The position numbers were made by a program, and so were the translations under genes. Of a stretch of 64,000 nt of DNA, positions 1 to 64,000 are shown piece after piece (positions within the stretch are counted from its first letter, which is position 1; each line of letters opens with the position of its first letter). Under the pieces are notes generated by a model. It had not been told where the DNA came from, made no database searches, and saw nothing but the letters and a program-made list of their open reading frames with translations. The DNA comes from Maritimibacter sp. GTDB lineage: Bacteria > Pseudomonadota > Alphaproteobacteria > Rhodobacterales > Rhodobacteraceae. The stretch covers positions 124,001 through 188,000 of the forward strand of contig JAABTN010000001.1 in the NCBI GenBank assembly GCA_011389895.1, in the 5' to 3' direction.

Positions 1-650
1 AGGGCGCGGGCCAGGTCGGGTGGGGCCAGCGGGGTCAGCCGCAACTCGCGGCATCGTGACCGGATGGTGGGCAAGAGGCGCGATGGCTGGTGGCTGACCA
101 GCAGCATGGTCGCCCCCTTGGGCGGTTCTTCCAGCATCTTGAGAAGCGCGTTTGCCGCTTGCGTGTTCATCTCGTCGGCGGCATCGACGATCACCACCCG
201 CCGCCCGCCGTCCGATGCGGACAGGCCGAAAAACTCGCGCAATTTGCGCACTTCGCCGACGCGGATGTCGGCGGACAGGCGGTCGCCCTTGTCATTCGGC
301 CCGCGCCGCAAAAGACACAACCCCGGCTCGGCCATCTGCATCGACCGGCGCACGACCGGGTGGTCGGACGGGGTGTCGAGCGTTTCGGGCGAAGCGGGCG
401 TGTCGCCGAAAAGCCCGCTATCGCCCGCGGGCGGGGTGGCGAGCAGAAACCGCGCGATCCGCCACGCAAGCGTGGCCTTGCCGACCCCGCGCGGCCCGGT
501 GATGAGCCAGCCGTGGTGTAACCGACCAGAGGCATAAGCATCGAGAAACCCCTGCTCCGCGACCGCCTGCCCCAAGAGCTGGTCGGTCTCACGCGGGTGG
601 GGCGCGCCTTCGATACGGTCCGGTTCGGGAAGCTCGGTCAGATCAGCCAT
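1..650 (-). CDS. holB: DNA polymerase III subunit delta' (HolB), N-terminal part, cut by window edge
   Basis: Reading leftward from the ATG at 650 gives an open frame to the window edge (about 216 codons), so the C-terminus is missing. It carries an AAA+ P-loop (GPRGVGKAT, residues 52-60) and a conserved stretch like the delta' sensor region (VVIVDAADEMN, then ANALLKMLEEPP), followed by LLPTIRSRC. Delta' is part of the clamp loader that places the beta sliding clamp on DNA. In Rhodobacterales the gene usually follows tmk directly. Here tmk is about 36 kb away on the opposite strand, and the neighbour upstream of holB is an unrelated solute-binding protein gene. The frame has no internal stop over its visible length. 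Identification is firm; only the 3' end is unknown. Confidence 0.9.
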   Translation of the reverse strand, partial: MADLTELPEPDRIEGAPHPRETDQLLGQAVAEQGFLDAYASGRLHHGWLITGPRGVGKATLAWRIARFLLATPPAGDSGLFGDTPASPETLDTPSDHPVVRRSMQMAEPGLCLLRRGPNDKGDRLSADIRVGEVRKLREFFGLSASDGGRRVVIVDAADEMNTQAANALLKMLEEPPKGATMLLVSHQPSRLLPTIRSRCRELRLTPLAPPDLARA

Positions 651-891
651 GGCCACACTCTACGGGGGACGTTGGCCGGGTGGTAGGGGCGAATTGACGG
701 TGTGCTGCCCCGGAAAGGCCCGGATTTTTGGGGGCTGATCGGCCCTGCAGCCGGTGGAATTTTCGGCGTGGTTCGGGCAAGGCTGTTTTATTACCGTCAG
801 CTTTGGTCTAAAAGCGACACACTCATTCATAAAAATGTCGCATGCGAAATGATATCTTTAAACGCGCGGCAAACAATCAACGGGGAGTCAC
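651..891. other. Intergenic region between holB and a solute-binding protein gene
   Basis: These 241 bases hold no convincing gene. The part next to holB is GC-rich and the part next to the downstream gene is AT-rich, as expected for a promoter. A perfect 10-bp palindrome, TCGCATGCGA, lies at 838-847, about 45 bases before the start codon at 892, and could be an operator. This interval is one candidate breakpoint of the rearrangement that separates holB from tmk. Confidence 0.5.
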
Positions 892-2463
892 ATGAAAAAT
901 CTGAAAACCGGGCCCGCTTGGGCCAATCCGACACGTCGCTCGATCCTTGCGGGCGGTGTTGCGCTGACCGGGTTCGCCGCAGCGGGGCTCGGCGTCCAGC
1001 CAGCGCGCGCGCAATCGCGCGGCGGCAATTTTCGGGTCGCCAAGGGGCATGGCCAGACAACGGACACCTTGAACCCGGCAACCTATGAGAACGGGTTCAC
1101 CATTGCGCTTGCCTATGGTCTGCACGGCTTCCTGACGGGCTTTGCCCGCGACGGGTCGATCGAACCGCAGGTGGCCGAAAGCTGGGAAGCCTCGGCGGAT
1201 GCCAAGACGTGGATGTTCAAGATCCGCTCGGGCGTAACCTTCCACGATGGTCAAAGCGTGACGGCAGACCATGTCGTTACCTCGATCAACTACCACCGTG
1301 GCGAGGAAAGCACCTCGGCTGCGAAACCGCTTCTGTCGGCGATCACCGATATCTCGGCGCAGGGCGATACGGTGACGTTTGAGCTTGAATCCGGCAACGC
1401 CGATTTCCCGGCGACCTTCACCGATTACCACCTTGCGATCCTGCCCGCGGGCGATGACCGGGGCGTGGCTTGGCGGTCCGGGGTCGGTTGTGGCCCCTAT
1501 AAGCTTGTCGAGTTCGATCCGGGCGTCGTCGCGCGTTTCGAGCGATTCGAGAACGATTGGGACGGCGATCGCGGGTTTTTCGACACCATCGAGATGCTGT
1601 CGGTCGTCGACCTCAACGCGCGGACCACGGCGCTTGTCTCGGGCGATGTCCATGCGGCGGACAAGCTCGACCTCAAGACCACCGGCATGGTCGAGCGCGG
1701 CGGCAAGGTGACCGTGCATTCGGTCGCGGGCAACCAGCATTTCACCTTCGCCATGCTGACCGACAACGCGCCCTACACGGATGTGAACGTGCGCCGTGCT
1801 CTCAAGCACGCGATCAACCGGGAGGAGCTGGTTGAAAAGATCTTGTTCGGCTATGGCTCGGTCGGCAACGACCACCCGATCGGGCGCGGGCAGCGGTTCT
1901 ACAATGATGAGCTGGCCCAGACCACCTATGATCCGGACAAGGCGGCGTTCTATCTGAAGGAAGCCGGGATGGACACGCTCGACGTGGCGCTGTCGTCGGC
2001 GGATGCGGCTTTTGCCGGTGCGGTCGATGCGGCCGTGTTGTTCCAGAACTCGGCCAAACCAGCAGGCATCAACATCAGCGTGAACCGGGTGCCCAACGAT
2101 GGGTATTGGTCGGACGTCTGGATGAAGCACCCGTTCTCGGCGGTCTATTGGGGCGGGCGTCCGGTCGAAGACGCGATGCTGACCACGGCCTATGCGTCAG
2201 GCGCCGCGTGGAACGACACCTTCTGGGAACATGAGCGGTTCAACGAATTGCTCGTGGCCGCGCGTGCCGAGCTGGACGAGGCCAAGCGCCGCGAGATGTA
2301 TTACGAGATGCAGGCGATCTTGAACGATGACGGCGGTGCGATCATCCCGATGTTCGCCAACTACGTCTTCGCGACTGGCAATGACGTGAACGTTGGCGGC
2401 GAGTTTTCGTCGCATTGGGACATGGATGGTGAACGCTGGATGGAACGCTGGTCCTTCGCCTGA
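892..2463 (+). CDS. ABC transporter substrate-binding protein, family 5 (peptide/opine type), orphan
   Basis: This 523-residue protein is an exported solute-binding protein. The N-terminus has a Tat-type signal (TRRSILAGG around residues 14-22, a hydrophobic stretch, then ARA before the mature QSRGG). It then shows the family-5 layout: an early TLNPATYENG segment, EPQVAESWEASADAKTW and FKIRSGVTFHDGQSVTADHV, near the family's usual length. Such proteins feed Dpp/Opp-type importers with peptides, opines or similar solutes. No permease or ATPase gene lies beside it, so it must share a transporter encoded elsewhere or have lost its operon. The start follows GGGGAGTC. A terminator-like hairpin follows at 2485-2524. 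The substrate cannot be read from the sequence. Confidence 0.85.
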   Translation: MKNLKTGPAWANPTRRSILAGGVALTGFAAAGLGVQPARAQSRGGNFRVAKGHGQTTDTLNPATYENGFTIALAYGLHGFLTGFARDGSIEPQVAESWEASADAKTWMFKIRSGVTFHDGQSVTADHVVTSINYHRGEESTSAAKPLLSAITDISAQGDTVTFELESGNADFPATFTDYHLAILPAGDDRGVAWRSGVGCGPYKLVEFDPGVVARFERFENDWDGDRGFFDTIEMLSVVDLNARTTALVSGDVHAADKLDLKTTGMVERGGKVTVHSVAGNQHFTFAMLTDNAPYTDVNVRRALKHAINREELVEKILFGYGSVGNDHPIGRGQRFYNDELAQTTYDPDKAAFYLKEAGMDTLDVALSSADAAFAGAVDAAVLFQNSAKPAGINISVNRVPNDGYWSDVWMKHPFSAVYWGGRPVEDAMLTTAYASGAAWNDTFWEHERFNELLVAARAELDEAKRREMYYEMQAILNDDGGAIIPMFANYVFATGNDVNVGGEFSSHWDMDGERWMERWSFA

Positions 2464-2484
2464 TCCAGACCTGATCTGAACGTG

Positions 2485-2524
2485 AACCCGCGCGGGCTGC
2501 GACCTGCGCGGGTTTTCTTTATCG
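2485..2524 (+). terminator. Rho-independent terminator after the solute-binding protein gene
   Basis: The arms AACCCGCGC and GCGCGGGTT form a GC-rich hairpin with a short loop, followed directly by TTCTTTAT. It lies 21 bases after the stop codon of the upstream plus-strand gene and before the convergent M20 hydrolase gene. Confidence 0.75.
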
Positions 2525-2536
2525 TGTCCCGTCCAG

Positions 2537-3697
2537 TCATGACAGGCGTTGGTGCAAGATGCGCAGGAACAGCCGCACGCCGGTCTCGATCAGGGCATCG
2601 GGAAAATCGTAGTCCGGGGTGTGCAGGGCAGGGGCGTCGACCCCGGCACCCAGCAGCAGCATCGCGGATTTGGCATGGTCGCCGAAGCACCCGAAATCTT
2701 CCGAGGCGCGCATGGGCAGGTCTTGCGCGCCGAATGCGATCCCCTCCGCCACCAACGCCGCCTTCGCAATCTCGACCGCCTCCGTGTCATTCTCGCAATG
2801 GCGAAATTGGTCGTGGACCGTGGTGTCAACAGACAGCCCCGCGCCATTGGCTTCCCGCGTGATCAGGGTTTCTGCCTTGGCAAAGAGCGCCTGCATTCCT
2901 GCGTCCTGCTGTGTGCGCAGGGTGACCCAAAGCTCGGCCTGCCCCGGGGCCACGCCGAACGCGGGCGCGCCAAGCTGCGCATGGGTCACGGTGGCCCGCG
3001 CGAAGGCGGGATCGGCTTGTGTCGCCCCGGCCTCAAGTGCTGCAAACCCTTGCATCAGGTTCGCCAACGCCCCGGCGGGCGAGACGCCGGTGTCCGGTTG
3101 CGACGCATGCGCGGCGCGCCCGGTCAAGGTGATCTTCAGACCGCGCGAGGCGCAATTCATCACGCCTGCATCCAGCACCGCCTCGCCCAGCCTCACACCC
3201 GGCATATTGTGCAGGGCGAAGGCGTAATCTGGGGCGAGGCTGGTAAACCGGGGGTCCGCGATGACCTGTCGCGCGCCGGCCCCGGTTTCTTCCGCCGGTT
3301 GGAACAGGGTGATGACCCGGCCCCGCGCCGGGCGCTGTCGCCCAAGCGCGCGGGCGACGCCCAGAAGGATGGCCATGTGTCCGTCATGGCCGCACAAATG
3401 CGCCTTGCCCGGCACGGTCGAGCGATGCGGCGGGGTGCCCAGTTCCTCGATCGGAAGTGCGTCCAATTCACACCGCAGGAGAATGCAGGGGCCGGGGGCG
3501 CGCCCGTCAAAAATGGCCGCCACCCCGTGACCGCCAAGCCCGGTGAGGATCTGCTCGGGCGCGTCCTGTGACAGGCGCGCCGCCACCCGCGCCGCCGTCT
3601 GCGCCTCTTCGCCGGAAAGCTCTGGCACCCGATGGAGATCGCGGCGCAGGTCGATCAGGTCGTCAAGGTCGTTTTGGGTGAGCATGGGGTCTGTCAT
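2537..3697 (-). CDS. M20 family amidohydrolase (hippurate hydrolase / N-acyl-amino-acid hydrolase type)
   Basis: This 386-residue cytosolic metallohydrolase has the M20D landmarks: RRDLHRVPELSGEE near residues 18-31, the LCGHDGHM metal-binding motif with Cys102, His104 and His107, the FQPAEETGAGA segment with the catalytic Glu pair, and a central dimerisation domain with GRAAHASQP. Relatives hydrolyse N-acyl amino acids, hippurate or indole-acetyl-amino-acid conjugates. The length is typical. It is transcribed toward the orphan solute-binding gene, so the two are convergent, and an operon link is not supported. The physiological substrate is unknown. Removal of an acyl or benzoyl group from an imported conjugate is possible but is inference only. 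Confidence 0.85.
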   Translation of the reverse strand: MTDPMLTQNDLDDLIDLRRDLHRVPELSGEEAQTAARVAARLSQDAPEQILTGLGGHGVAAIFDGRAPGPCILLRCELDALPIEELGTPPHRSTVPGKAHLCGHDGHMAILLGVARALGRQRPARGRVITLFQPAEETGAGARQVIADPRFTSLAPDYAFALHNMPGVRLGEAVLDAGVMNCASRGLKITLTGRAAHASQPDTGVSPAGALANLMQGFAALEAGATQADPAFARATVTHAQLGAPAFGVAPGQAELWVTLRTQQDAGMQALFAKAETLITREANGAGLSVDTTVHDQFRHCENDTEAVEIAKAALVAEGIAFGAQDLPMRASEDFGCFGDHAKSAMLLLGAGVDAPALHTPDYDFPDALIETGVRLFLRILHQRLS

Positions 3698-3706
3698 GGA
3701 CCCACC

Positions 3707-4642
3707 CTAACCGCGTCGACCGGGCCGCGCATCACCCGCGTGGCCCAAAGCCTCGGGGTCGGCGGCGCGCGCGGCCCCTTCCAGAACTTCCGCCACAAGC
3801 GGGTTGGGGAACCGGCGTTGCAGGGTCACGGCCAGAAACCGCTCGGTGATCCCGTCAAGCCGCGCGCGCTCGACCAGAAGGCCCGAGGCGAGCTCATCGC
3901 GCACGACGACCGGGGGCAAGATGGCCAGCCCGGCTTTTTCACGCGCCAGAAGGCGCAGCGTGGCCATGTCGTCGGCTTCTGCGGCGATCCGGGGCACGAT
4001 GCCAAGCCGCTCGATGAGCGCGTCGAAGGCCGCGCGCAATCCGGTTTCCGGGGTTGGCAGGATCAGCGGTTCCGAGGTCAGGATTTGCGCGAGTGAGGGG
4101 GCATCTGCGGAAGGTGCAGGATAACCGACGACACTGACCGGCTGGTCCGACAGGGCCTGCACGAGAAAAGGGCTTGCCGCATCGCGGGCCGGGGCCATGT
4201 TGGTTAGCGCGATATCGAGCGCCAGCGCCTCAAGCCCCCGGATCAGATCGCCTTGGGTGCCCGACCGCAGCACCAGCTCCACGTCGGACCGCCCGATCAA
4301 CGGCGCCACGAACCCGATCAGGAAATTGCGCGACAGGGTCGACAATGCCCCGACCCGAAGCACCCGGCGCGACCCGGCGGTTTCCGACAGCGTCGCGGCG
4401 AGATCATCGGCGGTGCGAAAGATCGCCTCGGCGTGGTCCAGCGCGATCCGGCCCGCTTCGGTCAGAACAAGCCCCCGACCGCGCCGTGCAAACAGGTCAT
4501 GGCCAAGCGCGGCTTCCAGCCTGCGCAACTGGGTCGAGACCGCCGATTGCGACAGGTTCAACGACCGCGCGGCCCCGGTCAGCGTCCCGTCCCGCGCAAC
4601 GGCGCGAAACAGGCGGAGGTGGTGCAGGTTGAGCTGTGCCAT
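3707..4642 (-). CDS. LysR-family regulator divergent from dabBA
   Basis: The 311-residue product begins MAQLNLHHLRLFRAVARDGT and has a typical LysR winged-helix N-terminus (AARSLNLSQSAVSTQLRRLE near residues 24-43) and a periplasmic-binding-like effector domain with LRVGALSTLSRNFLIGF and DIALTN. A longer open frame extends upstream, but the LysR fold begins at the ATG at 4642, so that start was chosen. It is divergently transcribed from dabB with about 100 bases between starts, the classic layout of a regulator and its target. LysR proteins of the CbbR kind often control carbon-fixation or carbon-uptake genes, so control of the inorganic-carbon pump is a reasonable inference. The effector is unknown. 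Confidence 0.88.
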   Translation of the reverse strand: MAQLNLHHLRLFRAVARDGTLTGAARSLNLSQSAVSTQLRRLEAALGHDLFARRGRGLVLTEAGRIALDHAEAIFRTADDLAATLSETAGSRRVLRVGALSTLSRNFLIGFVAPLIGRSDVELVLRSGTQGDLIRGLEALALDIALTNMAPARDAASPFLVQALSDQPVSVVGYPAPSADAPSLAQILTSEPLILPTPETGLRAAFDALIERLGIVPRIAAEADDMATLRLLAREKAGLAILPPVVVRDELASGLLVERARLDGITERFLAVTLQRRFPNPLVAEVLEGAARAADPEALGHAGDARPGRRG

Positions 4643-4644
4643 AC

Positions 4645-4675
4645 TTCTACAAAACAGAATGATTTTACAGAAAAT
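4645..4675. promoter_or_regulatory. Putative LysR operator region between the regulator and dabB
   Basis: The AT-rich divergent intergenic region contains two small dyads: TTCT-N7-AGAA at 4645-4659 and ATTTT-N4-AAAAT at 4662-4675. They start just upstream of the regulator's start codon and lie about 70-100 bases before dabB. That fits a LysR recognition site used for autoregulation and dab activation. The dyads are seen directly; protein binding is inferred. Confidence 0.4.
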
Positions 4676-4744
4676 ATGAATTTTTCTTGATGCTTGGCAA
4701 GCGCTATCTGTGCCGCACCCGTTCGCAATACTGGAGCCCCGCAG

Positions 4745-6298
4745 ATGATGCTTCCCATGCTCACCGTGTTCTCGCCCGTGATCTTGCTTCTGGCCGCGCT
4801 CCCCTTCGCCATGCGCCCCGGATCGCGGCCCGGTGGGCTTCCCCGCCTTGCCGAAGGTGCAACTCTGGCCGCTCTCGCCTTTGCCATCGGGGGCCTGTGT
4901 CAGCTTATCCTGTCGGGTCCGGACCGGATCGGGTTCGCCGATGGCCCCGCCTTGCTTCGTCTCGACGCGGTCAGCGTGACGATGACGCTCCTCGTGGCTT
5001 TCGTGGGCTGGGTGGTGGTGCGCTATGCGCGCTTCTACCTTGACGGCGAGGCGCGCGAAGGGGCGTTTCATGGCGGGATGCTGGCCGCCTTGGCCATTGT
5101 TCTGATCCTCGTGCAATCGGCAAGCCTGCTTGTCCTGATCGCGGCCTTCGTGGCCGTGGGGCAGGTGTTGCGTCATTTGCTTTTGTTCTACCCCGAGCGG
5201 GTCGAGGCGCGGCGCGCGGCGGCCAAGTTCTCGCTCGTCTGGCGGATGGGCGATGCGGCGCTGATCGTCGCCACCGCACTTTTGTGGGCGGCCTTTGGCA
5301 CCGTCGATATCGCGGCCCTGAACTCTGCGGCAGCCGGAGGTCCGCCGCTAGGCGCGCAAATTGCGGCAGCGCTTCTGGTGCTTGCCGCCGCGCTGAAGAC
5401 CGCGACCTTTCCGCTCCATGGCTGGTTGACCGAAGTGATGGAGGCCCCGACCCCCGTCTCGGCCCTCTTGCATGCGGGTATCATCAATGCGGGCGGGCTC
5501 ATGTTGATTGCGCTGTCGGGGGTGGTGCAGGCCAGCCCGGGGGCGATGGCGGCGCTGGTCATCGCGGGCGGTTTCACGGCCCTGTTCGGCGGCGCGGTCA
5601 TGTTGACACAAAGCGCGGTCAAGACGGCACTTGCGTGGTCCACGGTGGCGCAGATGGGGTTCATGCTTCTGCAATGCGGGCTCGGGCTTTGGCCGCTGGC
5701 GCTTTTGCACATCGTGGCGCATTCGCTTTACAAGGCCCATGCCTTTCTCGCCTCTGGCGGTGCGGTGCAGGCGGTTGTGATGGTGCGTCGGCCCGGCCAC
5801 ATCGCGGTGCCGGATATCGGGGCCGTGGGGCGGTCCTTTGCGCTCGCGCTCCTACTATTTTTCGTGGTTGCCGCCGGGTTTGATTGGATCTTCGGGCCCA
5901 AGTCGGCACAGGCGCTAGCTCTCGGCGCGATCTTGATCTTCGGCGTGGCCTATCTGGTGGCACAGGGTCTGGCGGATGCCGCGCCGCGCGCCTTGACGCG
6001 GAAGACCGCGCGCGCCGCGTTCGCGGCGGCGCTGGCCTATTTCGGCTTTCACACTGTGGCGGGCGCGCTTTGGGGCCCGGAGTTGCCCGCAGATCCCGTG
6101 CCCGGCGCGCTGGAATGGGCGCTGATCGTGCTTGCCGTGGTGTCGTTCGGGCTGGTGGCCGTGGCGCAGGCATTGTTTCCGCTCTGGGCGCACCATCCTG
6201 CCACCGCCGGGCTGCGCGTTCATCTCGCCAATGGGCTCTATCTCAACGCCGTGCTCGACCGGCTGATCGGCAAATTGAAAATTGCCAAGTCCAACTGA
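4745..6298 (+). CDS. dabB: DabB, proton-conducting NuoL-like membrane subunit of the inorganic-carbon pump
   Basis: This 517-residue polytopic protein belongs to the proton-translocating antiporter family of complex I NuoL/MrpA subunits. It shows the GHWLTEVMEAP-like motif (HGWLTEVMEAPTPVSALLHAG), the following GGLMLI helix, and TVAQMGFMLLQCGLG with a downstream HSLYKAHAFLASG segment. No other nuo or mrp genes are adjacent. The next gene is DUF2309/dabA, which identifies the pair as a DAB dissolved-inorganic-carbon accumulation complex: DabB supplies proton-motive energy and DabA hydrates CO2 one way at the cytoplasmic face. An in-frame TTG at 4694 would add 17 residues, but the ATG at 4745 has a GGAG element at good spacing and starts right at the first membrane helix. 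Confidence 0.9.
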   Translation: MMLPMLTVFSPVILLLAALPFAMRPGSRPGGLPRLAEGATLAALAFAIGGLCQLILSGPDRIGFADGPALLRLDAVSVTMTLLVAFVGWVVVRYARFYLDGEAREGAFHGGMLAALAIVLILVQSASLLVLIAAFVAVGQVLRHLLLFYPERVEARRAAAKFSLVWRMGDAALIVATALLWAAFGTVDIAALNSAAAGGPPLGAQIAAALLVLAAALKTATFPLHGWLTEVMEAPTPVSALLHAGIINAGGLMLIALSGVVQASPGAMAALVIAGGFTALFGGAVMLTQSAVKTALAWSTVAQMGFMLLQCGLGLWPLALLHIVAHSLYKAHAFLASGGAVQAVVMVRRPGHIAVPDIGAVGRSFALALLLFFVVAAGFDWIFGPKSAQALALGAILIFGVAYLVAQGLADAAPRALTRKTARAAFAAALAYFGFHTVAGALWGPELPADPVPGALEWALIVLAVVSFGLVAVAQALFPLWAHHPATAGLRVHLANGLYLNAVLDRLIGKLKIAKSN

Positions 6299-6317
6299 TC
6301 CGACAGGAGAGACACCG

Positions 6318-8702
6318 ATGTTCCTCAAGCTTGCCCATATCGAACCCGACCGGCTTTCCTGCCTGCTCGACCGTGCCGAAGCCGCCGCGCGCGCCATTCC
6401 GCCTGCCTTCCCGCTCAATGCGACCGTGGCGGTCAACCCGTTCCTTGGACAAGCCCATCAGGATTTGCCCCATGCCAGCGCGCGTCTGGGGCGGGTGGCG
6501 GGTGTCGGGCTAACCACACCGCGCGCGGAGATCGCCAAGGCGGTCAAAGCGGGACAGATCAACGAGGATGACCTTGCGGCGGCGCTTTTTGCCAGCACAT
6601 CACCGCTCAAGCCCGCCGATCTTGCGCTTCTGAAGGCAAAGCTGGCCGCGCCGGGGGCGACGCCGAAGGCCCTGCCGACCGTGGCCGAGCTTGCCATAAA
6701 GGCAACCGGGATAGATTGGTCCGCCGTCATCGCGCGCAGCTTCGGGCTTTGGGCGGCGGGGCATTTCGATCGCGGGCAGACGCTTTGGACCCCCGCGCCG
6801 GGGCAGGGGGCCTTTTCGGCGTGGCGGGAATGGGCCACGCACGACATGACCCCGGAGGTCGCCGGGCTGAGCGGGTTTTGCGCCCATGTGGTGCAGGCCC
6901 CCGATAGCGCCGAACGCGCGATCTGGCGTGCGAGCGACCGTCTTTGGCTGACCGAAGATGCGGCAGAGACGGTCTTTCACCGGCTGTTGATGGATCTGGG
7001 CGGGTGGTCGCAACATGCCCGCTGGTTACTGTGGCAGGCCGAGCTTCATGGGCAGAGCGACAGCACGATCACCGATCTGCTGGCGATCCGGTTGATCTGG
7101 GAGGAGGCGCTTTTGGCGCATGCTCCGCAGGTTGCGGACGATTGGGCAGAGGTCGTGGCCGAGCACGCCGCGCCTTGTGACCCGACGCAGGACCAGGTGA
7201 TCGACGCGATCTTGCAGGATGCGTCCGAGCGGGGCTATCAGCGCCGTATTGCCGCCGCGTTGACGGGCCCGGGCGACACGGGCACGCGCCCCGCGCTTCA
7301 GGCCGCGTTCTGCATCGACGTGCGTTCCGAGGTGTTTCGCCGTGCGCTTGAGACGCAGGATGGGGGGATTGAGACCATCGGCTTTGCCGGGTTCTTCGGT
7401 CTGCCCCTGTCGCACAAGCCGCAGGGCACCGACATGGCCCAGCCGCATCTGCCGGCCCTGCTGACGCCAAGCCTAAGCTCGTGCAGCCACGATGTGCCAG
7501 ACCGGGAAGACGATGCGCGAATCTCGGCCCGGGCGATCCGGGCCTGGGGTCGGTTCCGGCAGGCTGCCGTGTCCTCTTTCGCCTTTGTCGAGGCCGCGGG
7601 GCCTACCTATGGCTGGAAGCTGGTGAAAGATGCGTTGGGCATCCGGGACGGGCACGCGGGAACCAGCCCGCCACCCCGGTTCGAGGTCGACCTTACACCG
7701 GCGCAAAAGGCGGATACGGCAGCGGCGGTCCTGCGGGCCATGAGCCTGACCAAAGATTACGCGCGGCTGGTGCTGCTTCTGGGTCATGGTGCGCAAATGA
7801 CCAACAACCCGCATGAGAGCGCCTATCACTGCGGGGCCTGTGCGGGGCAGACCGGCGAAGTCTCTGTGCGGCTTCTGGCCGGGCTTCTCAACGACCCCGA
7901 AACCCGGGCGGCTCTGCCCGCGCGGGGGATCGAGATCGACGAGGATGTGTATTTCCTTGCGGGCTTGCACGATACGACCACGGATGATGTCAGGCTGTTC
8001 GAGGATGTTTCGGTCCCCGCACATGCCGGCGATATCGCACGGGCGCAAAGCTGGCTGTCGCACGCGGGCCGGGTGGCGCGGGGTGAGCGCGCCCTGCGCC
8101 TGCCGTCGGCCACGCCCGGCACCCTGTCGGCACGCGCCCTCAATTGGGCCGAGGTCCGGCCCGAATGGGGGCTGGCAGGATGCGCCGCCTTCATCGCCGC
8201 GCCAAGGTCGGTCACCGCCGGGGTCGATCTCGGGGGGCGCGCGTTTTTGCATAGCTATGATTGGGAGAGCGACGAAGGTTTTGCCACGCTCGAGCTCATC
8301 CTCACCGCACCGGTGGTGGTAGCAAGCTGGATCAGCCTGCAATACTATGGATCGACCGTGGCACCGGTGGCCTTTGGCGGCGGCAACAAGCTTATCCACA
8401 ACGTAGTGGGCGGGTTCGGCGTGGTGCAGGGCAACGGGGGCGTCCTGCGTCCCGGCCTGCCGTGGCAAACGGTGCATGACGGCGCGGCGCTGGTCCATGA
8501 CCCGCTACGCCTGTCGGTGATGATTGAAGCCCCGCAGGAGGCGATCCTCGATGTGCTGGAGCGTCATCTTGAGGTGCGCGCGCTGTTCGACAACGGCTGG
8601 CTCCATCTTTTTGCGCTGGAAGGCGGACAGGTCACGGCGCGCTATCGCCCCGGGCTAAACTGGTCCAAGGAACCGGTTGTGGAGCCCGCACCCGACCCGT
8701 GA
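6318..8702 (+). CDS. dabA: DabA (DUF2309), zinc-dependent CO2-hydrating subunit of the inorganic-carbon pump
   Basis: The 794-residue protein matches the DUF2309/DabA family. The beta-carbonic-anhydrase-like zinc and proton-relay residues can be located: Cys332 and Asp334 in AFCIDVRSE, His490 in LLGHGAQ, and Cys505 in YHCGACAGQ. The His-to-Cys spacing of 15 equals that recalled for the characterised Halothiobacillus protein. The N-terminal FPLNATVAVNPFLGQ segment is also typical. The start at ATG 6318 follows CAGGAGAG, and 19 bases separate it from the dabB stop, so the two genes form an operon. With DabB the protein should convert CO2 to trapped bicarbonate in the cytoplasm, supporting carboxylation reactions when CO2 is low. 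No Calvin-cycle genes are visible in this window. Confidence 0.92.
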   Translation: MFLKLAHIEPDRLSCLLDRAEAAARAIPPAFPLNATVAVNPFLGQAHQDLPHASARLGRVAGVGLTTPRAEIAKAVKAGQINEDDLAAALFASTSPLKPADLALLKAKLAAPGATPKALPTVAELAIKATGIDWSAVIARSFGLWAAGHFDRGQTLWTPAPGQGAFSAWREWATHDMTPEVAGLSGFCAHVVQAPDSAERAIWRASDRLWLTEDAAETVFHRLLMDLGGWSQHARWLLWQAELHGQSDSTITDLLAIRLIWEEALLAHAPQVADDWAEVVAEHAAPCDPTQDQVIDAILQDASERGYQRRIAAALTGPGDTGTRPALQAAFCIDVRSEVFRRALETQDGGIETIGFAGFFGLPLSHKPQGTDMAQPHLPALLTPSLSSCSHDVPDREDDARISARAIRAWGRFRQAAVSSFAFVEAAGPTYGWKLVKDALGIRDGHAGTSPPPRFEVDLTPAQKADTAAAVLRAMSLTKDYARLVLLLGHGAQMTNNPHESAYHCGACAGQTGEVSVRLLAGLLNDPETRAALPARGIEIDEDVYFLAGLHDTTTDDVRLFEDVSVPAHAGDIARAQSWLSHAGRVARGERALRLPSATPGTLSARALNWAEVRPEWGLAGCAAFIAAPRSVTAGVDLGGRAFLHSYDWESDEGFATLELILTAPVVVASWISLQYYGSTVAPVAFGGGNKLIHNVVGGFGVVQGNGGVLRPGLPWQTVHDGAALVHDPLRLSVMIEAPQEAILDVLERHLEVRALFDNGWLHLFALEGGQVTARYRPGLNWSKEPVVEPAPDP

Positions 8703-8740
8703 TTTCGTGCGGTCACGCGGGCATCCCGTGACACGGGGTC

Positions 8741-8774
8741 TTGCACGCTTCACACCTATCGCCTATCGACGATA
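8741..8774 (+). promoter_or_regulatory. Promoter and ArsR-type operator of arsR-acr3
   Basis: A -35-like TTGCAC (8741-8746), a 17-base spacer and a -10-like TATCGA (8764-8769) precede arsR. The perfect palindrome TATCGACGATA (8764-8774) overlaps the -10 box, which is where an ArsR-family repressor would block RNA polymerase. A second palindrome, CCCGTGACACGGG (8725-8737), lies just before the -35 box. The elements are seen in the sequence; repressor binding is inferred. Confidence 0.55.
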
Positions 8775-8794
8775 AGCGAAGAGAGGGAGCGCGC

Positions 8795-9166
8795 ATGCAG
8801 GACACCATCACCGACACCATCACCGACATCGATACCGACATCGATACCGGCATCGACACCGACATCGCGGAGCTTGCCAAGGCGCTCGCCCATCCCGCAC
8901 GGGTGCGTATCCTGCGCCTGCTCCTCGCCACGCCCGGCTGCATCGGCGGTGATATCGTGGAGGCTGTCGGTTTGGCGCAATCAACGGTGTCCGAGCATCT
9001 GCGTATCCTGAAGGCCGCCGGCGTCATCACCGGCGAGATATCCGGTCCGCGCACGTGCTACGCGCTGAACCCGGCCGCGCTTGAACCGCTGGGCAGGTTC
9101 ATCGGCGCGCTGGCCCCGCCCCGCGCTGCGGTCTGCCATGTGCCCGATGGGAAGGATATGTCATGA
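8795..9166 (+). CDS. arsR: ArsR/SmtB-family repressor with an acidic repeated N-terminus
   Basis: The 123-residue protein has an ArsR winged helix ([19 protein letters not shown], then [20 protein letters not shown]). The ATG at 8795 is preceded by GAGAGGGAG. An upstream in-frame ATG at 8741 coincides with the promoter and is unlikely. The first 25 or so residues are an Asp/Thr/Ile repeat ([22 protein letters not shown]) encoded by near-repeated DNA, which is unusual for ArsR proteins. No classical CVCDLC arsenic site in the DNA-binding helix is seen. Possible metalloid cysteines are Cys58-equivalents near TPGCIGG, and CYAL and CHVP near the C-terminus. It overlaps acr3 by four bases and presumably represses both genes, with arsenite as inducer. 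Confidence 0.82.
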
Positions 9167-10182
9167 GCCTGTTTGAACGCTGGCTGACCCTCTGGGTCGC
9201 CCTCTGCATTCTGGCTGGGCTCGTGCTCGGCAATCTTGCGCCCGGGGTTTTCGGCGCTCTGGCCGAGCTTGAGGTTGCCTCGGTCAATCTCGTTGTCGCC
9301 GTCCTGATCTGGGCGATGGTCTACCCGATGATGATTGCTGTCGATCTTGGGTCTCTGAAGGCCGTGGGCCAGCGTCCAAAGGGTCTTGTCATCACCTTGG
9401 TGATCAACTGGTTGATCAAGCCGTTTACCATGGCGGCGCTGGCGGTCCTTTTCTTGACCCATGTCTTTGCCGGGTTGATCGACCCGGACCGCGCGCCGGA
9501 ATACATCGCGGGCTTGATCCTTCTCGGTGCCGCACCCTGCACCGCGATGGTCTTTGTCTGGTCCCAGCTTGCCAAGGGGGACCCCAACTACACGCTTGTG
9601 CAAGTGTCGGTGAACGACCTGATCATGGTGGTGGCTTTCGCGCCGATCGTGGCCTTTCTTCTGGGTGTGACCGATATCAGCGTGCCTTGGGAGACGCTGG
9701 TTCTGTCGGTGGTGCTCTACGTTGTCATTCCGCTGATCGCCGGGACGGTGACGCGTCGGGTCCTGACTGCGAAAGGGGGCGAAGCCCGGGTCGCGGCCTT
9801 CACGGCACGGATAAAGCCCGCCTCGGTCGTGGGGCTCCTGATAACCGTGGTGCTCCTTTTCGGGTTTCAGGGGCCCGTGATCCTTGCCCAACCGTTGCTG
9901 ATCGCCCTGATCGCGGTCCCGATCATCGTCCAGTCCTACGGCATATTTGCGCTGGGCTACGGCGCGGCCTGGGCCTGGGGTGTGCCGCACAGGGTCGCAG
10001 CACCCTGCGCGCTGATCGGCACGTCGAATTTCTTCGAGCTTGCGGTGGCCGTGGCAATCGGGCTTTTCGGCCTGAACTCGGGCGCGGCGTTGGCCACCGT
10101 GGTGGGCGTGCTGGTCGAGGTGCCGGTGATGCTGAGCCTCGTCGCCATCGCGAACCGGACCCGCGCAAGCTTCTCCGGTTGA
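9163..10182 (+). CDS. acr3: Arsenite efflux permease, ACR3/BASS family
   Basis: This 339-residue inner-membrane protein has about ten hydrophobic segments and the ACR3 signature around Cys126 ([13 protein letters not shown]), the thiolate essential for arsenite transport in characterised relatives. It also has the NWLIKPF motif of helix 3 and a conserved Glu in [13 protein letters not shown]. It exports As(III) (and in some members Sb(III)) using the proton-motive force. The start overlaps the arsR stop as ATGA, so the genes are translationally coupled. No arsC or arsH is present nearby, so arsenate reduction must be encoded elsewhere or the operon protects only against arsenite. Confidence 0.9.
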
Positions 10183-10249
10183 TCCGGGTCTTGCTTTTGG
10201 CGCGTAGCGACCACGCCCGATAGCGCCGCAGCGCCCGCACCGGTGGCTT

Positions 10250-10711
10250 TCAAACGCGCCACAATTGGGCCTGCACGATCGGGCCGATCCGCTCGATGAT
10301 TTCATCCCGCGTCATGTCGGCCACCGGCGGCAGCTTCAGGATGTAGCGGCAGAGCGAGAGCCCGAAAAGCTGGCTGACGATCAACCCCGCGCGGATGTCC
10401 GCATCGTCGGTTGCGATGACGCCCGCGATGGTCGGCGCAACCTGTTTCTCGAAGACCGCCCGGTTCTTGTCCGACGCGGTCTGGTTGGACACGGACGAAC
10501 GCAACAGGATCGGAAGGCCAATCGCGCTCCGCTCACCCTCCCATAGGTTGAGAAAATGCGCGACGAGGGCAGCGCCGGCTTGGTCGGGCGGGATGGTTTT
10601 TGGGTCCGGCAGCTTGAGATCGATCACGACCGCCGCCGAGAACAGCCCTTCTTTCGAGCCAAAATACCGCATGATCATGGCCGGGTCTATCGGCACGGCT
10701 TGGGCGCTCAT
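10250..10711 (-). pseudogene. TetR-family regulator lacking most of its DNA-binding domain
   Basis: From about 10694 leftward the frame reads as the C-terminal part of a TetR regulator: DPAMIMRYFGSKEGLFSAA is the recognition helix and the following helix, then a ligand domain ending IGPIVQAQLWRV. The preceding part of the helix-turn-helix (about 40-50 residues normally upstream of DPAM) is absent. Only a few unrelated codons (MSAQAVPI) precede it, and the opposite strand immediately switches to a different truncated-looking frame. This is best read as a deletion or rearrangement remnant that can no longer bind its operator. The remaining ligand-domain frame is intact, so the loss may be recent. 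Confidence 0.75.
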
Positions 10712-10877
10712 GGCGCTTTATTTCGAGTTTCACACGCCGTTCAACATGTTCCGTGAACCGCTCATGCTCGTCGGGCTCGAGCTGGTCTTCTGGATCGCCG
10801 TGGTTCTGGTCGAAGGGCTGGTTTTGTCATTCCTTTACGGGAAAAGCCGTAAAAACCAGGCCCCCGATGCGACATGA
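10710..10877 (+). CDS. Small membrane protein or 3' fragment of a membrane protein gene
   Basis: A 55-codon frame encodes a hydrophobic helix (EPLMLVGLELVFWIAVVLVEG) followed by a basic tail (YGKSRKNQAP). It starts at the point where the truncated TetR frame on the other strand ends and has no clear ribosome binding site. That suggests the 3' end of a larger gene cut by the same rearrangement. I do not recognise the family. It could also be a genuine small single-pass membrane protein. Confidence 0.35.
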   Translation: MALYFEFHTPFNMFREPLMLVGLELVFWIAVVLVEGLVLSFLYGKSRKNQAPDAT

Positions 10878-11071
10878 CAATCCGCGCCCCTTCGCCCAAG
10901 CGATCCGCGACCGGGATTAAGAACACACCCGGCCAAATCCACCAAAGTGAAATACCGACCGTCGTTGTGGCGGAAGAAAAACACGGTTCCGGCGGTGGCT
11001 TGGTTGACCAAGTATCTCCGCAGGTCGTCCGGCGGCGTGTGGCAATAGGACGTGACCTGTGCGGTCCCCAA
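10835..11071 (-). CDS. Unrecognised short protein, possibly a gene fragment
   Basis: The 78-codon frame contains a sequence that looks protein-like (DDLRRYLVNQATAGTVFFF, then DGRYFTLVDLAG) but matches no family I can name. It overlaps the end of the small hydrophobic frame on the plus strand and lies between two remnants, so it may be another piece of debris. Only base composition and this stretch support it. Confidence 0.25.
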   Translation of the reverse strand: MGTAQVTSYCHTPPDDLRRYLVNQATAGTVFFFRHNDGRYFTLVDLAGCVLNPGRGSLGRRGADCHVASGAWFLRLFP

Positions 11072-11114
11072 ACGCTGTCGATGGGCGAGTGTCGAGCTGT
11101 TCGCGCAAGGTGTC

Positions 11115-12089
11115 TCACGTCGGCGTCGTGCGATCCCCGCTCATGCCCCAGACGATGGAATTCTCGTGACGCTTGATAAGCTGGCGCAGGTCGTCGAACC
11201 GCGCCGCGATATGCTGGGCGAGGCCTTCGGCGGCCGGAAGGCGGGGCGCATCAGACAGGCGCATGATGCCTAGGGTGCGTGCAGGTTGCGGGATTTCGAC
11301 CGGCAGAACGGTGACGTTCCGGTCCTTGCGGTGCGCGAAGACGACGGAATGCGGAAGCACCGTCAGGGCGTCGGTTTCCTCGAGATAATTGAAGACCGAA
11401 AGGAGCGAACCACCGGAATAGCGCACGTTGATCTCCGACATGCCGATGGACAGCAGGATGGCGTGGAGGTCTGCAAGCAGGGGTGAGCCCGGAAGTGGCG
11501 CGATCCATGGGTAGTCAATGAGATCCTGCGTCGAGAGCCTTCTTTTGCGCAGGAGCGGATGGCCCGTCCTGCAGGCAACAATGTTGCGTCCCGGCAGGAT
11601 CGGTGTGAAAGCAAACCCACGCGCGGCATCGACGATACCGAGGGGCGTGATCGCAAGGTCCAGACGGTTCGAGGCGATCCCGCTTTCAAGCTCTGGCAGG
11701 TTTCCATAGGACTGGTCGACGCGGATGTCCGGTTGCAGAACCTGAAACTCACCGATCATCCGGCTGATGAAGGCGTCCATGAAGAATGGGACGCCAGCGA
11801 TGCGCACCGTTCCGACCGACCCGGCGCGATAGCTGCGCACCGTCTCGGATGCCTTTCGGGATGCCTCGAAGATGATCCGGCCGTGCTCGGCGAGTTGCAG
11901 GCCGATTGTCGTGGGGCGCAGAGGCCGCCGACCTTGTTGAAAGAGGGGCTCACCGAGGCGCTTTTCCAACATCGAAAGCGTGCGCGACAGGGCGGGCTGC
12001 GACAGGCCAAGCTGTCTGGCTGCGTCCGTCACGCTCCCGGTCTCAACGACGGCGGCCAGCTGGGCGAGGTGTTTTTCGTCGATCTTCAT
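11115..12089 (-). CDS. LysR-family regulator of the hydroxyquinol/aromatic cluster
   Basis: The 324-residue protein has the LysR winged helix at the N-terminus (LAAVVETGSVTDAARQLGL, then QPALSRTLSMLEKRLG) and an effector-binding domain of the CbnR/CatR-like fold. It is divergent from the hydroxyquinol dioxygenase gene, with 83 bases between start codons. A perfect 17-bp palindrome covers its own start codon, pointing to autorepression together with activation of the ring-cleavage operon. LysR proteins of this kind usually sense pathway intermediates such as muconates or maleylacetate; the actual inducer is unknown. The start at 12089 sets the helix at the usual position. Confidence 0.88.
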   Translation of the reverse strand: MKIDEKHLAQLAAVVETGSVTDAARQLGLSQPALSRTLSMLEKRLGEPLFQQGRRPLRPTTIGLQLAEHGRIIFEASRKASETVRSYRAGSVGTVRIAGVPFFMDAFISRMIGEFQVLQPDIRVDQSYGNLPELESGIASNRLDLAITPLGIVDAARGFAFTPILPGRNIVACRTGHPLLRKRRLSTQDLIDYPWIAPLPGSPLLADLHAILLSIGMSEINVRYSGGSLLSVFNYLEETDALTVLPHSVVFAHRKDRNVTVLPVEIPQPARTLGIMRLSDAPRLPAAEGLAQHIAARFDDLRQLIKRHENSIVWGMSGDRTTPT

Positions 12090-12103
12090 AACATAATGTT
12101 ATG
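12087..12103. promoter_or_regulatory. Perfect 17-bp LysR-type operator overlapping the regulator's start codon
   Basis: CATAACATAATGTTATG is perfectly symmetric (8-1-8) and contains the T-N11-A core expected for LysR regulators. The first three bases are the complement of the regulator's ATG (12087-12089). A related half-site (AACATTAG) occurs at 12113-12120, toward the dioxygenase gene, and could be the activation site. Confidence 0.65.
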
Positions 12104-12172
12104 TTGCAGGAGAACATTAGAATAATCAAGCTGGCTCGGCGGCGTATCCTCTACCTTAGGGAAGAGGAAAAG

Positions 12173-13036
12173 ATGAACGTGAGCACCACCCAGACACCGG
12201 CGCGGCAGCACGCAACGCAATTCGCGGACCGTCTGCGCGACGCGCCAGACCGGCAACTTGCGGAGCGGATGGGCCGGCTTATCGCGGCTGTGGCGCGCAT
12301 TGTGGAGGAGGAGCGCATCGACCGCGAAGACCTGCGCGCGATGATCCGGTTTCTGACCGACGTCGGCCATGCCTCGGACGCGCGCCGTTCGGAATGGGTG
12401 CTGCTGGCGGACACGCTGGGCATCACGAGCCTCGTGGAAACACAGGTGACCCGGCGGCCAGCCGGCACGACCCCCAACACGATTGCGGGCCCCTTCTACC
12501 GGATGGACGCGCCGGCGCGGCAGGATGGTGAGAGCATCTCGTTGGACGGCGTGGGCGAGCTGCTTATCCTGACGCTCGAGGTCGCGGACCTTGACGGCGA
12601 TCCGGTCGTCGGTGCGGTGATCGAGGTCTGGCAGGCGAACGCCGAGGGGCTTTACGAGAACCAGGCACCGGACCTTCAACCCGAGAGCAACCTGCGTGGC
12701 ATCTATACCTCCGGCGACGACGGAAAAGCGGTCGTGCGGACGGTGCGACCCAAGGGATATGCGATCCCGCACGACGGGCCGGTCGGCGATCTTCTGGAGC
12801 GTCTTGGCCTAAGCCCTGAACGGCCGGCGCATCTGCATTTCCGCATCTCGGCGCCGGGGTTTCAGACGCTCACGACACATCTTTTTGACGGTGACGACCC
12901 GGCCCTTGCCACCGATCCGCTTTTCGCCGCGCATCCGTCCCTCGTCACACGCTTTGCCCCGTGTGCCGCAGGCGGTTTCGAGGCCCGGCACAGATTCATC
13001 CTTGCCCGCGCGCAGACCGGGCAAGACCAGTCCTGA
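12173..13036 (+). CDS. Intradiol dioxygenase, hydroxyquinol 1,2-dioxygenase type (copy 1)
   Basis: The 287-residue protein is a non-haem Fe(III) intradiol ring-cleavage enzyme. After a helical N-terminal dimerisation domain it has TIAGPFYR and the beta-sandwich with the iron ligands Tyr161 (GLYEN), Tyr196 (KGYAIP), His220 and His222 (RPAHLHF). The likely reaction is cleavage of hydroxyquinol (1,2,4-trihydroxybenzene) to maleylacetate, because a maleylacetate reductase lies three genes downstream. Catechol-type substrates cannot be excluded. The ATG at 12173 follows GAAGAGGAAAAG, which is preferred over the upstream in-frame ATG inside the operator. It is the first gene of a catabolic operon. 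Confidence 0.87.
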   Translation: MNVSTTQTPARQHATQFADRLRDAPDRQLAERMGRLIAAVARIVEEERIDREDLRAMIRFLTDVGHASDARRSEWVLLADTLGITSLVETQVTRRPAGTTPNTIAGPFYRMDAPARQDGESISLDGVGELLILTLEVADLDGDPVVGAVIEVWQANAEGLYENQAPDLQPESNLRGIYTSGDDGKAVVRTVRPKGYAIPHDGPVGDLLERLGLSPERPAHLHFRISAPGFQTLTTHLFDGDDPALATDPLFAAHPSLVTRFAPCAAGGFEARHRFILARAQTGQDQS

Positions 13037-13059
13037 CAGGAGGAAAAAGGGAGCGAACC

Positions 13060-14025
13060 ATGTCACAGATCAGCGGATACCACCACCTCACCATGAGTAC
13101 CGACGGGGCGCAGGAGGACTATGATTTCTTTACCAAGGTCCTCGGCCTCTACTCGGTCAAGCGCACGGTTCTGTTCGACGGCGTTCTACCCGTCTATCAC
13201 CTGTATTACGGGTCCAAGAACGGGGACGAGTCGACGATCATCACGACATTCCCGTTCAGAAAGCCCGGTGTCTACGGTCGTCGCGGCACGAACCAGTCGA
13301 AGGTCGTGCAACAGGCCATTCCGGTCGGCGCATCCGAGTTCTGGGTCAACCGCCTGAACGAACACGGGATCGAGGCCAAGAAGGGCAACCGCTTCGGTCT
13401 CGACCGGGTGGAATTCCGGCATCCCAGCGGCATCGAAATGCAGCTGGTGGAAAACCCCGGTGACAACCGCGCGCCCATCGCCAACGAAACCCATGGCATT
13501 TCGAAGGAGCATGGGATCAAGGGCATTTACGGCGGGGTCGTGGCGGTCACGGACCGGACCGCGATGGACGATTTCCTGACCATCGCCCTGCCGCTCAACA
13601 AGATGGCCGACGATGACGATGGCATGGCCTACGAGGTGCCGAACCCGAACGGCCCGTCCAGTGTCGTGGAAATCACCGAGATCCGCGACGAGGCCCAAGG
13701 GACCTGGACGCTTTCGGGCGGTACGATCCACCATTTCGCGCTCAATACCGGGAACGAAGAGAACCAGATGAAGCTGCGCGCCCATATCGAGGGGCTCGGT
13801 TTCACCGACATCTCCGAGCAGAAGGACCGGATGTATTTCAAGTCCTGCTATGTCCGCTCGCCGGGCGGCGCGCTTTTTGAACTTGCGTGGACGACGCCAG
13901 AGGGCTGGGCCAAGGACGAGCCTGCGGATGCCATCGGTTCGACGCTCGTGTTCCCGCCATGGTTCAAGGACCGGAAGGAAGAGATGATCGCCGGGCTGGA
14001 GCCCGCCAGCTTCCAGGACGCATGA
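13060..14025 (+). CDS. MhqO/LinE/PcpA-type VOC ring-cleavage dioxygenase
   Basis: The 321-residue protein is a vicinal-oxygen-chelate extradiol dioxygenase with two glyoxalase-fold halves. The putative Fe(II) ligands are a His at position 8 or 9 (YHHLTM), His225 (IHHFALN) and Glu274 (LFELAWTTP). The His-Glu spacing of 49 equals that recalled for the hydroquinone dioxygenase PcpA. Relatives open para-hydroquinones next to a hydroxyl group. It follows the intradiol dioxygenase by 23 bases with a strong AGGAGG element and precedes an MhqD-like hydrolase. The operon therefore encodes two chemically different ring-opening enzymes, and a substituted hydroquinone substrate is a reasonable inference. 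Confidence 0.85.
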   Translation: MSQISGYHHLTMSTDGAQEDYDFFTKVLGLYSVKRTVLFDGVLPVYHLYYGSKNGDESTIITTFPFRKPGVYGRRGTNQSKVVQQAIPVGASEFWVNRLNEHGIEAKKGNRFGLDRVEFRHPSGIEMQLVENPGDNRAPIANETHGISKEHGIKGIYGGVVAVTDRTAMDDFLTIALPLNKMADDDDGMAYEVPNPNGPSSVVEITEIRDEAQGTWTLSGGTIHHFALNTGNEENQMKLRAHIEGLGFTDISEQKDRMYFKSCYVRSPGGALFELAWTTPEGWAKDEPADAIGSTLVFPPWFKDRKEEMIAGLEPASFQDA

Positions 14026-14036
14026 AGGGCTGAGCG

Positions 14037-14681
14037 ATGACGCGGACCGCATATCATGGAGCAACTCCCACCAAAGCGCGCGCGGTCTGCGTCTTTGTCC
14101 ACGGACGAGGGCAAACGCCCGAGCAGATGTTGGAGAACGTTCTGTCGCGCGTGGACGCAAGGGACGTGCGCTTCGCCCTTCCTCGGTCCCCGCGTGAGGC
14201 GTGGTATGACGCGAAGGCCGTCGATCCGCGAACGGACGCAACGCAAGGCCAACTTGCCGAAGCCTTGGCAATCGTTGCGGAGGCAGTGGACACTGCGCGG
14301 GCGGAGTGCCCCGGCGTGCCTCTCGTCCTTGCAGGCTTCTCGCAGGGGGCGTGCCTGATGTTGGAGCACCTCATGCAGGGCGCTCGGGCCGATGCGGCCG
14401 CCATGCTGACCGGTTGCCGCGTAGGCGCGATATCGGACGACCTCGCGCGCGTCGGGCTTGAGGGTATGCCCGTCTACGCCTCCTGCGGTGATGCCGATCC
14501 GTGGATCCCGCTTTGGGCGTTTCAAAAGGCGGTCGGGGACCTCGCGGCTTCGGGCGCACGGGTTCGGGTCGATATCCTGCCGGGACGCCCTCACGAGGTT
14601 TCCGACACTGAATGCGCGGAATTCTCGAAGCTGCTTCGGGCCGTTGCGGATGGCACGCCAGCGCTGGAGGCCGTGGTATGA
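14037..14681 (+). CDS. Alpha/beta hydrolase, phospholipase/carboxylesterase (MhqD-like) family
   Basis: The 214-residue serine hydrolase has a catalytic triad readable as Ser102 (GFSQG), Asp154 (GDADPWIP) and His186 (GRPHEV), plus the oxyanion-hole segment VHGRGQ near residue 21. The pairing of an MhqO-like dioxygenase and this hydrolase mirrors mhqO-mhqD of Bacillus. In this operon it may hydrolyse an ester, lactone or acyl product of ring cleavage, but the substrate is not established. It starts 12 bases after the dioxygenase stop and its stop overlaps the next start (ATGA), so it is tightly coupled to the pathway. Confidence 0.82.
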   Translation: MTRTAYHGATPTKARAVCVFVHGRGQTPEQMLENVLSRVDARDVRFALPRSPREAWYDAKAVDPRTDATQGQLAEALAIVAEAVDTARAECPGVPLVLAGFSQGACLMLEHLMQGARADAAAMLTGCRVGAISDDLARVGLEGMPVYASCGDADPWIPLWAFQKAVGDLAASGARVRVDILPGRPHEVSDTECAEFSKLLRAVADGTPALEAVV

Positions 14682-15742
14682 GCGGGCTTCTCGACGGCTT
14701 CACATTCCCGGGTATCCCCGCGCGGGTTGTCTTTGGGGCGGGCACGCTGGGGCAGGTGGCGGACGAGGTGCGCCGGCTGGGACGGGCGCGCGCGCTCGTC
14801 CTGTCGACACGAAATCAGGCCGAAGATGCCGAAGCGCTGGCAAAGTCGCTTGGGGGTCTCGCCGCCGCGACGTTTTCGGACGCCGAGATGCACACGCCCG
14901 TGGACGTGACCGAACGCGCGGTGGCCGCCTACGGCGAGGCGGGCGCGGATTGCGTCGTGTCTCTGGGGGGCGGATCGACCATCGGCCTCGGCAAGGCGAT
15001 CGCCACGCGCAGGGGGGCCGATCAGATCGCCATTCCCACGACCTACGCCGGGTCAGAGATGACCGATATCCTCGGCGAGACCGCAGAGGGACACAAGACG
15101 ACGCGCCGCGATGCGTCGATCCGGCCCGAGACGGTGGTCTACGATGTGGACCTGACCCTCGGCCTGCCGGCGCAGATGACAGTGACCTCGTCGCTGAATG
15201 CCATCGCCCACGGGATCGAGGCGCTCTATGCCCCCGATGCGAACCCGGTGACGAGCCTTATGGCGGTGGATGGGATCCGCGCCTTCCGCGACGGCCTTCC
15301 CGCCGTTGCGCAGACGCCGGGCGACCGGATTGCGCGAGCGCGGGTGCTCTATGGCGCGTGGCTGTGTTCCGTCTCGCTCGGCTACACGACGATGTCGCTT
15401 CACCACAAGCTGGCCCACGTCTTGGGCGGCAGTTTCGGCACACCGCACGCCGAAACCCATGCAATCCTGCTGCCCCACACGGTGGGCTTCAATGCGGCTG
15501 GAACGGACCGTCTCGCAGAGGTCGCCGAGATTTTCGGTGGCACGGTCGGCGGCGGGCTTTGGGATTTCGCGAAAGACCTTGGCGCACCGCTGCGCCTGTC
15601 GGCGCTCGGCCTGACCGAGTCCGATCTTGATCGCGCCGCCGGTATCGCGGTGCAGAACAGCTATGCCAACCCGCGTCCGTTGGAGGAAGACGACATAAGG
15701 GCGCTACTTCAGGCAGCCTGGGAGGGCGCCAGACCTGATTGA
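14678..15742 (+). CDS. Maleylacetate reductase (iron-type alcohol dehydrogenase family)
   Basis: The 354-residue protein has the Fe-ADH layout: a nucleotide-binding region with SLGGGSTIGLGKAIA and IPTTYAGSEMT, then a helical domain with metal-binding histidines in HHKLAHVLGG and GTPHAETHAILLPH. It reduces maleylacetate to 3-oxoadipate with NAD(P)H, the step that follows hydroxyquinol cleavage. The ATG at 14678 overlaps the upstream stop codon. A longer in-frame start exists but lies inside the hydrolase gene and is unlikely. Length and motifs match characterised maleylacetate reductases. Confidence 0.9.
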   Translation: MSGLLDGFTFPGIPARVVFGAGTLGQVADEVRRLGRARALVLSTRNQAEDAEALAKSLGGLAAATFSDAEMHTPVDVTERAVAAYGEAGADCVVSLGGGSTIGLGKAIATRRGADQIAIPTTYAGSEMTDILGETAEGHKTTRRDASIRPETVVYDVDLTLGLPAQMTVTSSLNAIAHGIEALYAPDANPVTSLMAVDGIRAFRDGLPAVAQTPGDRIARARVLYGAWLCSVSLGYTTMSLHHKLAHVLGGSFGTPHAETHAILLPHTVGFNAAGTDRLAEVAEIFGGTVGGGLWDFAKDLGAPLRLSALGLTESDLDRAAGIAVQNSYANPRPLEEDDIRALLQAAWEGARPD

Positions 15743-15767
15743 ACGACAAAAAAGGGAGGACCAAGAC

Positions 15768-17048
15768 ATGATTACGAGAAGAAGACTTCTGAAGTCGGGC
15801 GCGGCCAGCGGCCTCGTCCTGTCCGCCGGGGGGCTCGCTGCCCCGGCGATCGCGCAGGGCACCACCGTGCGCATCGGCTATGTCAGCCCACAGTCAGGCC
15901 CGCTTTCGGGCTTCGCCGAAGCTGACACCTTTACCATCGAGATGTTCCAGCGTGTCGCGGCGGAGCAGGGCCTCAACGTTGAGGTGCTGGTGCGTGACAG
16001 CCAGTCGAACCCGAACCGCGCGGCGGACGTGGCGCAAGAGCTGATTATCGACGACGAGATCCACCTGATGCTGGTGGCCTCGACGCCCGAGACGACCAAT
16101 CCCGTCTCGACGGTGTGCGAGAGCGAAGGCATTCCCACGATCTCGACCAAGGCGCCGTGGCAGCCTTGGTTCATTGGTCAGCAGGGCAACCCCGGTGCGC
16201 CCGACAGCTGGCGCCCGTTTGACTACACGTTCCACTATTTCTGGGGGCTTGAGGACGTCATCTCTGTGTTTACGAACATGTGGGGCCAACTCGACACCAA
16301 CAAGCAGGTCGGCGGGCTTTTCCCGAACGACGCCGACGGCAATGCCTGGGGCGATCCGAACACCGGCGTGGCGCCCGGTTTTGCCGAGGCGGGCTATACC
16401 ACCGTCGATCCGGGGCGCTACCAGAACCTCACCGATGACTTCTCGGCCCAGATCAATGCGTTCCGGCAAGCGGATTGCGAGATCGTGACGGGCGTCGTCA
16501 TCCCGCCTGACTTCACGACCTTCCGCAATCAGGCGATCCAGCAGGGCTTTTCCCCGAAAGCGATCACGGTGGCCAAGGCGATCTTGTTCCCGCAATCGGT
16601 CGAGACGCTCGGGGAGGCCGGGCACAACCTGTCCTCCGAGGTCTGGTGGTCCGCCAACCACCCGTTCACCTCGTCGCTCACCGGGCAGGGATGTGGCGAT
16701 CTCGCGGCGGGGTTCACCGAAGCCACCGGGCGGCCGTGGACCCAGCCGATCGGGTTCATCCACTCGCTCTTCGAGATGGCGGCGGACGTCATCAAGCGGG
16801 CTGACGACCCCACGGATCCGGACCTGGTGGCCGAAACCATTGCCGCGACGGACCTTGAGACGATCGTCGGCCGGGTCGCGTGGAACGGCGAGGGCGTGCC
16901 GCCCTTCGCGGCGCAGAACGTCTGCAAGACACCGCTCGTCGGTGGCCAGTGGCGTCGGCAAGAGGACGGCAGCTTCGATCTGGCCGTGGTCGACAACACG
17001 ACCGAGCCGCACATCCCAACCCAAGGGGTCATGGAAGCGCTGGCTTGA
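15768..17048 (+). CDS. LIV-type ABC transporter substrate-binding protein, Tat-exported
   Basis: The 426-residue protein begins with a Tat signal (MITRRRLLKSG, hydrophobic stretch, APAIAQ) and continues as a branched-chain-amino-acid-type periplasmic binding protein (TTVRIGYVSPQSGPLSGFAEAD). Members near aromatic catabolic genes often bind aromatic acids instead of amino acids, and the surrounding genes support that. It is the first of five transporter genes lying between maleylacetate reductase and the flavin monooxygenase. The Shine-Dalgarno AAGGGAGG is strong, consistent with high expression. Confidence 0.85.
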   Translation: MITRRRLLKSGAASGLVLSAGGLAAPAIAQGTTVRIGYVSPQSGPLSGFAEADTFTIEMFQRVAAEQGLNVEVLVRDSQSNPNRAADVAQELIIDDEIHLMLVASTPETTNPVSTVCESEGIPTISTKAPWQPWFIGQQGNPGAPDSWRPFDYTFHYFWGLEDVISVFTNMWGQLDTNKQVGGLFPNDADGNAWGDPNTGVAPGFAEAGYTTVDPGRYQNLTDDFSAQINAFRQADCEIVTGVVIPPDFTTFRNQAIQQGFSPKAITVAKAILFPQSVETLGEAGHNLSSEVWWSANHPFTSSLTGQGCGDLAAGFTEATGRPWTQPIGFIHSLFEMAADVIKRADDPTDPDLVAETIAATDLETIVGRVAWNGEGVPPFAAQNVCKTPLVGGQWRRQEDGSFDLAVVDNTTEPHIPTQGVMEALA

Positions 17049-17109
17049 GTTAGGCCACAGGGCGGCCCGACAGACAGCCGGGCCGCCCGACACGAGGGAG
17101 GAGATCGGG

Positions 17110-17832
17110 GTGACAACCATCCTGTCGTTGAAAGATGTCTCGAAAAGTTTCGGTGCCCTGAAGGTTGCCGACCACGTAAGCTTTGACCTGCCCGAAGGGC
17201 AGGCGCTTGGGATCATCGGGCCGAACGGGGCGGGAAAGTCGACGCTTTTCAACCTCATCACCGGCAATCTCGCGCCCGACGCGGGCCGGATCGAGTATCT
17301 GGGCCGCGATGTGACGCGGGTTGCACCCATGCAGCGCTGCCTTGCCGGGATGGGGCGGTCGTTCCAGATCCCGCAGCCGTTCACGCGCTTGACGGTCTTT
17401 GAAAACCTCCTGGTTGCGGCAACACACGGGCAGGACCGGCGCGAGAGCGAGGTGGTCGACGACGTGGCGCATGTTCTCGAACGGACCGAGTTGATCGATG
17501 TCGCGAACCGGCCCGCAGGCGGCCTGACGTTGCTTCAGCGCAAAAGGTTGGAGCTTGCCCGTGCGATGGCGACGCAACCAAAGCTTCTTCTTCTCGATGA
17601 GATCGCGGGCGGGCTGACGGATGCCGAATGCTCGGCCCTCATCGAGACCATCCGCGCGCTTCATTCCGGCGGTGTCACGATCATCTGGATCGAGCATGTT
17701 CTTCACGCGCTGACAGCGGTGGTCGAACGTCTCCTTGTGCTCGACTTTGGCCGCGTCATCGGGCTCGGCGATCCGGACGAGATCATGGACAGCCGTGAAG
17801 TCAAGGAAATCTATCTGGGGATCGAGGTCTGA
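17110..17832 (+). CDS. LIV-type ABC transporter ATPase (LivG-like)
   Basis: The 240-residue ATPase starts at GTG 17110 after GAGGGAGGAG; the longer open frame to the left is part of the binding-protein gene. Walker A is GPNGAGKS. The signature region is atypical (GGLTLLQRKRLELARAM instead of LSxGQ), and Walker B is LLLLDEIAGGLTD. Such signature variants occur in LivG subunits of aromatic-acid importers. It pairs with the LivF-like ATPase, whose start overlaps its stop codon. Confidence 0.87.
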   Translation: MTTILSLKDVSKSFGALKVADHVSFDLPEGQALGIIGPNGAGKSTLFNLITGNLAPDAGRIEYLGRDVTRVAPMQRCLAGMGRSFQIPQPFTRLTVFENLLVAATHGQDRRESEVVDDVAHVLERTELIDVANRPAGGLTLLQRKRLELARAMATQPKLLLLDEIAGGLTDAECSALIETIRALHSGGVTIIWIEHVLHALTAVVERLLVLDFGRVIGLGDPDEIMDSREVKEIYLGIEV

Positions 17833-18626
17833 TGGCGTTGCTTGAAACACGGGGACTGACCGCCCACTACGGCGATTTTCAGGCGCTGTTCGGTGTCGAT
17901 ATTCACCTCGACGAGGGCGAGACCGTTGCCATCATCGGCGCGAACGGGGCTGGCAAGACGACGCTGATGCGCTCGATCACCGGCGTCTTGCGGGGCGAAC
18001 CCGAGCAGATCCGGCACAACGGCACAGGCATCGGACACCTGATGCCCGACATGATCATGAAACGGGGGATCGTCATGGTGCCCGAGGGGCGGCGGCTTTT
18101 TCCGTCCCTCACGGTCGAGGAAAACCTCTTGATCGGTGGCCAGCACAAGGGCGGGCGTGACCTTGGCGACCGGATCGACAGTATCCTGAGCCGTTTCACC
18201 GGCGGGCCGGACCCGATGGAGGTCGTCTCGGGAAATGACGGGACCGGCGTTTGGACGCTCGACACCGTGTACGACCTGTTTCCCATTTTGAAAGAGCGAC
18301 GGCACACCCCCAGCACCGCGCTTTCGGGCGGGCAACAACAGATGGTCGCAATCGGCCGGGCGCTGATGTCCAACCCCTCGGTGCTGCTCTGTGACGAGAT
18401 CAGCCTCGGCCTCGCACCCGTGATCATCCGCGACATCTACGCCGCTCTGCCGCGCATCCGCGCGGGCGGAACCAGTGTTGTCGTGGTCGAACAGGACATC
18501 GGGCAGGCGCTCAAGGTTGCTGACCGCGTCTATTGCATGATGGAGGGCCGCGTGACGCTTGAGGGACGTCCCGACGAGATCAGCCGGGACGACGTTCATG
18601 CGGCCTATTTCGGGGCACCGGCATGA
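17832..18626 (+). CDS. LIV-type ABC transporter ATPase (LivF-like) with an internal insertion
   Basis: The 264-residue ATPase has Walker A GANGAGKT, signature LSGGQQQM and Walker B VLLCDEISLGLAP. It is longer than the usual LivF (about 235-240 residues). The extra residues lie between the VEENL motif and the signature, around positions 110-150, including TGGPDPMEVVSGNDGTGVW, just before the normal YDLFPILKERR segment. Its ATG overlaps the LivG stop (TGATG). It should form the heterodimeric motor of the importer. Confidence 0.87.
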   Translation: MALLETRGLTAHYGDFQALFGVDIHLDEGETVAIIGANGAGKTTLMRSITGVLRGEPEQIRHNGTGIGHLMPDMIMKRGIVMVPEGRRLFPSLTVEENLLIGGQHKGGRDLGDRIDSILSRFTGGPDPMEVVSGNDGTGVWTLDTVYDLFPILKERRHTPSTALSGGQQQMVAIGRALMSNPSVLLCDEISLGLAPVIIRDIYAALPRIRAGGTSVVVVEQDIGQALKVADRVYCMMEGRVTLEGRPDEISRDDVHAAYFGAPA

Positions 18627-18648
18627 CAGGGAAGAAAGGGAGCGGTCG

Positions 18649-19512
18649 ATGATCTGGATTGAAACCATCGTGCAGGGCGTGCTGCTCGGCGGGCTGTATG
18701 CGCTCTTCGCGGCGGGGCTGAGCCTCGTCTTCGGGATCATGCGGCTCGTGAACCTCGCCCACGGCGACCTGATCGTGATGGGCGCTTACCTGATCCTCGT
18801 CGTGGTGTCGGTCTCGGGTCTGAACCCCTTCTTCGCGGCGCTTGTCGCCGCCCCGTTTATGTTCACCGTCGGCTGGATCCTTCAAAGAGCGGTGCTGAAC
18901 CGCACGTTGGGCGAAGATATCCTGCCGCCGCTCCTCGTGACCTTCGGCTTGTCGGTCGTCATTCAGAACACGCTTCTCGAAGGATTTACGGCGGACAGCC
19001 AGCGGCTTTCGATGGGGCCGCTCGAGACGGCGTCTGTCAATGTCGGCCCGATCACGATGGGCACGCTGCCGATCCTGACATTCGGCTCGGCAATCGTGGT
19101 GATCCTCGTGCTCAACTGGATTTTTTACCGCACCGCCATCGGGCGGGCGTTTCGGGCGACCTCGGACGATCCCGTGACCGCGAGCCTCATGGGTATCCGG
19201 CCCGACCGGGTCTTTGCCACCGCCATGGGTCTCGCATTGGTCGTGGTGACCATCGCTGCGCTCTATCTCGGCACGCGGTCGAATTTCGACCCCTATGTCG
19301 GCCCTGCGCGCCTTATCTATGCGTTCGAAGCGGTCATCATCGGCGGGCTCGGCTCACTTTGGGGGACGCTTGCAGGCGGGATCATCATCGGCGTGGCGCA
19401 GACCTTGGGCGCGGCCATCAATCCTGAATGGCAGATCCTTGCAGGCCACGTCGCCTTCCTGATCGTGCTACTTGTCCGCCCGCGTGGCCTGTTTCCGAGG
19501 GCGTTCGACTGA
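18649..19512 (+). CDS. LIV-type ABC transporter permease (LivH-like)
   Basis: The 287-residue polytopic membrane protein has the LivH hallmark GLYALFAAGLSLVFGIMRLVN near the N-terminus, then several hydrophobic helices and FEAVIIGGLGSLWGTLAGG near the C-terminus, the coupling region for the ATPases. ATG 18649 follows GAAAGGGAG. Its stop overlaps the start of the next permease gene. Confidence 0.9.
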   Translation: MIWIETIVQGVLLGGLYALFAAGLSLVFGIMRLVNLAHGDLIVMGAYLILVVVSVSGLNPFFAALVAAPFMFTVGWILQRAVLNRTLGEDILPPLLVTFGLSVVIQNTLLEGFTADSQRLSMGPLETASVNVGPITMGTLPILTFGSAIVVILVLNWIFYRTAIGRAFRATSDDPVTASLMGIRPDRVFATAMGLALVVVTIAALYLGTRSNFDPYVGPARLIYAFEAVIIGGLGSLWGTLAGGIIIGVAQTLGAAINPEWQILAGHVAFLIVLLVRPRGLFPRAFD

Positions 19513-20555
19513 TGACCCAGACTTATACTGCATCCGCCCGGACGCGTGCGGGAACGCTCAGCGGGATCGCGGCGCTGATCCTCCTCGTGGTGGCGATCGT
19601 CCTGCCATCCTTCGCCTCCCGTAGCCTGATCCAGGATCTGTTCTTTATCCTGACCATGCTGACCCTCGCGCAATTCTGGAACCTGCTCGCGGGTTACACG
19701 GGCCTTGTCAGCGTGGGCCAGCAGGCCTTCGTCGGGTTCGGCGCCTACATGCTGTTCGGGGCGACGATCCTTTGGGGGGTGAACCCGGTCGCGGCGTTGT
19801 TCATGTCGGGTGTTTTCGCGCTGCTCCTTGCAATTCCCACGGCCTTTTTCGCCTTTCGCCTGAGCGGCGCTTATTTCGCCATCGGCACATGGGTCGTGGC
19901 CGAGGTCGTGCGCCTTTGCGTCGCGCAATGGCAGGCGGTGGGCGGCGGCACCGGCACGTCTATGCCGCGCGACGCGCGGGACGCGATGTGGGGCGTGGAA
20001 TGGATCGAGATCCTGTTCGACGTCCGTTCCTCGGCGGCCCGTGACATCCTTGCCTATTGGCTGGCGCTGGCGCTGGCGGCGGCGACGATCGGCGGCATCT
20101 ACTGGTTTTTGCGGACCCGCCGCGGATTGGCGCTCGCCGCGTTGCGCGATAACGTCGAGGCGGCCAAGTCCACCGGTGTGGACGCGACCCGCATGAAGTG
20201 GATCGTCTTCCTTGTCGCCGCTTTCGGGACGGGCATCGCGGGCGGTTTGATCTTCATGCAAAATGGTCGCATCAGCCCGGACAGCGCATTCTCGGTCACC
20301 GAATGGACGGCCTTCGTCATCTTCATCGTGGTGATCGGCGGGATCGGCACGCTTGAAGGACCGATTATCGGCGTGCTGGTGTTTTTCTTCCTGCAGGAGC
20401 TCATGGCCGATTTCGGCGCCGTCTACCTGATCGTGCTTGGCCTGCTGGGCATCGCGATCATGCTGTTCGCGCCAACCGGGCTTTGGGGGTTCTTCGCCAA
20501 ACGCACGGGCATCGCGCTTTTTCCAACACAACGCAGGCTTGAGACAAAGCGCTGA
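19512..20555 (+). CDS. LIV-type ABC transporter permease (LivM-like)
   Basis: The 347-residue polytopic protein has LivM landmarks: LAQFWNLLAGYTGLVSVGQQ, YFAIGTWVVAEV, and the cytoplasmic loop RRGLALAALRDNVEAAKSTGVD followed by FIVVIGGIGTLEGPIIG. It starts at ATG 19512 inside the stop of the upstream permease gene, so the pair is translationally coupled. Together with the binding protein and the two ATPases it completes one importer, probably for the aromatic substrate of the surrounding pathway. Confidence 0.9.
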   Translation: MTQTYTASARTRAGTLSGIAALILLVVAIVLPSFASRSLIQDLFFILTMLTLAQFWNLLAGYTGLVSVGQQAFVGFGAYMLFGATILWGVNPVAALFMSGVFALLLAIPTAFFAFRLSGAYFAIGTWVVAEVVRLCVAQWQAVGGGTGTSMPRDARDAMWGVEWIEILFDVRSSAARDILAYWLALALAAATIGGIYWFLRTRRGLALAALRDNVEAAKSTGVDATRMKWIVFLVAAFGTGIAGGLIFMQNGRISPDSAFSVTEWTAFVIFIVVIGGIGTLEGPIIGVLVFFFLQELMADFGAVYLIVLGLLGIAIMLFAPTGLWGFFAKRTGIALFPTQRRLETKR

Positions 20556-20597
20556 CCTGCGGGACGCGCCCAGATATGATAGAGGAGACTTTGGATC

Positions 20598-22352
20598 ATG
20601 GCTGACCTGACGACGGACGTTCTCATCATCGGCACGGGGCCCGCCGGCAGCGCGACCGGCGCGCTCCTGTCGAGTTACGGTGTCGAGAATATTGCGATCA
20701 ACCGGTACCGCTGGCTTGCCAACACCCCGCGTGCGCATATCACCAACCAGCGCACGATGGAGGTGTTGCGCGACCTTGGTCGTGACGTCGAGGACGAGGC
20801 TTATCTTTTCGCGACCGAGCGCGACCTGATGGGCAATAACGTCTTCTGCGAAAGCCTTGCGGGCGAAGAGCTTGGCCGGATGCACAGCTGGGGCAATGCG
20901 CCGGAATCGAAGGCAGAGCACGAAATATCCTCGCCCTGCAAAATGAATGACCTGCCGCAGACCTTCATGGAACCGCTCCTGTTCAAGACTGCCTGCGCGC
21001 GCGGAACGCAGGCGCGCATGTCCACCGAGTATCTCTCGCACGAGGAGGACGCCGAGGGCGTGACGACCACCTGCCGCGACCGGTTGTCGGGGCGGGAGAT
21101 CAAGATCCGCTCGAAGTTCCTTGTCGGCGCCGATGGCGGCAACTCTCTCGTGGCCGAGAACGCAGGCCTGCCGTTCGAGGGGGAGATGGGCGTTGGTGGG
21201 TCGATGAACATCCTGTTTCGCGCCGATCTGTCGCGCCACGTCGCGCACCGGCCTTCGGTCCTCTACTGGGTCATGCAGCCCGGCGCGAACGTGGGGGGTA
21301 TCGGCATGGGGCTCGTGCGTATGGTGCGGCCTTGGAACGAATGGCTGATCGTCTGGGGCTATGACATCAACGAACCCGCACCAGAGGTCGACGAGGCCTA
21401 TGCCACCGAAGTCGCGCGTCAGCTCGTCGGTGATCCGGACCTTGAGATCGACCTGATCTCGGCCAACACCTGGACCGTCAACAACATGTACGCCAAGCAT
21501 ATGCAGACCGATCGGGTCTTTATCATGGGCGATGCCGCCCATCGGCACCCGCCCTCGAACGGTCTTGGGTCAAACACTTCGATCCAGGATGCCCATAACC
21601 TCGCGTGGAAGCTTGCCCATGTTCTCAAAGGCGCGGCCGGGCCCGAGCTTTTGAAAAGCTATTCGCAGGAACGCGCGCCGATCGCGAAGCAGATCGTGAC
21701 CCGCGCCAACCAATCCATCGGTGAATTCGGCGCGATCTTCGAAGCTTTGGGCATGACCGACACGGTCGATCCGGTGAAGATGCAGCAGAACATGGACAAG
21801 CGGTGCAATTCCGGCGCCGACGCCGAGGCGCAGCGTGACGCGTTGCGAAAGGCCATCGCGTTCAAGAAGTATGAGTTCGACTGCCACGGCGTCGAGATGA
21901 ACCAACGCTACGACAGTGGCGCGGTCGTCAAGGACGATCATCCCGATCCCGGGTTCCCGCGCGACGCGGAATTGCACTACCAGCCGACAACATGGCCCGG
22001 TGCACGCATTCCGCATTGCTGGCTTTTCGGGGAAGACGGGGCAAAGATCTCGACCCTCGATCTCTGTGGCAAGGGGCGCTGGACAATCCTGACCAGCATC
22101 GGCGGGGAAGCCTGGGCCCGCGCGGCGGAAACCGTGGGGCAGGAGATGAACATCGAGATCGACGTCTGCGTCATCGGCCCGAGGATGCCGGTGCAGGATC
22201 ATCTTGGGGATTGGGCGCGGGTCCGGGAAACGGGCGACAGTGGTGCGGTCATGACCCGGCCCGACCAACATGTCTGCTACCGCGCTGCCACCATGGCTGC
22301 CGACCCCGAGGCCGAGCTGCGCCGCGTGCTGTCGGCCATTTTGCAACCGTAA
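20598..22352 (+). CDS. FAD-dependent phenol/resorcinol-type monooxygenase (TfdB/PheA-like)
   Basis: The 584-residue class A flavin monooxygenase has the FAD motif IIGTGPAGSATG near residues 10-21, the DG motif LVGADGGNS and the GD motif VFIMGDAAHRHPP with the GLGSNTSIQDAHNLAWKL helix. The C-terminal thioredoxin-like domain places it with 2,4-dichlorophenol 6-monooxygenase, phenol 2-monooxygenase and resorcinol hydroxylases. It would hydroxylate a phenolic ring using NAD(P)H and O2, and here could make hydroxyquinol from resorcinol. It directly precedes the second hydroxyquinol dioxygenase gene, which supports that reading. The exact phenol is not determined. Confidence 0.87.
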   Translation: MADLTTDVLIIGTGPAGSATGALLSSYGVENIAINRYRWLANTPRAHITNQRTMEVLRDLGRDVEDEAYLFATERDLMGNNVFCESLAGEELGRMHSWGNAPESKAEHEISSPCKMNDLPQTFMEPLLFKTACARGTQARMSTEYLSHEEDAEGVTTTCRDRLSGREIKIRSKFLVGADGGNSLVAENAGLPFEGEMGVGGSMNILFRADLSRHVAHRPSVLYWVMQPGANVGGIGMGLVRMVRPWNEWLIVWGYDINEPAPEVDEAYATEVARQLVGDPDLEIDLISANTWTVNNMYAKHMQTDRVFIMGDAAHRHPPSNGLGSNTSIQDAHNLAWKLAHVLKGAAGPELLKSYSQERAPIAKQIVTRANQSIGEFGAIFEALGMTDTVDPVKMQQNMDKRCNSGADAEAQRDALRKAIAFKKYEFDCHGVEMNQRYDSGAVVKDDHPDPGFPRDAELHYQPTTWPGARIPHCWLFGEDGAKISTLDLCGKGRWTILTSIGGEAWARAAETVGQEMNIEIDVCVIGPRMPVQDHLGDWARVRETGDSGAVMTRPDQHVCYRAATMAADPEAELRRVLSAILQP

Positions 22353-22390
22353 TCCCGCGCCGCCGCGGCCACCGAATGAAAGGGCAGTAT

Positions 22391-23275
22391 ATGAATACCC
22401 GAGAAAGCGGCTATTTCACCGAAGACGCCTCTGCCGAAGTTGTCGTCGCGCGCAACGCGGGCGGCGAAGATGAACGGCTCAAACAGGTGATGGAGGTCAT
22501 CACGCGTCATCTTCACGACGCGGTAAAGGAAATCGAGCCGACGCAGGAGGAATGGTTCAAGGCGATCATGTTCCTTACCGATACCGGCCACATGTGTAAC
22601 GAGTGGCGGCAGGAATTCATCCTGCTCTCTGATGTGCTTGGCGTTTCGATGCTGGTCGACGCGATCAACAACCGAAAACCTTCGGGTGCGTCTGAATCAA
22701 CCGTGCTGGGGCCGTTCCACGTCGCGGGCGCGCCGGAACTCCCGTTGGGTTCGAACATCTGCCTTGATCAGAAGGGCGAGCCGATGCTGGTCCGTGGCCG
22801 CATATTGGACACCGCTGGCAATCCGATCGCCGGGGCGAAGATCGACGTCTGGCAGGCCAATGACGAAGGGTTTTACGATGTCCAACAAAAGGGCATCCAG
22901 CCGGACTTCAACCTGCGGGGCGTGTTCCGTTCGGACGCGAACGGGGCATACTGGTTCCGCGGCGTGAAGCCCAAGTTCTACCCGATCCCGGACGATGGTC
23001 CTGTGGGCAAGCTTCTCGCGTCGCTCGGACGCCATCCCTTTCGGCCAGCGCATCTTCACTACATCATCCAAGCCGACGGTTTCGAGGAATTGACGACCCA
23101 CATTTTCGACCCGGACGATCCCTATATCCAATCCGATGCCGTCTTTGGCGTGAAAGAGAGCCTGATGGCGGAGTTTGTCCCGGTCGAGGACCCAGCCCGC
23201 GTCGCAGAAGCCGGGTTCGACGGCCCGTACCTCGAAGTCGAGCACGATTTCGTTCTTGCGTCGAAGAAGAATTAG
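22391..23275 (+). CDS. Intradiol dioxygenase, hydroxyquinol 1,2-dioxygenase (copy 2)
   Basis: The 294-residue protein has Tyr162, Tyr197, His221 and His223 as iron ligands (FYDVQ, KFYPIP, RPAHLHY), nearly the numbering recalled for the structurally characterised hydroxyquinol dioxygenase of Nocardioides. The LTDTGHMCNEWRQEFILLSDVLGVS segment is also typical. It cleaves hydroxyquinol to maleylacetate. It is clearly a different lineage from copy 1 at 12.2-13.0 kb. ATG 22391 follows AAAGGG and is preferred over the ATG 15 bases upstream. It closes the long plus-strand catabolic and transport operon. Confidence 0.9.
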   Translation: MNTRESGYFTEDASAEVVVARNAGGEDERLKQVMEVITRHLHDAVKEIEPTQEEWFKAIMFLTDTGHMCNEWRQEFILLSDVLGVSMLVDAINNRKPSGASESTVLGPFHVAGAPELPLGSNICLDQKGEPMLVRGRILDTAGNPIAGAKIDVWQANDEGFYDVQQKGIQPDFNLRGVFRSDANGAYWFRGVKPKFYPIPDDGPVGKLLASLGRHPFRPAHLHYIIQADGFEELTTHIFDPDDPYIQSDAVFGVKESLMAEFVPVEDPARVAEAGFDGPYLEVEHDFVLASKKN

Positions 23276-23428
23276 GCGACGGGTTCGCGCCCCAAGACAT
23301 CACGTCCGGCCCCGGGGCCTTCGTCCATCGCGCCGGATGAGCCAAGTGGTTGACCCGGCGCGATCTTTGCCAAAGTCACGGACCCCGCGTGGCGATGAGC
23401 GCGAGGCGCTTGCAGCATTAGGCGTCAA

Positions 23429-24118
23429 TCATGCCAGGTCTTTGGGGCAGATCAAGTCGGTCACGGGGCCGTCTGTATGCAGGCGCGCGCCGGTCAGCGA
23501 TTGCAGGTCGTCCATGGGGATTGACGGGACCTTTTCGCGCACCACGAAATGTTCGTTCTCGATGTCGATCACGGCGAGCGAGCTATAGACCCGCGTCACG
23601 CAGCCCACGCCGGTGAGCGGCATGGTGCAGGCCTCGACCAGTTTCGGGTCGCCCTTTTTCGTCACGTGATCGGTGAGCACCGCGATGCGTTTGGCCGATT
23701 GCACGAGGTCCATCGCGCCCCCGACCGCCGGGATGCCGCCCTTGCCGGTGGACCAGTTGGCCAGATCGCCGTTTTGCGCGACCTGGTAGGCGCCCAGCAC
23801 GGCAAGGTCGAGGTGACCGCCGCGCACCATGGCGAAACTGTCGGCATGGTGGAAAAAGCTCGTCCCCGGCTTCAACGTGATCGCCTTTTTCCCGGCGTTG
23901 ATCAGGTCCCAGTCTTCGTCCCCCAGCGCCGGGGCCTTGCCGAAGTCCAAGACGCCGTTCTCGGTATGAAAGACCGCCTGCTTTCCTTCTGGTTGGAACC
24001 GGGCCACCATTTCGGGAAACCCGATGCCGAGGTTTACGTAGGCCCCGTCTTCGATGTCCTGCGCGGCCCGCCACGCGATCTGGGCGTTGGACAGCTTGAT
24101 GTCGGTGATGTCGATCAT
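23429..24118 (-). CDS. pcaJ: 3-oxoadipate CoA-transferase subunit B
   Basis: The 229-residue protein is a family I CoA-transferase beta subunit with the catalytic glutamate Glu53 in the HTENGVLDFG motif and the downstream SFAMVRGGHLDLAVLGA segment. With subunit A it moves CoA from succinyl-CoA to 3-oxoadipate. The context (maleylacetate reductase producing 3-oxoadipate) favours this substrate over acetoacetate, but the family is close and the distinction is inferred. It is convergent with the second hydroxyquinol dioxygenase gene and overlaps the subunit A gene by four bases. Confidence 0.85.
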   Translation of the reverse strand: MIDITDIKLSNAQIAWRAAQDIEDGAYVNLGIGFPEMVARFQPEGKQAVFHTENGVLDFGKAPALGDEDWDLINAGKKAITLKPGTSFFHHADSFAMVRGGHLDLAVLGAYQVAQNGDLANWSTGKGGIPAVGGAMDLVQSAKRIAVLTDHVTKKGDPKLVEACTMPLTGVGCVTRVYSSLAVIDIENEHFVVREKVPSIPMDDLQSLTGARLHTDGPVTDLICPKDLA

Positions 24119-24822
24119 GGGTAAACGGCCTCCGCCCGGTTGAGCTCTTCTTCCTGCGCGGGATTGGCGACTTCGACGAGGTGATCGACGAAGATGCCCG
24201 GCGTGATGACATGCTCCGGGTCGATGCCCCCGAGCGGCACGATGTTCGAGACCTGCGCGATGGTCGTGGTCGCCGCCGTCGCCATGAGCGGATTGAAATT
24301 CCGCGCCGCCATCCGGTAGGTCATGTTGCCGTGTGCGTCGCCCAACGCGCCTTTGATAAGCGCGACATCGGCCTTGAGCCAGCGTTCCTGCACATAGGAG
24401 CGCCCGTCGAATTCGGCGATCGGCTTGCCCTCGGCCACTTCGGTGCCGAAGGCGGTCGGGGTGTAGAATGCGGGAATACCCGCGCCGCCCGCGCGTATGC
24501 GTTCGGCCAGCGTGCCTTGCGGCACAATCTCAAGCGCGATCTTGCCCGCCGTGTAGCAGTCCACGAAAACGCTCGGATCGGCGGAACGGGGGAAGGAACA
24601 GATCAGCTTGTCGACACGGCCTTGTTCGATCAGCGCGGCGAGGCCGACATGACCGTTTCCCGCGTTGTTGTTCACCACCGTCAGGTGTTTCGCCCCGTGG
24701 TCGATCAGTGCGTGAATAAGCTCGATCGGCGCGCCCGAGCCGCCGAAACCGCCGATCATTACGGTCGCCCCATCGGGGATTGCCGCGACAGCTTCGGCGG
24801 GGGTCTGAATGGTCTTGTCCAT
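24115..24822 (-). CDS. pcaI: 3-oxoadipate CoA-transferase subunit A
   Basis: The 235-residue alpha subunit has the CoA-transferase glycine motif MIGGFGGSGAP (about residues 22-32) and the VVNNNAGNG and IAEFDGRSYVQERWLKADVALIKG segments. The start ATG at 24822 is preceded by an ideal AGGAGGA. Its operon partner pcaJ begins within its stop codon. The operon is divergent from the IclR-type regulator at 24925, the usual arrangement for pca genes. Confidence 0.87.
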   Translation of the reverse strand: MDKTIQTPAEAVAAIPDGATVMIGGFGGSGAPIELIHALIDHGAKHLTVVNNNAGNGHVGLAALIEQGRVDKLICSFPRSADPSVFVDCYTAGKIALEIVPQGTLAERIRAGGAGIPAFYTPTAFGTEVAEGKPIAEFDGRSYVQERWLKADVALIKGALGDAHGNMTYRMAARNFNPLMATAATTTIAQVSNIVPLGGIDPEHVITPGIFVDHLVEVANPAQEEELNRAEAVYP

Positions 24823-24924
24823 GACAGTCCTCCTTTGCGTCCCGGTTAAGCGGGGTCGGGCAGGCGGGCCAGAGTTTTCGTTCATATGTTGACCTTTGTT
24901 CAGATCGCGCATTTCATTGTGCGC
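24823..24924. promoter_or_regulatory. Divergent promoter region of pcaIJ and the IclR-type regulator
   Basis: About 100 bases separate the two start codons. Toward the regulator, TTGACC (24889-24894), a 17-base spacer and TTTCAT (24912-24917) form a plausible sigma70-like promoter. Its start point would fall at or very near the ATG at 24925. GTTCA-like repeats at 24880 and 24898 could be parts of an IclR operator. These are sequence readings only. Confidence 0.35.
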
Positions 24925-25686
24925 ATGGTGAACAAAACGACGGATGTCATCGCCTCGCTCGCCAAGGGGCTTCAGGTCATCGAGTGCTTCGGGGCCGAGA
25001 CCCCGCGCCTGACGATCACCGATGTGGCGCGGCGCACGGGGCTGGATCGCGCGACGGCGCGGCGCTGTTTGCTGACGCTGCATCATCAGGGCTATGCGGA
25101 CTACGATGGCAAGTTCTTCACGCCCACGCCGAATATCCTCCGCCTCGGGATGGGGGCGCTGGCCGCGCTGCCGCTGCCGCAGATCGTGCAGCCGTGGCTG
25201 GATCATCTGTCCGAGCAGATCGGGGCATCCACATCGGTGTCGATCCTTGATGAGACCGAGATCGTCTACCTCGCCCGTGCGGCGCAAAAGCGCGTCATGT
25301 CCATCGGGCTCATGCCCGGATCGCGGCTTCCCGCCCATTGCACCTCGATGGGCCGGGTTTTGCTGGCGGCCTTGCCCGAGGACGCGGCGCGGGCGTTGAT
25401 CGAGCGGTCCGACCTGTCCCCACGCACACCACGCAGTCTGACAGCTCCCGGCGACATCATGGAAGAACTCGACCGTGTGCGAATACAGGGGTTCGCCATC
25501 ATAGATCAAGAGGTCGAATTGGGCCTGCGGTCGATCGCGGTGCCCTTGTTCAATGCGCAGGGCGCGGTCGTCGCGGCGCTCAATACCGGCGTTTCGGCGG
25601 TGCAGGAGGACGCGGCGGACTTGAAAGCACTCTATCTCAACGCGCTGCGCCAGACGCAGGCGGGATTGCAACGGGTCCTGTTCTAA
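24925..25686 (+). CDS. IclR-family regulator, PcaR-like
   Basis: The 253-residue protein (from ATG 24925, MVNKTTDVI) has an IclR winged helix (ITDVARRTGLDRATARRCLLTL) and the effector domain with SVSILDETEIVYLARA, LPAHCTSMGRVLLAALP and GFAIIDQEVELGLRSIAVPL. This combination is typical of the PcaR/PobR branch that responds to 3-oxoadipate or 4-hydroxybenzoate. Divergence from pcaIJ supports a role in controlling the CoA-transferase genes. An in-frame ATG at 24886 would add 13 residues, but the shorter start matches the family better. It ends near a strong hairpin that separates it from a convergent LysR gene. Confidence 0.85.
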   Translation: MVNKTTDVIASLAKGLQVIECFGAETPRLTITDVARRTGLDRATARRCLLTLHHQGYADYDGKFFTPTPNILRLGMGALAALPLPQIVQPWLDHLSEQIGASTSVSILDETEIVYLARAAQKRVMSIGLMPGSRLPAHCTSMGRVLLAALPEDAARALIERSDLSPRTPRSLTAPGDIMEELDRVRIQGFAIIDQEVELGLRSIAVPLFNAQGAVVAALNTGVSAVQEDAADLKALYLNALRQTQAGLQRVLF

Positions 25687-25744
25687 GTCTTCGCCGCGCG
25701 CGTTGCATTCCTGCGCTGGTCATTCGACGTCACTGAAACCGACG

Positions 25745-25761
25745 CTGCCCGGACCGGGCAG
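25745..25761. terminator. Hairpin between convergent IclR and LysR genes
   Basis: CTGCCCG-GAC-CGGGCAG forms a 7-bp GC stem with a 3-base loop in the 86-base gap between two convergent genes. It has no long T-run, so it may act as a bidirectional barrier without being a classical intrinsic terminator. Confidence 0.45.
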
Positions 25762-25772
25762 GTCGGGCCTGG

Positions 25773-26672
25773 TCACGCGCTCAGGTCCTCCGCCAGCATG
25801 TCGACGAAGCGCTCGGCACTGTGCGATAGCGTATGGCGGCGGCGGGTTACAAGGCCAGCGGCGCGGGTGATGACCGGATCGACAAGCCGTATTCTGCGGA
25901 TGCCGGGTGCGGGCTGGGCGTGGGCGAGGCGACTGGGGAGGACGGCCAACCCTATGTTACAGGCAGACATCCAGGCAGCACTTCCCAAGAAGCCGACTTC
26001 CGCGACGACGCGGGGCCGGATGCCGAGTTTGACCAGCGTGGTTTCGACCATGCCGCGCACACCGTAGTCACGACGCGACAGGATAAGGGGTTCATTTTCA
26101 AGTTCACGCCATCCCACGCTGTCGCGGTCGGCAAAGGGGTGGTCCGAGGCGCAAATGATGCACAGGGGATCGTGGTGCAGGCTTACCCAGTCGAGCGCGG
26201 ACTTATCCTCGGGCTCGGTCCCGATCCCGAAATCCGCCCGCTGTTCGATGATGTTTGAATAGAACTGGTCCGGCGCGCAGTCGTCGAGGATCAGGCTTAC
26301 CGCCGGATAGGATTCGCGATACCGGCGCACCGTATCCGGCAAGAGGGTCAAACCCGTCGCCGGGGTCGCGGTCAGCCGGATGCGGCCACGTTCCAGGTCA
26401 CGAAGCCCCCGAATGGTTTCTTCGACCGTCGACAGATCGCCCAGAATACGGTCGACCAGACCGATCACGCTTTCTGCAGCATCGGAGGGCGACAGAGACC
26501 GTGTGGTGCGGTCGAAAAGTGTTGCGCCCAATACGGTTTCTGCCTGCCTTACAAGGACACTGGCCGCTGATTGCGTGATGTTGAGCGCTTCGGCGGCCGC
26601 CGAGATCTGGCCTGTGCGGTAGACCTGCTGGATTGCCCGAAGCTGTTTCAGAGTGAGGCTTGATACCGACAT
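25773..26672 (-). CDS. LysR-family regulator divergent from the TAXI-TRAP cluster
   Basis: The 299-residue protein has a LysR N-terminus (LKQLRAIQQVYRTGQISAA, then ALNITQSAASVLVRQAETVLG) and a substrate-binding-like effector domain with GRIRLTATPATGLTLLP. It is divergent from the TRAP solute-binding gene, 131 bases away, so it most likely controls the uptake and decarboxylase/monooxygenase operon. A dyad (ATTCAT-N7-ATGAAT) lies just upstream of its start. Confidence 0.87.
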   Translation of the reverse strand: MSVSSLTLKQLRAIQQVYRTGQISAAAEALNITQSAASVLVRQAETVLGATLFDRTTRSLSPSDAAESVIGLVDRILGDLSTVEETIRGLRDLERGRIRLTATPATGLTLLPDTVRRYRESYPAVSLILDDCAPDQFYSNIIEQRADFGIGTEPEDKSALDWVSLHHDPLCIICASDHPFADRDSVGWRELENEPLILSRRDYGVRGMVETTLVKLGIRPRVVAEVGFLGSAAWMSACNIGLAVLPSRLAHAQPAPGIRRIRLVDPVITRAAGLVTRRRHTLSHSAERFVDMLAEDLSA

Positions 26673-26680
26673 GATTTTTC

Positions 26681-26699
26681 ATTCATTTTTTTCATGAAT
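26681..26699. promoter_or_regulatory. Putative LysR operator upstream of the TAXI-TRAP operon
   Basis: ATTCAT (26681-26686), seven bases, then ATGAAT (26694-26699) form a perfect 6-bp dyad in an AT-rich tract nine bases upstream of the LysR start codon and about 105 bases before the TRAP gene. Placement and symmetry fit a LysR autoregulatory site. Confidence 0.5.
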
Positions 26700-26803
26700 A
26701 GATTAAAAGAATTCGATTTTGTTATCAAGCGTCCCGGTCTAGCCTTTCGTCACGCGCCCCGTTGAACAGTGAATGAAACTTCGGGCGCAAAGGGAGGACT
26801 GAT

Positions 26804-27811
26804 ATGTTTATGAAAATCAAAGGGCTCGCTTTTGCGGCCTGCGCCATTGCGGCGACTGGACTTTCAACGACCGATGCCGACGCCCAAGGGCGTGTGACGA
26901 TCGGGACCAATCCGCAGGGCTCGCTCTACTACACCATCGGCAGCGGCATCGCGGCTGCATTGCAGGAGGCAATGCAGCGCCAAGTGACCGTGCAGCCGTT
27001 TACCGGCTCGTCCGTCTATCTTCCGCTGATTTCGGCGGGCGAGGTCACAGTCGGGCTGAACTCGGCCATTGATGCGGGCGGCTGGTATAGTGGTGCGACC
27101 TCGGGCGAAGCACTGACCGATCTTCGCGTGCTGGCGCGCCTGTGGCCCTTGCGTCAGGCATACGTCACCCGCGCTAACGACGACATGACCGAAGTGAAAG
27201 ACCTCGCAGGGAAACGCACGGTCGTGGATATGACCGCGCTCACCGGCGTGACGGCGGTGAACCGTGCTACCATTCAAGCAGGCGGTCTGTCGCTGGATGA
27301 TGTGGAAGCGGTGGAAGTGTCCGGTCTCAAGGCGGGCCTCGATGCGCTGGTTGAAGGCAACCTGGATGCGACCGCAGCCGCCATCGGTATTCCGCTGACA
27401 CAGCAGGCGAACGCGTCCATTCCGGGCGGTATTCGGTATCTGAGCCTGACCGGTGAGAACGCGACCGAAGCCTTCTTTTCGGAGACCCTTCCGGGGGTCT
27501 ATCCGCTTGAAGTCGGACCCAACCCCGCGATGCCAGAAATCACCGAGCCGGTCGTTGTCTCGGCTTACGATATTTTCCTGACGACGAGTGCGGCGCTGTC
27601 GGATGAAGAGGCGACCGCTGTTCTGACGGCGCTTTACGAGGCCTTCCCGCAGTTGCGCGAAGATTATCCGCCGCTGCGTGGCGGTGCGCAGGACGCATTG
27701 GGGAGCGCGACCAACACGGTGCCCTATCACCCCGCCGCCGTTGCCTTTTTCCAGGAAAAAGGTTTGTGGACCGACGCGAACGATACCCGCGAAGCAAGTT
27801 TTAGCGAGTAA
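26804..27811 (+). CDS. TAXI-family TRAP transporter solute-binding protein
   Basis: The 335-residue periplasmic protein has a Sec signal peptide (MFMKIKGLAFAACAIAATG, cleavage near ADAQ) and the TAXI fold (VTIGTNPQGSLYYTIGSGIAAAL, AITVQPFTGSS-like segment, and DLAGKRTVVDM). TAXI proteins deliver small carboxylates to fused TRAP permeases. The context of decarboxylase and flavin monooxygenase genes suggests an aromatic carboxylate. ATG 26804 follows AGGGAGGACT. A strong stem-loop separates it from the permease gene. Confidence 0.9.
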   Translation: MFMKIKGLAFAACAIAATGLSTTDADAQGRVTIGTNPQGSLYYTIGSGIAAALQEAMQRQVTVQPFTGSSVYLPLISAGEVTVGLNSAIDAGGWYSGATSGEALTDLRVLARLWPLRQAYVTRANDDMTEVKDLAGKRTVVDMTALTGVTAVNRATIQAGGLSLDDVEAVEVSGLKAGLDALVEGNLDATAAAIGIPLTQQANASIPGGIRYLSLTGENATEAFFSETLPGVYPLEVGPNPAMPEITEPVVVSAYDIFLTTSAALSDEEATAVLTALYEAFPQLREDYPPLRGGAQDALGSATNTVPYHPAAVAFFQEKGLWTDANDTREASFSE

Positions 27812-27820
27812 TTGGCTGGC

Positions 27821-27867
27821 GGCGGCGGCCAAGGCCCGGCCCGGGCCGCCGCCCCATGTATTTTTTA
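27821..27867 (+). terminator. Intercistronic stem-loop with T-tract between TRAP binding protein and permease
   Basis: GGCGGCGGCC (27821-27830) pairs perfectly with GGCCGCCGCC (27844-27853), and a TATTTTTTAA tract follows shortly. The structure resembles a leaky terminator or mRNA-stabilising element that would keep the binding protein more abundant than the membrane subunit. Confidence 0.6.
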
Positions 27868-27922
27868 ATTCCGATGAACGCCCACAGTGTTCATCGCCCC
27901 TCGTATCACCCCGGAGCTTTTG

Positions 27923-29842
27923 ATGCGCGTCTTTGCCGCCATTCTTGCCGCGTGCCTTCCTCTGCTCGGTATCGCCTGGATCTTCAACCTGCCCGAGATG
28001 TTCGGGCAGGTGTATATCACCGAGCAATACCTCGCGGTGATCCTTGGCCTGACGGTGCTGGCCGGTCTGGTGCTCAAACGTCAGCCGCCCGTTCCGTTCG
28101 CTGTGGATCTTCTGTTTGGCATCGGCGCGCTTGCGGGCTGGTGGTGGCTTGCGCTGAATTATCAGGACTGGCTCTTGGACCCGGTCAATCGGGGGCCCGA
28201 GAAATGGGTGCCCGCCGTGATCGGCATTGTCGGGCTATTCGAGGCGACCCGGCGACATTGCGGTCTGGTTCTGAGCCTGCTTGGCGTCGGCTTCATGGTC
28301 TATGGCTTCATTGGCCATTTCGCGCCGGGCATTTTCGAGGCCGCGTATCTCTCGCCGCCGCGATACCTTCTTTACGTTTACAATGACTCGAACGGCGTGC
28401 CGGGGTTGGTGCTTGGCGTTGGTGCGACGCAGATCTTGGGGTTCATCGTCTTCGGTGCCGTCCTGACCGGTGTCGGAGGCTCGGCGGCGATGACCGACCT
28501 CGCCATGGCTGCGATGGGGCACCGGCGCGGAGGCCCGGCCAAGGTCGCGATCTTTGCCTCGTCGCTCTTTGGCACGCTCTCCGGTTCGACCGTGGCGAAT
28601 GTCATGTCCACCGGGGTGGTGACGATCCCGATGATGAAGAAAAGTGGCTGGCCGTCACGCTATGCGGGTGCCATCGAAGCGGTGGCCTCCAACGGGGGTC
28701 AGATTGCACCGCCCGTCATGGGCGCAACCGCCTTCATCATCGCCGAATTCTTGCAGATTCCCTATGCCCAAGTGGTGCTTGCGGCACTTCTGCCCGCCGC
28801 CTTTTATTACCTCCTGCTCTATCGTCAGGTGGACAGCTATGCCGCCGCGAATGGTCTGCACGGTGAGCCGCGCGAGACGCTTCCGCGCATGGGGGCGGCC
28901 CTTAAGGGCAGCGCGCCCTTGGTCCTGCCGCTTGGCGTGTTGATGTATTTCCTGTTCTGGCTTGGATACGCGCCCGGTAAATCGGCGCTTTATTCGTCCG
29001 GGGCGGCTCTTGCCCTCTATCTCGCCACCAAGGGTCGCGCCCTTTCGGGTTTGAAAGAGCTTCCGGGTATCCTGGTGCGGGCGGGTGAAACGCTGATCCC
29101 GATCCTGCTTGTCTGTGCCGTTGCGGGCATCATCATCGGCACCATCAACGTGACGGGGCTTGGCTTCGCGCTGACCCTCGCGCTTGGCAAGATCGCCGAG
29201 CTTGGTGGGGTGTTTCCGCTCTTGGCCACGACCGCAGTGATCGCCATCGTTCTGGGGGTCGGGATGCCGACGTCCGGGGTTTACGTGGTGGTCGCGGTGC
29301 TTTTGGCGCCTGCCTTGGTGCGCAACGGGATCGACATCACCTCTGCACATCTCTTCATTCTCTATTTCGGCCTGCTGTCCATGCTGACACCGCCGGTCGC
29401 CATCGCAAGCTATGCGGCGGCCTCGATCGCCAAGAGCGACATGTGGCAGACCGGCGTGACCGGGGTGCGGCTGGCGTTTGTGGCCTATCTTTTGCCCTTC
29501 GTCTTCGCCTTCAACCCGGCTCTGATCATGAACGGCACATGGCTTGAGATCGGCGTGTCTTGCATCACGGTCTACGCGGGCGGGCATGTATTGGCCGAAG
29601 TGCTTGCGCGCAAAAGCGCCTTTGGGGGCGGCTGGTCACGCTGGGCCGCTGCCGCTGGCGGGCTGCTTCTCTTCAGCGCCACTGCCATTGTCGCCCCGGC
29701 GACCCCTTGGGCCATTGGCGCGGCGCTTATCGGCATCGCGCTTTTGATCCTTCTCGCTGTTCAGTCCCGTCGCGGGGCCGCGCCGCAAACCGAAATTTCC
29801 AATGAAACCCTGAACAAAGGAGCGAAAGATGCCCGATCATAA
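27923..29842 (+). CDS. TRAP transporter fused permease (DctQM-type, TAXI partner)
   Basis: This 639-residue polytopic protein combines the small and large TRAP membrane subunits, as is usual for TAXI systems. Landmarks are FGTLSGSTVANVMSTGVVTIPMMKK, AVASNGGQIAPPVMGATAF and VLGVGMPTSGVYVVVAVL, all characteristic of the DctM ion and substrate path. Transport is driven by a sodium or proton gradient. The ATG at 27923 follows CCGGAG and starts with a membrane helix; a GTG 36 bases upstream is less likely. The next gene overlaps its 3' end, so the transporter and decarboxylase are co-expressed. Confidence 0.9.
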   Translation: MRVFAAILAACLPLLGIAWIFNLPEMFGQVYITEQYLAVILGLTVLAGLVLKRQPPVPFAVDLLFGIGALAGWWWLALNYQDWLLDPVNRGPEKWVPAVIGIVGLFEATRRHCGLVLSLLGVGFMVYGFIGHFAPGIFEAAYLSPPRYLLYVYNDSNGVPGLVLGVGATQILGFIVFGAVLTGVGGSAAMTDLAMAAMGHRRGGPAKVAIFASSLFGTLSGSTVANVMSTGVVTIPMMKKSGWPSRYAGAIEAVASNGGQIAPPVMGATAFIIAEFLQIPYAQVVLAALLPAAFYYLLLYRQVDSYAAANGLHGEPRETLPRMGAALKGSAPLVLPLGVLMYFLFWLGYAPGKSALYSSGAALALYLATKGRALSGLKELPGILVRAGETLIPILLVCAVAGIIIGTINVTGLGFALTLALGKIAELGGVFPLLATTAVIAIVLGVGMPTSGVYVVVAVLLAPALVRNGIDITSAHLFILYFGLLSMLTPPVAIASYAAASIAKSDMWQTGVTGVRLAFVAYLLPFVFAFNPALIMNGTWLEIGVSCITVYAGGHVLAEVLARKSAFGGGWSRWAAAAGGLLLFSATAIVAPATPWAIGAALIGIALLILLAVQSRRGAAPQTEISNETLNKGAKDARS

Positions 29843-30875
29843 CCCAAACCCGCCCTATAAACGGATCGCCACGGAGGAAGCGTGGCTTCCGCAGGAGATC
29901 ATGGACCTCTACCGGGCCGAAGTGCGCGACAAGGACATTAACGAACCGGGCTTTCAGGCGCTCTGGGGCTTTTTCGCAGGCGACAACCCGATTGCGAAAG
30001 ACCACAACCGCCGCATCGTCGATCTGGGCGAGGAACGGCTGGCCGATATGGACAGGGCCGGCATCGACATCGCGGTTCTGTCCCTCTCATCGCCGGGGGT
30101 TCAGATTTTCGACGCGGCCACGGCGACAAGCCTTGCCCAGCGCGCAAATGACGAACTGTCCGAAGGAATTGCCAAGAGCCCGGACCGTTTCGTCGGTCTC
30201 GCCGCGTTCTCACCGCTCGACGCCGAAGGGGGCGCGAAGGAGCTTGAGCGCGGGGTCACGAAGCTTGGCCTGCGCGGTGGTATCCTGAACTCCCACACGC
30301 TTGGCACCTATATGGATGATGAGAAATACTGGGCCGTTTTCGAAGCCGCCGAAGCGCTCGGCGTGCCGATCTACCTGCACCCGAACACGCCGTCGCCGCA
30401 GATGTTGGAGCCGTTCCTGTCGCGTGGTCTTGACGCCGCCGTGTATGGCTTCTCCTGCGAGACCGGGCTGCATGCGCTGCGCCTGATCGTGTCGGGTCTG
30501 TTCGATCGTTTCCCGAAGCTTCAGATCGTTCTGGGTCATACGGGCGAGGCGTTGCCGTTCTGGCTCTATCGTCTCGACTTCATGCACACGCGCTTGTCGA
30601 ACTCGAACCGGTATCCGGGTGTTGGGCCGCTCAAGCGCAAGATGTCGGACTACTTGCGCGAGAACTTCTATTACACCTCGTCGGGTGTCGGTGATCCGAA
30701 ACCTGTCATGTATGTGCAGGATGTGATCGGCGCGGACCGGATGATGTATGCGATGGATTATCCGTGGCAGTACGTCGTCGAAGAAACCGCATATTTCGAC
30801 GCCATGCCGGTGCCGCCCGAAACGCTCAAAGCGTTTTATGAGGACAATGCACGCAAGGTCTTCGGCATCAAATGA
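29829..30875 (+). CDS. ACMSD-superfamily amidohydrolase, o-hydroxybenzoate decarboxylase type (LigW/resorcylate-like)
   Basis: The 348-residue TIM-barrel protein has the metal set of non-oxidative aromatic decarboxylases: the Glu pair at 16-17 (ATEEAW, in place of the HxH motif), His184 (YLHPNTP), His237 (LGHTGE) and Asp310 (AMDYPW). Gamma-resorcylate and 5-carboxyvanillate decarboxylases share this pattern. The LVSGLFDRFPKLQIVLGHTGE-type region and the DYLRENFYYTSSG segment strengthen the match. The likely reaction is loss of CO2 from an ortho-hydroxybenzoate imported by the preceding TRAP system, giving a phenol for the following monooxygenase. The precise substrate is unknown. The gene overlaps the permease gene by 14 bases. 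Confidence 0.82.
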   Translation: MPDHNPNPPYKRIATEEAWLPQEIMDLYRAEVRDKDINEPGFQALWGFFAGDNPIAKDHNRRIVDLGEERLADMDRAGIDIAVLSLSSPGVQIFDAATATSLAQRANDELSEGIAKSPDRFVGLAAFSPLDAEGGAKELERGVTKLGLRGGILNSHTLGTYMDDEKYWAVFEAAEALGVPIYLHPNTPSPQMLEPFLSRGLDAAVYGFSCETGLHALRLIVSGLFDRFPKLQIVLGHTGEALPFWLYRLDFMHTRLSNSNRYPGVGPLKRKMSDYLRENFYYTSSGVGDPKPVMYVQDVIGADRMMYAMDYPWQYVVEETAYFDAMPVPPETLKAFYEDNARKVFGIK

Positions 30876-32521
30876 CGGAGCTTTCGGCAGACATCTTGAT
30901 TGTTGGCGCGGGTCCGGTGGGATTGACGCTGGCGATGGAGCTGGACCGGCGCGGGGTTTCCTCGCTGGTCGTGGAAGAGCGGTCTGCGGGTGAAGCCCCC
31001 AGCGTGAAGTGCAACCACGTATCGGCGCGCTCCATGGAGATTTTCCGCGGCCTTGGTATCGCCGACCGCATCCGCTCTGCCGGTCTGCCGGATGACTATC
31101 CCCACAGCGTCAGCTACCGGACCACACTCACGGGGCGCGAGATCACCCGTGTTCCCATCCCGTCACGCGCGGGGCGGGAGCGCGGGGATCCCGGGCCGGA
31201 TACCGATTGGCCGACGCCGGAGCCGCCGCACAGGATCAACCAGATTTTTCTCGAACCGATCCTGTTCGAGGCTGCGCTGGAGCGTAGCGGTATCGAGGTG
31301 GTGAATGAGGCCAGTGTGACCGGTTTTACCGATTACGGGGATCATGTCGTGGCGACGATTGTCCGGGAAGATGGCCAGACCCAATTGGCAAAATGCAGGT
31401 ATCTGGTGGGCTGCGATGGCGGCAGGTCTCAGGTCCGGCGCGAAATTGGCGCATCGCTGCATGGCGATGCCGTCGTGCAGCGGGTGCAATCGAGCTATAT
31501 TCGCGCGCCCGGATTGATCGGGAAGATGGAGGTGCCGCCGACATGGGGCATGTTCGCTTATAATCCGACGCGGACAGGGGTGGTCTACTCCATCGACGGG
31601 CGTGAGACATGGCTCGTGCACAATTATCTGCGCGATGAAGAAGAGGATTTCGACAGTGTCGACCGGGATTGGGCCATTCGCCAAATCCTCGGCGTGGATG
31701 AGGCTTTCGCGTATGAAATCCTCGCCAATGAGGATTGGTTCGGGCGGCGGCTGGTCGCGGACAAATTGCGCGAAGGAAATGTCTTTATCTGCGGTGATGC
31801 GGCGCATCTTTGGGTGCCTTATGCGGGCTACGGGATGAATGCGGGCATCGCGGATGCTCACAACCTGGCCATGCATATGGGCGGGGTATTCGCAGGCTGG
31901 GCCGCGCCGGACGCGCTCGACGCACACGAGGCCGAACGCCTGCCGATCACCGAGCAGGTTTCGCATTTCGCGATGAATCACGCGCATGAAATGGCCCGCA
32001 GACGCAAGGCTGTGCCGCCCGAGATCGACGATGACGCACCGGAAGGGGTGGCCGCCCGCGAGGCCGCGGGACGCGCGCTCTTTGATCTGAACGTGCAGCA
32101 ATATTGCTGTGCCGGTCTGAACTTTGGCTACTACTACGAAGGGTCACCGGTGATTGCGATGGACGGCACCCCGCCGCCCTATTCAATGGGCAGCTTCACG
32201 GCGTCGACCGTGCCCGGCGCGCGGCTACCGAATGTTGCGATGGGCGATGGCCGGTGGCTTTATGACGTTCAAGGCCCGGGCTTCGCGCTGGTGCGCACCG
32301 ACCCTTCGGTTGAGGCAGAGCGCTTGTTGAACGCGATGCGGGGGGCTGGCATCCCGGTTACGTTGATCGACCTCTCCAACGCTCCCGCACCATACGCGGA
32401 AGCTCTCGTGCTTGCGCGTCCTGACAACCATATCGCGTGGCGTGGCCATACCGTCCCGACCGATCCGACCGCATTGATCGATACCCTGCGCGGCGTGCGG
32501 ACGGCGGAGGCGATCGCATGA
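30872..32521 (+). CDS. FAD-dependent aromatic monooxygenase
   Basis: The 549-residue class A flavoprotein hydroxylase has ILIVGAGPVGLTLAMELDRRG (FAD ADP-binding), LVGCDGGRSQVRREIG (DG motif) and VFICGDAAHLWVPYAGYGMN (GD motif), plus a C-terminal thioredoxin-like region. Relatives hydroxylate phenols or 3-(3-hydroxyphenyl)propionate. Its start overlaps the decarboxylase stop (ATGA), and its own stop overlaps the next amidohydrolase start. The product of decarboxylation is therefore probably its substrate, and a hydroxyquinol-type product would feed the upstream ring-cleavage genes. That link is inference from context. Confidence 0.86.
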   Translation: MTELSADILIVGAGPVGLTLAMELDRRGVSSLVVEERSAGEAPSVKCNHVSARSMEIFRGLGIADRIRSAGLPDDYPHSVSYRTTLTGREITRVPIPSRAGRERGDPGPDTDWPTPEPPHRINQIFLEPILFEAALERSGIEVVNEASVTGFTDYGDHVVATIVREDGQTQLAKCRYLVGCDGGRSQVRREIGASLHGDAVVQRVQSSYIRAPGLIGKMEVPPTWGMFAYNPTRTGVVYSIDGRETWLVHNYLRDEEEDFDSVDRDWAIRQILGVDEAFAYEILANEDWFGRRLVADKLREGNVFICGDAAHLWVPYAGYGMNAGIADAHNLAMHMGGVFAGWAAPDALDAHEAERLPITEQVSHFAMNHAHEMARRRKAVPPEIDDDAPEGVAAREAAGRALFDLNVQQYCCAGLNFGYYYEGSPVIAMDGTPPPYSMGSFTASTVPGARLPNVAMGDGRWLYDVQGPGFALVRTDPSVEAERLLNAMRGAGIPVTLIDLSNAPAPYAEALVLARPDNHIAWRGHTVPTDPTALIDTLRGVRTAEAIA

Positions 32522-33486
32522 TCGTTGATGTTCATACGCATATGGTGACGGAAGACTACCTCGACCTTCTGCGCCGGGAAGGGGGGCCGACTTACGCCTT
32601 CCGAACGTTGCCGAGCGGCGGTGAAGTGATCGACAAGGCGGGCGTGCCGTTCTTCACGCTTCTGCCCCCGATGTGGGATTTCGATCAGCGTATCCGCGAT
32701 ATGGACGCGGCCGGCGTGGACGTGGCGGTGATCTCGCTGACGTCGCCAAATGCGATATTCGCGGACACGGAATTAAGCCGCAAAGCAGCCTGGATGATGA
32801 ACGATGCTTTTGCCGAGGCGCGCACGGCCCACCCGGATCGCCTTCGCTGGTTCGCGTCGCTTCCGTGGACCGACACCATGGCAGCGGTCGAAGAGTTGGG
32901 GCGTGCCGTGAAATTGGGAGCGTCGGGCGTGATCGCGGTCGCGACCGTGGACGGCGCCCCTTTGACCGATCCGGCCTATGCGCCGATTTGGTCGGCCATC
33001 GACAAGGCCGGGTTGCCGGTCTTCTTGCACCCTTCGGTGCCGCCCGGTGAAAAGGCGTTGGGTCTGGATCAATACAACCTGTCACCACCTGTCGGCTTCG
33101 TCTTCGACACGACCCTCGCCATCAGCCGGATGCTCTATGACGGGTTTTTCGAACGCTACCCGAACCTGCGGATGATCCTGGCGCACGGCGGCGGCACCTT
33201 GCCGTTTCTCATCGGGCGTCTGGACCATTGTCACCAAAATATCCCGGCCTGTAGCACGGGCACCAATCATCCACCGTCAGACTTCCTCGACCGGTTTTAC
33301 CTCGACAGTGTCGTGTTCACCAAAGGTGCTCTCGACCTTTGTATCGAGACGGTTGGCCCCGACCGCATTCTGTTTGGTTCCGATTATCCGCACAACATCG
33401 GCGATATGGCAGGGCGGCGAGAATTGCTCGAAGCGAATTCGACGCAGCACCGGAAAACGGCGGCCGACCTGTTCGGCCTGGGATAG
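32518..33486 (+). CDS. Amidohydrolase of the ACMSD family with canonical HxH metal site
   Basis: The 322-residue protein has the metal residues His6 and His8 (DVHTH), His171 (FLHPSVPP), His223 (LAHGGG) and Asp289 (GSDYPH), matching 2-amino-3-carboxymuconate-semialdehyde decarboxylase and relatives. It could decarboxylate a ring-cleavage product or an aromatic acid, or hydrolyse a related compound. It is the last gene of the TRAP/monooxygenase operon and starts inside the monooxygenase stop codon. Two different ACMSD-type enzymes flanking one monooxygenase suggest two decarboxylation or hydrolysis steps in one route. Confidence 0.83.
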   Translation: MIVDVHTHMVTEDYLDLLRREGGPTYAFRTLPSGGEVIDKAGVPFFTLLPPMWDFDQRIRDMDAAGVDVAVISLTSPNAIFADTELSRKAAWMMNDAFAEARTAHPDRLRWFASLPWTDTMAAVEELGRAVKLGASGVIAVATVDGAPLTDPAYAPIWSAIDKAGLPVFLHPSVPPGEKALGLDQYNLSPPVGFVFDTTLAISRMLYDGFFERYPNLRMILAHGGGTLPFLIGRLDHCHQNIPACSTGTNHPPSDFLDRFYLDSVVFTKGALDLCIETVGPDRILFGSDYPHNIGDMAGRRELLEANSTQHRKTAADLFGLG

Positions 33487-34061
33487 ATAAATCTTCGCAA
33501 CGCCTGGAAAGAGAACGGCACGGAGGATGTTCCCGCCCCGATGTTTGGTCGCGCACCTCTGCGCCGTCAGGATGTTTCCTTGAGCTTATCACGCTTGGCG
33601 CCATCATCGCCGATCGCTTCTCCAAATTGGTTCACCGCCGGGGCCAAAACGGGGAGGCGCATGGATCTCGGTGACGACCTACGTAACCTGATACATCGGG
33701 AACGCATCCGGGGCCCCGCGACCAGCAGGTTTTGAAAATTCGCCCGCCAGAACATGAAACTTTGACGAGGTCCACCGCGCGCTGAGCCTACATTCTTCCC
33801 CATAGGCTATGGGCTATTGTGGCCCCAACAATCGCTCAAGCTCACGCAGCTGACGGGTTGATGACCATATACATCGCGTTCCCAGTTCCGTGACGCCCCG
33901 CGCCAAGGTCGCAGCACCATTCCACAATTGCTACCACAGAACGAAAGCCCGCGTGCGGACCGACAAAAAGCCGGACAATTGGAAAATTCGCCATTCGTTT
34001 GAGTATTCCAGCGATCCAACCCAAGCCATTTATGCCAAACTGATCCGAGAAGAGTGGATAT
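33487..34061. other. 575-base region without a supported gene, next to tRNA-Ser
   Basis: No frame here looks like a real protein. A short minus-strand reading (RQLRELERLLG near 33826-33858) recalls coiled-coil segments of IS3-type OrfA proteins but is too short to call. The interval lies between the last catabolic gene and the 3' end of tRNA-Ser, the kind of place where integrated elements leave scars. Confidence 0.4.
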
Positions 34062-34151
34062 TGGCGGAGGAGGTGGGATTCGAACCCACGGTACGCTTTC
34101 ACGCACGCCGGTTTTCAAGACCGGTGCATTCGACCACTCTGCCACTCCTCC
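34062..34151 (-). tRNA. tRNA-Ser with UGA anticodon
   Basis: Read on the minus strand the 90-base gene has a GGAGGAG/CTCCTCC acceptor stem, discriminator G, encoded CCA end (34062-34064), T-arm GGTTCGAATCC, a long variable arm typical of class II tRNAs, and an anticodon loop CTTGAAA giving anticodon TGA. Its 3' end points left, toward the catabolic region, and the SPOR-dacC-tmk block lies on its 5' side. Confidence 0.96.
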
Positions 34152-34350
34152 GGGTCGGGTAGCAGGTAGCCTGCCTTTCGTGATTCTGGAAGCGTGTCCT
34201 TTCGGGCGGGGTCTGCGGCGTGTCGCCCGGGCGGATGCAAAGGCTTCCCACGGGGCGCGGGACGCGTTACACTGCCCCAAAACAGGTGCCTGAAGGCACG
34301 ACCATACGAGCAGCGCGGCTTTTGCAGGGTCGCAATCAGGGGCAAGAGAC

Positions 34351-35271
34351 ATGAATACCGCGACGACACGAGGTCTGGTCATCGGATTGGCGGGCCTGTT
34401 GGCCTTGTCCGCCTGCGAAGATGGGCAAATGCCCGAGTTTCTCCAACCTAAGACCGAGGTGACGCGGGCCGCGACCTCGAACACCACGACCAAGATGGTC
34501 GAGCGTGATGTCGAGGCGCCCGAGATGTTTCAGGCCGCCGACAAGGGGCTTTGGGACGGACGTCCCAGCCTTGGCGGGGTCTGGGTGGCGCACCCGGATG
34601 CGACCAACCCGGAACGTGTGATCATTCGCAATACCTCGAATTCCAAGTTCGTCGTCGGCGTGCTCTATCGCCCGGAACGCCAGCAGCCCGGGCCACCGTT
34701 CCAGGTGTCGTCTGACGCGGCGGAGGCGCTTGAAATGTTGGCCGGGCAGCCCGCCGATCTGAACGTCACCGCGTTGCGCAGCGAAAAATCGCCAGCGGGC
34801 GGCGCGGACGCGGAGGGCGAGGATGCGGCTGCGCAAGAGATCGCATCGGCCCCTTCGGTCGAGAGCGAAGCGCTTGATCCGATCGCCGCTGCGGCCGCCG
34901 CGTTGGACGGGGCCGAAGACAAGACGCCCGGTGCCGGGGCCACCGGGGCTGCTGCGGCGGGGACCACCACGGTCGCCGCGATCGAGGCCGAGACATCGTC
35001 GGGCACCCCGCGCGCGACCCCGCCAAGCGCATCTTCGCTTGCCAAACCCTATATCCAGATCGGAATTTTCTCGGTCCAGAAAAACGCCGATAACACCTCC
35101 GAGAGCATGCGCCAGGCCGGGATGGTGCCCACCACCAAACCGGGTAAGATGAACGGCAAGGATTTCTGGCGGGTGATCGTTGGGCCGGCAGGCTCCAGTG
35201 GCGAACGCGCCCAGCTTCTAAAGAAGATCAAGGAGCTCGGGTTCACCGACGCTTATTACGTGACCAACTGA
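34351..35271 (+). CDS. SPOR-domain lipoprotein
   Basis: The 306-residue protein has a lipoprotein signal with lipobox LSAC (Cys22), then a globular region, a low-complexity Ala/Gly/Thr-rich linker (about residues 150-230), and a C-terminal SPOR domain (PYIQIGIFSVQKNADNT through RVIVGPAGSSGERAQLLKKI). SPOR domains bind denuded septal peptidoglycan, so the protein probably acts in the outer membrane or periplasm at division sites. It precedes dacC by about 30 bases, the conserved cell-wall pairing of Rhodobacterales. Confidence 0.88.
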   Translation: MNTATTRGLVIGLAGLLALSACEDGQMPEFLQPKTEVTRAATSNTTTKMVERDVEAPEMFQAADKGLWDGRPSLGGVWVAHPDATNPERVIIRNTSNSKFVVGVLYRPERQQPGPPFQVSSDAAEALEMLAGQPADLNVTALRSEKSPAGGADAEGEDAAAQEIASAPSVESEALDPIAAAAAALDGAEDKTPGAGATGAAAAGTTTVAAIEAETSSGTPRATPPSASSLAKPYIQIGIFSVQKNADNTSESMRQAGMVPTTKPGKMNGKDFWRVIVGPAGSSGERAQLLKKIKELGFTDAYYVTN

Positions 35272-35302
35272 TCGCGCCCGCGATCGAACGGAGGAGTTGA
35301 GG

Positions 35303-36553
35303 ATGCGCCGTTGTCACGCCACCGCGCGACCGTGGGTGTCGCATTGCGTTTCGCTGTGGATCTCATTGTGCGCTTCACTGTGCCTGTCGGTCGCCGCGCC
35401 CGCGCTGGCGTTCGAGACCGAGGCGGGATCGGCTTTCGTCTTTGATGTGACCACCGACACCGTGCTGCTTGAGAAAAACGCCGAAGTGCCGCTGCCGCCC
35501 GCGTCGATGTCGAAGCTGATGACACTCAACATGCTGTTCGAGGCCCTCGAAGACGGGCGGGTTCAGATGGAGACGCAATTCGCGGTCAGCCAGCGCGCCA
35601 TGGACATGGGTGGCTCAACCATGTTCCTGACCACCGCCGACCGCCCGACGGTGGAAGAGCTGATCAAGGGGATCATCGTCATGTCCGGCAATGACGCCTG
35701 TGTCGTGGTTGCCGAAGGGTTGGCCGGCAGCGAAGAGGCCTTTGCCGAGATGATGACGGAGCGGGCGCGGGCGCTGGGCATGGAGAACTCGACCTTCGCC
35801 AATGCCTCGGGCTGGCCACATCCGTCGCAGCGCATGAGCATGCGGGATCTCGCCATCCTCGCAACCCGGCTGATCGAACAATTCCCTGAGTTATACGATT
35901 ATTTCGCCCTGACCGAGTTTGCCTTTGACGGGCGCGCGCCGGACAACCGGTTCAACCGGAACCCGCTTTTGTCTCTTGGCCTTGGCGCGGACGGCTTGAA
36001 GACCGGCCATACCAGCGAGGCGGGATACGGGCTCGTGGGGTCGGCGGTGCAGGGTGGGCGCCGGGTCGTCTTCGTGATCTCGGGTCTCGACTCCGAGGCT
36101 GCGCGCCAGTCCGAAGCGACCTCGATCCTGAATTGGGCGTTTCGTCAATTCGCCCTGCGAACCCCGGTTCGGGCTGGTGAGATCGTGACGCAGGTGCCGG
36201 TCTGGCTGGGCGACGCGGACACCGTGGCCCTGACCCCGACGCAGGATATCGAGCTTTTGATGCCGGTGACGGTGCGCGAGGGCATTCAAGGCGTTGTTGA
36301 CTGGACCGACCCGGTCGAAGCGCCGATTGCCGCTGGTCAGGAAATCGCCCTCTTCACCGTGTCACGCGACGGGATGAGCGACACGGTCGTGCCGCTTGTC
36401 GCCGCGACCTCGGTGGGGCGGGCGGGGTTTTTGCCACGCTTTGGGGCGGCAGCCGGACAGGTGCTCGACATGGCGCGCGACCTGACGGGGATCGGGGCAG
36501 GCGACGACCGCGCCGGTGATCCCGCCGGGGCCGACCCGGTGGCGGTCAACTGA
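35303..36553 (+). CDS. dacC: D-alanyl-D-alanine carboxypeptidase (PBP5/6 type)
   Basis: The 416-residue periplasmic enzyme has a signal peptide (hydrophobic stretch ending PALAFE), the active-site motifs Ser68-M-S-Lys71 (SxxK), Ser128-Gly-Asn130 and Lys233-Thr-Gly235, and a C-terminal beta-rich PBP5 domain followed by a helix that could anchor it to the membrane. It trims the terminal D-alanine from peptidoglycan pentapeptides. ATG 35303 follows GGAGGAG; a TTG two codons upstream is unlikely. It is transcribed together with the SPOR protein and tmk. Confidence 0.92.
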   Translation: MRRCHATARPWVSHCVSLWISLCASLCLSVAAPALAFETEAGSAFVFDVTTDTVLLEKNAEVPLPPASMSKLMTLNMLFEALEDGRVQMETQFAVSQRAMDMGGSTMFLTTADRPTVEELIKGIIVMSGNDACVVVAEGLAGSEEAFAEMMTERARALGMENSTFANASGWPHPSQRMSMRDLAILATRLIEQFPELYDYFALTEFAFDGRAPDNRFNRNPLLSLGLGADGLKTGHTSEAGYGLVGSAVQGGRRVVFVISGLDSEAARQSEATSILNWAFRQFALRTPVRAGEIVTQVPVWLGDADTVALTPTQDIELLMPVTVREGIQGVVDWTDPVEAPIAAGQEIALFTVSRDGMSDTVVPLVAATSVGRAGFLPRFGAAAGQVLDMARDLTGIGAGDDRAGDPAGADPVAVN

Positions 36554-36558
36554 GCCAC

Positions 36559-37185
36559 ATGGGCGGGGTTTTCATCACGTTTGAAGGGATCGACGGGTCT
36601 GGCAAATCGACACAGGCACGGCTATTGGCCGAAGGTTTGCGCGCGCGCGGCGATGATGTCGTGGCGACGCGCGAACCCGGCGGGTCGCCGGGGGCCGAGG
36701 AAATCCGCGCGCTGGTGCTTGAAGGCGATCCGGACCGCTGGTCGCCCGAAACCGAGATCCTGCTGTTCACCGCGGCCCGGCGCGATCACTTGGAACGCAC
36801 CATCGCTCCGGCCCTGTCGGCGGGAAAGATCGTGGTCTGCGACCGCTTCGCGGATTCCACCCGAATGTATCAGGGCCTGCGCGGCCCGGGCCTGCGCGAG
36901 ACCGTGGACAAGCTGCATAAGCTGATGATCGGGCGTGAACCCGACCTCACCTTCATCATCGACATGGACCCGACCAAGGGTCACGCCCGCGCCAAGGGGC
37001 GCGGCGGCACCGAGGAGCGGTTCGAGGATTTCGGCGCGGCGCTTCAGGAACAGATGCGGGCGGGGTTTCTCGATCTGGCCGAGACCAATCCGTCAAGATG
37101 TGTCGTGATCGACGGCGACCGCGCGCCCGAGGCTGTCGCGCAAGACGTGCTTGGGGTCGCGACCGCACGGATTGCGCAGTCTTGA
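36559..37185 (+). CDS. tmk: Thymidylate kinase
   Basis: The 208-residue kinase has the P-loop GIDGSGKST (10-18), the REPGGSPGAEEIR motif binding dTMP, the VVCDRFADSTRMYQG motif and a lid region (AKGRGGTEERFE). It converts dTMP to dTDP for DNA synthesis. It begins six bases after dacC. In Rhodobacterales the next gene is normally holB, but here it is a glutathione-transferase-like gene on the far side of a 13-base tandem duplication covering the stop codon. Confidence 0.95.
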   Translation: MGGVFITFEGIDGSGKSTQARLLAEGLRARGDDVVATREPGGSPGAEEIRALVLEGDPDRWSPETEILLFTAARRDHLERTIAPALSAGKIVVCDRFADSTRMYQGLRGPGLRETVDKLHKLMIGREPDLTFIIDMDPTKGHARAKGRGGTEERFEDFGAALQEQMRAGFLDLAETNPSRCVVIDGDRAPEAVAQDVLGVATARIAQS

Positions 37186-37199
37186 GGAGCAGTCTTGAG
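37176..37199. repeat. 13-base tandem duplication at the tmk stop codon
   Basis: GCAGTCTTGAG occurs at 37176-37186 and again at 37189-37199, with two bases between copies. The first copy contains the tmk stop codon. It sits at the position where holB would be expected to begin. Confidence 0.8.
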
Positions 37200-37230
37200 A
37201 AGAGGCACGGTGTGACGAACGGAGGGACGC

Positions 37231-37848
37231 ATGATCACGCTTCATGACTACTGGCGCTCATCGGCGAGTTACCGGTTGCGCATTGCCCTGGGTCTCGCCG
37301 GGCTGGAATGGGAGAGGGTGTCGGTCGATCTCGTGGCCGGGGACCAAAATGCGCCTGCGCATCTGGCGCGCAACCCCCAAGGGCTGGTGCCCGTGCTTGA
37401 AATCGACGGGCATAGTTTCACCCAATCCCTCTCAGTGCTCGAATACCTCGACGAGACACGCCACCTCGGGTTCCTGCCCGAGGATGCGGTCGGGCGGCAG
37501 GCCGTGCGCGCCCTTTCCTATGCGATCGCGATGGAGATCCATCCGGTCTGCAACCTGAAGGTCGCCCGGCACGCGGTCGCCGCTGCGGACGGGGCGATCA
37601 GCACGCAAGACTGGATGCAGACCTTTATCGGCCCCGGTCTTTCCGCCTTCGAGGCGATGCTGGGGGAGGGGGCGTATTGCCACGGCGACAGTGTGACCAT
37701 GGCCGATATCTGTCTTGCCCCACAGATCTATAACGCGCACCGCTGGGAGGTTGATTTGGCAGCGATGCCGAAAATCCGTGCCATCGGGCAGCGGCTCGAT
37801 ACCATTCCGGCCTTCGCCGCGGCGCATCCCGACAAGACCTCACGCTAG
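37231..37848 (+). CDS. maiA: Zeta-class glutathione transferase, maleylacetoacetate isomerase type
   Basis: The 205-residue protein has the zeta-GST active-site motif (YWRSSASYRLRIAL, residues 7-20), the NPQGLVPVLEIDG segment and the TQSLSVLEYLDE helix, then an all-helical C-terminal domain with DICLAPQIYNAHRW. Relatives isomerise maleylacetoacetate or maleylpyruvate to the fumaryl form with glutathione. No homogentisate or gentisate genes lie nearby, so the physiological substrate is open. It might act on maleyl compounds made by the ring-cleavage genes, but that is speculation. A GGAGGG element precedes the ATG. Confidence 0.8.
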   Translation: MITLHDYWRSSASYRLRIALGLAGLEWERVSVDLVAGDQNAPAHLARNPQGLVPVLEIDGHSFTQSLSVLEYLDETRHLGFLPEDAVGRQAVRALSYAIAMEIHPVCNLKVARHAVAAADGAISTQDWMQTFIGPGLSAFEAMLGEGAYCHGDSVTMADICLAPQIYNAHRWEVDLAAMPKIRAIGQRLDTIPAFAAAHPDKTSR

Positions 37849-37894
37849 AAAGCGGAGCGTGCGGGCGGGCCCGCGCGCGCAGGGTTCTGTATTG

Positions 37895-37967
37895 CAGGGG
37901 CTTTGCCCCCCGTGGGGCATCCGGGCGGATGCCCCAAGTCCCCCAAGGTATTTAGAAAACGATGAAG
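37895..37967. repeat. Rhodobacteraceae-type extragenic palindromic repeat
   Basis: Two hairpins, GGGGCTTTGCCCC (37897-37909) and GGGGCATCC-GGGC-GGATGCCCC (37914-37935), are followed by CCCCCAAGGTATTTAGAAAA and GATGAAG. I recall this arrangement as a frequent extragenic element in Rhodobacteraceae genomes. It sits between the convergent maiA and paaX genes and ends at the paaX stop codon, so it may also act as a terminator or mRNA-stabilising structure. Confidence 0.7.
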
Positions 37968-37968
37968 A

Positions 37969-38781
37969 TCAGGGTGCGGCGAGCGTGGCAAAACTGTCGA
38001 GGGTGGGGCGGGGCAGGCGGGCAAGCAGGCGGGTGACCTCGCTTCGGGCGCGCGCGCCGGGCCAGTCGCCCAGCACCAGATCGGGCAGGGCCCCGTGGCG
38101 CAACCGCAGCCTGCGCCAGTGGTGCAGGGCGAGGAGCCGAAGGGTCAGCGCATCAAGCGGGTCGGCGGGCACCGTGTCGATCCGGCGCAGGGTTTCGCCA
38201 AGCAGCGCATAGTCCTGCATCAGGTCCGGTGGTGCGATTTCGGCGATGATCCAGGCGGGCGTTTGGTCAGCCTGAAGCGTTTGGACGAGCGCATCCGGCG
38301 GCGCATCGCGATCAGTCGAAAGCGCGAGGCGCGGGGCCAGAAGCGTTGCGTCGTCGGACAGGGCGGTCTCGAAGGCAGCGGCGGGATCGTGCGGATCGCC
38401 AAGGATCAGAAAGACCGGGCGCTTTTCGGGCGCGCCGGTGGCATATAGGATCGGGCGCACCGCCTCGGTCCGGGCCCGTCCGCTTGGGGTCAGCGCGTAG
38501 GAAGAAGACCGCCCTTCGCGCAGGGCCTCGATCCAGCCGTCGCGTTTGAGCCGATGCAGGGCAACGCGCAGCGTCTGGTTGGCAACGCCCATATCGCCCA
38601 TGATCCGCCCCAGCGCCTGTCCGGTGATCCGGTCGTCGGGGTTGCGGCACAGATCGCCCATGATCGTCACGACCATGGACCAGACCTTGATCGGGGCAAA
38701 GGCGATCAGGCCAGTAAAGGCCGGATCACGAAGGGGATCAGGGGTCGGGCCAAGGTCCGGGTCATGGGTGGGGCGGGTCAT
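37969..38781 (-). CDS. paaX: PaaX-family transcriptional regulator of phenylacetate genes
   Basis: The 270-residue protein has the PaaX N-terminal winged helix (KVWSMVVTIMGDL, TGQALGRIMGDMGVANQTLRVALHRLKRDGWI, then SYALTPSGRARTEAVRPILYA) and the larger PaaX C-terminal domain. PaaX proteins repress phenylacetate genes and release DNA on binding phenylacetyl-CoA. It is next to paaZ, transcribed in the same direction after a 32-base gap. A TetR-type PaaR is also encoded in the cluster, so two regulators may act together. Confidence 0.87.
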   Translation of the reverse strand: MTRPTHDPDLGPTPDPLRDPAFTGLIAFAPIKVWSMVVTIMGDLCRNPDDRITGQALGRIMGDMGVANQTLRVALHRLKRDGWIEALREGRSSSYALTPSGRARTEAVRPILYATGAPEKRPVFLILGDPHDPAAAFETALSDDATLLAPRLALSTDRDAPPDALVQTLQADQTPAWIIAEIAPPDLMQDYALLGETLRRIDTVPADPLDALTLRLLALHHWRRLRLRHGALPDLVLGDWPGARARSEVTRLLARLPRPTLDSFATLAAP

Positions 38782-38813
38782 GGGATCAGCTTACGCCCGA
38801 CCCGCCCGTGGTC

Positions 38814-40841
<2,028 letters not shown>

Positions 40842-40885
40842 ATGTCCTCCCTGCACCGGAATCGGTGCTGATGCGTTCCACAAAC

Positions 40886-40914
40886 ATTATTGACCGTCCG
40901 GTCGGTTTAAGCAA
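40886..40914. promoter_or_regulatory. PaaR-type operator within the paaZ promoter, paaZ/paaG divergent region
   Basis: On the minus strand TTGCTT (complement of 40909-40914), 17 bases, then AATAAT (complement of 40886-40891) form a good promoter for paaZ. The spacer contains GACCG-TC-CGGTC (40892-40903), a perfect dyad followed by GG. It matches the dyad near paaJ at 49769-49786 in the pattern GACCr-N2-yGGTCGG. The TetR-family PaaR encoded at 43496 is the likely binder. Confidence 0.65.
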
Positions 40915-40939
40915 CAGTAACCCAAACAGGGAGGAAAAC

Positions 40940-41755
40940 ATGAGCGACACGATTCTCGTGTCCGACCACGGCGATTGGGTGGAAATCACCCTCAACCGCC
41001 CGGATCGGTTGAATTCTTTTACGGAAGAGATGCATCTTGCTCTGCGCACGGCTTTGACGGCGGCGGCAGAGGACGCCAAGCGCGCCGTGCTTTTGACCGG
41101 GGCCGGACGCGGCTTCTGCGCGGGTCAGGATCTGGGCGACCGCGACCCGCGAAAGGCCGAACGCATCGATCTTGGCCATACCGTGCGCACGCTTTGGGCC
41201 CCGCTGGTGCGCCAGATCAGGGCGCTGGAGATGCCGGTTGTCTGCGCGGTGAACGGTGTGGCGGCGGGGGCGGGGTCCAGTCTCGCCTTGGCCTGTGACA
41301 TGGTCTTTGCCAGCGACCGGGCGAAATTCATCCAAAGCTTCGCCAATGTCGGCCTGATCCCCGACACCGGCGGCTCGTTTTCCCTGACCACGCTTGTTGG
41401 GCCTGCACGGGCGCGGGGTCTTGCCCTGACTGCCGAGGCGCTGCCTGCCGACAAGGCGGAAAGCTGGGGATTGATCTGGAAATGCCTGCCTGCGGATAAC
41501 CTGATGGACGTCGTGCGGGCACAGGCCGCCGCCTTTGCAACCGGTCCGACCTTTGGCTATGCCCAGACGAAAAAGGCGATACAGGCGGCCGAGACCAATA
41601 GCATGGATGCCCAGCTCGATCTGGAAGCCGAGTTGATGTTCCAATGCGGGCGCTCGCCTGATTATGCCGAGGGCGTTGGGGCGTTTCTTGACAAGCGCGA
41701 TCCGGTCTTCACCGGGGAGAAACCTGGCAGACCCCCCATGGGGACCCCCGAATGA
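40940..41755 (+). CDS. paaG: PaaG, 1,2-epoxyphenylacetyl-CoA isomerase
   Basis: The 271-residue crotonase-fold enzyme has the oxyanion-hole segments LTGAGRGFCAGQDLGDRD and AVNGVAAGAGSSLALACDM, and SFANVGLIPDTGGS with the PaaG acidic residue. It rearranges ring-1,2-epoxyphenylacetyl-CoA to oxepin-CoA and also isomerises later double bonds. The start follows GGGAGGAAAAC. It begins the paaG-paaI-paaK-paaR operon, in which each start overlaps the previous stop. Confidence 0.92.
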   Translation: MSDTILVSDHGDWVEITLNRPDRLNSFTEEMHLALRTALTAAAEDAKRAVLLTGAGRGFCAGQDLGDRDPRKAERIDLGHTVRTLWAPLVRQIRALEMPVVCAVNGVAAGAGSSLALACDMVFASDRAKFIQSFANVGLIPDTGGSFSLTTLVGPARARGLALTAEALPADKAESWGLIWKCLPADNLMDVVRAQAAAFATGPTFGYAQTKKAIQAAETNSMDAQLDLEAELMFQCGRSPDYAEGVGAFLDKRDPVFTGEKPGRPPMGTPE

Positions 41756-42189
41756 CCCCGTTGGAAAAGGCCGAACGCGCCTGCCATGCCATGTGGGAAC
41801 AAGACGACGCTTCGAAATGGCTGGGGATGGAGCTTGGCGATGTGGACGCGGGGCGCGCGGTCATGACGCTTTTGGTCAAACCGCACCATTGCAACGGGCA
41901 CAAGATCTGTCATGGCGGCGTGATCTTCTCGCTCGCCGACAGCGCCTTTGCCTTTGCCTGCAACAGCCGAAACCAATCGACCGTGGCCCAACATAACCTG
42001 ATCAATTTCCTTGCCCCCGGGAAAGAAGGTGATGTGCTTACCGCCGTGGCCGAGGAAACCTACCTGAAGGGCCGTTCCGGCATTTATGACATTCATGTCG
42101 TGAACCAGCATGGCACCCCGATCGCCGAAATGCGCGGCATGTCCCGCGCCATTCCCGGCACGCTTTTCGACGAGGAGGACGAGAGATGA
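41752..42189 (+). CDS. paaI: PaaI, hotdog-fold acyl-CoA thioesterase
   Basis: The 145-residue hotdog-fold protein has the PaaI active-site segment CHGGVIFSLADSAFAFACNS with the catalytic Asp, and the typical QHNLINFLAPG strand. It hydrolyses phenylacetyl-CoA-derived dead-end thioesters, releasing trapped CoA. It overlaps both neighbours by four bases (ATGA), so its output is coupled to paaG and paaK. Confidence 0.92.
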   Translation: MTPLEKAERACHAMWEQDDASKWLGMELGDVDAGRAVMTLLVKPHHCNGHKICHGGVIFSLADSAFAFACNSRNQSTVAQHNLINFLAPGKEGDVLTAVAEETYLKGRSGIYDIHVVNQHGTPIAEMRGMSRAIPGTLFDEEDER

Positions 42190-43496
42190 AGGACCTGACC
42201 CCCGACCGCGCGACGCTCGACCCGATCGAGATCGCATCCATCGACGAAATTCGCGCGCTGCAACTCGACCGCCTGAAATGGTCGCTGCGCCATGCCTATG
42301 ACAACGTGGCGATGTATCGGCAGCGGTTTGATGCGGCCGGCGTGCATCCCGACGATTTGCACCAGCTCTCGGATCTCGCGAAATTCCCCTTCACCTACAA
42401 GACGGACCTGCGCGACAATTATCCCTTCGGCCTGTTCGCCGTGCCGCGTGAGCAAATCCGGCGCATCCATGCCTCGTCGGGGACCACCGGAAAGCCGACG
42501 GTCGTGGGCTATACCGAAGCCGACCTGTCCAATTGGGCCGATCTTGTCGCGCGGTCGCTGCGCGCCTCGGGCACGCGGCCCGGCGACATCGTGCATAATG
42601 CCTATGGCTACGGGTTGTTCACCGGCGGTCTCGGGGCGCATTACGGTGCCGAACGGCTGGGCGCGACGGTGGTTCCGGTGTCTGGCGGCATGACCGAACG
42701 GCAGGTGACCCTGATCCAGGATTTCAAGCCGACCACCATCCTTGTGACGCCGTCCTACATGCTCAACATCCTTGAGCAATTCCACAAGGCGGGGCTCGAT
42801 CCGCGCGAGTGTTCGCTACAGGTCGGGGTGTTCGGGGCCGAGCCATGGACGGACTCGATGCGCAAGGAGGTCGAGGATGCCTTCGACATGCATGCCGTCG
42901 ATATCTATGGCCTGTCCGAGATCATGGGGCCGGGGGTCGCGAACGAATGCGTCGAGACCAAGGATGGCCCGGTGATCTGGGAGGATCACTTCCTGCCGGA
43001 GATCATCGACCCCGAAACCGGGGCGGTGCTGCCGGATGGCGAATTGGGCGAGTTGGTCTTCACCACGCTGACCAAGGAAGGCCTGCCGATGGTCCGCTAC
43101 CGCACGCGCGACCTGACCCGACTTCTGCCCGGCACGGCGCGCAGCATGCGGCGGATGGAGAAGATCACCGGGCGCTCGGACGACATGATCATCTTGCGCG
43201 GTGTGAACGTGTTCCCGACCCAGATCGAGGAACAGGTGCTTGCCACCGGGGGGCTGTCGGCCCATTTCCAGATCGAGCTTTACAAGTCCGGGCGCATGGA
43301 CGGGATGCGGGTGATGGTCGAGGCCATGCCGGATGCGGCGGACGAAGCCTCGAAAACCGCGTCGGCCCGCATGCTGACCAAGCGGATCAAGGACGTGGTG
43401 GGCATTTCGACCGAGATCCTCGTGGGCGACCCCGGCGATGTGGCGCGATCGGAAGGCAAGGCCAAGCGCGTGCTGGACAATCGGGGGCAGGGCTGA
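42186..43496 (+). CDS. paaK: Phenylacetate-CoA ligase
   Basis: The 436-residue adenylate-forming enzyme has the P-loop-like motif ASSGTTGKPT (about 96-105), YGLSEIMGPGV and the C-terminal RYRTRDLTRLLPG and GRSDDMIILRGVNVFPTQIE motifs. It makes phenylacetyl-CoA from phenylacetate, ATP and CoA, the entry step and the source of the regulator ligand. Length and motifs match the family. Its stop overlaps the paaR start. Confidence 0.95.
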   Translation: MKDLTPDRATLDPIEIASIDEIRALQLDRLKWSLRHAYDNVAMYRQRFDAAGVHPDDLHQLSDLAKFPFTYKTDLRDNYPFGLFAVPREQIRRIHASSGTTGKPTVVGYTEADLSNWADLVARSLRASGTRPGDIVHNAYGYGLFTGGLGAHYGAERLGATVVPVSGGMTERQVTLIQDFKPTTILVTPSYMLNILEQFHKAGLDPRECSLQVGVFGAEPWTDSMRKEVEDAFDMHAVDIYGLSEIMGPGVANECVETKDGPVIWEDHFLPEIIDPETGAVLPDGELGELVFTTLTKEGLPMVRYRTRDLTRLLPGTARSMRRMEKITGRSDDMIILRGVNVFPTQIEEQVLATGGLSAHFQIELYKSGRMDGMRVMVEAMPDAADEASKTASARMLTKRIKDVVGISTEILVGDPGDVARSEGKAKRVLDNRGQG

Positions 43497-44092
43497 TGGC
43501 CCGGTCCATCGCCCGGGACCACGATGAAAAGCGCGCCGCGATCCTGAAATCCGCGGCGCGCGTGTTTGCCAACGAAGGCTACGACCGCGCGTCGATGACC
43601 CGTCTCGCCGCCGAATGCGGGATCTCGAAGGCCAATATCTATCATTACTATACCTCGAAGGACGCGATCCTGTTCGACGTGCTCGACCGTTACCTGTCGG
43701 ACCTGACCGACCGCGTGACCGGTCTGGACCTTGCCACCGTCACGCCGCACGACAGCCTGCGGCAGGTGGTGGTCGAGATCATGCTCGCCTACGAAGGCTC
43801 GGATGACGAGCACCGGGTGCAGGTCAACGGGGTCGAGCTTTTGCCACCTGATGAGCAGAAGGTGCTGAAGGGCTACCAGCGCAAGATCGTCGAATATGTG
43901 TCCGAGATCATTGCCAACGCGGCCCCGGCGGCCTTTGCCGGGGACCCGGCGAAGTTGCGGCAGGCGACCATGGCGCTCTTTGGCATGCTGAACTGGTATT
44001 ACATGTGGAACCCCGGGGCCGGACGGCAGGCGCGCATCGACTATGCCGGGCTTGTCGCCGAAATGACCCTTGGCGGGATCGTCAGCCTGTGA
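43496..44092 (+). CDS. paaR: PaaR, TetR-family regulator of phenylacetate genes
   Basis: The 198-residue protein has a TetR helix-turn-helix (ILKSAARVFANEGYDRASMTRLAAECGISKANIYHYYTSKDAIL, described in parts) and a C-terminal ligand domain. The ATG at 43496 lies within the paaK stop. A much longer frame to the left is the shadow of paaK. TetR-type PaaR repressors respond to phenylacetyl-CoA. Two near-identical dyads, at 40892 and 49769, are suitable targets. It ends the plus-strand operon and is convergent with the paaABCDE operon. Confidence 0.85.
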   Translation: MARSIARDHDEKRAAILKSAARVFANEGYDRASMTRLAAECGISKANIYHYYTSKDAILFDVLDRYLSDLTDRVTGLDLATVTPHDSLRQVVVEIMLAYEGSDDEHRVQVNGVELLPPDEQKVLKGYQRKIVEYVSEIIANAAPAAFAGDPAKLRQATMALFGMLNWYYMWNPGAGRQARIDYAGLVAEMTLGGIVSL

Positions 44093-44149
44093 TGCGCCCT
44101 TGGGCCGACCCGTGGTCGGTGCACGCCGGGGCCCGCACCACCCCTAGTT

Positions 44150-44908
44150 TCAGCCGTCCAACCCGGCGTTTTCAAGCGCCTCTTTGGTCCGTGTCTCCCA
44201 GCGCGCGCGCAGGGTGTCATTGTCGTCGTGCCGCAGCCCCATGGCCTTGAGCTGTTCGAACCGGTCCGCGTCGCCCAGCCCGAAACTGGTCGCCACGCGC
44301 GGGTGCCAGTAGGCCACGCTCGCCGTCGGGTCGGTGCCTTCGTCGATGAGACGGGCCAGCCCGGCTTCGGCAAGGGCGGCATGGTTTGCCTCGACCGCGA
44401 GACAATCGCGCAGGGCTTCGGCGAGCGGCTGGTAGCTCACCTGCTTCATCTCTTCCAACTGGACGCAGACGGCGTGCCCCATGAGCACGTTCATCACCAC
44501 CGCGTCCGCCCAATCCGTCATCGGGTAATTGAACACCGCCAGCCGCATATCCTGTTCGACCCGCGCGGCCTCGATCTCGGCCTTGCGGGCGAGGCGGGTG
44601 TGCCATGGGTGCTGGTCCACGTAGCGCGCGGTATCGGCCCCGAATTCGCCCATCAGCGTGAGAACCCTGTCGGCATTGGCAAGCTTTTCGGCCACGATCC
44701 GGGCCGAGGCTTCGCGCGCCTTGATCCCGGGCCCGCCGTTGATCTGTTCCGCGAAACCGGCGGCCCCGGCGAGGTTCGAGTCCACGAAAGTCGCCATGAG
44801 TTTCAAAAGCTCCGCGCGGTAGCGCGGGGGGACGTTGGCGGGCGAGGTCAGGCGCCCTCCGGCGGCGAGATAATCGGCAAGCGACATGGTGTCGAAATCA
44901 CTGGTCAT
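44150..44908 (-). CDS. PaaA/PaaC-like ferritin-fold protein of unknown role
   Basis: The 252-residue protein resembles the helical ferritin-like PaaA/PaaC family. A long helix carries EIEAARVEQDMRLAVFN, another EEMKQVSYQPLAEALRDCL, and a third AVEANHAALAEAGL with an E-x-x-H pair where a diiron site could form. It is the last gene of the paaJABCDE operon and its start overlaps the end of paaE by 11 bases. A later ATG at 44887 is possible. It may be a third ferritin-like subunit, an assembly factor, or a repair or alternative oxygenase component. The family link is moderately sure; the function is not known. Confidence 0.6.
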   Translation of the reverse strand: MTSDFDTMSLADYLAAGGRLTSPANVPPRYRAELLKLMATFVDSNLAGAAGFAEQINGGPGIKAREASARIVAEKLANADRVLTLMGEFGADTARYVDQHPWHTRLARKAEIEAARVEQDMRLAVFNYPMTDWADAVVMNVLMGHAVCVQLEEMKQVSYQPLAEALRDCLAVEANHAALAEAGLARLIDEGTDPTASVAYWHPRVATSFGLGDADRFEQLKAMGLRHDDNDTLRARWETRTKEALENAGLDG

Positions 44909-45968
44909 AATCGACCACCACGGTATCGGTGAGGGGGAAGGACTGGCACGACAGGACATAACCCTTTTCGACCTCGTAATCTTCAAGCGCGTGGTTCGTC
45001 ACCATCTCGACCTCTCCTTCCAGTATGCGACATCGGCAGGTGGAACAGACCCCGGCCTTGCAGGCATAGGGGGCGTCGAGATCGTCTGAGCGCACCGCGT
45101 CCAGCACCGAGAGCTCTTTTGACGCCTGCAGGGTGCGGGTGGCGCCATCCAGCGTGACCTTGATCGTGGATTGGTTCGCGCCCTTGGCGGCTTCGACCGA
45201 TACCGCACGCTTGGCAAGGCGTCCGGGCTGTGCCGATGCGAAAAGCTCGAACTTGATCTGGGCTTCTGTCATCCCCGCGGCTTTCAACCCGGCGGCAATG
45301 CCAAGCATCATCGGTTCCGGCCCGCAGAGGAAGGCCGTGTCTGTCGCCTCGGCATCGAGAAAGCCCGAGCGGAACAATTGCCCGACCTTTTCTTCGGTGA
45401 CGCGCCCGGTGAACAGGTCGATTTCCTGTGCGTCGGTGGCGAGGACATGGATCACCGACAGGCGGCCCATGTAGGTGTTCTTCAGATCCTCAAGCTCTTC
45501 GCGGAACATGATGCTTGCCACGCCCTTGTTGGCGTAGACCAGCGTGAAGGTAGACCGCGGTTCGCGTGCCAGCGTGGTCTTCAGGATCGACAGCACCGGG
45601 GTGATCCCCGATCCGCCGGCAAAGCCGATGTAATTGCGGCCCGCATCAGGGTCGAGCGCGGTATGAAACCGGCCCATCGGCGGCATGGCTTCAAGCGTAT
45701 CGCCGACCTTCAATTCCTCGTTCGCCCATGTCGAGAAAGCACCGCCATCGACCCGCTTGATCCCGACCTGCAAAACACCGTCATCGCGGCCCGCGCAGAT
45801 CGAATAAGAGCGCCGCAATTCCTCGCCGTCGAAGTCGCGGCGGAAGGTCAGGTATTGCCCTTGGATGAAATCGAACGCCTCCGCATCTTTCGGGCGCAGG
45901 GTCACCACCACCGCGTCGCGGATCGTCTTCTTGATGTCGGTGACTTCCAGATCATGAAACCGGGACAT
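44898..45968 (-). CDS. paaE: PaaE, phenylacetyl-CoA epoxidase reductase
   Basis: The 356-residue reductase has an FNR-type FAD domain (RRSYSIC), an NADPH-binding domain (GFAGGSGITPVLSI and LCGPEPMM) and a C-terminal plant-type [2Fe-2S] domain with CKAGVCSTC and a distant Cys in YVLSCQS. It passes electrons from NADPH to the PaaABC diiron oxygenase. ATG 45968 follows GAGGAGAAG. A longer frame upstream overlaps paaD and is rejected. Confidence 0.94.
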   Translation of the reverse strand: MSRFHDLEVTDIKKTIRDAVVVTLRPKDAEAFDFIQGQYLTFRRDFDGEELRRSYSICAGRDDGVLQVGIKRVDGGAFSTWANEELKVGDTLEAMPPMGRFHTALDPDAGRNYIGFAGGSGITPVLSILKTTLAREPRSTFTLVYANKGVASIMFREELEDLKNTYMGRLSVIHVLATDAQEIDLFTGRVTEEKVGQLFRSGFLDAEATDTAFLCGPEPMMLGIAAGLKAAGMTEAQIKFELFASAQPGRLAKRAVSVEAAKGANQSTIKVTLDGATRTLQASKELSVLDAVRSDDLDAPYACKAGVCSTCRCRILEGEVEMVTNHALEDYEVEKGYVLSCQSFPLTDTVVVDYDQ

Positions 45969-45978
45969 CCGCTTCTCC

Positions 45979-46437
45979 TCAGATGCATTTGAAATAATCG
46001 AAAGGCTCGAGACAGTCCTTGCACCGCCACTGTGCCTTGCAGGGTGTCGATCCGAACTGGCTGAGCCGTTCAAGGTTCGTGCTTGCACAATTCGGGCATT
46101 TTTCGGGTCCACCGGCCGCTTGCGGCGGGGCGATCCCATATTTTTCCAACTTTTCGCGTCCGGATTGCGATATCCAGTCGGTGGTCCATGGCGGGCTGAG
46201 CTGGCGTTTCAACTCGACCCGCTCCACCCCGTGGTCGTGCAGGGCGGCCTTGATCTCCATGTTGATCACCGAGGTCGCGGGACAGCCGGAATAGGTTGGG
46301 GTCACGGTCACCACGCAGGTCTCGCCGTCAAAGCCCACGTCACGGATGATCCCCAGATCGACAAGGCTGATCGCCGGGATCTCGGGGTCGGGCACGGCGT
46401 CGAGCCACGTCCAAATCTGGTCCACCGAAGGGCGCAT
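45979..46437 (-). CDS. paaD: PaaD, assembly factor of the phenylacetyl-CoA epoxidase
   Basis: The 152-residue protein has a MIP18/SufT-like domain (DPEIPAISLVDLGIIRDV and TPTYSGCPAT) and a C-terminal zinc or cluster ribbon with CPNC and CKDC pairs ending in FKCI. PaaD is needed to mature the epoxidase complex, probably its iron-sulfur reductase. It sits between paaC and paaE with short gaps. Confidence 0.92.
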   Translation of the reverse strand: MRPSVDQIWTWLDAVPDPEIPAISLVDLGIIRDVGFDGETCVVTVTPTYSGCPATSVINMEIKAALHDHGVERVELKRQLSPPWTTDWISQSGREKLEKYGIAPPQAAGGPEKCPNCASTNLERLSQFGSTPCKAQWRCKDCLEPFDYFKCI

Positions 46438-46441
46438 GGCG

Positions 46442-47203
46442 TTACCAGGCCTGGCCCGGATAGGCGCGTTGCAGCCACTGCATCTGCGTCAGGATATGAC
46501 CCAGATGTTCGGTGTGCATGCGCCCGTCCTTGCCCGAGCCGCGATGGCCGAAATGGGCGTCGGGAAGCGTCAGCGTCGCCTCGGCAAGCGTGGCCTCGAT
46601 CGTCGCGCGATAGTCGGCCTCGAGCGTCTTGGGGTCGGGGATCACCCCGGCCTTTGCCATGTCGGCGTCGGTGTCGTCGGTGATGAACAGCTCGAGCGCA
46701 TAGGGCCAAAGGATGTTCAATGCCGCCTGCATCCGTTCATGGCTTTCCGCCGTGCCATCGCCCAGACCCACGACCGTGCCGCGCGAGCGGTCGACGTGAT
46801 AGGCAGCCTCCTTCACCGCTTTCTCGGCGATCTCGGCAATGCGGTTGTCCGTGGACCCGGTGAGCGCCCGCAGGTTCATCAGGTTGAACTGATCGAACAG
46901 GTATTGGCGCATCACTGTCTGCCCGAAATCGCCGTTCGGCAATTCGACCAGAAGCACGTTATGGAAATCCCAAGCGTCGCGCAGGAAGGCAAGATCATCG
47001 GCAGAGCGCCCCGCGCCCTCGATTTCCCCGGCATATTCCAACCAGAGCGATGTCTGGCCAAGCAGGTCGAGCGCGGTGTTCGCCAGCGCGATGTCTTCTT
47101 CCAGCACCGGCGCATGGCCGCACCACTCCGACACCCGGTGACCGAGGATCAGCGTGTTGTCGCCAAGGCGCAGGAGCGTTTCAAACAGCGCATCAGCCAT
47201 CAC
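46442..47203 (-). CDS. paaC: PaaC, structural subunit of the phenylacetyl-CoA epoxidase
   Basis: The 253-residue ferritin-like subunit has helices typical of PaaC (LRLGDNTLILGHRVSEWCGHAPVLEED and DRSRGTVVGLGDGTAESHERMQAAL, described in parts). It forms the oxygenase core with PaaA but is thought not to hold the catalytic diiron site. Its start overlaps the paaB stop by four bases. Confidence 0.93.
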   Translation of the reverse strand: MMADALFETLLRLGDNTLILGHRVSEWCGHAPVLEEDIALANTALDLLGQTSLWLEYAGEIEGAGRSADDLAFLRDAWDFHNVLLVELPNGDFGQTVMRQYLFDQFNLMNLRALTGSTDNRIAEIAEKAVKEAAYHVDRSRGTVVGLGDGTAESHERMQAALNILWPYALELFITDDTDADMAKAGVIPDPKTLEADYRATIEATLAEATLTLPDAHFGHRGSGKDGRMHTEHLGHILTQMQWLQRAYPGQAW

Positions 47204-47484
47204 ATGTGCCCCACGTCGTCGGGAATGTCGTAGAAGGTCGGGTGGCGATACACCTTGGACTCCGAGGGTTCGAAAATCGGGCCCTTGTCGCCCGGCGCGG
47301 TCGCCGTGATGTGGCGGGCCTCGACCACCCAGATCGAGACGCCTTCACTGCGGCGGGTGTAGACGTCGCGCGCATTCTTGACCGCCGTTTCCGCGTCCGG
47401 GGCGTGCAGCGAGCCCACGTGACGATGGCTCAGCCCGTGTTGGCCGCGAATGAAAATCTCCCAGAGGGGCCATTCCTTGCTCAT
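47200..47484 (-). CDS. paaB: PaaB, small subunit of the phenylacetyl-CoA epoxidase
   Basis: The 94-residue protein begins MSKEWPLWEIFIRGQHGLSH, the conserved PaaB start, and continues with HVGSLHAPDAETAVKNARDVYTRR-type sequence. PaaB bridges PaaAC heterodimers. ATG 47484 follows AAGGACG. It is 12 bases from paaA and overlaps paaC. Confidence 0.93.
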   Translation of the reverse strand: MSKEWPLWEIFIRGQHGLSHRHVGSLHAPDAETAVKNARDVYTRRSEGVSIWVVEARHITATAPGDKGPIFEPSESKVYRHPTFYDIPDDVGHM

Positions 47485-47495
47485 GGTCGTCGTCC

Positions 47496-48488
47496 TTATT
47501 CCGCGGCCACTTTGGCGCCGTGTTTCTTCTCGGAATGGGCCAAAAGCCCGTCGCGCACCCATGCGCCGTCGTCCCATGCCTGCTTGCGCGCATCCAGACG
47601 GTCGTGGTTCGCGGGGCCTGCGCCCTTGAGCACGTCGAAAAACTCGTCCCAGTCCGGTTCCGAGTAATCGTAGCCGCCCTTATCCTCGTTCCACGCCAGC
47701 GTGTCGTCGGGCACGGAAAGGCCGAGGTATTCGGCCTGTGGCACGGTCTGGTCCACGAATTTCTGGCGCAGCTCGTCGTTGGTGTTGATCTTGATCTTCC
47801 ACGCCAGCGATTGCTCGGAATGCACCGAGTTCGCGTCGGACGGGCCGAACATCATAAGGGAGGGATACCAGAACCGGTTGAGCGCATCTTGCGCCATGCG
47901 CTTTTGCGCCTCGGACCCTTGGGCCATCTTCATCATGATGTCGTAGCCCTGCCTCTGGTGGAAGCTCTCTTCCTTGCAGATGCGGACCATCGCACGCGAA
48001 TAGGGACCATAAGAGGTGCGCTGAAGCGGCACCTGGTTCATGATCGCGGCCCCATCGACGAGCCAGCCGACCGCGCCGATATCGGCCCAGGTCAGGGTGG
48101 GGTAGTTGAAGATCGAGCTATATTTCATCTTGCCGGACAGCAGCATCTCGGTCATCTCGTCGCGCGACACGCCCAGCGTCTCGGCGGCAGAGTAGAGGTA
48201 AAGACCGTGCCCCGCCTCGTCCTGCACCTTGGCGAGAAGGATCATCTTGCGCTCCAGCGTGGGGGCGCGGGTGATCCAGTTGCCCTCGGGAAGCTGGCCC
48301 ACGATTTCGGAATGCGCATGTTGACCGATCTGACGGATCAGCGTCTTGCGATACCCTTCGGGCATCCAGTCGCGCGGCTCGATCCGGATATCCTGATCGA
48401 CTTTTTCCTGAAACGCGCGTTCTTCCGGCGCCATCTCGTCGAGCGTTTTCACGCCTTCGCCGGTGGATTTGACCATTTGTGCATACAT
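47496..48488 (-). CDS. paaA: PaaA, catalytic diiron subunit of the phenylacetyl-CoA epoxidase
   Basis: The 330-residue ferritin-fold protein has the PaaA diiron helices: [14 protein letters not shown], then [21 protein letters not shown] with an E-x-x-H pair, and [20 protein letters not shown] with the second E-x-x-H pair. It epoxidises the ring of phenylacetyl-CoA with O2 and electrons from PaaE. An AGGAGGACC element precedes the ATG. It follows paaJ in the operon with about 40 bases between. Confidence 0.95.
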
Positions 48489-48528
48489 ATCGGTCCTCCT
48501 TGGGCCAACAGCCCTGGGTTTGGCGGGT

Positions 48529-49734
48529 CTACACCCGCTCGATGATCATCGCCGCGCCTTGGCCGACGCCCACGCACATGGTGCAAAGCGCATAGCGGCC
48601 CCCGGTGCGTTTGAGCTGATAGGCCGCCGTCAGCACCAGCCGCGCGCCGGACATGCCCAGGGGATGGCCGATGGCGATGGCGCCGCCCTGCGGGTTCACG
48701 CGCGGGTCGTCGTCCGCGACACCCAACGCGCGCAGGGTGGCAAGACCCTGGCTCGCGAATGCCTCGTTCAATTCTATCACATCCATCTGCTCGATGGTGA
48801 GCCCGGTCTTTGCCAGCACCTTGCGGCTGGCGGGAACCGGCCCGATGCCCATGACACGGGGGGCAACGCCCGCCGCCTGCATCGCCACGACCCGCGCCAT
48901 CGGGGTCAGGCCATGGGCGGCCATGCCGTCTTCCGACGCCATGAGGATCGCCGCCGCGCCGTCGTTCACGCCCGAGGCATTGCCGGCGGTCACGGACAGC
49001 TCCGGGCCGTTCACGCCCTTGAGTTTCGCAAGCTGTTCGGGGCCTGTGCCGGGGCGGGGGTGTTCGTCGGTCTCGACCATGACCGGATCGCCTTTGCGCT
49101 GCGGCACCGCGACCGGCGTGATCTCGTCCCCGAAAAAGCCCGCCTCGTGGGCCGCCGCCCATTTGGCTTGGGATCGGGCCGCGAACGCATCCTGGTCTTC
49201 GCGGCTGATGTTATAATCCTCGGCCACGTTGTCGGCGGTTTCGGGCATGGAATGGGTGCCATGCTCGGCATCCATCTTCTTGTTAACGAAGCGCCAGCCG
49301 ATGGTGGTGTCATAGACCGCGTTGGCGCGCGAAAAAGCTGTGGTCGCCTTGGGCATGACGAAAGGCGCGCGGCTCATGCTTTCGACGCCGCCCGCGATGG
49401 CAAGGTCATAGTCCCCCGCGCGCAACCCGCGCGACGCCATGCCGACCGCATCCATCCCCGAGGCGCAAAGCCGGTTCACCGTGGTGCCCGACACCTCGAC
49501 CGGGAGCCCGGCGAGAAGCGCGGCCATGCGCGCCACGTTGCGGTTGTCTTCCCCGGCCTGGTTGGCATCACCATAGATCACGTCGTCAACCTGTTCCCAG
49601 TCCACGCCGGGGTTCCGCTCCACCAGTGCCTTGATCGGCAGGGCCGCGAGATCGTCGGTGCGCACGGACGACAGCGCGCCGCCGTAGCGGCCAATGGGCG
49701 TGCGGGTCGCGTCGCAGATGAATGCGTTGGGCAT
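48529..49734 (-). CDS. paaJ: 3-oxoadipyl-CoA/3-oxo-5,6-dehydrosuberyl-CoA thiolase
   Basis: The 401-residue thiolase has the nucleophile Cys in [13 protein letters not shown] (near residue 90), [31 protein letters not shown] with the catalytic His, and [14 protein letters not shown] with the second Cys. It performs both thiolytic steps of phenylacetate breakdown. Because 3-oxoadipyl-CoA is its substrate, it could also finish the hydroxyquinol/3-oxoadipate route encoded at 12-25 kb. It is the first gene of the minus-strand paa operon, behind a promoter with a strong dyad operator. Confidence 0.93.
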
Positions 49735-49768
49735 AGTCAGGTCTTTCCTCCCGTGATCAGGGTTTATT

Positions 49769-49813
49769 CCCGACCACATGGTCGGGGATAGGCAGTGTCT
49801 CGATTCGGTGCAA
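49769..49813 (-). promoter_or_regulatory. paaJABCDE promoter with PaaR-type operator
   Basis: On the minus strand TTGCAC (complement of 49808-49813), a 17-base spacer and TATCCC (complement of 49785-49790) form a promoter. The perfect dyad CCCGACCA-CA-TGGTCGGG (49769-49786) overlaps the end of the -10 box and the likely start point. It shares the GACC/GGTCGG pattern of the paaZ/paaG operator, so repression by PaaR is likely. Confidence 0.7.
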
Positions 49814-49951
49814 GTAAAATGTTACGAGAATGCGGTGATATGGTTTTTCCTGTAACGTGTCGCGCCGATCCCGAGGTCGCAGTTTGACCCCTATCGCTCT
49901 GGTGTCAATTCGGACACTGCGTTCGCAAGGGCCAGATCGGCTTGGCGCGTT

Positions 49952-51178
49952 TCAGGATGTCGGCTGGAGGTGGCCCAGGAAATGCGCCATGGCCGCCACG
50001 GCCGCGCCCATGTCTTCGGCGCTCGCATGTTCCTCCGGCACATGGCTTACACCGTCCCGGCACCGCACGAACAGCATCGCGATGGGGCAGAGATCGGCCA
50101 TGGCCGAGGCGTCATGGGTGGCCCCCGAGGCAATCGACAGGCCCTTCCCGCCGGTCGCCGTCACGGCGTCGGTGAGGCGGGCGCGAAGCTCCGGCGCACA
50201 GGGCTGGGCGGGCTGGCGGTATACCCGCGACATGTCCAGATCGAGAGACCAGCGCGCGGCGATGTCCTGCGCCATGCTGGTAAGCTGCGCGCCGGTGTCT
50301 TCGCGCAACCGGTCGTCGGGCGCGCGGATTTCTAGCGTGAGGGAAACCGCGCGCGGCACCGCGTTGACCACGTTTGGCCACACGTCGAGCGCCCCGACCG
50401 TGACCCGCAGATCGGGGTGTTCCAGACCTGCCATATGCGCCGCCGTGACAAGCGCGCTTGCCCCCACGAGCGCGTCGCGCCGGATCGCCATGGGAAGGGT
50501 GCCGGCATGGCCGGTCTCGCCCCGAAAGGTGACCGCGTGACGCTCGATCCCGCAGATCGCCGTGACCACGCCGAGCGCTTCGTCTTCGGTCTCAAGCACG
50601 GGGCCCTGTTCGATATGCGCCTCAAGGTATCCGATGGCATCAGACCGGGGGCGGGCCAGCGCGCCGATGGCGTCGGGCGCGCCGCCGAATGCGGCCAAGG
50701 CATCGCGCAGCCGGGTGCCGTCCCGGTCGGCGGTTGCGAGCACCTCGGGGTCAAACGTGCCCGCCAGCGCCCGTGGGCCAAGCAGCGCGGTCGGAAAGCG
50801 CACCCCTTCCTCGTCGGCAAAAGCGAGCACTTCGACCGAGAAGGGCAAGGCATGGCCGTCGCTTGCGCATTTCTCGACCGCGAGACAGCCCAGAACCACG
50901 CCCATGATCCCGTCATACATGCCGCCCTCGCGCACGCTGTCCTGATGGGATCCAATGTAGAATGTGCCGGACCCGGCAGGCCCGTCCTTGCGCCCGACCA
51001 GCGTGCCCGCCGCATCCATCGCGACGCTCAGCCCAGCGGCCTCCATCCAGTCGCGGATGTGGGGCAGGGCATCTTTGTGCGCAGGCGTGAACGGCAGCCG
51101 GGTGACGCCGGGGCCGGGCTCCGAACAGGTGGCGATCCGGGCAAGCCGGTCGGCGGCAATGGCACCCCAATCAGTCAA
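49952..51178 (-). CDS. Zn-dependent hydrolase, N-carbamoyl-L-amino-acid / allantoate amidohydrolase family
   Basis: The 408-residue M20-type enzyme has the binuclear zinc motifs FYIGSHQDSVREGGMYDGIMG (His and Asp ligands), FADEEGVRF (Glu), AHIEQGPVLE (His) and, near the C-terminus, SGATHDASAMADLCP. Relatives remove carbamoyl groups from N-carbamoyl amino acids, allantoate or ureidoglycine, releasing CO2 and ammonia. The frame starts at a TTG (51178) that overlaps the stop of the DUF1028 gene by eight bases; no ATG lies near the conserved N-terminus, so translational coupling is likely. The operon is divergent from a peptide-type ABC importer, which may supply the substrate. Confidence 0.85.
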   Translation of the reverse strand: MTDWGAIAADRLARIATCSEPGPGVTRLPFTPAHKDALPHIRDWMEAAGLSVAMDAAGTLVGRKDGPAGSGTFYIGSHQDSVREGGMYDGIMGVVLGCLAVEKCASDGHALPFSVEVLAFADEEGVRFPTALLGPRALAGTFDPEVLATADRDGTRLRDALAAFGGAPDAIGALARPRSDAIGYLEAHIEQGPVLETEDEALGVVTAICGIERHAVTFRGETGHAGTLPMAIRRDALVGASALVTAAHMAGLEHPDLRVTVGALDVWPNVVNAVPRAVSLTLEIRAPDDRLREDTGAQLTSMAQDIAARWSLDLDMSRVYRQPAQPCAPELRARLTDAVTATGGKGLSIASGATHDASAMADLCPIAMLFVRCRDGVSHVPEEHASAEDMGAAVAAMAHFLGHLQPTS

Positions 51179-51833
51179 GTCCGCGCCCCGGATCGTTCAC
51201 GGTCGGCACCTGCCGCGCCCAATAGGCATAATCGCCCGTGGTCGCGCGCTCGTGCAGGTCGGCGAGCGCGGTCAACGGGTCATCGGCATGATCGATCCGC
51301 AGGGTGAGCGGCGCATGGTCGGGGCTGATGACAAGCAGGGCGGCGGACATGAGACCGCGCGAATCGCTACCCGCCGAACGACCGGCAAAAAGCGCCGCCA
51401 AAAGGCGTTCGGCCAAGGTGCCGCTGCCGGTCCGGTAGGTTTCGACCAGCGCGGGAATCACAGCGGGGGAGGCAAGCAGATTGCCGCAGGCCACCCCGTC
51501 GGCAAAGACCATGTCGCCGATCTCGGGCATGTTCGCATCGCCCGAGAACACCGCGCCGCGCCCGGTCATGTCGAGCACGCCAAGCTGGCGCGCATCGCGG
51601 TTTCGGTCGTTCGCCGTGACCCGGGCGATCGTCTGCGAAGCGTTTGATCCGGATGACATTTCATCAAGCGCGGCCTCGCCCCAGAGCGTCGAGGGCGAAG
51701 CGCCTTGGCTGGCCGAGACCCCGGCCCCCCACCGTGCGCGCAGCACCCATCCGCCAACACACAAGGAGCCGGTTGCGGCAGCGCCGCCCATGGCCCCGGT
51801 CTCGGGGTCGCGAACAAGAAGTGAAAAGGTCAT
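51171..51833 (-). CDS. DUF1028 family protein
   Basis: The 220-residue protein begins MTFSLLVRDPETGAMGGAAA and contains VGGWVLRARWGAGVSASQG, SGDANMPEIGDMVFADGVACGNLL and a Gly/Ala-rich middle, the recognisable DUF1028 pattern of an Ntn-hydrolase-like fold. Biochemical function is not established. These genes commonly accompany amidohydrolases and amino-acid or peptide importers, as here. It is first in a two-gene operon with the carbamoyl-amino-acid hydrolase. Confidence 0.82.
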   Translation of the reverse strand: MTFSLLVRDPETGAMGGAAATGSLCVGGWVLRARWGAGVSASQGASPSTLWGEAALDEMSSGSNASQTIARVTANDRNRDARQLGVLDMTGRGAVFSGDANMPEIGDMVFADGVACGNLLASPAVIPALVETYRTGSGTLAERLLAALFAGRSAGSDSRGLMSAALLVISPDHAPLTLRIDHADDPLTALADLHERATTGDYAYWARQVPTVNDPGRGLD

Positions 51834-51855
51834 GTGAACTCCGTATCACAAATAT

Positions 51856-51893
51856 TTATCATGAAAAATTGACAGGTCAATTAATCATGATAA
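51856..51893. promoter_or_regulatory. 38-bp near-perfect palindrome between DUF1028 and the ABC importer
   Basis: Two 18-base arms around a central AG match at 16 of 18 positions. The inner part AATTGAC-AG-GTCAATT (51867-51882) is perfect, and the outer parts TTATCATGA and TCATGATAA are also perfect. It lies in an AT-rich divergent promoter region about 60 bases before the importer gene. A GntR/FadR-type regulator is the last gene of that operon and is the natural candidate to bind it. Confidence 0.65.
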
Positions 51894-51951
51894 TTTACTT
51901 GAAAACAAGAACACCAAAATCCATCCGACAGACAACATGGGAGTTGCATCA

Positions 51952-53538
51952 ATGTCTTTGATTTCATGGACCCGCCGCGGCCTTTTTGCCGCTGCCGCCA
52001 GCACCGCGCTGATTGCCGGTCTTGGCCTTGCCCCGGCGCCGCTATCGGCCCAGACGCCGCCCGGCGTTCTGATCGTCGGCCAGATCGCCGAGCCGAAATC
52101 GCTCGACCCGGCCGCGGTCACGGCGGTGAACGATTTCCGCATCCTCGTGAACCTCTACGAGGGGCTCGTGCAGTATAAATCCGGCACGCTTGAGGTTGAA
52201 CCGGCACTGGCCGAAAGCTGGGAGGTGTCGGAGGACGGCACCGTCTACACCTTCAAGCTGCGCGAGGGTGTGACGTTTCATGACGGAACGCCCCTGAATG
52301 CCGAGGCGGTGAAATTCAACTTTGACCGGATGCTGAACGAAGATCATCCCTATCACGACACCGGGCCCTTCCCGCTGGCGTTCTTCTTCTCGTCGGTGGA
52401 GACCACCGAGGCGGTCGATGATCTCACGGTGAAATTCACCTTGAACGAACCCTACGCGCCGTTCCTGTCCAACCTCGCCTATCCCACCGGCCTTCTGGTT
52501 TCGCCCGCTGCGGTCGAGACCCATGGCGCCGATTTCGGGCGCAACCCGGCGGGCACAGGCCCCTTCACCTTCGGGGAATGGCGCTCGAACGAGGCCGTGG
52601 TGATCGAGAAGAACCCGGACTACTGGGGCGATCCGGCAGGCACCGACGCGGTCGTGTTCCGGCCCATCACCGATGCCAACACCCGCGTGGCCGAAATGCT
52701 CTCGGGTGGGATCGACATGATGGTCGAAGTGCCGCCCACCGCGTTGTCGGAGTTTCAAGGCAACGACTATCAGGTGGTAGAGCAAGCAGGCCCGCACGTC
52801 TGGTTCCTGATCCTCAACGCAAAGGAAGGCCCCTTTGCCGACAAGCTGGTGCGCCAGGCGGCGAACTACGCGATCAACAAGGAAGCGATCGTGAACGACG
52901 TGTTGGAAGGCACGGCGGAAGTCGCGGCGGGCCCGACGCCCCCGGCCTTTGCCTGGGCCTATAACGAAAGCCTCGATCCCTATCCCTACGATCCCGACAA
53001 GGCCCGGAGCCTTCTGGAAGAAGCCGGGGCGGACGGGGCCGAATTGACATTCTACGTCACCGAGGGCGGCTCAGGCATGCTGGACCCGATCCCGATGGGC
53101 ACGGCGATCCAGGCTGACCTGAACGCGGTCGGCTTCGACGTCAAGATCGAGACCTACGAATGGAACACTTTCCTTGGCGAAGTGAACCCGGGGCTTGAGG
53201 GCAAGGCGGACATGGCCGAGATGGCGTGGATGACCAACGATCCCGATACGCTGCCGTATCTTGCCCTGCGCACCGACGCCTGGCCCGAGAGCGGCGGGTT
53301 CAATTCCGGTTACTATTCGAACCCCGAGGTCGACGCGCTGCTTGAACAGGCCCGCGTCTCCACGGACCAGGAAGAGCGTGCGTCACTGTATCAAGAGATG
53401 CAGACCATCGTTCAGGACGACGCGCCATGGGTCTTTGTCGCCAACTGGAAACAGAACGCGGTGACCACGGATCGTGTCGAGAACTTCCAACTGCAACCTT
53501 CGTTCCTGCTTGAACTTGAGAACGTGGTGAAAAACTGA
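51952..53538 (+). CDS. Family-5 ABC substrate-binding protein (dipeptide/oligopeptide type)
   Basis: The 528-residue exported protein has a signal peptide (SWTRRGLFAAAASTALIAGL, cleavage near LSAQ; the twin Arg may make it Tat-dependent) and the DppA layout: GQIAEPKSLDPAAVTAVNDF, AESWEVSEDGTVYTFKLREGV, TFHDGTPLNAEAVKFNFDRM and AANYAINKEAIV. It captures a peptide-like or other cationic solute for the following permease-ATPase genes. ATG 51952 follows GGGAG. A strong intercistronic hairpin follows, as is common after abundant binding proteins. Confidence 0.88.
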   Translation: MSLISWTRRGLFAAAASTALIAGLGLAPAPLSAQTPPGVLIVGQIAEPKSLDPAAVTAVNDFRILVNLYEGLVQYKSGTLEVEPALAESWEVSEDGTVYTFKLREGVTFHDGTPLNAEAVKFNFDRMLNEDHPYHDTGPFPLAFFFSSVETTEAVDDLTVKFTLNEPYAPFLSNLAYPTGLLVSPAAVETHGADFGRNPAGTGPFTFGEWRSNEAVVIEKNPDYWGDPAGTDAVVFRPITDANTRVAEMLSGGIDMMVEVPPTALSEFQGNDYQVVEQAGPHVWFLILNAKEGPFADKLVRQAANYAINKEAIVNDVLEGTAEVAAGPTPPAFAWAYNESLDPYPYDPDKARSLLEEAGADGAELTFYVTEGGSGMLDPIPMGTAIQADLNAVGFDVKIETYEWNTFLGEVNPGLEGKADMAEMAWMTNDPDTLPYLALRTDAWPESGGFNSGYYSNPEVDALLEQARVSTDQEERASLYQEMQTIVQDDAPWVFVANWKQNAVTTDRVENFQLQPSFLLELENVVKN

Positions 53539-53544
53539 GGCCAT

Positions 53545-53578
53545 CCGGTGCGGGGGACGTGCCCCCGCGCCGCACCCG
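53545..53578 (+). terminator. Intercistronic GC hairpin after the binding protein gene
   Basis: GCGGGGG (53550-53556) pairs with CCCCCGC (53562-53568), and the outer CGGTGCGG can alternatively pair with CCGCACCCG. No T-run follows. It may stabilise the upstream mRNA or partly stop transcription before the permease gene. Confidence 0.45.
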
Positions 53579-53657
53579 GTGCCGCGTGCACCGCGCACCC
53601 ACATGAGATTTCTGCTCAAGAGAAGGACAGGCACGTCTGTGGCTGAACGGTATCCAC

Positions 53658-54605
53658 ATGGGCCCATACATCCTGAAACGCCTGATTTCGGCCATCCCGG
53701 TTCTTCTGGGGATCACGGTGATCGTGTTCCTGATCATGGCGATGATCCCGGGCGACCCGGCGACCGCGATCCTTGGAAGCTACGCGACACCTGAAAACGT
53801 CGAGAAGCTGAACCGGGATCTTGGTTTGGACAAACCCCTGATCTCGCGCTATTTCATCTGGCTCGGCAATATGCTGACCGGCGATTTCGGGCGAAGTTTC
53901 AGCCTCAATCGCCCGGTGCTGGACGAGATCCTTGAACGCTTCAACGCCACCTTGATCCTTGCCGGCACCGCGTTTGTGATCTGCTCGTTTTTCGGCATTC
54001 TTGCCGGCGTCATCTCCGCCGCGCGTCAGTATGGGTTCGCGGACAAGGCGATCACCTTCGTGGTGCTCATCGGCATCTCGGTGCCGTCCTTCTTTCTCGG
54101 GATGATGATGATCCTGCTCTTTTCGGTGAACCTGCGCTGGCTGCCGGTTTCGGGTATGTATGCGATTTATGGCGGCGGGGATCTTGCCGATCTCGCCCGG
54201 CATCTGGTCATGCCCGCGGTCGCGCTCGCGGTGGTTGCCACCGGCGTAATCGCGCGCCTGTCGCGCTCGGCCATGCTCGAAGTGCTGCGGCAGGATTTCA
54301 TCCGCACCGCGCGCGCCAAGGGGGTGCGCGAGGGCCGCGTGCTTTATGGTCATGCGCTTCGGGCGGCCATGGTGTCGATCATCCCGGTGCTGGGCATCCA
54401 GGCGGGGTTCGTCCTGTCGGGGTCGGTGTTCATCGAGATCGTGTTTCAATGGCCCGGCGTGGGCCGGATGCTGGTGGACGCGATCCTGACCCGTGATCTG
54501 CTTCTGGTGCAGGGGGGCGTTGTCTTCGTCGCGGCCTGCTATGTGCTTTTCAACATCTGCGTGGATGTGGCGCAGTCGCTTCTCGACCCGAGGATCAAGA
54601 CATGA
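53658..54605 (+). CDS. DppB-type ABC transporter permease
   Basis: The 315-residue inner-membrane protein has the DppB N-terminus (YILKRLISAIPVLLGITVIVFLI), the EAA-like coupling loop with RTARAKGVREGRVLYGHALR and the C-terminal IEIVFQWPGVGRMLVDAILTRD motif. It is the first membrane subunit of the importer. The ribosome binding site is weak and 119 bases separate it from the binding-protein stop. Its stop overlaps the next gene start. Confidence 0.9.
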   Translation: MGPYILKRLISAIPVLLGITVIVFLIMAMIPGDPATAILGSYATPENVEKLNRDLGLDKPLISRYFIWLGNMLTGDFGRSFSLNRPVLDEILERFNATLILAGTAFVICSFFGILAGVISAARQYGFADKAITFVVLIGISVPSFFLGMMMILLFSVNLRWLPVSGMYAIYGGGDLADLARHLVMPAVALAVVATGVIARLSRSAMLEVLRQDFIRTARAKGVREGRVLYGHALRAAMVSIIPVLGIQAGFVLSGSVFIEIVFQWPGVGRMLVDAILTRDLLLVQGGVVFVAACYVLFNICVDVAQSLLDPRIKT

Positions 54606-56470
54606 TGTTCCTCAGGCTCCTTTTCCGCAACCGGCTGGCGGCCATGGGCGCCATCGTTCTGGCGATCATCCTCATTTTGGTGCTGGCTATCCCGATCCTG
54701 CCGTTGCAAGACCCGGACGTAATCAAGACCTCGGACCGGTTTCTGAAGCCGTTTTCCGATGGCCATCTTCTGGGCACCGACCATCTTGGGCGTGACCTTC
54801 TGGCCCGGCTGTTGCACGGCACGCGGTTGTCGCTGGCGGTGGGTATCTTCGCAGCGCTCATCGCGGCCACCATCGGCTCGGCGGTGGGGATCGTCGCGGG
54901 GTATTTCGGCGGGCGGATCGACAACGTCATCATGCGCGGCATCGACATGCTGATGGCCTTTCCCTACATCCTCCTTGCGCTTGCGATCGTCGCGGCGCTG
55001 GGCCCCGGGCTAATGAATGCGCTGATCGCCGTGGCCGCCGTGAACATTCCGTTCTTCGCCCGCAACATCCGTGGCATCACGGTGGGGCTCGCCGGGCGCG
55101 AGTTTATTGACGCGGCACGGCTTTCGGGCATGGGGCATGGCCGGATCATCCTGACGGAGCTATTGCCAAACGTGCTCTCGACCATCGTCATCGCGATGTC
55201 GACGACCGTGGGTTGGATGATCCTCGAAACCGCCGGCCTGTCGTTTCTTGGCCTCGGCTCGCAGCCGCCCCAGGCCGATCTTGGGTCCATGCTGGGCGAG
55301 GCACGCTCGGCGCTTATCACCAATCCGCATACCTCGATCATTCCGGGGATCATGATTTTCCTGATCGTCATGTCGATCAACCTTCTGGGCGACGGGGTGC
55401 GCGATGCGCTTGACCCACGTCTGCGCTCGGGGGCCCTGTCGCGGCCCCGTGCCAAGACCATCGTGGATCGCAAGGGCGAAGTGCCCGCCGACGACGGCAA
55501 GGGGCTTTTGAACCTGCAGTCGCTCGACACGCAGTTTCACGTCAGCAACCGCGTCTACCGCGCGGTGAATGACGTGTCGCTCTTCGTGAACCGGGGCGAA
55601 TGCCTTGGGATCATCGGCGAATCCGGATCGGGAAAATCGGTCACCGCGCTCTCCGTCATGGGGCTTGTCGCTTCCCCTCCCGGTGTCGTGACGGGGGGTG
55701 CGGTGCGCTACGAGGGCGAAGACCTGTTGGCGGCGCCGTATGAAAGCCTGCGTGAGAAGCGCGGCAACAAGGTTGCCTATATCTTCCAAGACCCGCTCTC
55801 GACCCTGCATCCGCTCTACCGCGTGGGCGACCAGTTGATGGAAGCGATACAGGTGCACCACAAGGTGACGGATGCAGAGGCGAAGCAGCGCGCCATCGAG
55901 CTTTTGATGTCCGTGCGCATTCCGAACGCCGAAAGCCGCATTCGAAACTATCCGCATGAAATGTCGGGCGGGATGCGCCAGCGTGTTGGCATTGCCATGG
56001 CGCTGGCCAACGATCCCGATGTGATCATCGCGGATGAGCCGACCACGGCGCTCGACGTCACGGTGCAGGCCCAAATCCTCGCGTTGCTGGATGATCTGCG
56101 GCGTGAACGCGGTCTGGCGATCGTCTTCATCACGCATGACTTCGGTGTCGTGGCACAGCTTTGCGACCGGGTGGCGGTCATGTATGGCGGGCGGATCGTG
56201 GAAGAGGGGACCACGACCGATATCCTCGATCATCCTGCACATCCCTATACCAAGCGCCTGATGGACTGCGTGCCGGAACTGGGCGGCGGCAAACGTGCCT
56301 TGGCCGCGATCCCGGGCTTGCCCCCGATGGTGTCCGACCTTCCGCCCGGATGCGCCTTTGCCCCGCGATGCGACAAGGCGACCGAGGCTTGCCGCAAGGG
56401 CGAGATCGCGCTGTCCGGGTCCGAAACCCGCGCCGTTCGGTGTATTCACCCCGAGGAGGAGATCGCATGA
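54602..56470 (+). CDS. Fused DppC permease and DppD ATPase
   Basis: The 622-residue protein is one continuous frame joining a DppC-type permease (about 1-285; GRDLLARLLHGTRLSLAVG, AARLSGMGHGRIILTELLPN) to an ABC ATPase of the DppD type (about 305-622; Walker A GESGSGKSV, signature MSGGMRQRVGIAMAL, Walker B VIIADEPTTALDV, and the C-terminal LPPGCAFAPRCDKATEAC extension seen in oligopeptide ATPases). No stop or frameshift is seen between domains. The fusion forces a 1:1 ratio of permease and ATPase. It overlaps both neighbouring genes. Confidence 0.9.
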   Translation: MMFLRLLFRNRLAAMGAIVLAIILILVLAIPILPLQDPDVIKTSDRFLKPFSDGHLLGTDHLGRDLLARLLHGTRLSLAVGIFAALIAATIGSAVGIVAGYFGGRIDNVIMRGIDMLMAFPYILLALAIVAALGPGLMNALIAVAAVNIPFFARNIRGITVGLAGREFIDAARLSGMGHGRIILTELLPNVLSTIVIAMSTTVGWMILETAGLSFLGLGSQPPQADLGSMLGEARSALITNPHTSIIPGIMIFLIVMSINLLGDGVRDALDPRLRSGALSRPRAKTIVDRKGEVPADDGKGLLNLQSLDTQFHVSNRVYRAVNDVSLFVNRGECLGIIGESGSGKSVTALSVMGLVASPPGVVTGGAVRYEGEDLLAAPYESLREKRGNKVAYIFQDPLSTLHPLYRVGDQLMEAIQVHHKVTDAEAKQRAIELLMSVRIPNAESRIRNYPHEMSGGMRQRVGIAMALANDPDVIIADEPTTALDVTVQAQILALLDDLRRERGLAIVFITHDFGVVAQLCDRVAVMYGGRIVEEGTTTDILDHPAHPYTKRLMDCVPELGGGKRALAAIPGLPPMVSDLPPGCAFAPRCDKATEACRKGEIALSGSETRAVRCIHPEEEIA

Positions 56471-57423
56471 CCCCCGCGTTGAAAGTCGAAAACCTCGCAA
56501 AGACCTTTGGTGTGGGTGGGGGCCTCTTTGGCCGCCCCGCCGCCGGGGTGCGCGCGGTGCGCCCGATGTCCTTCGAAGTGGCGACCGGCGAGACGCTTGG
56601 CATCGTGGGCGAGTCCGGTTGTGGCAAATCCACCTTGGCGCGCATGCTCGTCGGGCTTCTGGACCCGACCGAGGGGTCGATCGAGATCGAGGGTCGCGCG
56701 CTGGACAATGCCGACCCGGCGGCCTTCGGGCGGCTGATCCAGTACATGTTCCAAGACCCGGTGTCCTCGCTCAACCCGCGCAAGACGATCAAGCAGATCA
56801 TGGAAGCACCGCTAAAGCGGCTCTACGGGATGGGCCGGACCGAGCGCGACACGCGCATCGACGAGATCTTCGACAGCGTCAACCTGCGCTCGGAATTCCT
56901 CGACCGCTACCCGCACGAATTTTCGGGCGGGCAGGCACAGCGGATCGGGGTGGCCCGCGCGCTCGCCGCCGCGCCACGCATCATCATTCTGGATGAGCCG
57001 GTGTCTGCGCTCGACGTGTCGGTGCAGGCGCAGGTGCTCAACCTGCTCAGGGATCTGAAAACCGAGTTCAACCTGACCTACCTGTTCATTTCCCATGACC
57101 TCGCGGTGGTCGAGGCGGTGTCGGACCGGATCGTGGTGCTATATTTTGGTGCGGTGGTCGAGATCGGCAAGGCCGAGGAGATCTTTGCGCGCCCGCGTCA
57201 TCCCTATACAAAGCTTCTGGCGGACTCGGCGCCGGTCGTCGGACGCCCCCTGAAGGCGCCGGAACAGAAAGACAGCGAGTTGCCAGACCCGCTGAACCCG
57301 CCGCCCGGCTGTGCCTTTGCGACCCGGTGCCCGAGGGCGACAGAGATTTGCCGCGAAAAGGAACCGATGCTTGAGCCCCACGGAGGAGATCAATTTGCCG
57401 CCTGTTTCCATCCGCTCGAATGA
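56467..57423 (+). CDS. DppF-type ABC transporter ATPase
   Basis: The 318-residue ATPase has Walker A GESGCGKST, signature FSGGQAQRIGVARAL, Walker B IIILDEPVSALDV and the C-terminal PPGCAFATRCPRATEIC oligopeptide-binding extension, in some members a [4Fe-4S] site. It pairs with the ATPase half of the fused subunit. Its start overlaps the previous stop (ATGA), and its 3' end overlaps the start of the GntR gene by 29 bases. Confidence 0.9.
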   Translation: MTPALKVENLAKTFGVGGGLFGRPAAGVRAVRPMSFEVATGETLGIVGESGCGKSTLARMLVGLLDPTEGSIEIEGRALDNADPAAFGRLIQYMFQDPVSSLNPRKTIKQIMEAPLKRLYGMGRTERDTRIDEIFDSVNLRSEFLDRYPHEFSGGQAQRIGVARALAAAPRIIILDEPVSALDVSVQAQVLNLLRDLKTEFNLTYLFISHDLAVVEAVSDRIVVLYFGAVVEIGKAEEIFARPRHPYTKLLADSAPVVGRPLKAPEQKDSELPDPLNPPPGCAFATRCPRATEICREKEPMLEPHGGDQFAACFHPLE

Positions 57424-58159
57424 TGGCCCAAAGCAATCGCGCCCGACCCAGGTCGCCGAAGCGATCAAGGATTTCATCGTGCGCGAAGGGTTACTGCCCG
57501 GTGATCGCATCCCTTCCGAAGCGGAGCTGATCGAGCGGTTTTCCATGGCCAAGGGCACGATCCGCGAGGCCCTTCGGCTCCTCGATGCGCAGGGGCTGGT
57601 CAAATCGCGCACCGGGCCGGGGGGCGGCACCTTCGTGCACGCGGTCTCGACCGAACGGGCCGAGGCACTTTTGGCCAATTACTTCTATTTCAAGGATCTG
57701 AAAATATCCGACATCTACCAGCTTCGCCGGGTGTTGGAGCCGGAACTGGTGGCAAGCCTCGCGGGGCAATTGCCAATCCGCGTGTTGCACGAGCTTGAGG
57801 ACATTCTCGACAGCTACAGCGAACCGGCCAGCACCGACGAGGAAGAGCGCGACCAACATGTCGCCTCGCTTCGGTTTCACAAGGTTCTGGCGGACCAGAC
57901 CGAGAACCCGCTTTTGTCTTTCGCGATCGGGTTCATGTTGACGATCCTGTCCGACATCACCGTGTCGCGGCGGCTTTACAGGCCCATCAACCTCGACCTC
58001 TGGGCGCGTGGCCGCGATTACCAGATGCGTTTGCTCGCCGCGTTGCGCGAAGGCGACAGCAAGGCCGCGCGCGCGATCATGACCGCGCATATGCAGACTG
58101 CCCAACCGCTCATGGAAGGGCAAGAGGCGGTGTCGCTCAAGCGTTTTATTCGCGAGTGA
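57395..58159 (+). CDS. GntR/FadR-family regulator
   Basis: The 254-residue protein has a GntR winged helix (QVAEAIKDFIVREGLLPGDRIPSEAELIERFSMAKGTIREALRLL, described in parts; LVKSRTGPGGGTFV forms the wing) and an all-helical FadR/FCD-like effector domain. The TTG at 57395 is chosen because an ideal GGAGGAG lies six bases upstream and no ATG is suitably placed. It overlaps the end of the ATPase gene and so is part of the importer operon. It probably controls the importer and perhaps the convergent carnitine-type operon. Its last 14 bases overlap the end of the convergent dehydrogenase gene. Confidence 0.85.
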   Translation: MPPVSIRSNDGPKQSRPTQVAEAIKDFIVREGLLPGDRIPSEAELIERFSMAKGTIREALRLLDAQGLVKSRTGPGGGTFVHAVSTERAEALLANYFYFKDLKISDIYQLRRVLEPELVASLAGQLPIRVLHELEDILDSYSEPASTDEEERDQHVASLRFHKVLADQTENPLLSFAIGFMLTILSDITVSRRLYRPINLDLWARGRDYQMRLLAALREGDSKAARAIMTAHMQTAQPLMEGQEAVSLKRFIRE

Positions 58160-59138
58160 TCGGGCCTTTCGCCCGGCTCTCATCCGGCCCAAGCCGCGCT
58201 TCGTGGTCACGCACCACGCCGCCCGCGCCGCTTCCCGTCGCCTTCAACGCGCGCAGGATGCCGACGAGATTGTCGTCACGCAGACGCTCCAGGTCGCGGA
58301 CCGACAGGTGCCCGGATTGCGCGTCGGACTGGCCCGCGATCAGATCGACAAGCGCGTCGTCGAATTCCGGCACATCGGTGAGCCTGCTCCAGGGCCAGGA
58401 CAGGGCGGGGCCGAATTGGGCCAGGAAATGCGTCATCCCTGCCTCACCCCCCGCGATACGGTAGGTTTCGAACAGGCCCATTTGCGCCCATCGCAGGCCA
58501 AAGCCCATGCGGATCGCCTCGTCGATCTCTTCGGTCGTGGCGACCCCGTCCTTCACCATCCAGAGGCTTTCGCGCCAGACCGCTTCCAGCAACCGGTCCG
58601 CGATATGGGCGTCGATTTCCTTGCGTAGGGTCAAAGGGTGCATCCCGATCCCGCGCAGGATGTCGGCGGCGCGAAGACAGATCCCGGCGTCTCCCACAAG
58701 CTCGACCAGCGGCAGAAGGTAGACCGGGTTGAAGGGGTGCGCCACGATGGCCTTGGCCCCCTGTCCCCCCTGCGCGTTAAGCTGCGTCGGGCGAAACCCG
58801 GACGTCGACGACCCCAGCACGGTATCGGCCCCAAGGTAGGGCGCAATATCGGCATAGACCCGATGCTTGAGCGACAAGGTTTCCGGCACGCTTTCTTGCA
58901 CCCATGCCGCATCTGTTACAGCCGCGCCGGGGTCGGTATGAAAGGTGAGCGTGCCCTCGCGCGGCAAGGGCCGGTCATAAAGTGCGGGAAGCGCGCGGCG
59001 GGCCCCGGAAAGCACCTCACCGATCTTGCGCTTGGCGTCGGGGTCAGGGTCATAAACAGCTACGTCCCAGCCGTTCAACAAAAACCGCGCGGCCCATCCG
59101 CCGCCGATCACGCCCCCGCCAAGCACCGCGGCCTTCAT
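58146..59138 (-). CDS. L-carnitine dehydrogenase (3-hydroxyacyl-CoA dehydrogenase fold)
   Basis: The 330-residue protein has an NAD-binding Rossmann motif (VLGGGVIGGGWAARF), SSTSGFRPTQL, AHPFNPVYLLPLVELVG, and RLLEAVWRESLWMVKDGVATTEEIDEAIRMG with GMTHFLAQFGPALSWPW, a series very like bacterial carnitine dehydrogenases. It would oxidise L-carnitine to 3-dehydrocarnitine with NAD. The adjacent BKACE gene, whose stop overlaps its start, supplies the next step. Generic 3-hydroxybutyryl-CoA dehydrogenase is less likely given these motifs. Confidence 0.82.
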   Translation of the reverse strand: MKAAVLGGGVIGGGWAARFLLNGWDVAVYDPDPDAKRKIGEVLSGARRALPALYDRPLPREGTLTFHTDPGAAVTDAAWVQESVPETLSLKHRVYADIAPYLGADTVLGSSTSGFRPTQLNAQGGQGAKAIVAHPFNPVYLLPLVELVGDAGICLRAADILRGIGMHPLTLRKEIDAHIADRLLEAVWRESLWMVKDGVATTEEIDEAIRMGFGLRWAQMGLFETYRIAGGEAGMTHFLAQFGPALSWPWSRLTDVPEFDDALVDLIAGQSDAQSGHLSVRDLERLRDDNLVGILRALKATGSGAGGVVRDHEARLGPDESRAKGPITRE

Positions 59139-60046
59139 GCCGGGGCTCGCTTTTCAAGCCCGAGTTTGTCGCGCACCTCGGTCGGGCCGATCACCCGCGC
59201 CCCCATCCGCTCGATGATCCCCACGGCGCGTTCGACAAGTTGTGCGTTGGTGGCCAGAACCCGCTTGTCGAGCATCAGGTTGTCCTCAAGCCCGACCCGC
59301 ACGTTGCCCCCTGCCAGAACCGCCGCCGCGACATAAGCCATCTGGTCCCGGCCCAGAGAGAAGGCCGACCAATGCCAGTCGGCGGGGATGTTGTTCACCA
59401 TGGCGAGGAAGGTGTTGAGATCATTGGGTGCCCCCCACGGCACACCCATGCAAAGCTGGACCAGCGCCGGGGTGTCGAGCACGCGGTTCTCGACAAGCTG
59501 GCGTGCATACCACAAATGACCGGTATCGAAGGCCTCGATCTCGGGTTTCACGCCAAGCTCGGTCATGCGCTGCCCCATAGCGGTGAGCATCCCGGGCGTG
59601 TTCGTCATCACGTAATCGGCTTCGGCAAAATTCATCGTGCCGCAATCCAGCGTGCAGATTTCCGGCAGGCAGGCGGCGATATGGGTCAGGCGGTCTTCGG
59701 CCCCGATCATGTCGGTCGCAGCCGTGTTGAGGGGCAGGGGCGCGTCGGGCGGGCCAAAGACCATGTCGCCACCCATGCCGGCGGTCAGGTTCAGGATCAC
59801 GTCTACCTCGGCGTCGCGAATGCGTTCGGTCACCTCGCGAAAAAGCGCCGGGTCGCGCGACGGCGCGCCGGTTTCGGGATCGCGCACATGGCAATGCACC
59901 ACCGCCGCGCCAGCCTTTGCCGCGTCGATGGCGCTGTCGGCGATCGCGCGCGGACTGCGCGGCACATGGGGCGAGCGGTCCTGTGTCGCGCCGGAGCCGG
60001 TGACGGCACAGGTGACAAAGACGTCTCGGTTCATGGCAAGAGGCAT
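59135..60046 (-). CDS. Beta-keto acid cleavage enzyme (BKACE, DUF849), probable dehydrocarnitine cleavage
   Basis: The 303-residue TIM-barrel protein belongs to the BKACE family, with zinc-binding His51 and His53 (VVHCHVRDP), LNLTAGMGGDM and NVRVGLEDNLML near the C-terminus. These enzymes exchange the beta-keto acid with acetyl-CoA, giving acetoacetate and an acyl-CoA; for dehydrocarnitine the product is betainyl-CoA. The coupled carnitine dehydrogenase supports that substrate. No betainyl-CoA thioesterase is seen in this window. ATG 60046 follows GAAAGG. Confidence 0.82.
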   Translation of the reverse strand: MPLAMNRDVFVTCAVTGSGATQDRSPHVPRSPRAIADSAIDAAKAGAAVVHCHVRDPETGAPSRDPALFREVTERIRDAEVDVILNLTAGMGGDMVFGPPDAPLPLNTAATDMIGAEDRLTHIAACLPEICTLDCGTMNFAEADYVMTNTPGMLTAMGQRMTELGVKPEIEAFDTGHLWYARQLVENRVLDTPALVQLCMGVPWGAPNDLNTFLAMVNNIPADWHWSAFSLGRDQMAYVAAAVLAGGNVRVGLEDNLMLDKRVLATNAQLVERAVGIIERMGARVIGPTEVRDKLGLEKRAPA

Positions 60047-60100
60047 GTCGGCGCCTTTCGGGGTTGGTGGGGGGCAGGTTGGCGGGCGATCGGTTCGGGG

Positions 60101-60946
60101 TCAGGGTTCGGCCACGACGGGGTTCTGGATCACGCCCAATCCGTCGATCTCGATCCTGACGATATCACCGATCCGAAGATAGTCCCCGGTCTCCATCCCG
60201 ACACCGGCGGGGGTGCCGGTGAACAACACGTCGCCGGGCATCAGTGTGAAGACCTGCGAGATATAGGAAATCTGGTCCGCCAGCTTGTGGATCATCAGGC
60301 TGGTCGAGGCATCCTGTTTCAAAGCCCCGTTCACCCATGTCCTGATCCGCAGGTCTTCGGGGTCCGCCACTTCGTCCGCGGTGGTGATCCACGGGCCGAA
60401 GGGGCCATGGGTGTCAAAGCTTTTGCCCAAGGTGAAGGTGGGCGAGCGCATTTGCCAATCGCGCACGCTCACGTCATTGCCGACCGCGTAACCCGCCACG
60501 ACCGACAGCGCCGCGTCGCGGGGCACGTGGCGGCAGCGTTTTCCGATCACCAAGGCCAATTCGCCCTCAAAATCAAGCTGGTCCGAGACCTTCGGCATCT
60601 CGATCCCCTGCGAGGGGCCATTGACGCAGGACACCTGTTTGTTGAACCAGATCTGGGTGTCGGGCACCTTGACGCCCCGCGCCGCCGCCTTTTCGGCGTG
60701 ATCTTTGTAGTTCATTCCCAGCGCGAGAAGCTTTTGCGGCGCGCCCACCGGGGCCTCAAGCGTCACTTCGGCCAAGGGATGGCGCGCTGCGGTCGCTTCC
60801 CTCACGTCAGCGAAATCGTTTTGGGCTTTTGCGAGCAAGGCGCGCATCGATGTGCCGAAACCGGCGTCCGTCAAGTCGGTGATCTCGTCCCCATCGACGC
60901 GCCCAAGATGGGTCGCACCATTCCGGGTGAAGCGGGCCAGTTTCAT
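60101..60946 (-). CDS. Fumarylacetoacetate hydrolase family protein
   Basis: The 281-residue protein has the FAH fold landmarks LLALGMNYKDHAEK, IWFNKQVSCVNGP, the metal-binding DFEGELALVIG motif, GYAVGNDVSVRDWQ and the C-terminal PGDVLFTGTPAGVG. Relatives include acylpyruvases, 2-hydroxyhepta-2,4-diene-dioate isomerases and oxaloacetate decarboxylases. It is first in the operon with the BKACE and carnitine dehydrogenase genes, but its part in carnitine breakdown is not obvious. The ATG at 60946 was chosen over a longer frame that runs into the intergenic region. Confidence 0.85.
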   Translation of the reverse strand: MKLARFTRNGATHLGRVDGDEITDLTDAGFGTSMRALLAKAQNDFADVREATAARHPLAEVTLEAPVGAPQKLLALGMNYKDHAEKAAARGVKVPDTQIWFNKQVSCVNGPSQGIEMPKVSDQLDFEGELALVIGKRCRHVPRDAALSVVAGYAVGNDVSVRDWQMRSPTFTLGKSFDTHGPFGPWITTADEVADPEDLRIRTWVNGALKQDASTSLMIHKLADQISYISQVFTLMPGDVLFTGTPAGVGMETGDYLRIGDIVRIEIDGLGVIQNPVVAEP

Positions 60947-61139
60947 GGCGGTCTCCAAAAGCCGTTGAATTCGCGTGAATTCTTGTCCGTGTTCCGCCAT
61001 GGCCGCAACCCGTGGCCGGGATTTATTTCCACCCCGCCCGACCGATGGGCAGGGCGGCCATAAATGGAGCAGGCGGGGGGTGGATGCAATTTTTGAACAT
61101 CGGGTCAATTCTGGCGAAAAAATCAAAACACATCAAAGA

Positions 61140-61161
61140 CCTTGCAAAATTCTCTGCAAGG
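61140..61161. promoter_or_regulatory. Putative operator upstream of the BMP transporter operon
   Basis: CCTTGCA (61140-61146), eight bases, then TGCAAGG (61155-61161) form a perfect 7-bp dyad in the AT-rich promoter region, about 110 bases before the binding-protein gene. The regulator is not encoded nearby. Confidence 0.45.
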
Positions 61162-61233
61162 CGGTGCGATACGAATAGGGGGAATCGCTGCCACCCGGCT
61201 GCGCTGGCCTACCCAATAGATACCCACATTGCC

Positions 61234-61252
61234 ACGCCCGGTATTCGGGCGT
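61234..61252 (+). promoter_or_regulatory. Leader hairpin just before the BMP gene ribosome binding site
   Basis: ACGCCCG-GTATT-CGGGCGT forms a 7-bp stem with a 5-base loop. It ends eight bases before the AGGAGG of the binding-protein gene. It could influence translation or mRNA stability. No known riboswitch consensus was recognised. Confidence 0.4.
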
Positions 61253-61270
61253 TGCCACCAGGAGGTTCCA

Positions 61271-62302
61271 ATGACGTTCTTGAGTAAGATTTCTGCCCGA
61301 ACAGGGCTCGCCGCCGCATTGCTTGCGGGATCGGTGATGACCGCATCCGCGTTCACCGCCTGTCAGGTCACTGACGTGGGCGGCATCGACGATGCCAGCT
61401 TCAACCAGACCGCGTGGAAGGGTGTGCAAGACGCCATGGCCGCGCATGACGAAGTCGAGGGCCGGTTTCTCGAAAGTCAGGCCGAGACCGATTACGATTC
61501 AAACCTCAACTCGCTCATCCAAGCGGGCTGTGACGTGATCATCACCGTGGGCTTCCTCATGGGCGACGCGACCAAGAGCGCCGCCGAGTCCAACCCGGAC
61601 CAGAAATTCTCGATCGTCGACTTTGCCTATGATCCGACCATCCCGAACGTGCTGGGCCAAGTCTATGCCACCGATCAGGGGGCCTTCCTCGCGGGCTATC
61701 TTGCCGCCGGGATGTCGGAAACCGGGGTGCTCGGCACCTTTGGCGGGATCAACATTCCGCCGGTGACCGCCTTCATGGATGGCTTCGTCCACGGCGTGAA
61801 TTACTACAACTCCGAGAAGGGCACCGATGTGCAGGTCCTGGGTTGGAACCCGGAATCGCGCGAAGGCCTGTTCACCGGCAACTTCGACAGCCTTGATGAC
61901 GGGCGGGCCTTTGCCCAGAACCTGTATGACGAAGGCGCGGACATCGTGATGCCGGTTGCGGGCCCCGTGGGCCTTGGGTCGGCCACGCTGGCTGCCGAGA
62001 TCGGGACTGACGAGCTGAAGATCATCGGCGTGGACGCCGACCAGACGCAGACCGACCCGGAGAACGCCGATGTGTACCTGACTTCGGTGCTCAAGCGTAT
62101 GGACAGCACCGTGACTCAGGTCATCGAAATGGCGATGGAAGGCTCCTTCGAGGGTGGTCTCATCGTCGGGACGCTTGAGAACGAGGGCGTGGGCCTTGCC
62201 GGCTATGGCGCGTTCGAAGACAGCGTTCCGGACGAACTGCGCGCCGAGATCGAGGCCGTGAAGGCCGGGATCATCGACGGTTCCATCGAAGTCGGCATGT
62301 AA
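61271..62302 (+). CDS. BMP-family ABC substrate-binding protein (nucleoside/purine type)
   Basis: The 343-residue periplasmic protein has a signal peptide (AALLAGSVMTASA) and the BMP/PnrA-like fold: DVGGIDDASFNQTAWKGVQ, IQAGCDVIITVGFLMGDAT, KFSIVDFAYD, DQGAFLAGYLAAGMSETG and the IIGVDADQTQTDP hinge. BMP proteins deliver nucleosides or purines to RbsA-like transporters. ATG 61271 follows a strong AGGAGG. The following ATPase and permease genes complete the importer. Confidence 0.9.
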   Translation: MTFLSKISARTGLAAALLAGSVMTASAFTACQVTDVGGIDDASFNQTAWKGVQDAMAAHDEVEGRFLESQAETDYDSNLNSLIQAGCDVIITVGFLMGDATKSAAESNPDQKFSIVDFAYDPTIPNVLGQVYATDQGAFLAGYLAAGMSETGVLGTFGGINIPPVTAFMDGFVHGVNYYNSEKGTDVQVLGWNPESREGLFTGNFDSLDDGRAFAQNLYDEGADIVMPVAGPVGLGSATLAAEIGTDELKIIGVDADQTQTDPENADVYLTSVLKRMDSTVTQVIEMAMEGSFEGGLIVGTLENEGVGLAGYGAFEDSVPDELRAEIEAVKAGIIDGSIEVGM

Positions 62303-62311
62303 TCCGACCCC

Positions 62312-62341
62312 CGCCCGTCGCCGGACCCCCGGCGGCGGGCG
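62312..62341 (+). terminator. Intercistronic stem-loop between BMP binding protein and ATPase
   Basis: CGCCCG-T-CGCCGG, loop ACCC, CCGGCG-G-CGGGCG forms a 13-position stem with one mismatch. It lies ten bases after the binding-protein stop and no T-run follows. It probably protects the upstream mRNA or reduces downstream transcription. Confidence 0.5.
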
Positions 62342-62374
62342 ATTGCATCCTCATGTCCCGGGTGGGAGGACGAC

Positions 62375-63904
62375 ATGGACGTCGAACTGCGTGGAATCAC
62401 GAAGCGCTTTGGCAGCGTTGTGGCCAACGACAACGTCAACCTGACGATCCGCGGGGGCGAGGTGCTTGGCCTTCTTGGTGAGAACGGCGCGGGCAAATCC
62501 ACACTGATGAACATGCTCTCGGGGCTATACGCGCCCGATGAGGGCGAGATCTTGATCGATGGTAAACAGGTCGCGTTCGACGGGCCGAGCGACGGGATCG
62601 AGGCCGGGATCGGCATGGTGCATCAGCACTTCATGCTGGTGCCTGTCTTCACCGTGGCGGAAAACGTGGTGCTGGGCGTGGAACCCACCGGACAGCTCGG
62701 GTCCATCGACATGAAACGCGCGCGCCGACAGGTCGCGGAGATCAACGAGAAATACGGGCTGCATGTGCCGCCGGATGCGTTGATCGAGGATCTTCCCGTC
62801 GGCATTCAGCAGCGCGTCGAGATCCTCAAGGTGCTGTTTCGCTCTGCCGATGTGCTGATCCTCGACGAACCGACCGCCGTTCTGACACCACAGGAAGTGC
62901 GCGAATTTTTTGGAATCGTGTCGATGTTGAAAGAGGCCGGGAAGGCCATTGTTTTCATCACCCACAAGCTGCACGAAATCCTCGAAATATCCGATCGGGT
63001 GAGTGTTCTGCGTCAAGGCCGCATCACCGGCGAGGGTGACCCCAAATCGCTGACCGAAGCCGACCTTGCCGAGATGATGGTGGGCCGCCCGGTGAGCTTC
63101 ACGGTCGACAAGACGGTGGCGGACCCCGGGCGCCCGATGATCGAGATGGACAAGGTGACCATGCTCGACGAGACCGGCGAAAAGGTGCTCGACCGCGTGT
63201 CGATGTCCGTGCGTGCGGGCGAGGTTGTGGGGGTTGCCGGTGTGCAGGGCAATGGTCAGACCGAGCTGGTCGAAGCTCTGTCTGGGATCGAGAAGATCGC
63301 CTCCGGCAAGATTATCTTCGATGGCGAAGACATCAGCCACGCCACGGTGCGCGAGCGTCACAGTTTGGGCATGGCGCATATCCCCGAGGATCGGCACAAA
63401 TCCGGCATGGTGGAGAGTTTCACTATCGCCGAGAACATGGTGCTGAACAATTATTACGCGCCTGAATATTCCAAGGGCTGGGCGATCGACTGGCAAAAAG
63501 TGGCAGAGACCGCGGCCCGGTTCTGCATCGATTTCGACGTGCGCACGCCCAGCGTCTTTTTGCCCGGTCGTAGCCTGTCGGGCGGGAACCAGCAAAAGAT
63601 GGTCGTCGCCCGTGAGCTTGAGCGTGAGACAAAGCTGGTCATCGCCTCGCAGCCGACGCGCGGTGTCGATGTCGGGTCGATCGAATATATCCACGAACGC
63701 CTGATCGCCAGCCGGGATGAAGGCGACGGGGTGCTGATCGTGTCCTCGGAGCTTGATGAGATCATGGGACTCTCGGACCGGATTTACGTCATGTATGATG
63801 GCCGGATCGTCGCGGAATTCGACAACACGGGCGGCAAGGCGGACCGCAACACCATCGGTCTGGCCATGGCCGGAGCGCACGAAGGCGAAGGGGCGGCAGC
63901 ATGA
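62375..63904 (+). CDS. ABC transporter ATPase with two nucleotide-binding domains (nucleoside/sugar type)
   Basis: The 509-residue protein has two ABC cassettes. The first has Walker A GENGAGKST, a PVGIQQRVEILKVLF signature and Walker B VLILDEPTAVLTP. The second has a degenerate Walker A (GVQGNGQTE), signature LSGGNQQKMVVAREL and VIASQPTRGVD. This is the RbsA/NupA-type organisation used with BMP binding proteins. Its stop overlaps the next permease start. Confidence 0.92.
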   Translation: MDVELRGITKRFGSVVANDNVNLTIRGGEVLGLLGENGAGKSTLMNMLSGLYAPDEGEILIDGKQVAFDGPSDGIEAGIGMVHQHFMLVPVFTVAENVVLGVEPTGQLGSIDMKRARRQVAEINEKYGLHVPPDALIEDLPVGIQQRVEILKVLFRSADVLILDEPTAVLTPQEVREFFGIVSMLKEAGKAIVFITHKLHEILEISDRVSVLRQGRITGEGDPKSLTEADLAEMMVGRPVSFTVDKTVADPGRPMIEMDKVTMLDETGEKVLDRVSMSVRAGEVVGVAGVQGNGQTELVEALSGIEKIASGKIIFDGEDISHATVRERHSLGMAHIPEDRHKSGMVESFTIAENMVLNNYYAPEYSKGWAIDWQKVAETAARFCIDFDVRTPSVFLPGRSLSGGNQQKMVVARELERETKLVIASQPTRGVDVGSIEYIHERLIASRDEGDGVLIVSSELDEIMGLSDRIYVMYDGRIVAEFDNTGGKADRNTIGLAMAGAHEGEGAAA

Positions 63905-64000
63905 CCGAGCGCGACGATCTCAAGGGCGTCAACGAACGAATGCGCGCGCTTCTGGCGCGCACCACCCATGGACGCGATGATTTCGAAGATCTGGTGATCG
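63901..64000 (+). CDS. ABC transporter permease of the BMP system, N-terminal part
   Basis: The frame begins at ATG 63901, overlapping the ATPase stop by four bases, and continues to the window edge (MTERDDLKGVNERMRALLAR and about 13 more residues). Only the cytoplasmic N-terminus is visible, so identity rests on operon position. BMP-type operons place two permease genes after the ATPase. Confidence 0.55.
   Translation, partial: MTERDDLKGVNERMRALLARTTHGRDDFEDLVI

Follow-up and report, generated by a model that had tools for sequence, protein, structure and literature searches.

What does a TAXI-type TRAP importer import when its genes run directly into those of two amidohydrolases and a flavin-dependent hydroxylase, and what is then done to the imported compound? 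We addressed this question for a five-gene operon of Maritimibacter sp. located in the window, the whole stretch of 64,000 nucleotides that was analysed. Our leading answer, to which we give slightly less than an even chance, is that the operon serves the catabolism of an aromatic acid bearing a hydroxyl group, with a hydroxybenzene-dicarboxylate as the likeliest case, by uptake, one decarboxylation, and hydroxylation toward protocatechuate.

Organization of the operon

The genes are listed in Table 1. The binding protein and the fused permease both score above the cut-offs of their families, which identifies the importer as a TAXI-TRAP system, and HYD has the FAD_binding_3 domain and the above-cut-off NF004780 score of a FAD aromatic-ring hydroxylase. 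The permease starts with GTG at 27887 (an ATG at 27923 is a possible alternative) and DEC2 with ATG at 32518. The 5′ end of DEC1 overlaps the permease by 14 bases, and HYD overlaps DEC1, and DEC2 overlaps HYD, by 4 bases each (ATGA in both cases). A sequence-only reading of this DNA had given the same gene set, order, and 4-14 base overlaps, in agreement with the reading frames and the sequence, and had described import and catabolism as one translational unit. The coupling argument applies to the permease, DEC1, HYD, and DEC2; the TAXI gene falls outside it because a gap of 75 bases separates it from the permease.

Table 1 Genes of the operon and its divergent regulator, with positions in the window
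Feature	Position	Strand	Assignment
LysR regulator	25773..26672	-	PF00126 and PF03466; divergent from operon
TAXI solute-binding protein	26804..27811	+	TIGR02122, 125.4 bits (cut-off 84.35)
Fused TRAP permease	27887..29842	+	TIGR02123, 491.5 bits (cut-off 320.65)
DEC1, LigW-like Glu-type amidohydrolase, probable decarboxylase	29829..30875	+	PF04909; 4inf/4qrn
HYD, FAD aromatic monooxygenase	30872..32521	+	PF01494, 216 bits; NF004780, 617.1 bits (cut-off 445)
DEC2, HxH amidohydrolase	32518..33486	+	PF04909; nearest solved structures are ACMSD and iso-orotate decarboxylase

The gap between the LysR and TAXI genes contains an inverted repeat, ATTCAT-N7-ATGAAT. We do not claim an operator role for it because, among 25 such gaps compared, a looser pattern was confined to L002 (the window's own copy), L004, and L008. 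Promoter and terminator scans gave no excess over shuffled sequence.

A conserved TAXI-TRAP-DEC1 core

Related loci were retrieved using exact peptide patterns, and the best 80 of 108 candidates were kept. These include 37 other DEC1 loci, taken as those with at least 60% identity over at least 850 matched bases; L030 and L038 carry the same organism name. Several loci are short (e.g., L013, 4.9 kb, and L016, 5.1 kb), and neighbor counts cover only those lengths. Neighboring genes were called with a rough script, in which some antisense reading frames replace genes. The alignment omitted the partial locus L039, the duplicates L083-L089 and L094, and loci that were below 41% identity or too short; the tree omitted loci below 47% identity.

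Within this best-80 set, the TAXI and permease genes lie directly upstream of DEC1 in 29 of the 37 loci, and a diverged TAXI-permease pair lies near DEC1 in three more, a recurrence that goes beyond chance. LysR relatives were found by the rough script in 27/37, and we count the divergent LysR gene, which the sequence-only reading did not name, in the unit because of this recurrence. TAXI-TRAP-DEC1 with a divergent LysR gene is a core that recurs in many genomes, which bears out the earlier view of import and a decarboxylase-type enzyme as one unit. The same view had placed HYD and DEC2 inside the unit; both are present in the window and in only five of the 37 other loci, and they are a local addition to the core.

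DEC1 resembles LigW but is not its orthologue

The best solved relative of DEC1 is LigW (4inf/4qrn, E 1.8e-101). Glu19, His188, His241, Arg252, and Asp314 (LigW numbers), which comprise the Glu/His/Asp metal ligands and the carboxylate-binding His/Arg of a decarboxylase, are kept in all 38 DEC1 rows of the alignment. The motifs that had been read in the two amidohydrolases, ATEEAW in DEC1 and DVHTHM in DEC2, are correct. Judged by alignment, EEAW corresponds to the metal site of the Glu type seen in known aromatic-acid decarboxylases; its match to the site of LigW rules out a broken HxH site, and DEC1 is probably an aromatic-acid decarboxylase. It had also been proposed that EEAW and HxH imply two different chemistries. 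This does not follow, because PMC8187880 describes one decarboxylation mechanism for the Glu-type enzymes LigW and γ-resorcylate decarboxylase and for iso-orotate decarboxylase, which is of the HxH type.

LigW and DEC1 have in common the fold family, the Mn ligands Glu19/His188/Asp314, the carboxylate-binding His241/Arg252, Phe212, and Met256. They differ at Tyr51, Arg58, and Tyr317 of LigW, which are Phe, Ile, and Trp in the window's DEC1. Across the alignment, position 51 is Phe in 38/38 DEC1 rows, position 58 is Lys/Arg in 20/38, and position 317 is Trp in 38/38 as against Tyr in 28/28 LigW-group rows. The window's DEC1 thus has neither the Tyr51/Arg58 pair, which binds the C1 carboxylate in LigW (PMC6305744), nor the ring-stacking Tyr317, nor a place on the LigW side of the tree, where 100/100 branches separate the 38 DEC1 rows from 25 LigW-side rows. 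On these residues and the separate clade, we reject DEC1 as a LigW orthologue. The LigW-side loci (L040-L067, n = 28) gave no match to the window's TAXI protein or permease at E 1e-12. γ-Resorcylate decarboxylase (3s4t, 2dvt) is also an amidohydrolase decarboxylase, of the same mechanism class (PMC8187880), and is farther away (E 3.7e-55). The second hydroxyl is contacted there by Asn234, a residue that is equivalent to Met256 of LigW (PMC6305744) and corresponds to Met in 38/38 DEC1 rows.

It could be supposed from this kinship that DEC1 is a LigW-like decarboxylase of 5-carboxyvanillate or 5-carboxyferulate, and that the TAXI system imports these lignin-derived diacids. Aldehyde dehydrogenase genes occur close to DEC1 in loci that include L024 and L034, the latter also having a lignostilbene-dioxygenase-type (RPE65) gene nearby; both types of step belong to the LigW pathway (PMC11323797). 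Members with Lys/Arg at position 58 could act in this way. For the window's DEC1, we consider the proposal improbable in view of the three substitutions and the different clade; the Tyr317Ala variant of LigW lost four orders of magnitude of activity (PMC8187880), although Trp is a milder change.

Positions 58 and 259 and the neighboring ring hydroxylases

Positions 58 and 259 (Ile55 and Arg255 in the numbering of the window's DEC1) are the sole two alignment columns (38 rows) at which the DEC1 rows fall into two groups with no residue in common. One group comprises 18 rows from three separate lineages, with Ile/Leu/Met at position 58 and, in every row, Arg259; in the other, position 58 is Lys/Arg, with Lys for example in Pseudooceanicola. 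The residue class at 58 requires three changes on the DEC1 tree. From helix spacing, we infer that residue 259 lines the DEC1 pocket.

The two groups also differ in gene context. A FAD monooxygenase gene lies within 6 kb in 12/18 Ile/Leu/Met-58 rows and in 0/20 Lys/Arg-58 rows (Fisher p 7e-6, a value that ignores kinship). With Rieske genes counted, the split is 13/18 to 1/20 (p 2e-5), the lone Lys/Arg-58 exception being L019, with a Rieske match of 99 bits located 5.4 kb upstream. Neither type of gene was found in 5/18 Ile/Leu/Met-58 rows. L047, which lies outside the DEC1 clade, combines Arg58 with a monooxygenase of the cluster-8 kind directly beside its LigW-like gene.

A broader proposal, possible but rather doubtful at this stage, is that DEC1 and TAXI form a new aromatic-dicarboxylate module in which three parallel changes of substrate arose as one positive charge in the pocket moved from 58 to 259, with neighboring hydroxylases of at least three kinds, and that the five-gene form is an undescribed route from hydroxyphthalate or hydroxyterephthalate to protocatechuate. 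The 58/259 change offers a natural series for the choice of aromatic diacids by amidohydrolase decarboxylases. Such diacids include products of lignin and plastic breakdown and are useful for enzymatic carboxylation.

The ligand of the TAXI protein

Few TAXI ligands are, to our knowledge, known. Three characterized proteins, VcGluP, TtGluBP, and BP0403, bind glutamate (PMC11574862, PMC12344293), which favors a transporter for glutamate, a dicarboxylate, or another non-aromatic acid that stands beside the enzymes by chance. We regard this as very unlikely. The linkage to DEC1 persists despite differing outer flanks, and Gln93, Glu125, and Tyr200 of VcGluP are replaced by Ser, Leu, and Ala in the window's protein, though the other critical residue, Tyr45, is kept. 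In VcGluP, changing Gln93 to Ala cut affinity 990-fold (PMC11574862).

The sequence-only reading had called an aromatic-acid TAXI system notable, few TAXI substrates being known. It would not be a first, because uptake of o-phthalate by a TAXI-TRAP system has been reported (PMC13040137, a review) and opaL/opaN have been proposed as such a system (PMC6362003). As in the window, a TAXI protein and a fused permease are encoded beside aromatic-acid genes in Pseudomonas PTH10 (opaL/opaN) and on plasmid 2 of Aromatoleum aromaticum EbN1; in the latter strain, no o-phthalate genes were seen in the first 50 kb of plasmid 1. The window and EbN1 TAXI proteins both align a Trp with His123 of VcGluP; the two systems are 22% (TAXI) and 35% (permease) identical, and the neighbors in EbN1 are CoA transferase and UbiD/UbiX genes, whereas those in the window are amidohydrolases. 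The evidence from the operon as a whole leans toward a hydroxybenzene-dicarboxylate rather than a hydroxybenzoate as the ligand. The conserved pairing with a decarboxylase limits the candidates to acids able to fit both proteins, and therefore each protein can be used to test the other.

A proposed route from the imported acid to ring opening

In the scheme that we favor, the aromatic acid would be captured by the TAXI protein and imported by the fused permease. DEC1, with Mn presumably held by Glu, His, and Asp, would then remove a carboxylate ortho to a ring hydroxyl, the proton coming from Asp as in LigW. Among Lys/Arg-58 members, the substrate's second carboxylate would be placed as in 5-carboxyvanillate, giving a product of the 4-hydroxybenzoate type that could enter general pathways. 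In the branch of the window, Arg259 would take over and the second acid group would sit elsewhere, as in 2-hydroxyterephthalate or 3-hydroxyphthalate; the product would be of the 3-hydroxybenzoate type, and the operon's own hydroxylase would be needed to reach protocatechuate. Ring opening would fall to the genome's LigAB-type or PcaGH enzymes.

Genome searches covered 36 DEC1 genomes (L033 and L038 were left out). LigA is present in 26/36, compared with 30/290 genomes of the window's family, the 36 including other orders than the 290 controls. Of the seven DEC1 carriers inside the control family, at least four have LigA, and two (L007 and L017) have none. LigA is also found in gallate-type enzymes. 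Either LigA or PcaH above its cut-off occurs in 34/36 (PcaH was counted in DEC1 genomes only), and genes for LigAB and PobA are located 5 to 16 kb beyond the window's end. Extradiol matches below cut-off (195 to 304 bits) were seen in 10/11 genomes. Two other products were set aside on weaker grounds: gentisate, as gentisate 1,2-dioxygenase is above cut-off in 0/11 genomes (below it in 2/11, including that of L035), and catechol, as TIGR03211 is above cut-off in 0/11 (below it in 11/11).

A different outcome would follow if the imported compound were a hydroxybenzoate mono-acid, which DEC1 would convert to a resorcinol-type phenol and hydroxylases to hydroxyquinol, with a neighboring intradiol dioxygenase, maleylacetate reductase, and CoA transferase completing the route. 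The region 12101-25686 holds a dioxygenase of the hydroxyquinol type, whose best match is 6-chlorohydroxyquinol 1,2-dioxygenase, along with an HbpA/TfdB-like monooxygenase, an Fe-ADH, and an IclR gene; in L007 the monooxygenase and dioxygenase lie directly upstream of LysR, and in L018 DEC1 is followed by a monooxygenase and by an Fe-ADH that shares 50% identity with that of the window. This hydroxyquinol-type cluster, which adjoins the operon in the window and in L007, is counted against the protocatechuate scheme. The missing basic residue at 58 is consistent with a substrate that lacks the second acid group, but Arg259 comes with that change. Furthermore, four of the six five-gene genomes (L004, L005, L006, and L035) have neither that dioxygenase nor PcaH at E 1e-40, and their intradiol-type matches reach just 48 to 58 bits. 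We therefore consider the mono-acid route unlikely, though it retains an appreciable chance.

The second amidohydrolase

DEC2 has no role in the protocatechuate scheme. Its nearest solved structures are 6mgt (E 3.2e-38) and 4hjw (E 4.1e-36), and it matched no NCBIfam family at E 0.001. With ACMSD (6mgt, 4ign), it shares the HxH, AHGGG, and SDYP motifs, the HxH metal site being present as DVHTHM. The position of Arg47, which we take to be the substrate arginine of human ACMSD, is Phe in DEC2 and Ala in chain 4ign. The neighbors of DEC2 relatives are mixed and name no task; DEC2 may catalyze a hydrolysis or decarboxylate a second time.

A conserved TAXI-TRAP and putative decarboxylase gene pair

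The sequence-only reading had proposed a five-gene operon joining a TAXI-TRAP importer to an amidohydrolase (DEC1), a FAD aromatic monooxygenase (HYD), and a second, HxH-containing amidohydrolase (DEC2). This proposal was correct, and gene calls, family searches, and the conservation of the TAXI-DEC1 pair establish that the unit is real. The five genes are co-directional and each assignment was borne out by family searches; a gap of 75 bases separates the TAXI gene from the permease gene, and the successive overlaps of permease, DEC1, HYD, and DEC2 are 14, 4, and 4 bases. The host genome is Maritimibacter-like (Rhodobacterales), and the closest DEC1 sequences are those of M. alkaliphilus HTCC2654 (95%), other Maritimibacter (90 to 93%), and Anianabacter (90%). 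A tRNA-Ser gene lies at 34062-34151, ∼0.6 kb beyond the operon end, and may mark an insertion site since the outer flanks of the operon vary among relatives.

Genes of the operon and its divergent regulator (window coordinates)
Feature	Position	Strand	Basis
LysR regulator (divergent from operon)	25773-26672	-	family search
TAXI binding protein	26804-27811	+	family search
Fused TRAP permease	27887-29842	+	family search
Amidohydrolase DEC1	29829-30875	+	family search
FAD monooxygenase HYD	30872-32521	+	family search
Amidohydrolase DEC2	32518-33486	+	family search

Among 37 DEC1 loci from other genomes (designated by L-numbers), the TAXI and permease genes are immediately upstream of DEC1 in 29. 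Three others (L024, L037, and L038) have a diverged TAXI-permease pair nearby in another arrangement, L016 has a permease piece alone at a contig end, and neither gene was found in the locus sequence searched for L013, L019, L021, and L022. On a Roseinatronobacter sp. S2 plasmid, LysR-TAXI-TRAP genes are followed by DEC1 and then by unrelated genes, and the complete DEC1, HYD, DEC2 order occurs in the window and in L004, L005, L006, L007, and L035. Among the papers listed by our literature search, which covered few subscription papers, we found no account of an amidohydrolase decarboxylase linked to a TAXI system. It is the conserved TAXI-DEC1 pair, together with a repeated pocket change accompanied by neighboring hydroxylases, that makes this operon worthwhile.

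Several neighboring genes were also observed. A TPP enzyme adjoins the permease in L024. Just downstream of the Anianabacter operon (L007:16344-20996), an additional, diverged set of TAXI-TRAP genes is accompanied by an IclR gene and by an amidohydrolase 29% identical to DEC2. The DNA downstream of DEC1 in Roseinatronobacter (L034:11602-19733) carries aldehyde dehydrogenase genes and a gene of the lignostilbene-dioxygenase type (RPE65), and the gene clusters of this region recur around sphingomonad LigW-like genes.

The DEC1 pocket and neighboring hydroxylases

The solved structure closest to DEC1 is LigW (E 1.8e-101), followed by gamma-resorcylate decarboxylase (E 3.7e-55). The EEAW motif, on which the sequence-only reading had placed weight, makes a weaker case for novelty than was stated: ATEEAW contributes the Glu that ligates the metal in enzymes of this type, so it does not represent a defective HxH. 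All 38 aligned rows (the window plus 37 loci) retain Glu19, His188, and Asp314 for metal binding and His241 and Arg252 for carboxylate binding (LigW numbering); these roles are described in PMC8187880, PMC6031855, and PMC6305744. DEC1 has these residues in common with LigW but forms a separate clade: in a 63-protein tree, a fully supported split divides the 38 rows from the 25 on the LigW side.

According to PMC6305744, the C1 carboxylate of the LigW substrate is held by Tyr51 and Arg58. DEC1 differs from LigW at positions 51 and 317, which are Phe and Trp, respectively, in all 38 rows. Position 58 is Lys/Arg in 20 rows and Ile/Leu/Met in 18, including the window, while position 259 is His in the same 20 and Arg in the same 18. 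These are the only columns of the alignment that separate the two groups without overlap. Judging by how it is spaced relative to Arg252 and Met256, residue 259 probably faces the pocket. The residue class at 58 requires three changes on the tree, a number forced by the starred branches, and these may be read as three gains if the LigW-side Arg is ancestral. None of 500 shuffles of the residue-58 label was as low, a clustering to which near-copies add.

A FAD monooxygenase gene lies within 6 kb of DEC1 in 12/18 Ile/Leu/Met-58 rows versus 0/20 Lys/Arg-58 rows (Fisher p 7e-6), and a FAD monooxygenase or Rieske match in 13/18 versus 1/20 (p 2e-5); both p values overstate the significance because the rows share kinship. 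The sole Lys/Arg-58 row with a Rieske match is L019 (99 bits, 5.4 kb upstream). Beyond HYD, a distinct group of FAD monooxygenases (cluster 8), which shares 28 to 30% identity with HYD or with the window's other monooxygenase, occurs no more than 6 kb from DEC1 in L008, L016, L017, L018, L030, and L073; the L008 gene is located across LysR from DEC1. The Rieske oxygenase preceding DEC1 in L013 has terephthalate dioxygenase and salicylate 5-hydroxylase as its closest entries. Neither enzyme type was found near DEC1 in L009, L010, L011, L028, and L075, all Ile/Leu/Met-58. Outside the DEC1 clade, a Geodermatophilus locus without TAXI-TRAP (L047:10001-12825) has a cluster-8 monooxygenase after a LigW-like gene with Arg58 intact, so such a neighbor can occur alongside a basic residue at this position.

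The TAXI protein

Relative to VcGluP, the window's TAXI protein keeps Tyr45 but has Ser, Leu, Ala, and Ala in place of Gln93, Glu125, Tyr200, and Met201, residues whose roles are treated in PMC11574862. An aromatic TAXI substrate would be less novel than first suggested, as the review PMC13040137 reports an o-phthalate TAXI-TRAP in Aromatoleum aromaticum EbN1. The EbN1 genes at L137 are probably that system, judging by their CoA-transferase and UbiD neighbors. The two TAXI proteins are 22% identical and the permeases 35%; VcGluP His123 aligns with Trp in both, beside a small alignment gap.

A proposed route through protocatechuate

Alongside the gene order, conservation, residues, and co-occurrence observed here, we propose a pathway in which a hydroxybenzene-dicarboxylate would be taken up, DEC1 would remove the carboxylate ortho to the hydroxyl, HYD would hydroxylate the product to protocatechuate, and LigAB or PcaGH would open the ring. 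A pathway from 5-hydroxyisophthalate via 4,5-dihydroxyisophthalate to protocatechuate has reportedly been published.

DEC2 is nearest by sequence to ACMSD. Its relatives (40 to 52% identical) occur in 14/384 other genomes of the class (E 1e-60) in mixed neighborhoods; in L122 and L124 they adjoin a class-II-aldolase-type gene and a MarR gene, one of each pair being assigned by clustering. At L120:675-8007, a DEC2 relative (51%) is close to a TPP-dependent enzyme and TAXI-TRAP. At L132:4876-12389, where DEC1 was not found, a HYD relative (60% identical) has a TPP-dependent enzyme on one side and, on the other, a TauD-type gene after which TAXI-TRAP genes come. TAXI-TRAP genes are present in 3/4 of the HYD-relative loci fetched.

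PcaH or LigA is encoded in 34/36 DEC1 genomes, the exceptions being those of L016 and L019. LigA occurs in 26/36, compared with 30/290 genomes of the window's family at large, and PcaH (protocatechuate 3,4-dioxygenase), counted in DEC1 genomes alone, exceeds the cut-off in 16/36. Seven family genomes have DEC1 of at least 62% identity: LigA is listed for four and was not found by genome search in those of L007 and L017, and the seventh genome is fragmentary; the within-family p of 0.003 for LigA presumes that all seven are inside the 290-genome sample. The five-gene carriers L004, L005, L006, and L035 have LigA and LigB, and genome searches found no PcaH and no hydroxyquinol dioxygenase match at E 1e-40; the L007 genome has PcaH and hydroxyquinol dioxygenase, and LigA and LigB were not found by genome search. 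With LigA/LigB or PcaH in each, all five-gene carriers could open protocatechuate. Extradiol matches below the catechol 2,3-dioxygenase cut-off appear in 11/11 genomes, so other routes may also operate. The window's hydroxyquinol-type dioxygenase is matched at E 1e-40 in 18/36 DEC1 genomes, many at low identity.

Beyond the window, at 5 to 16 kb from its end on the same contig (L138:5410-16372), are two pairs of LigA and LigB genes, a LigC-like oxidoreductase, a PcaQ-like regulator (below cut-off), and PobA (over cut-off). A separate aromatic cluster at window 12101-25686 comprises two intradiol dioxygenases, a Fe-ADH (maleylacetate-reductase type), a branched-chain-type ABC transporter, a HbpA/TfdB-like monooxygenase, and an IclR regulator, and the ORFs at 23429-24860 resemble CoA transferase by eye.
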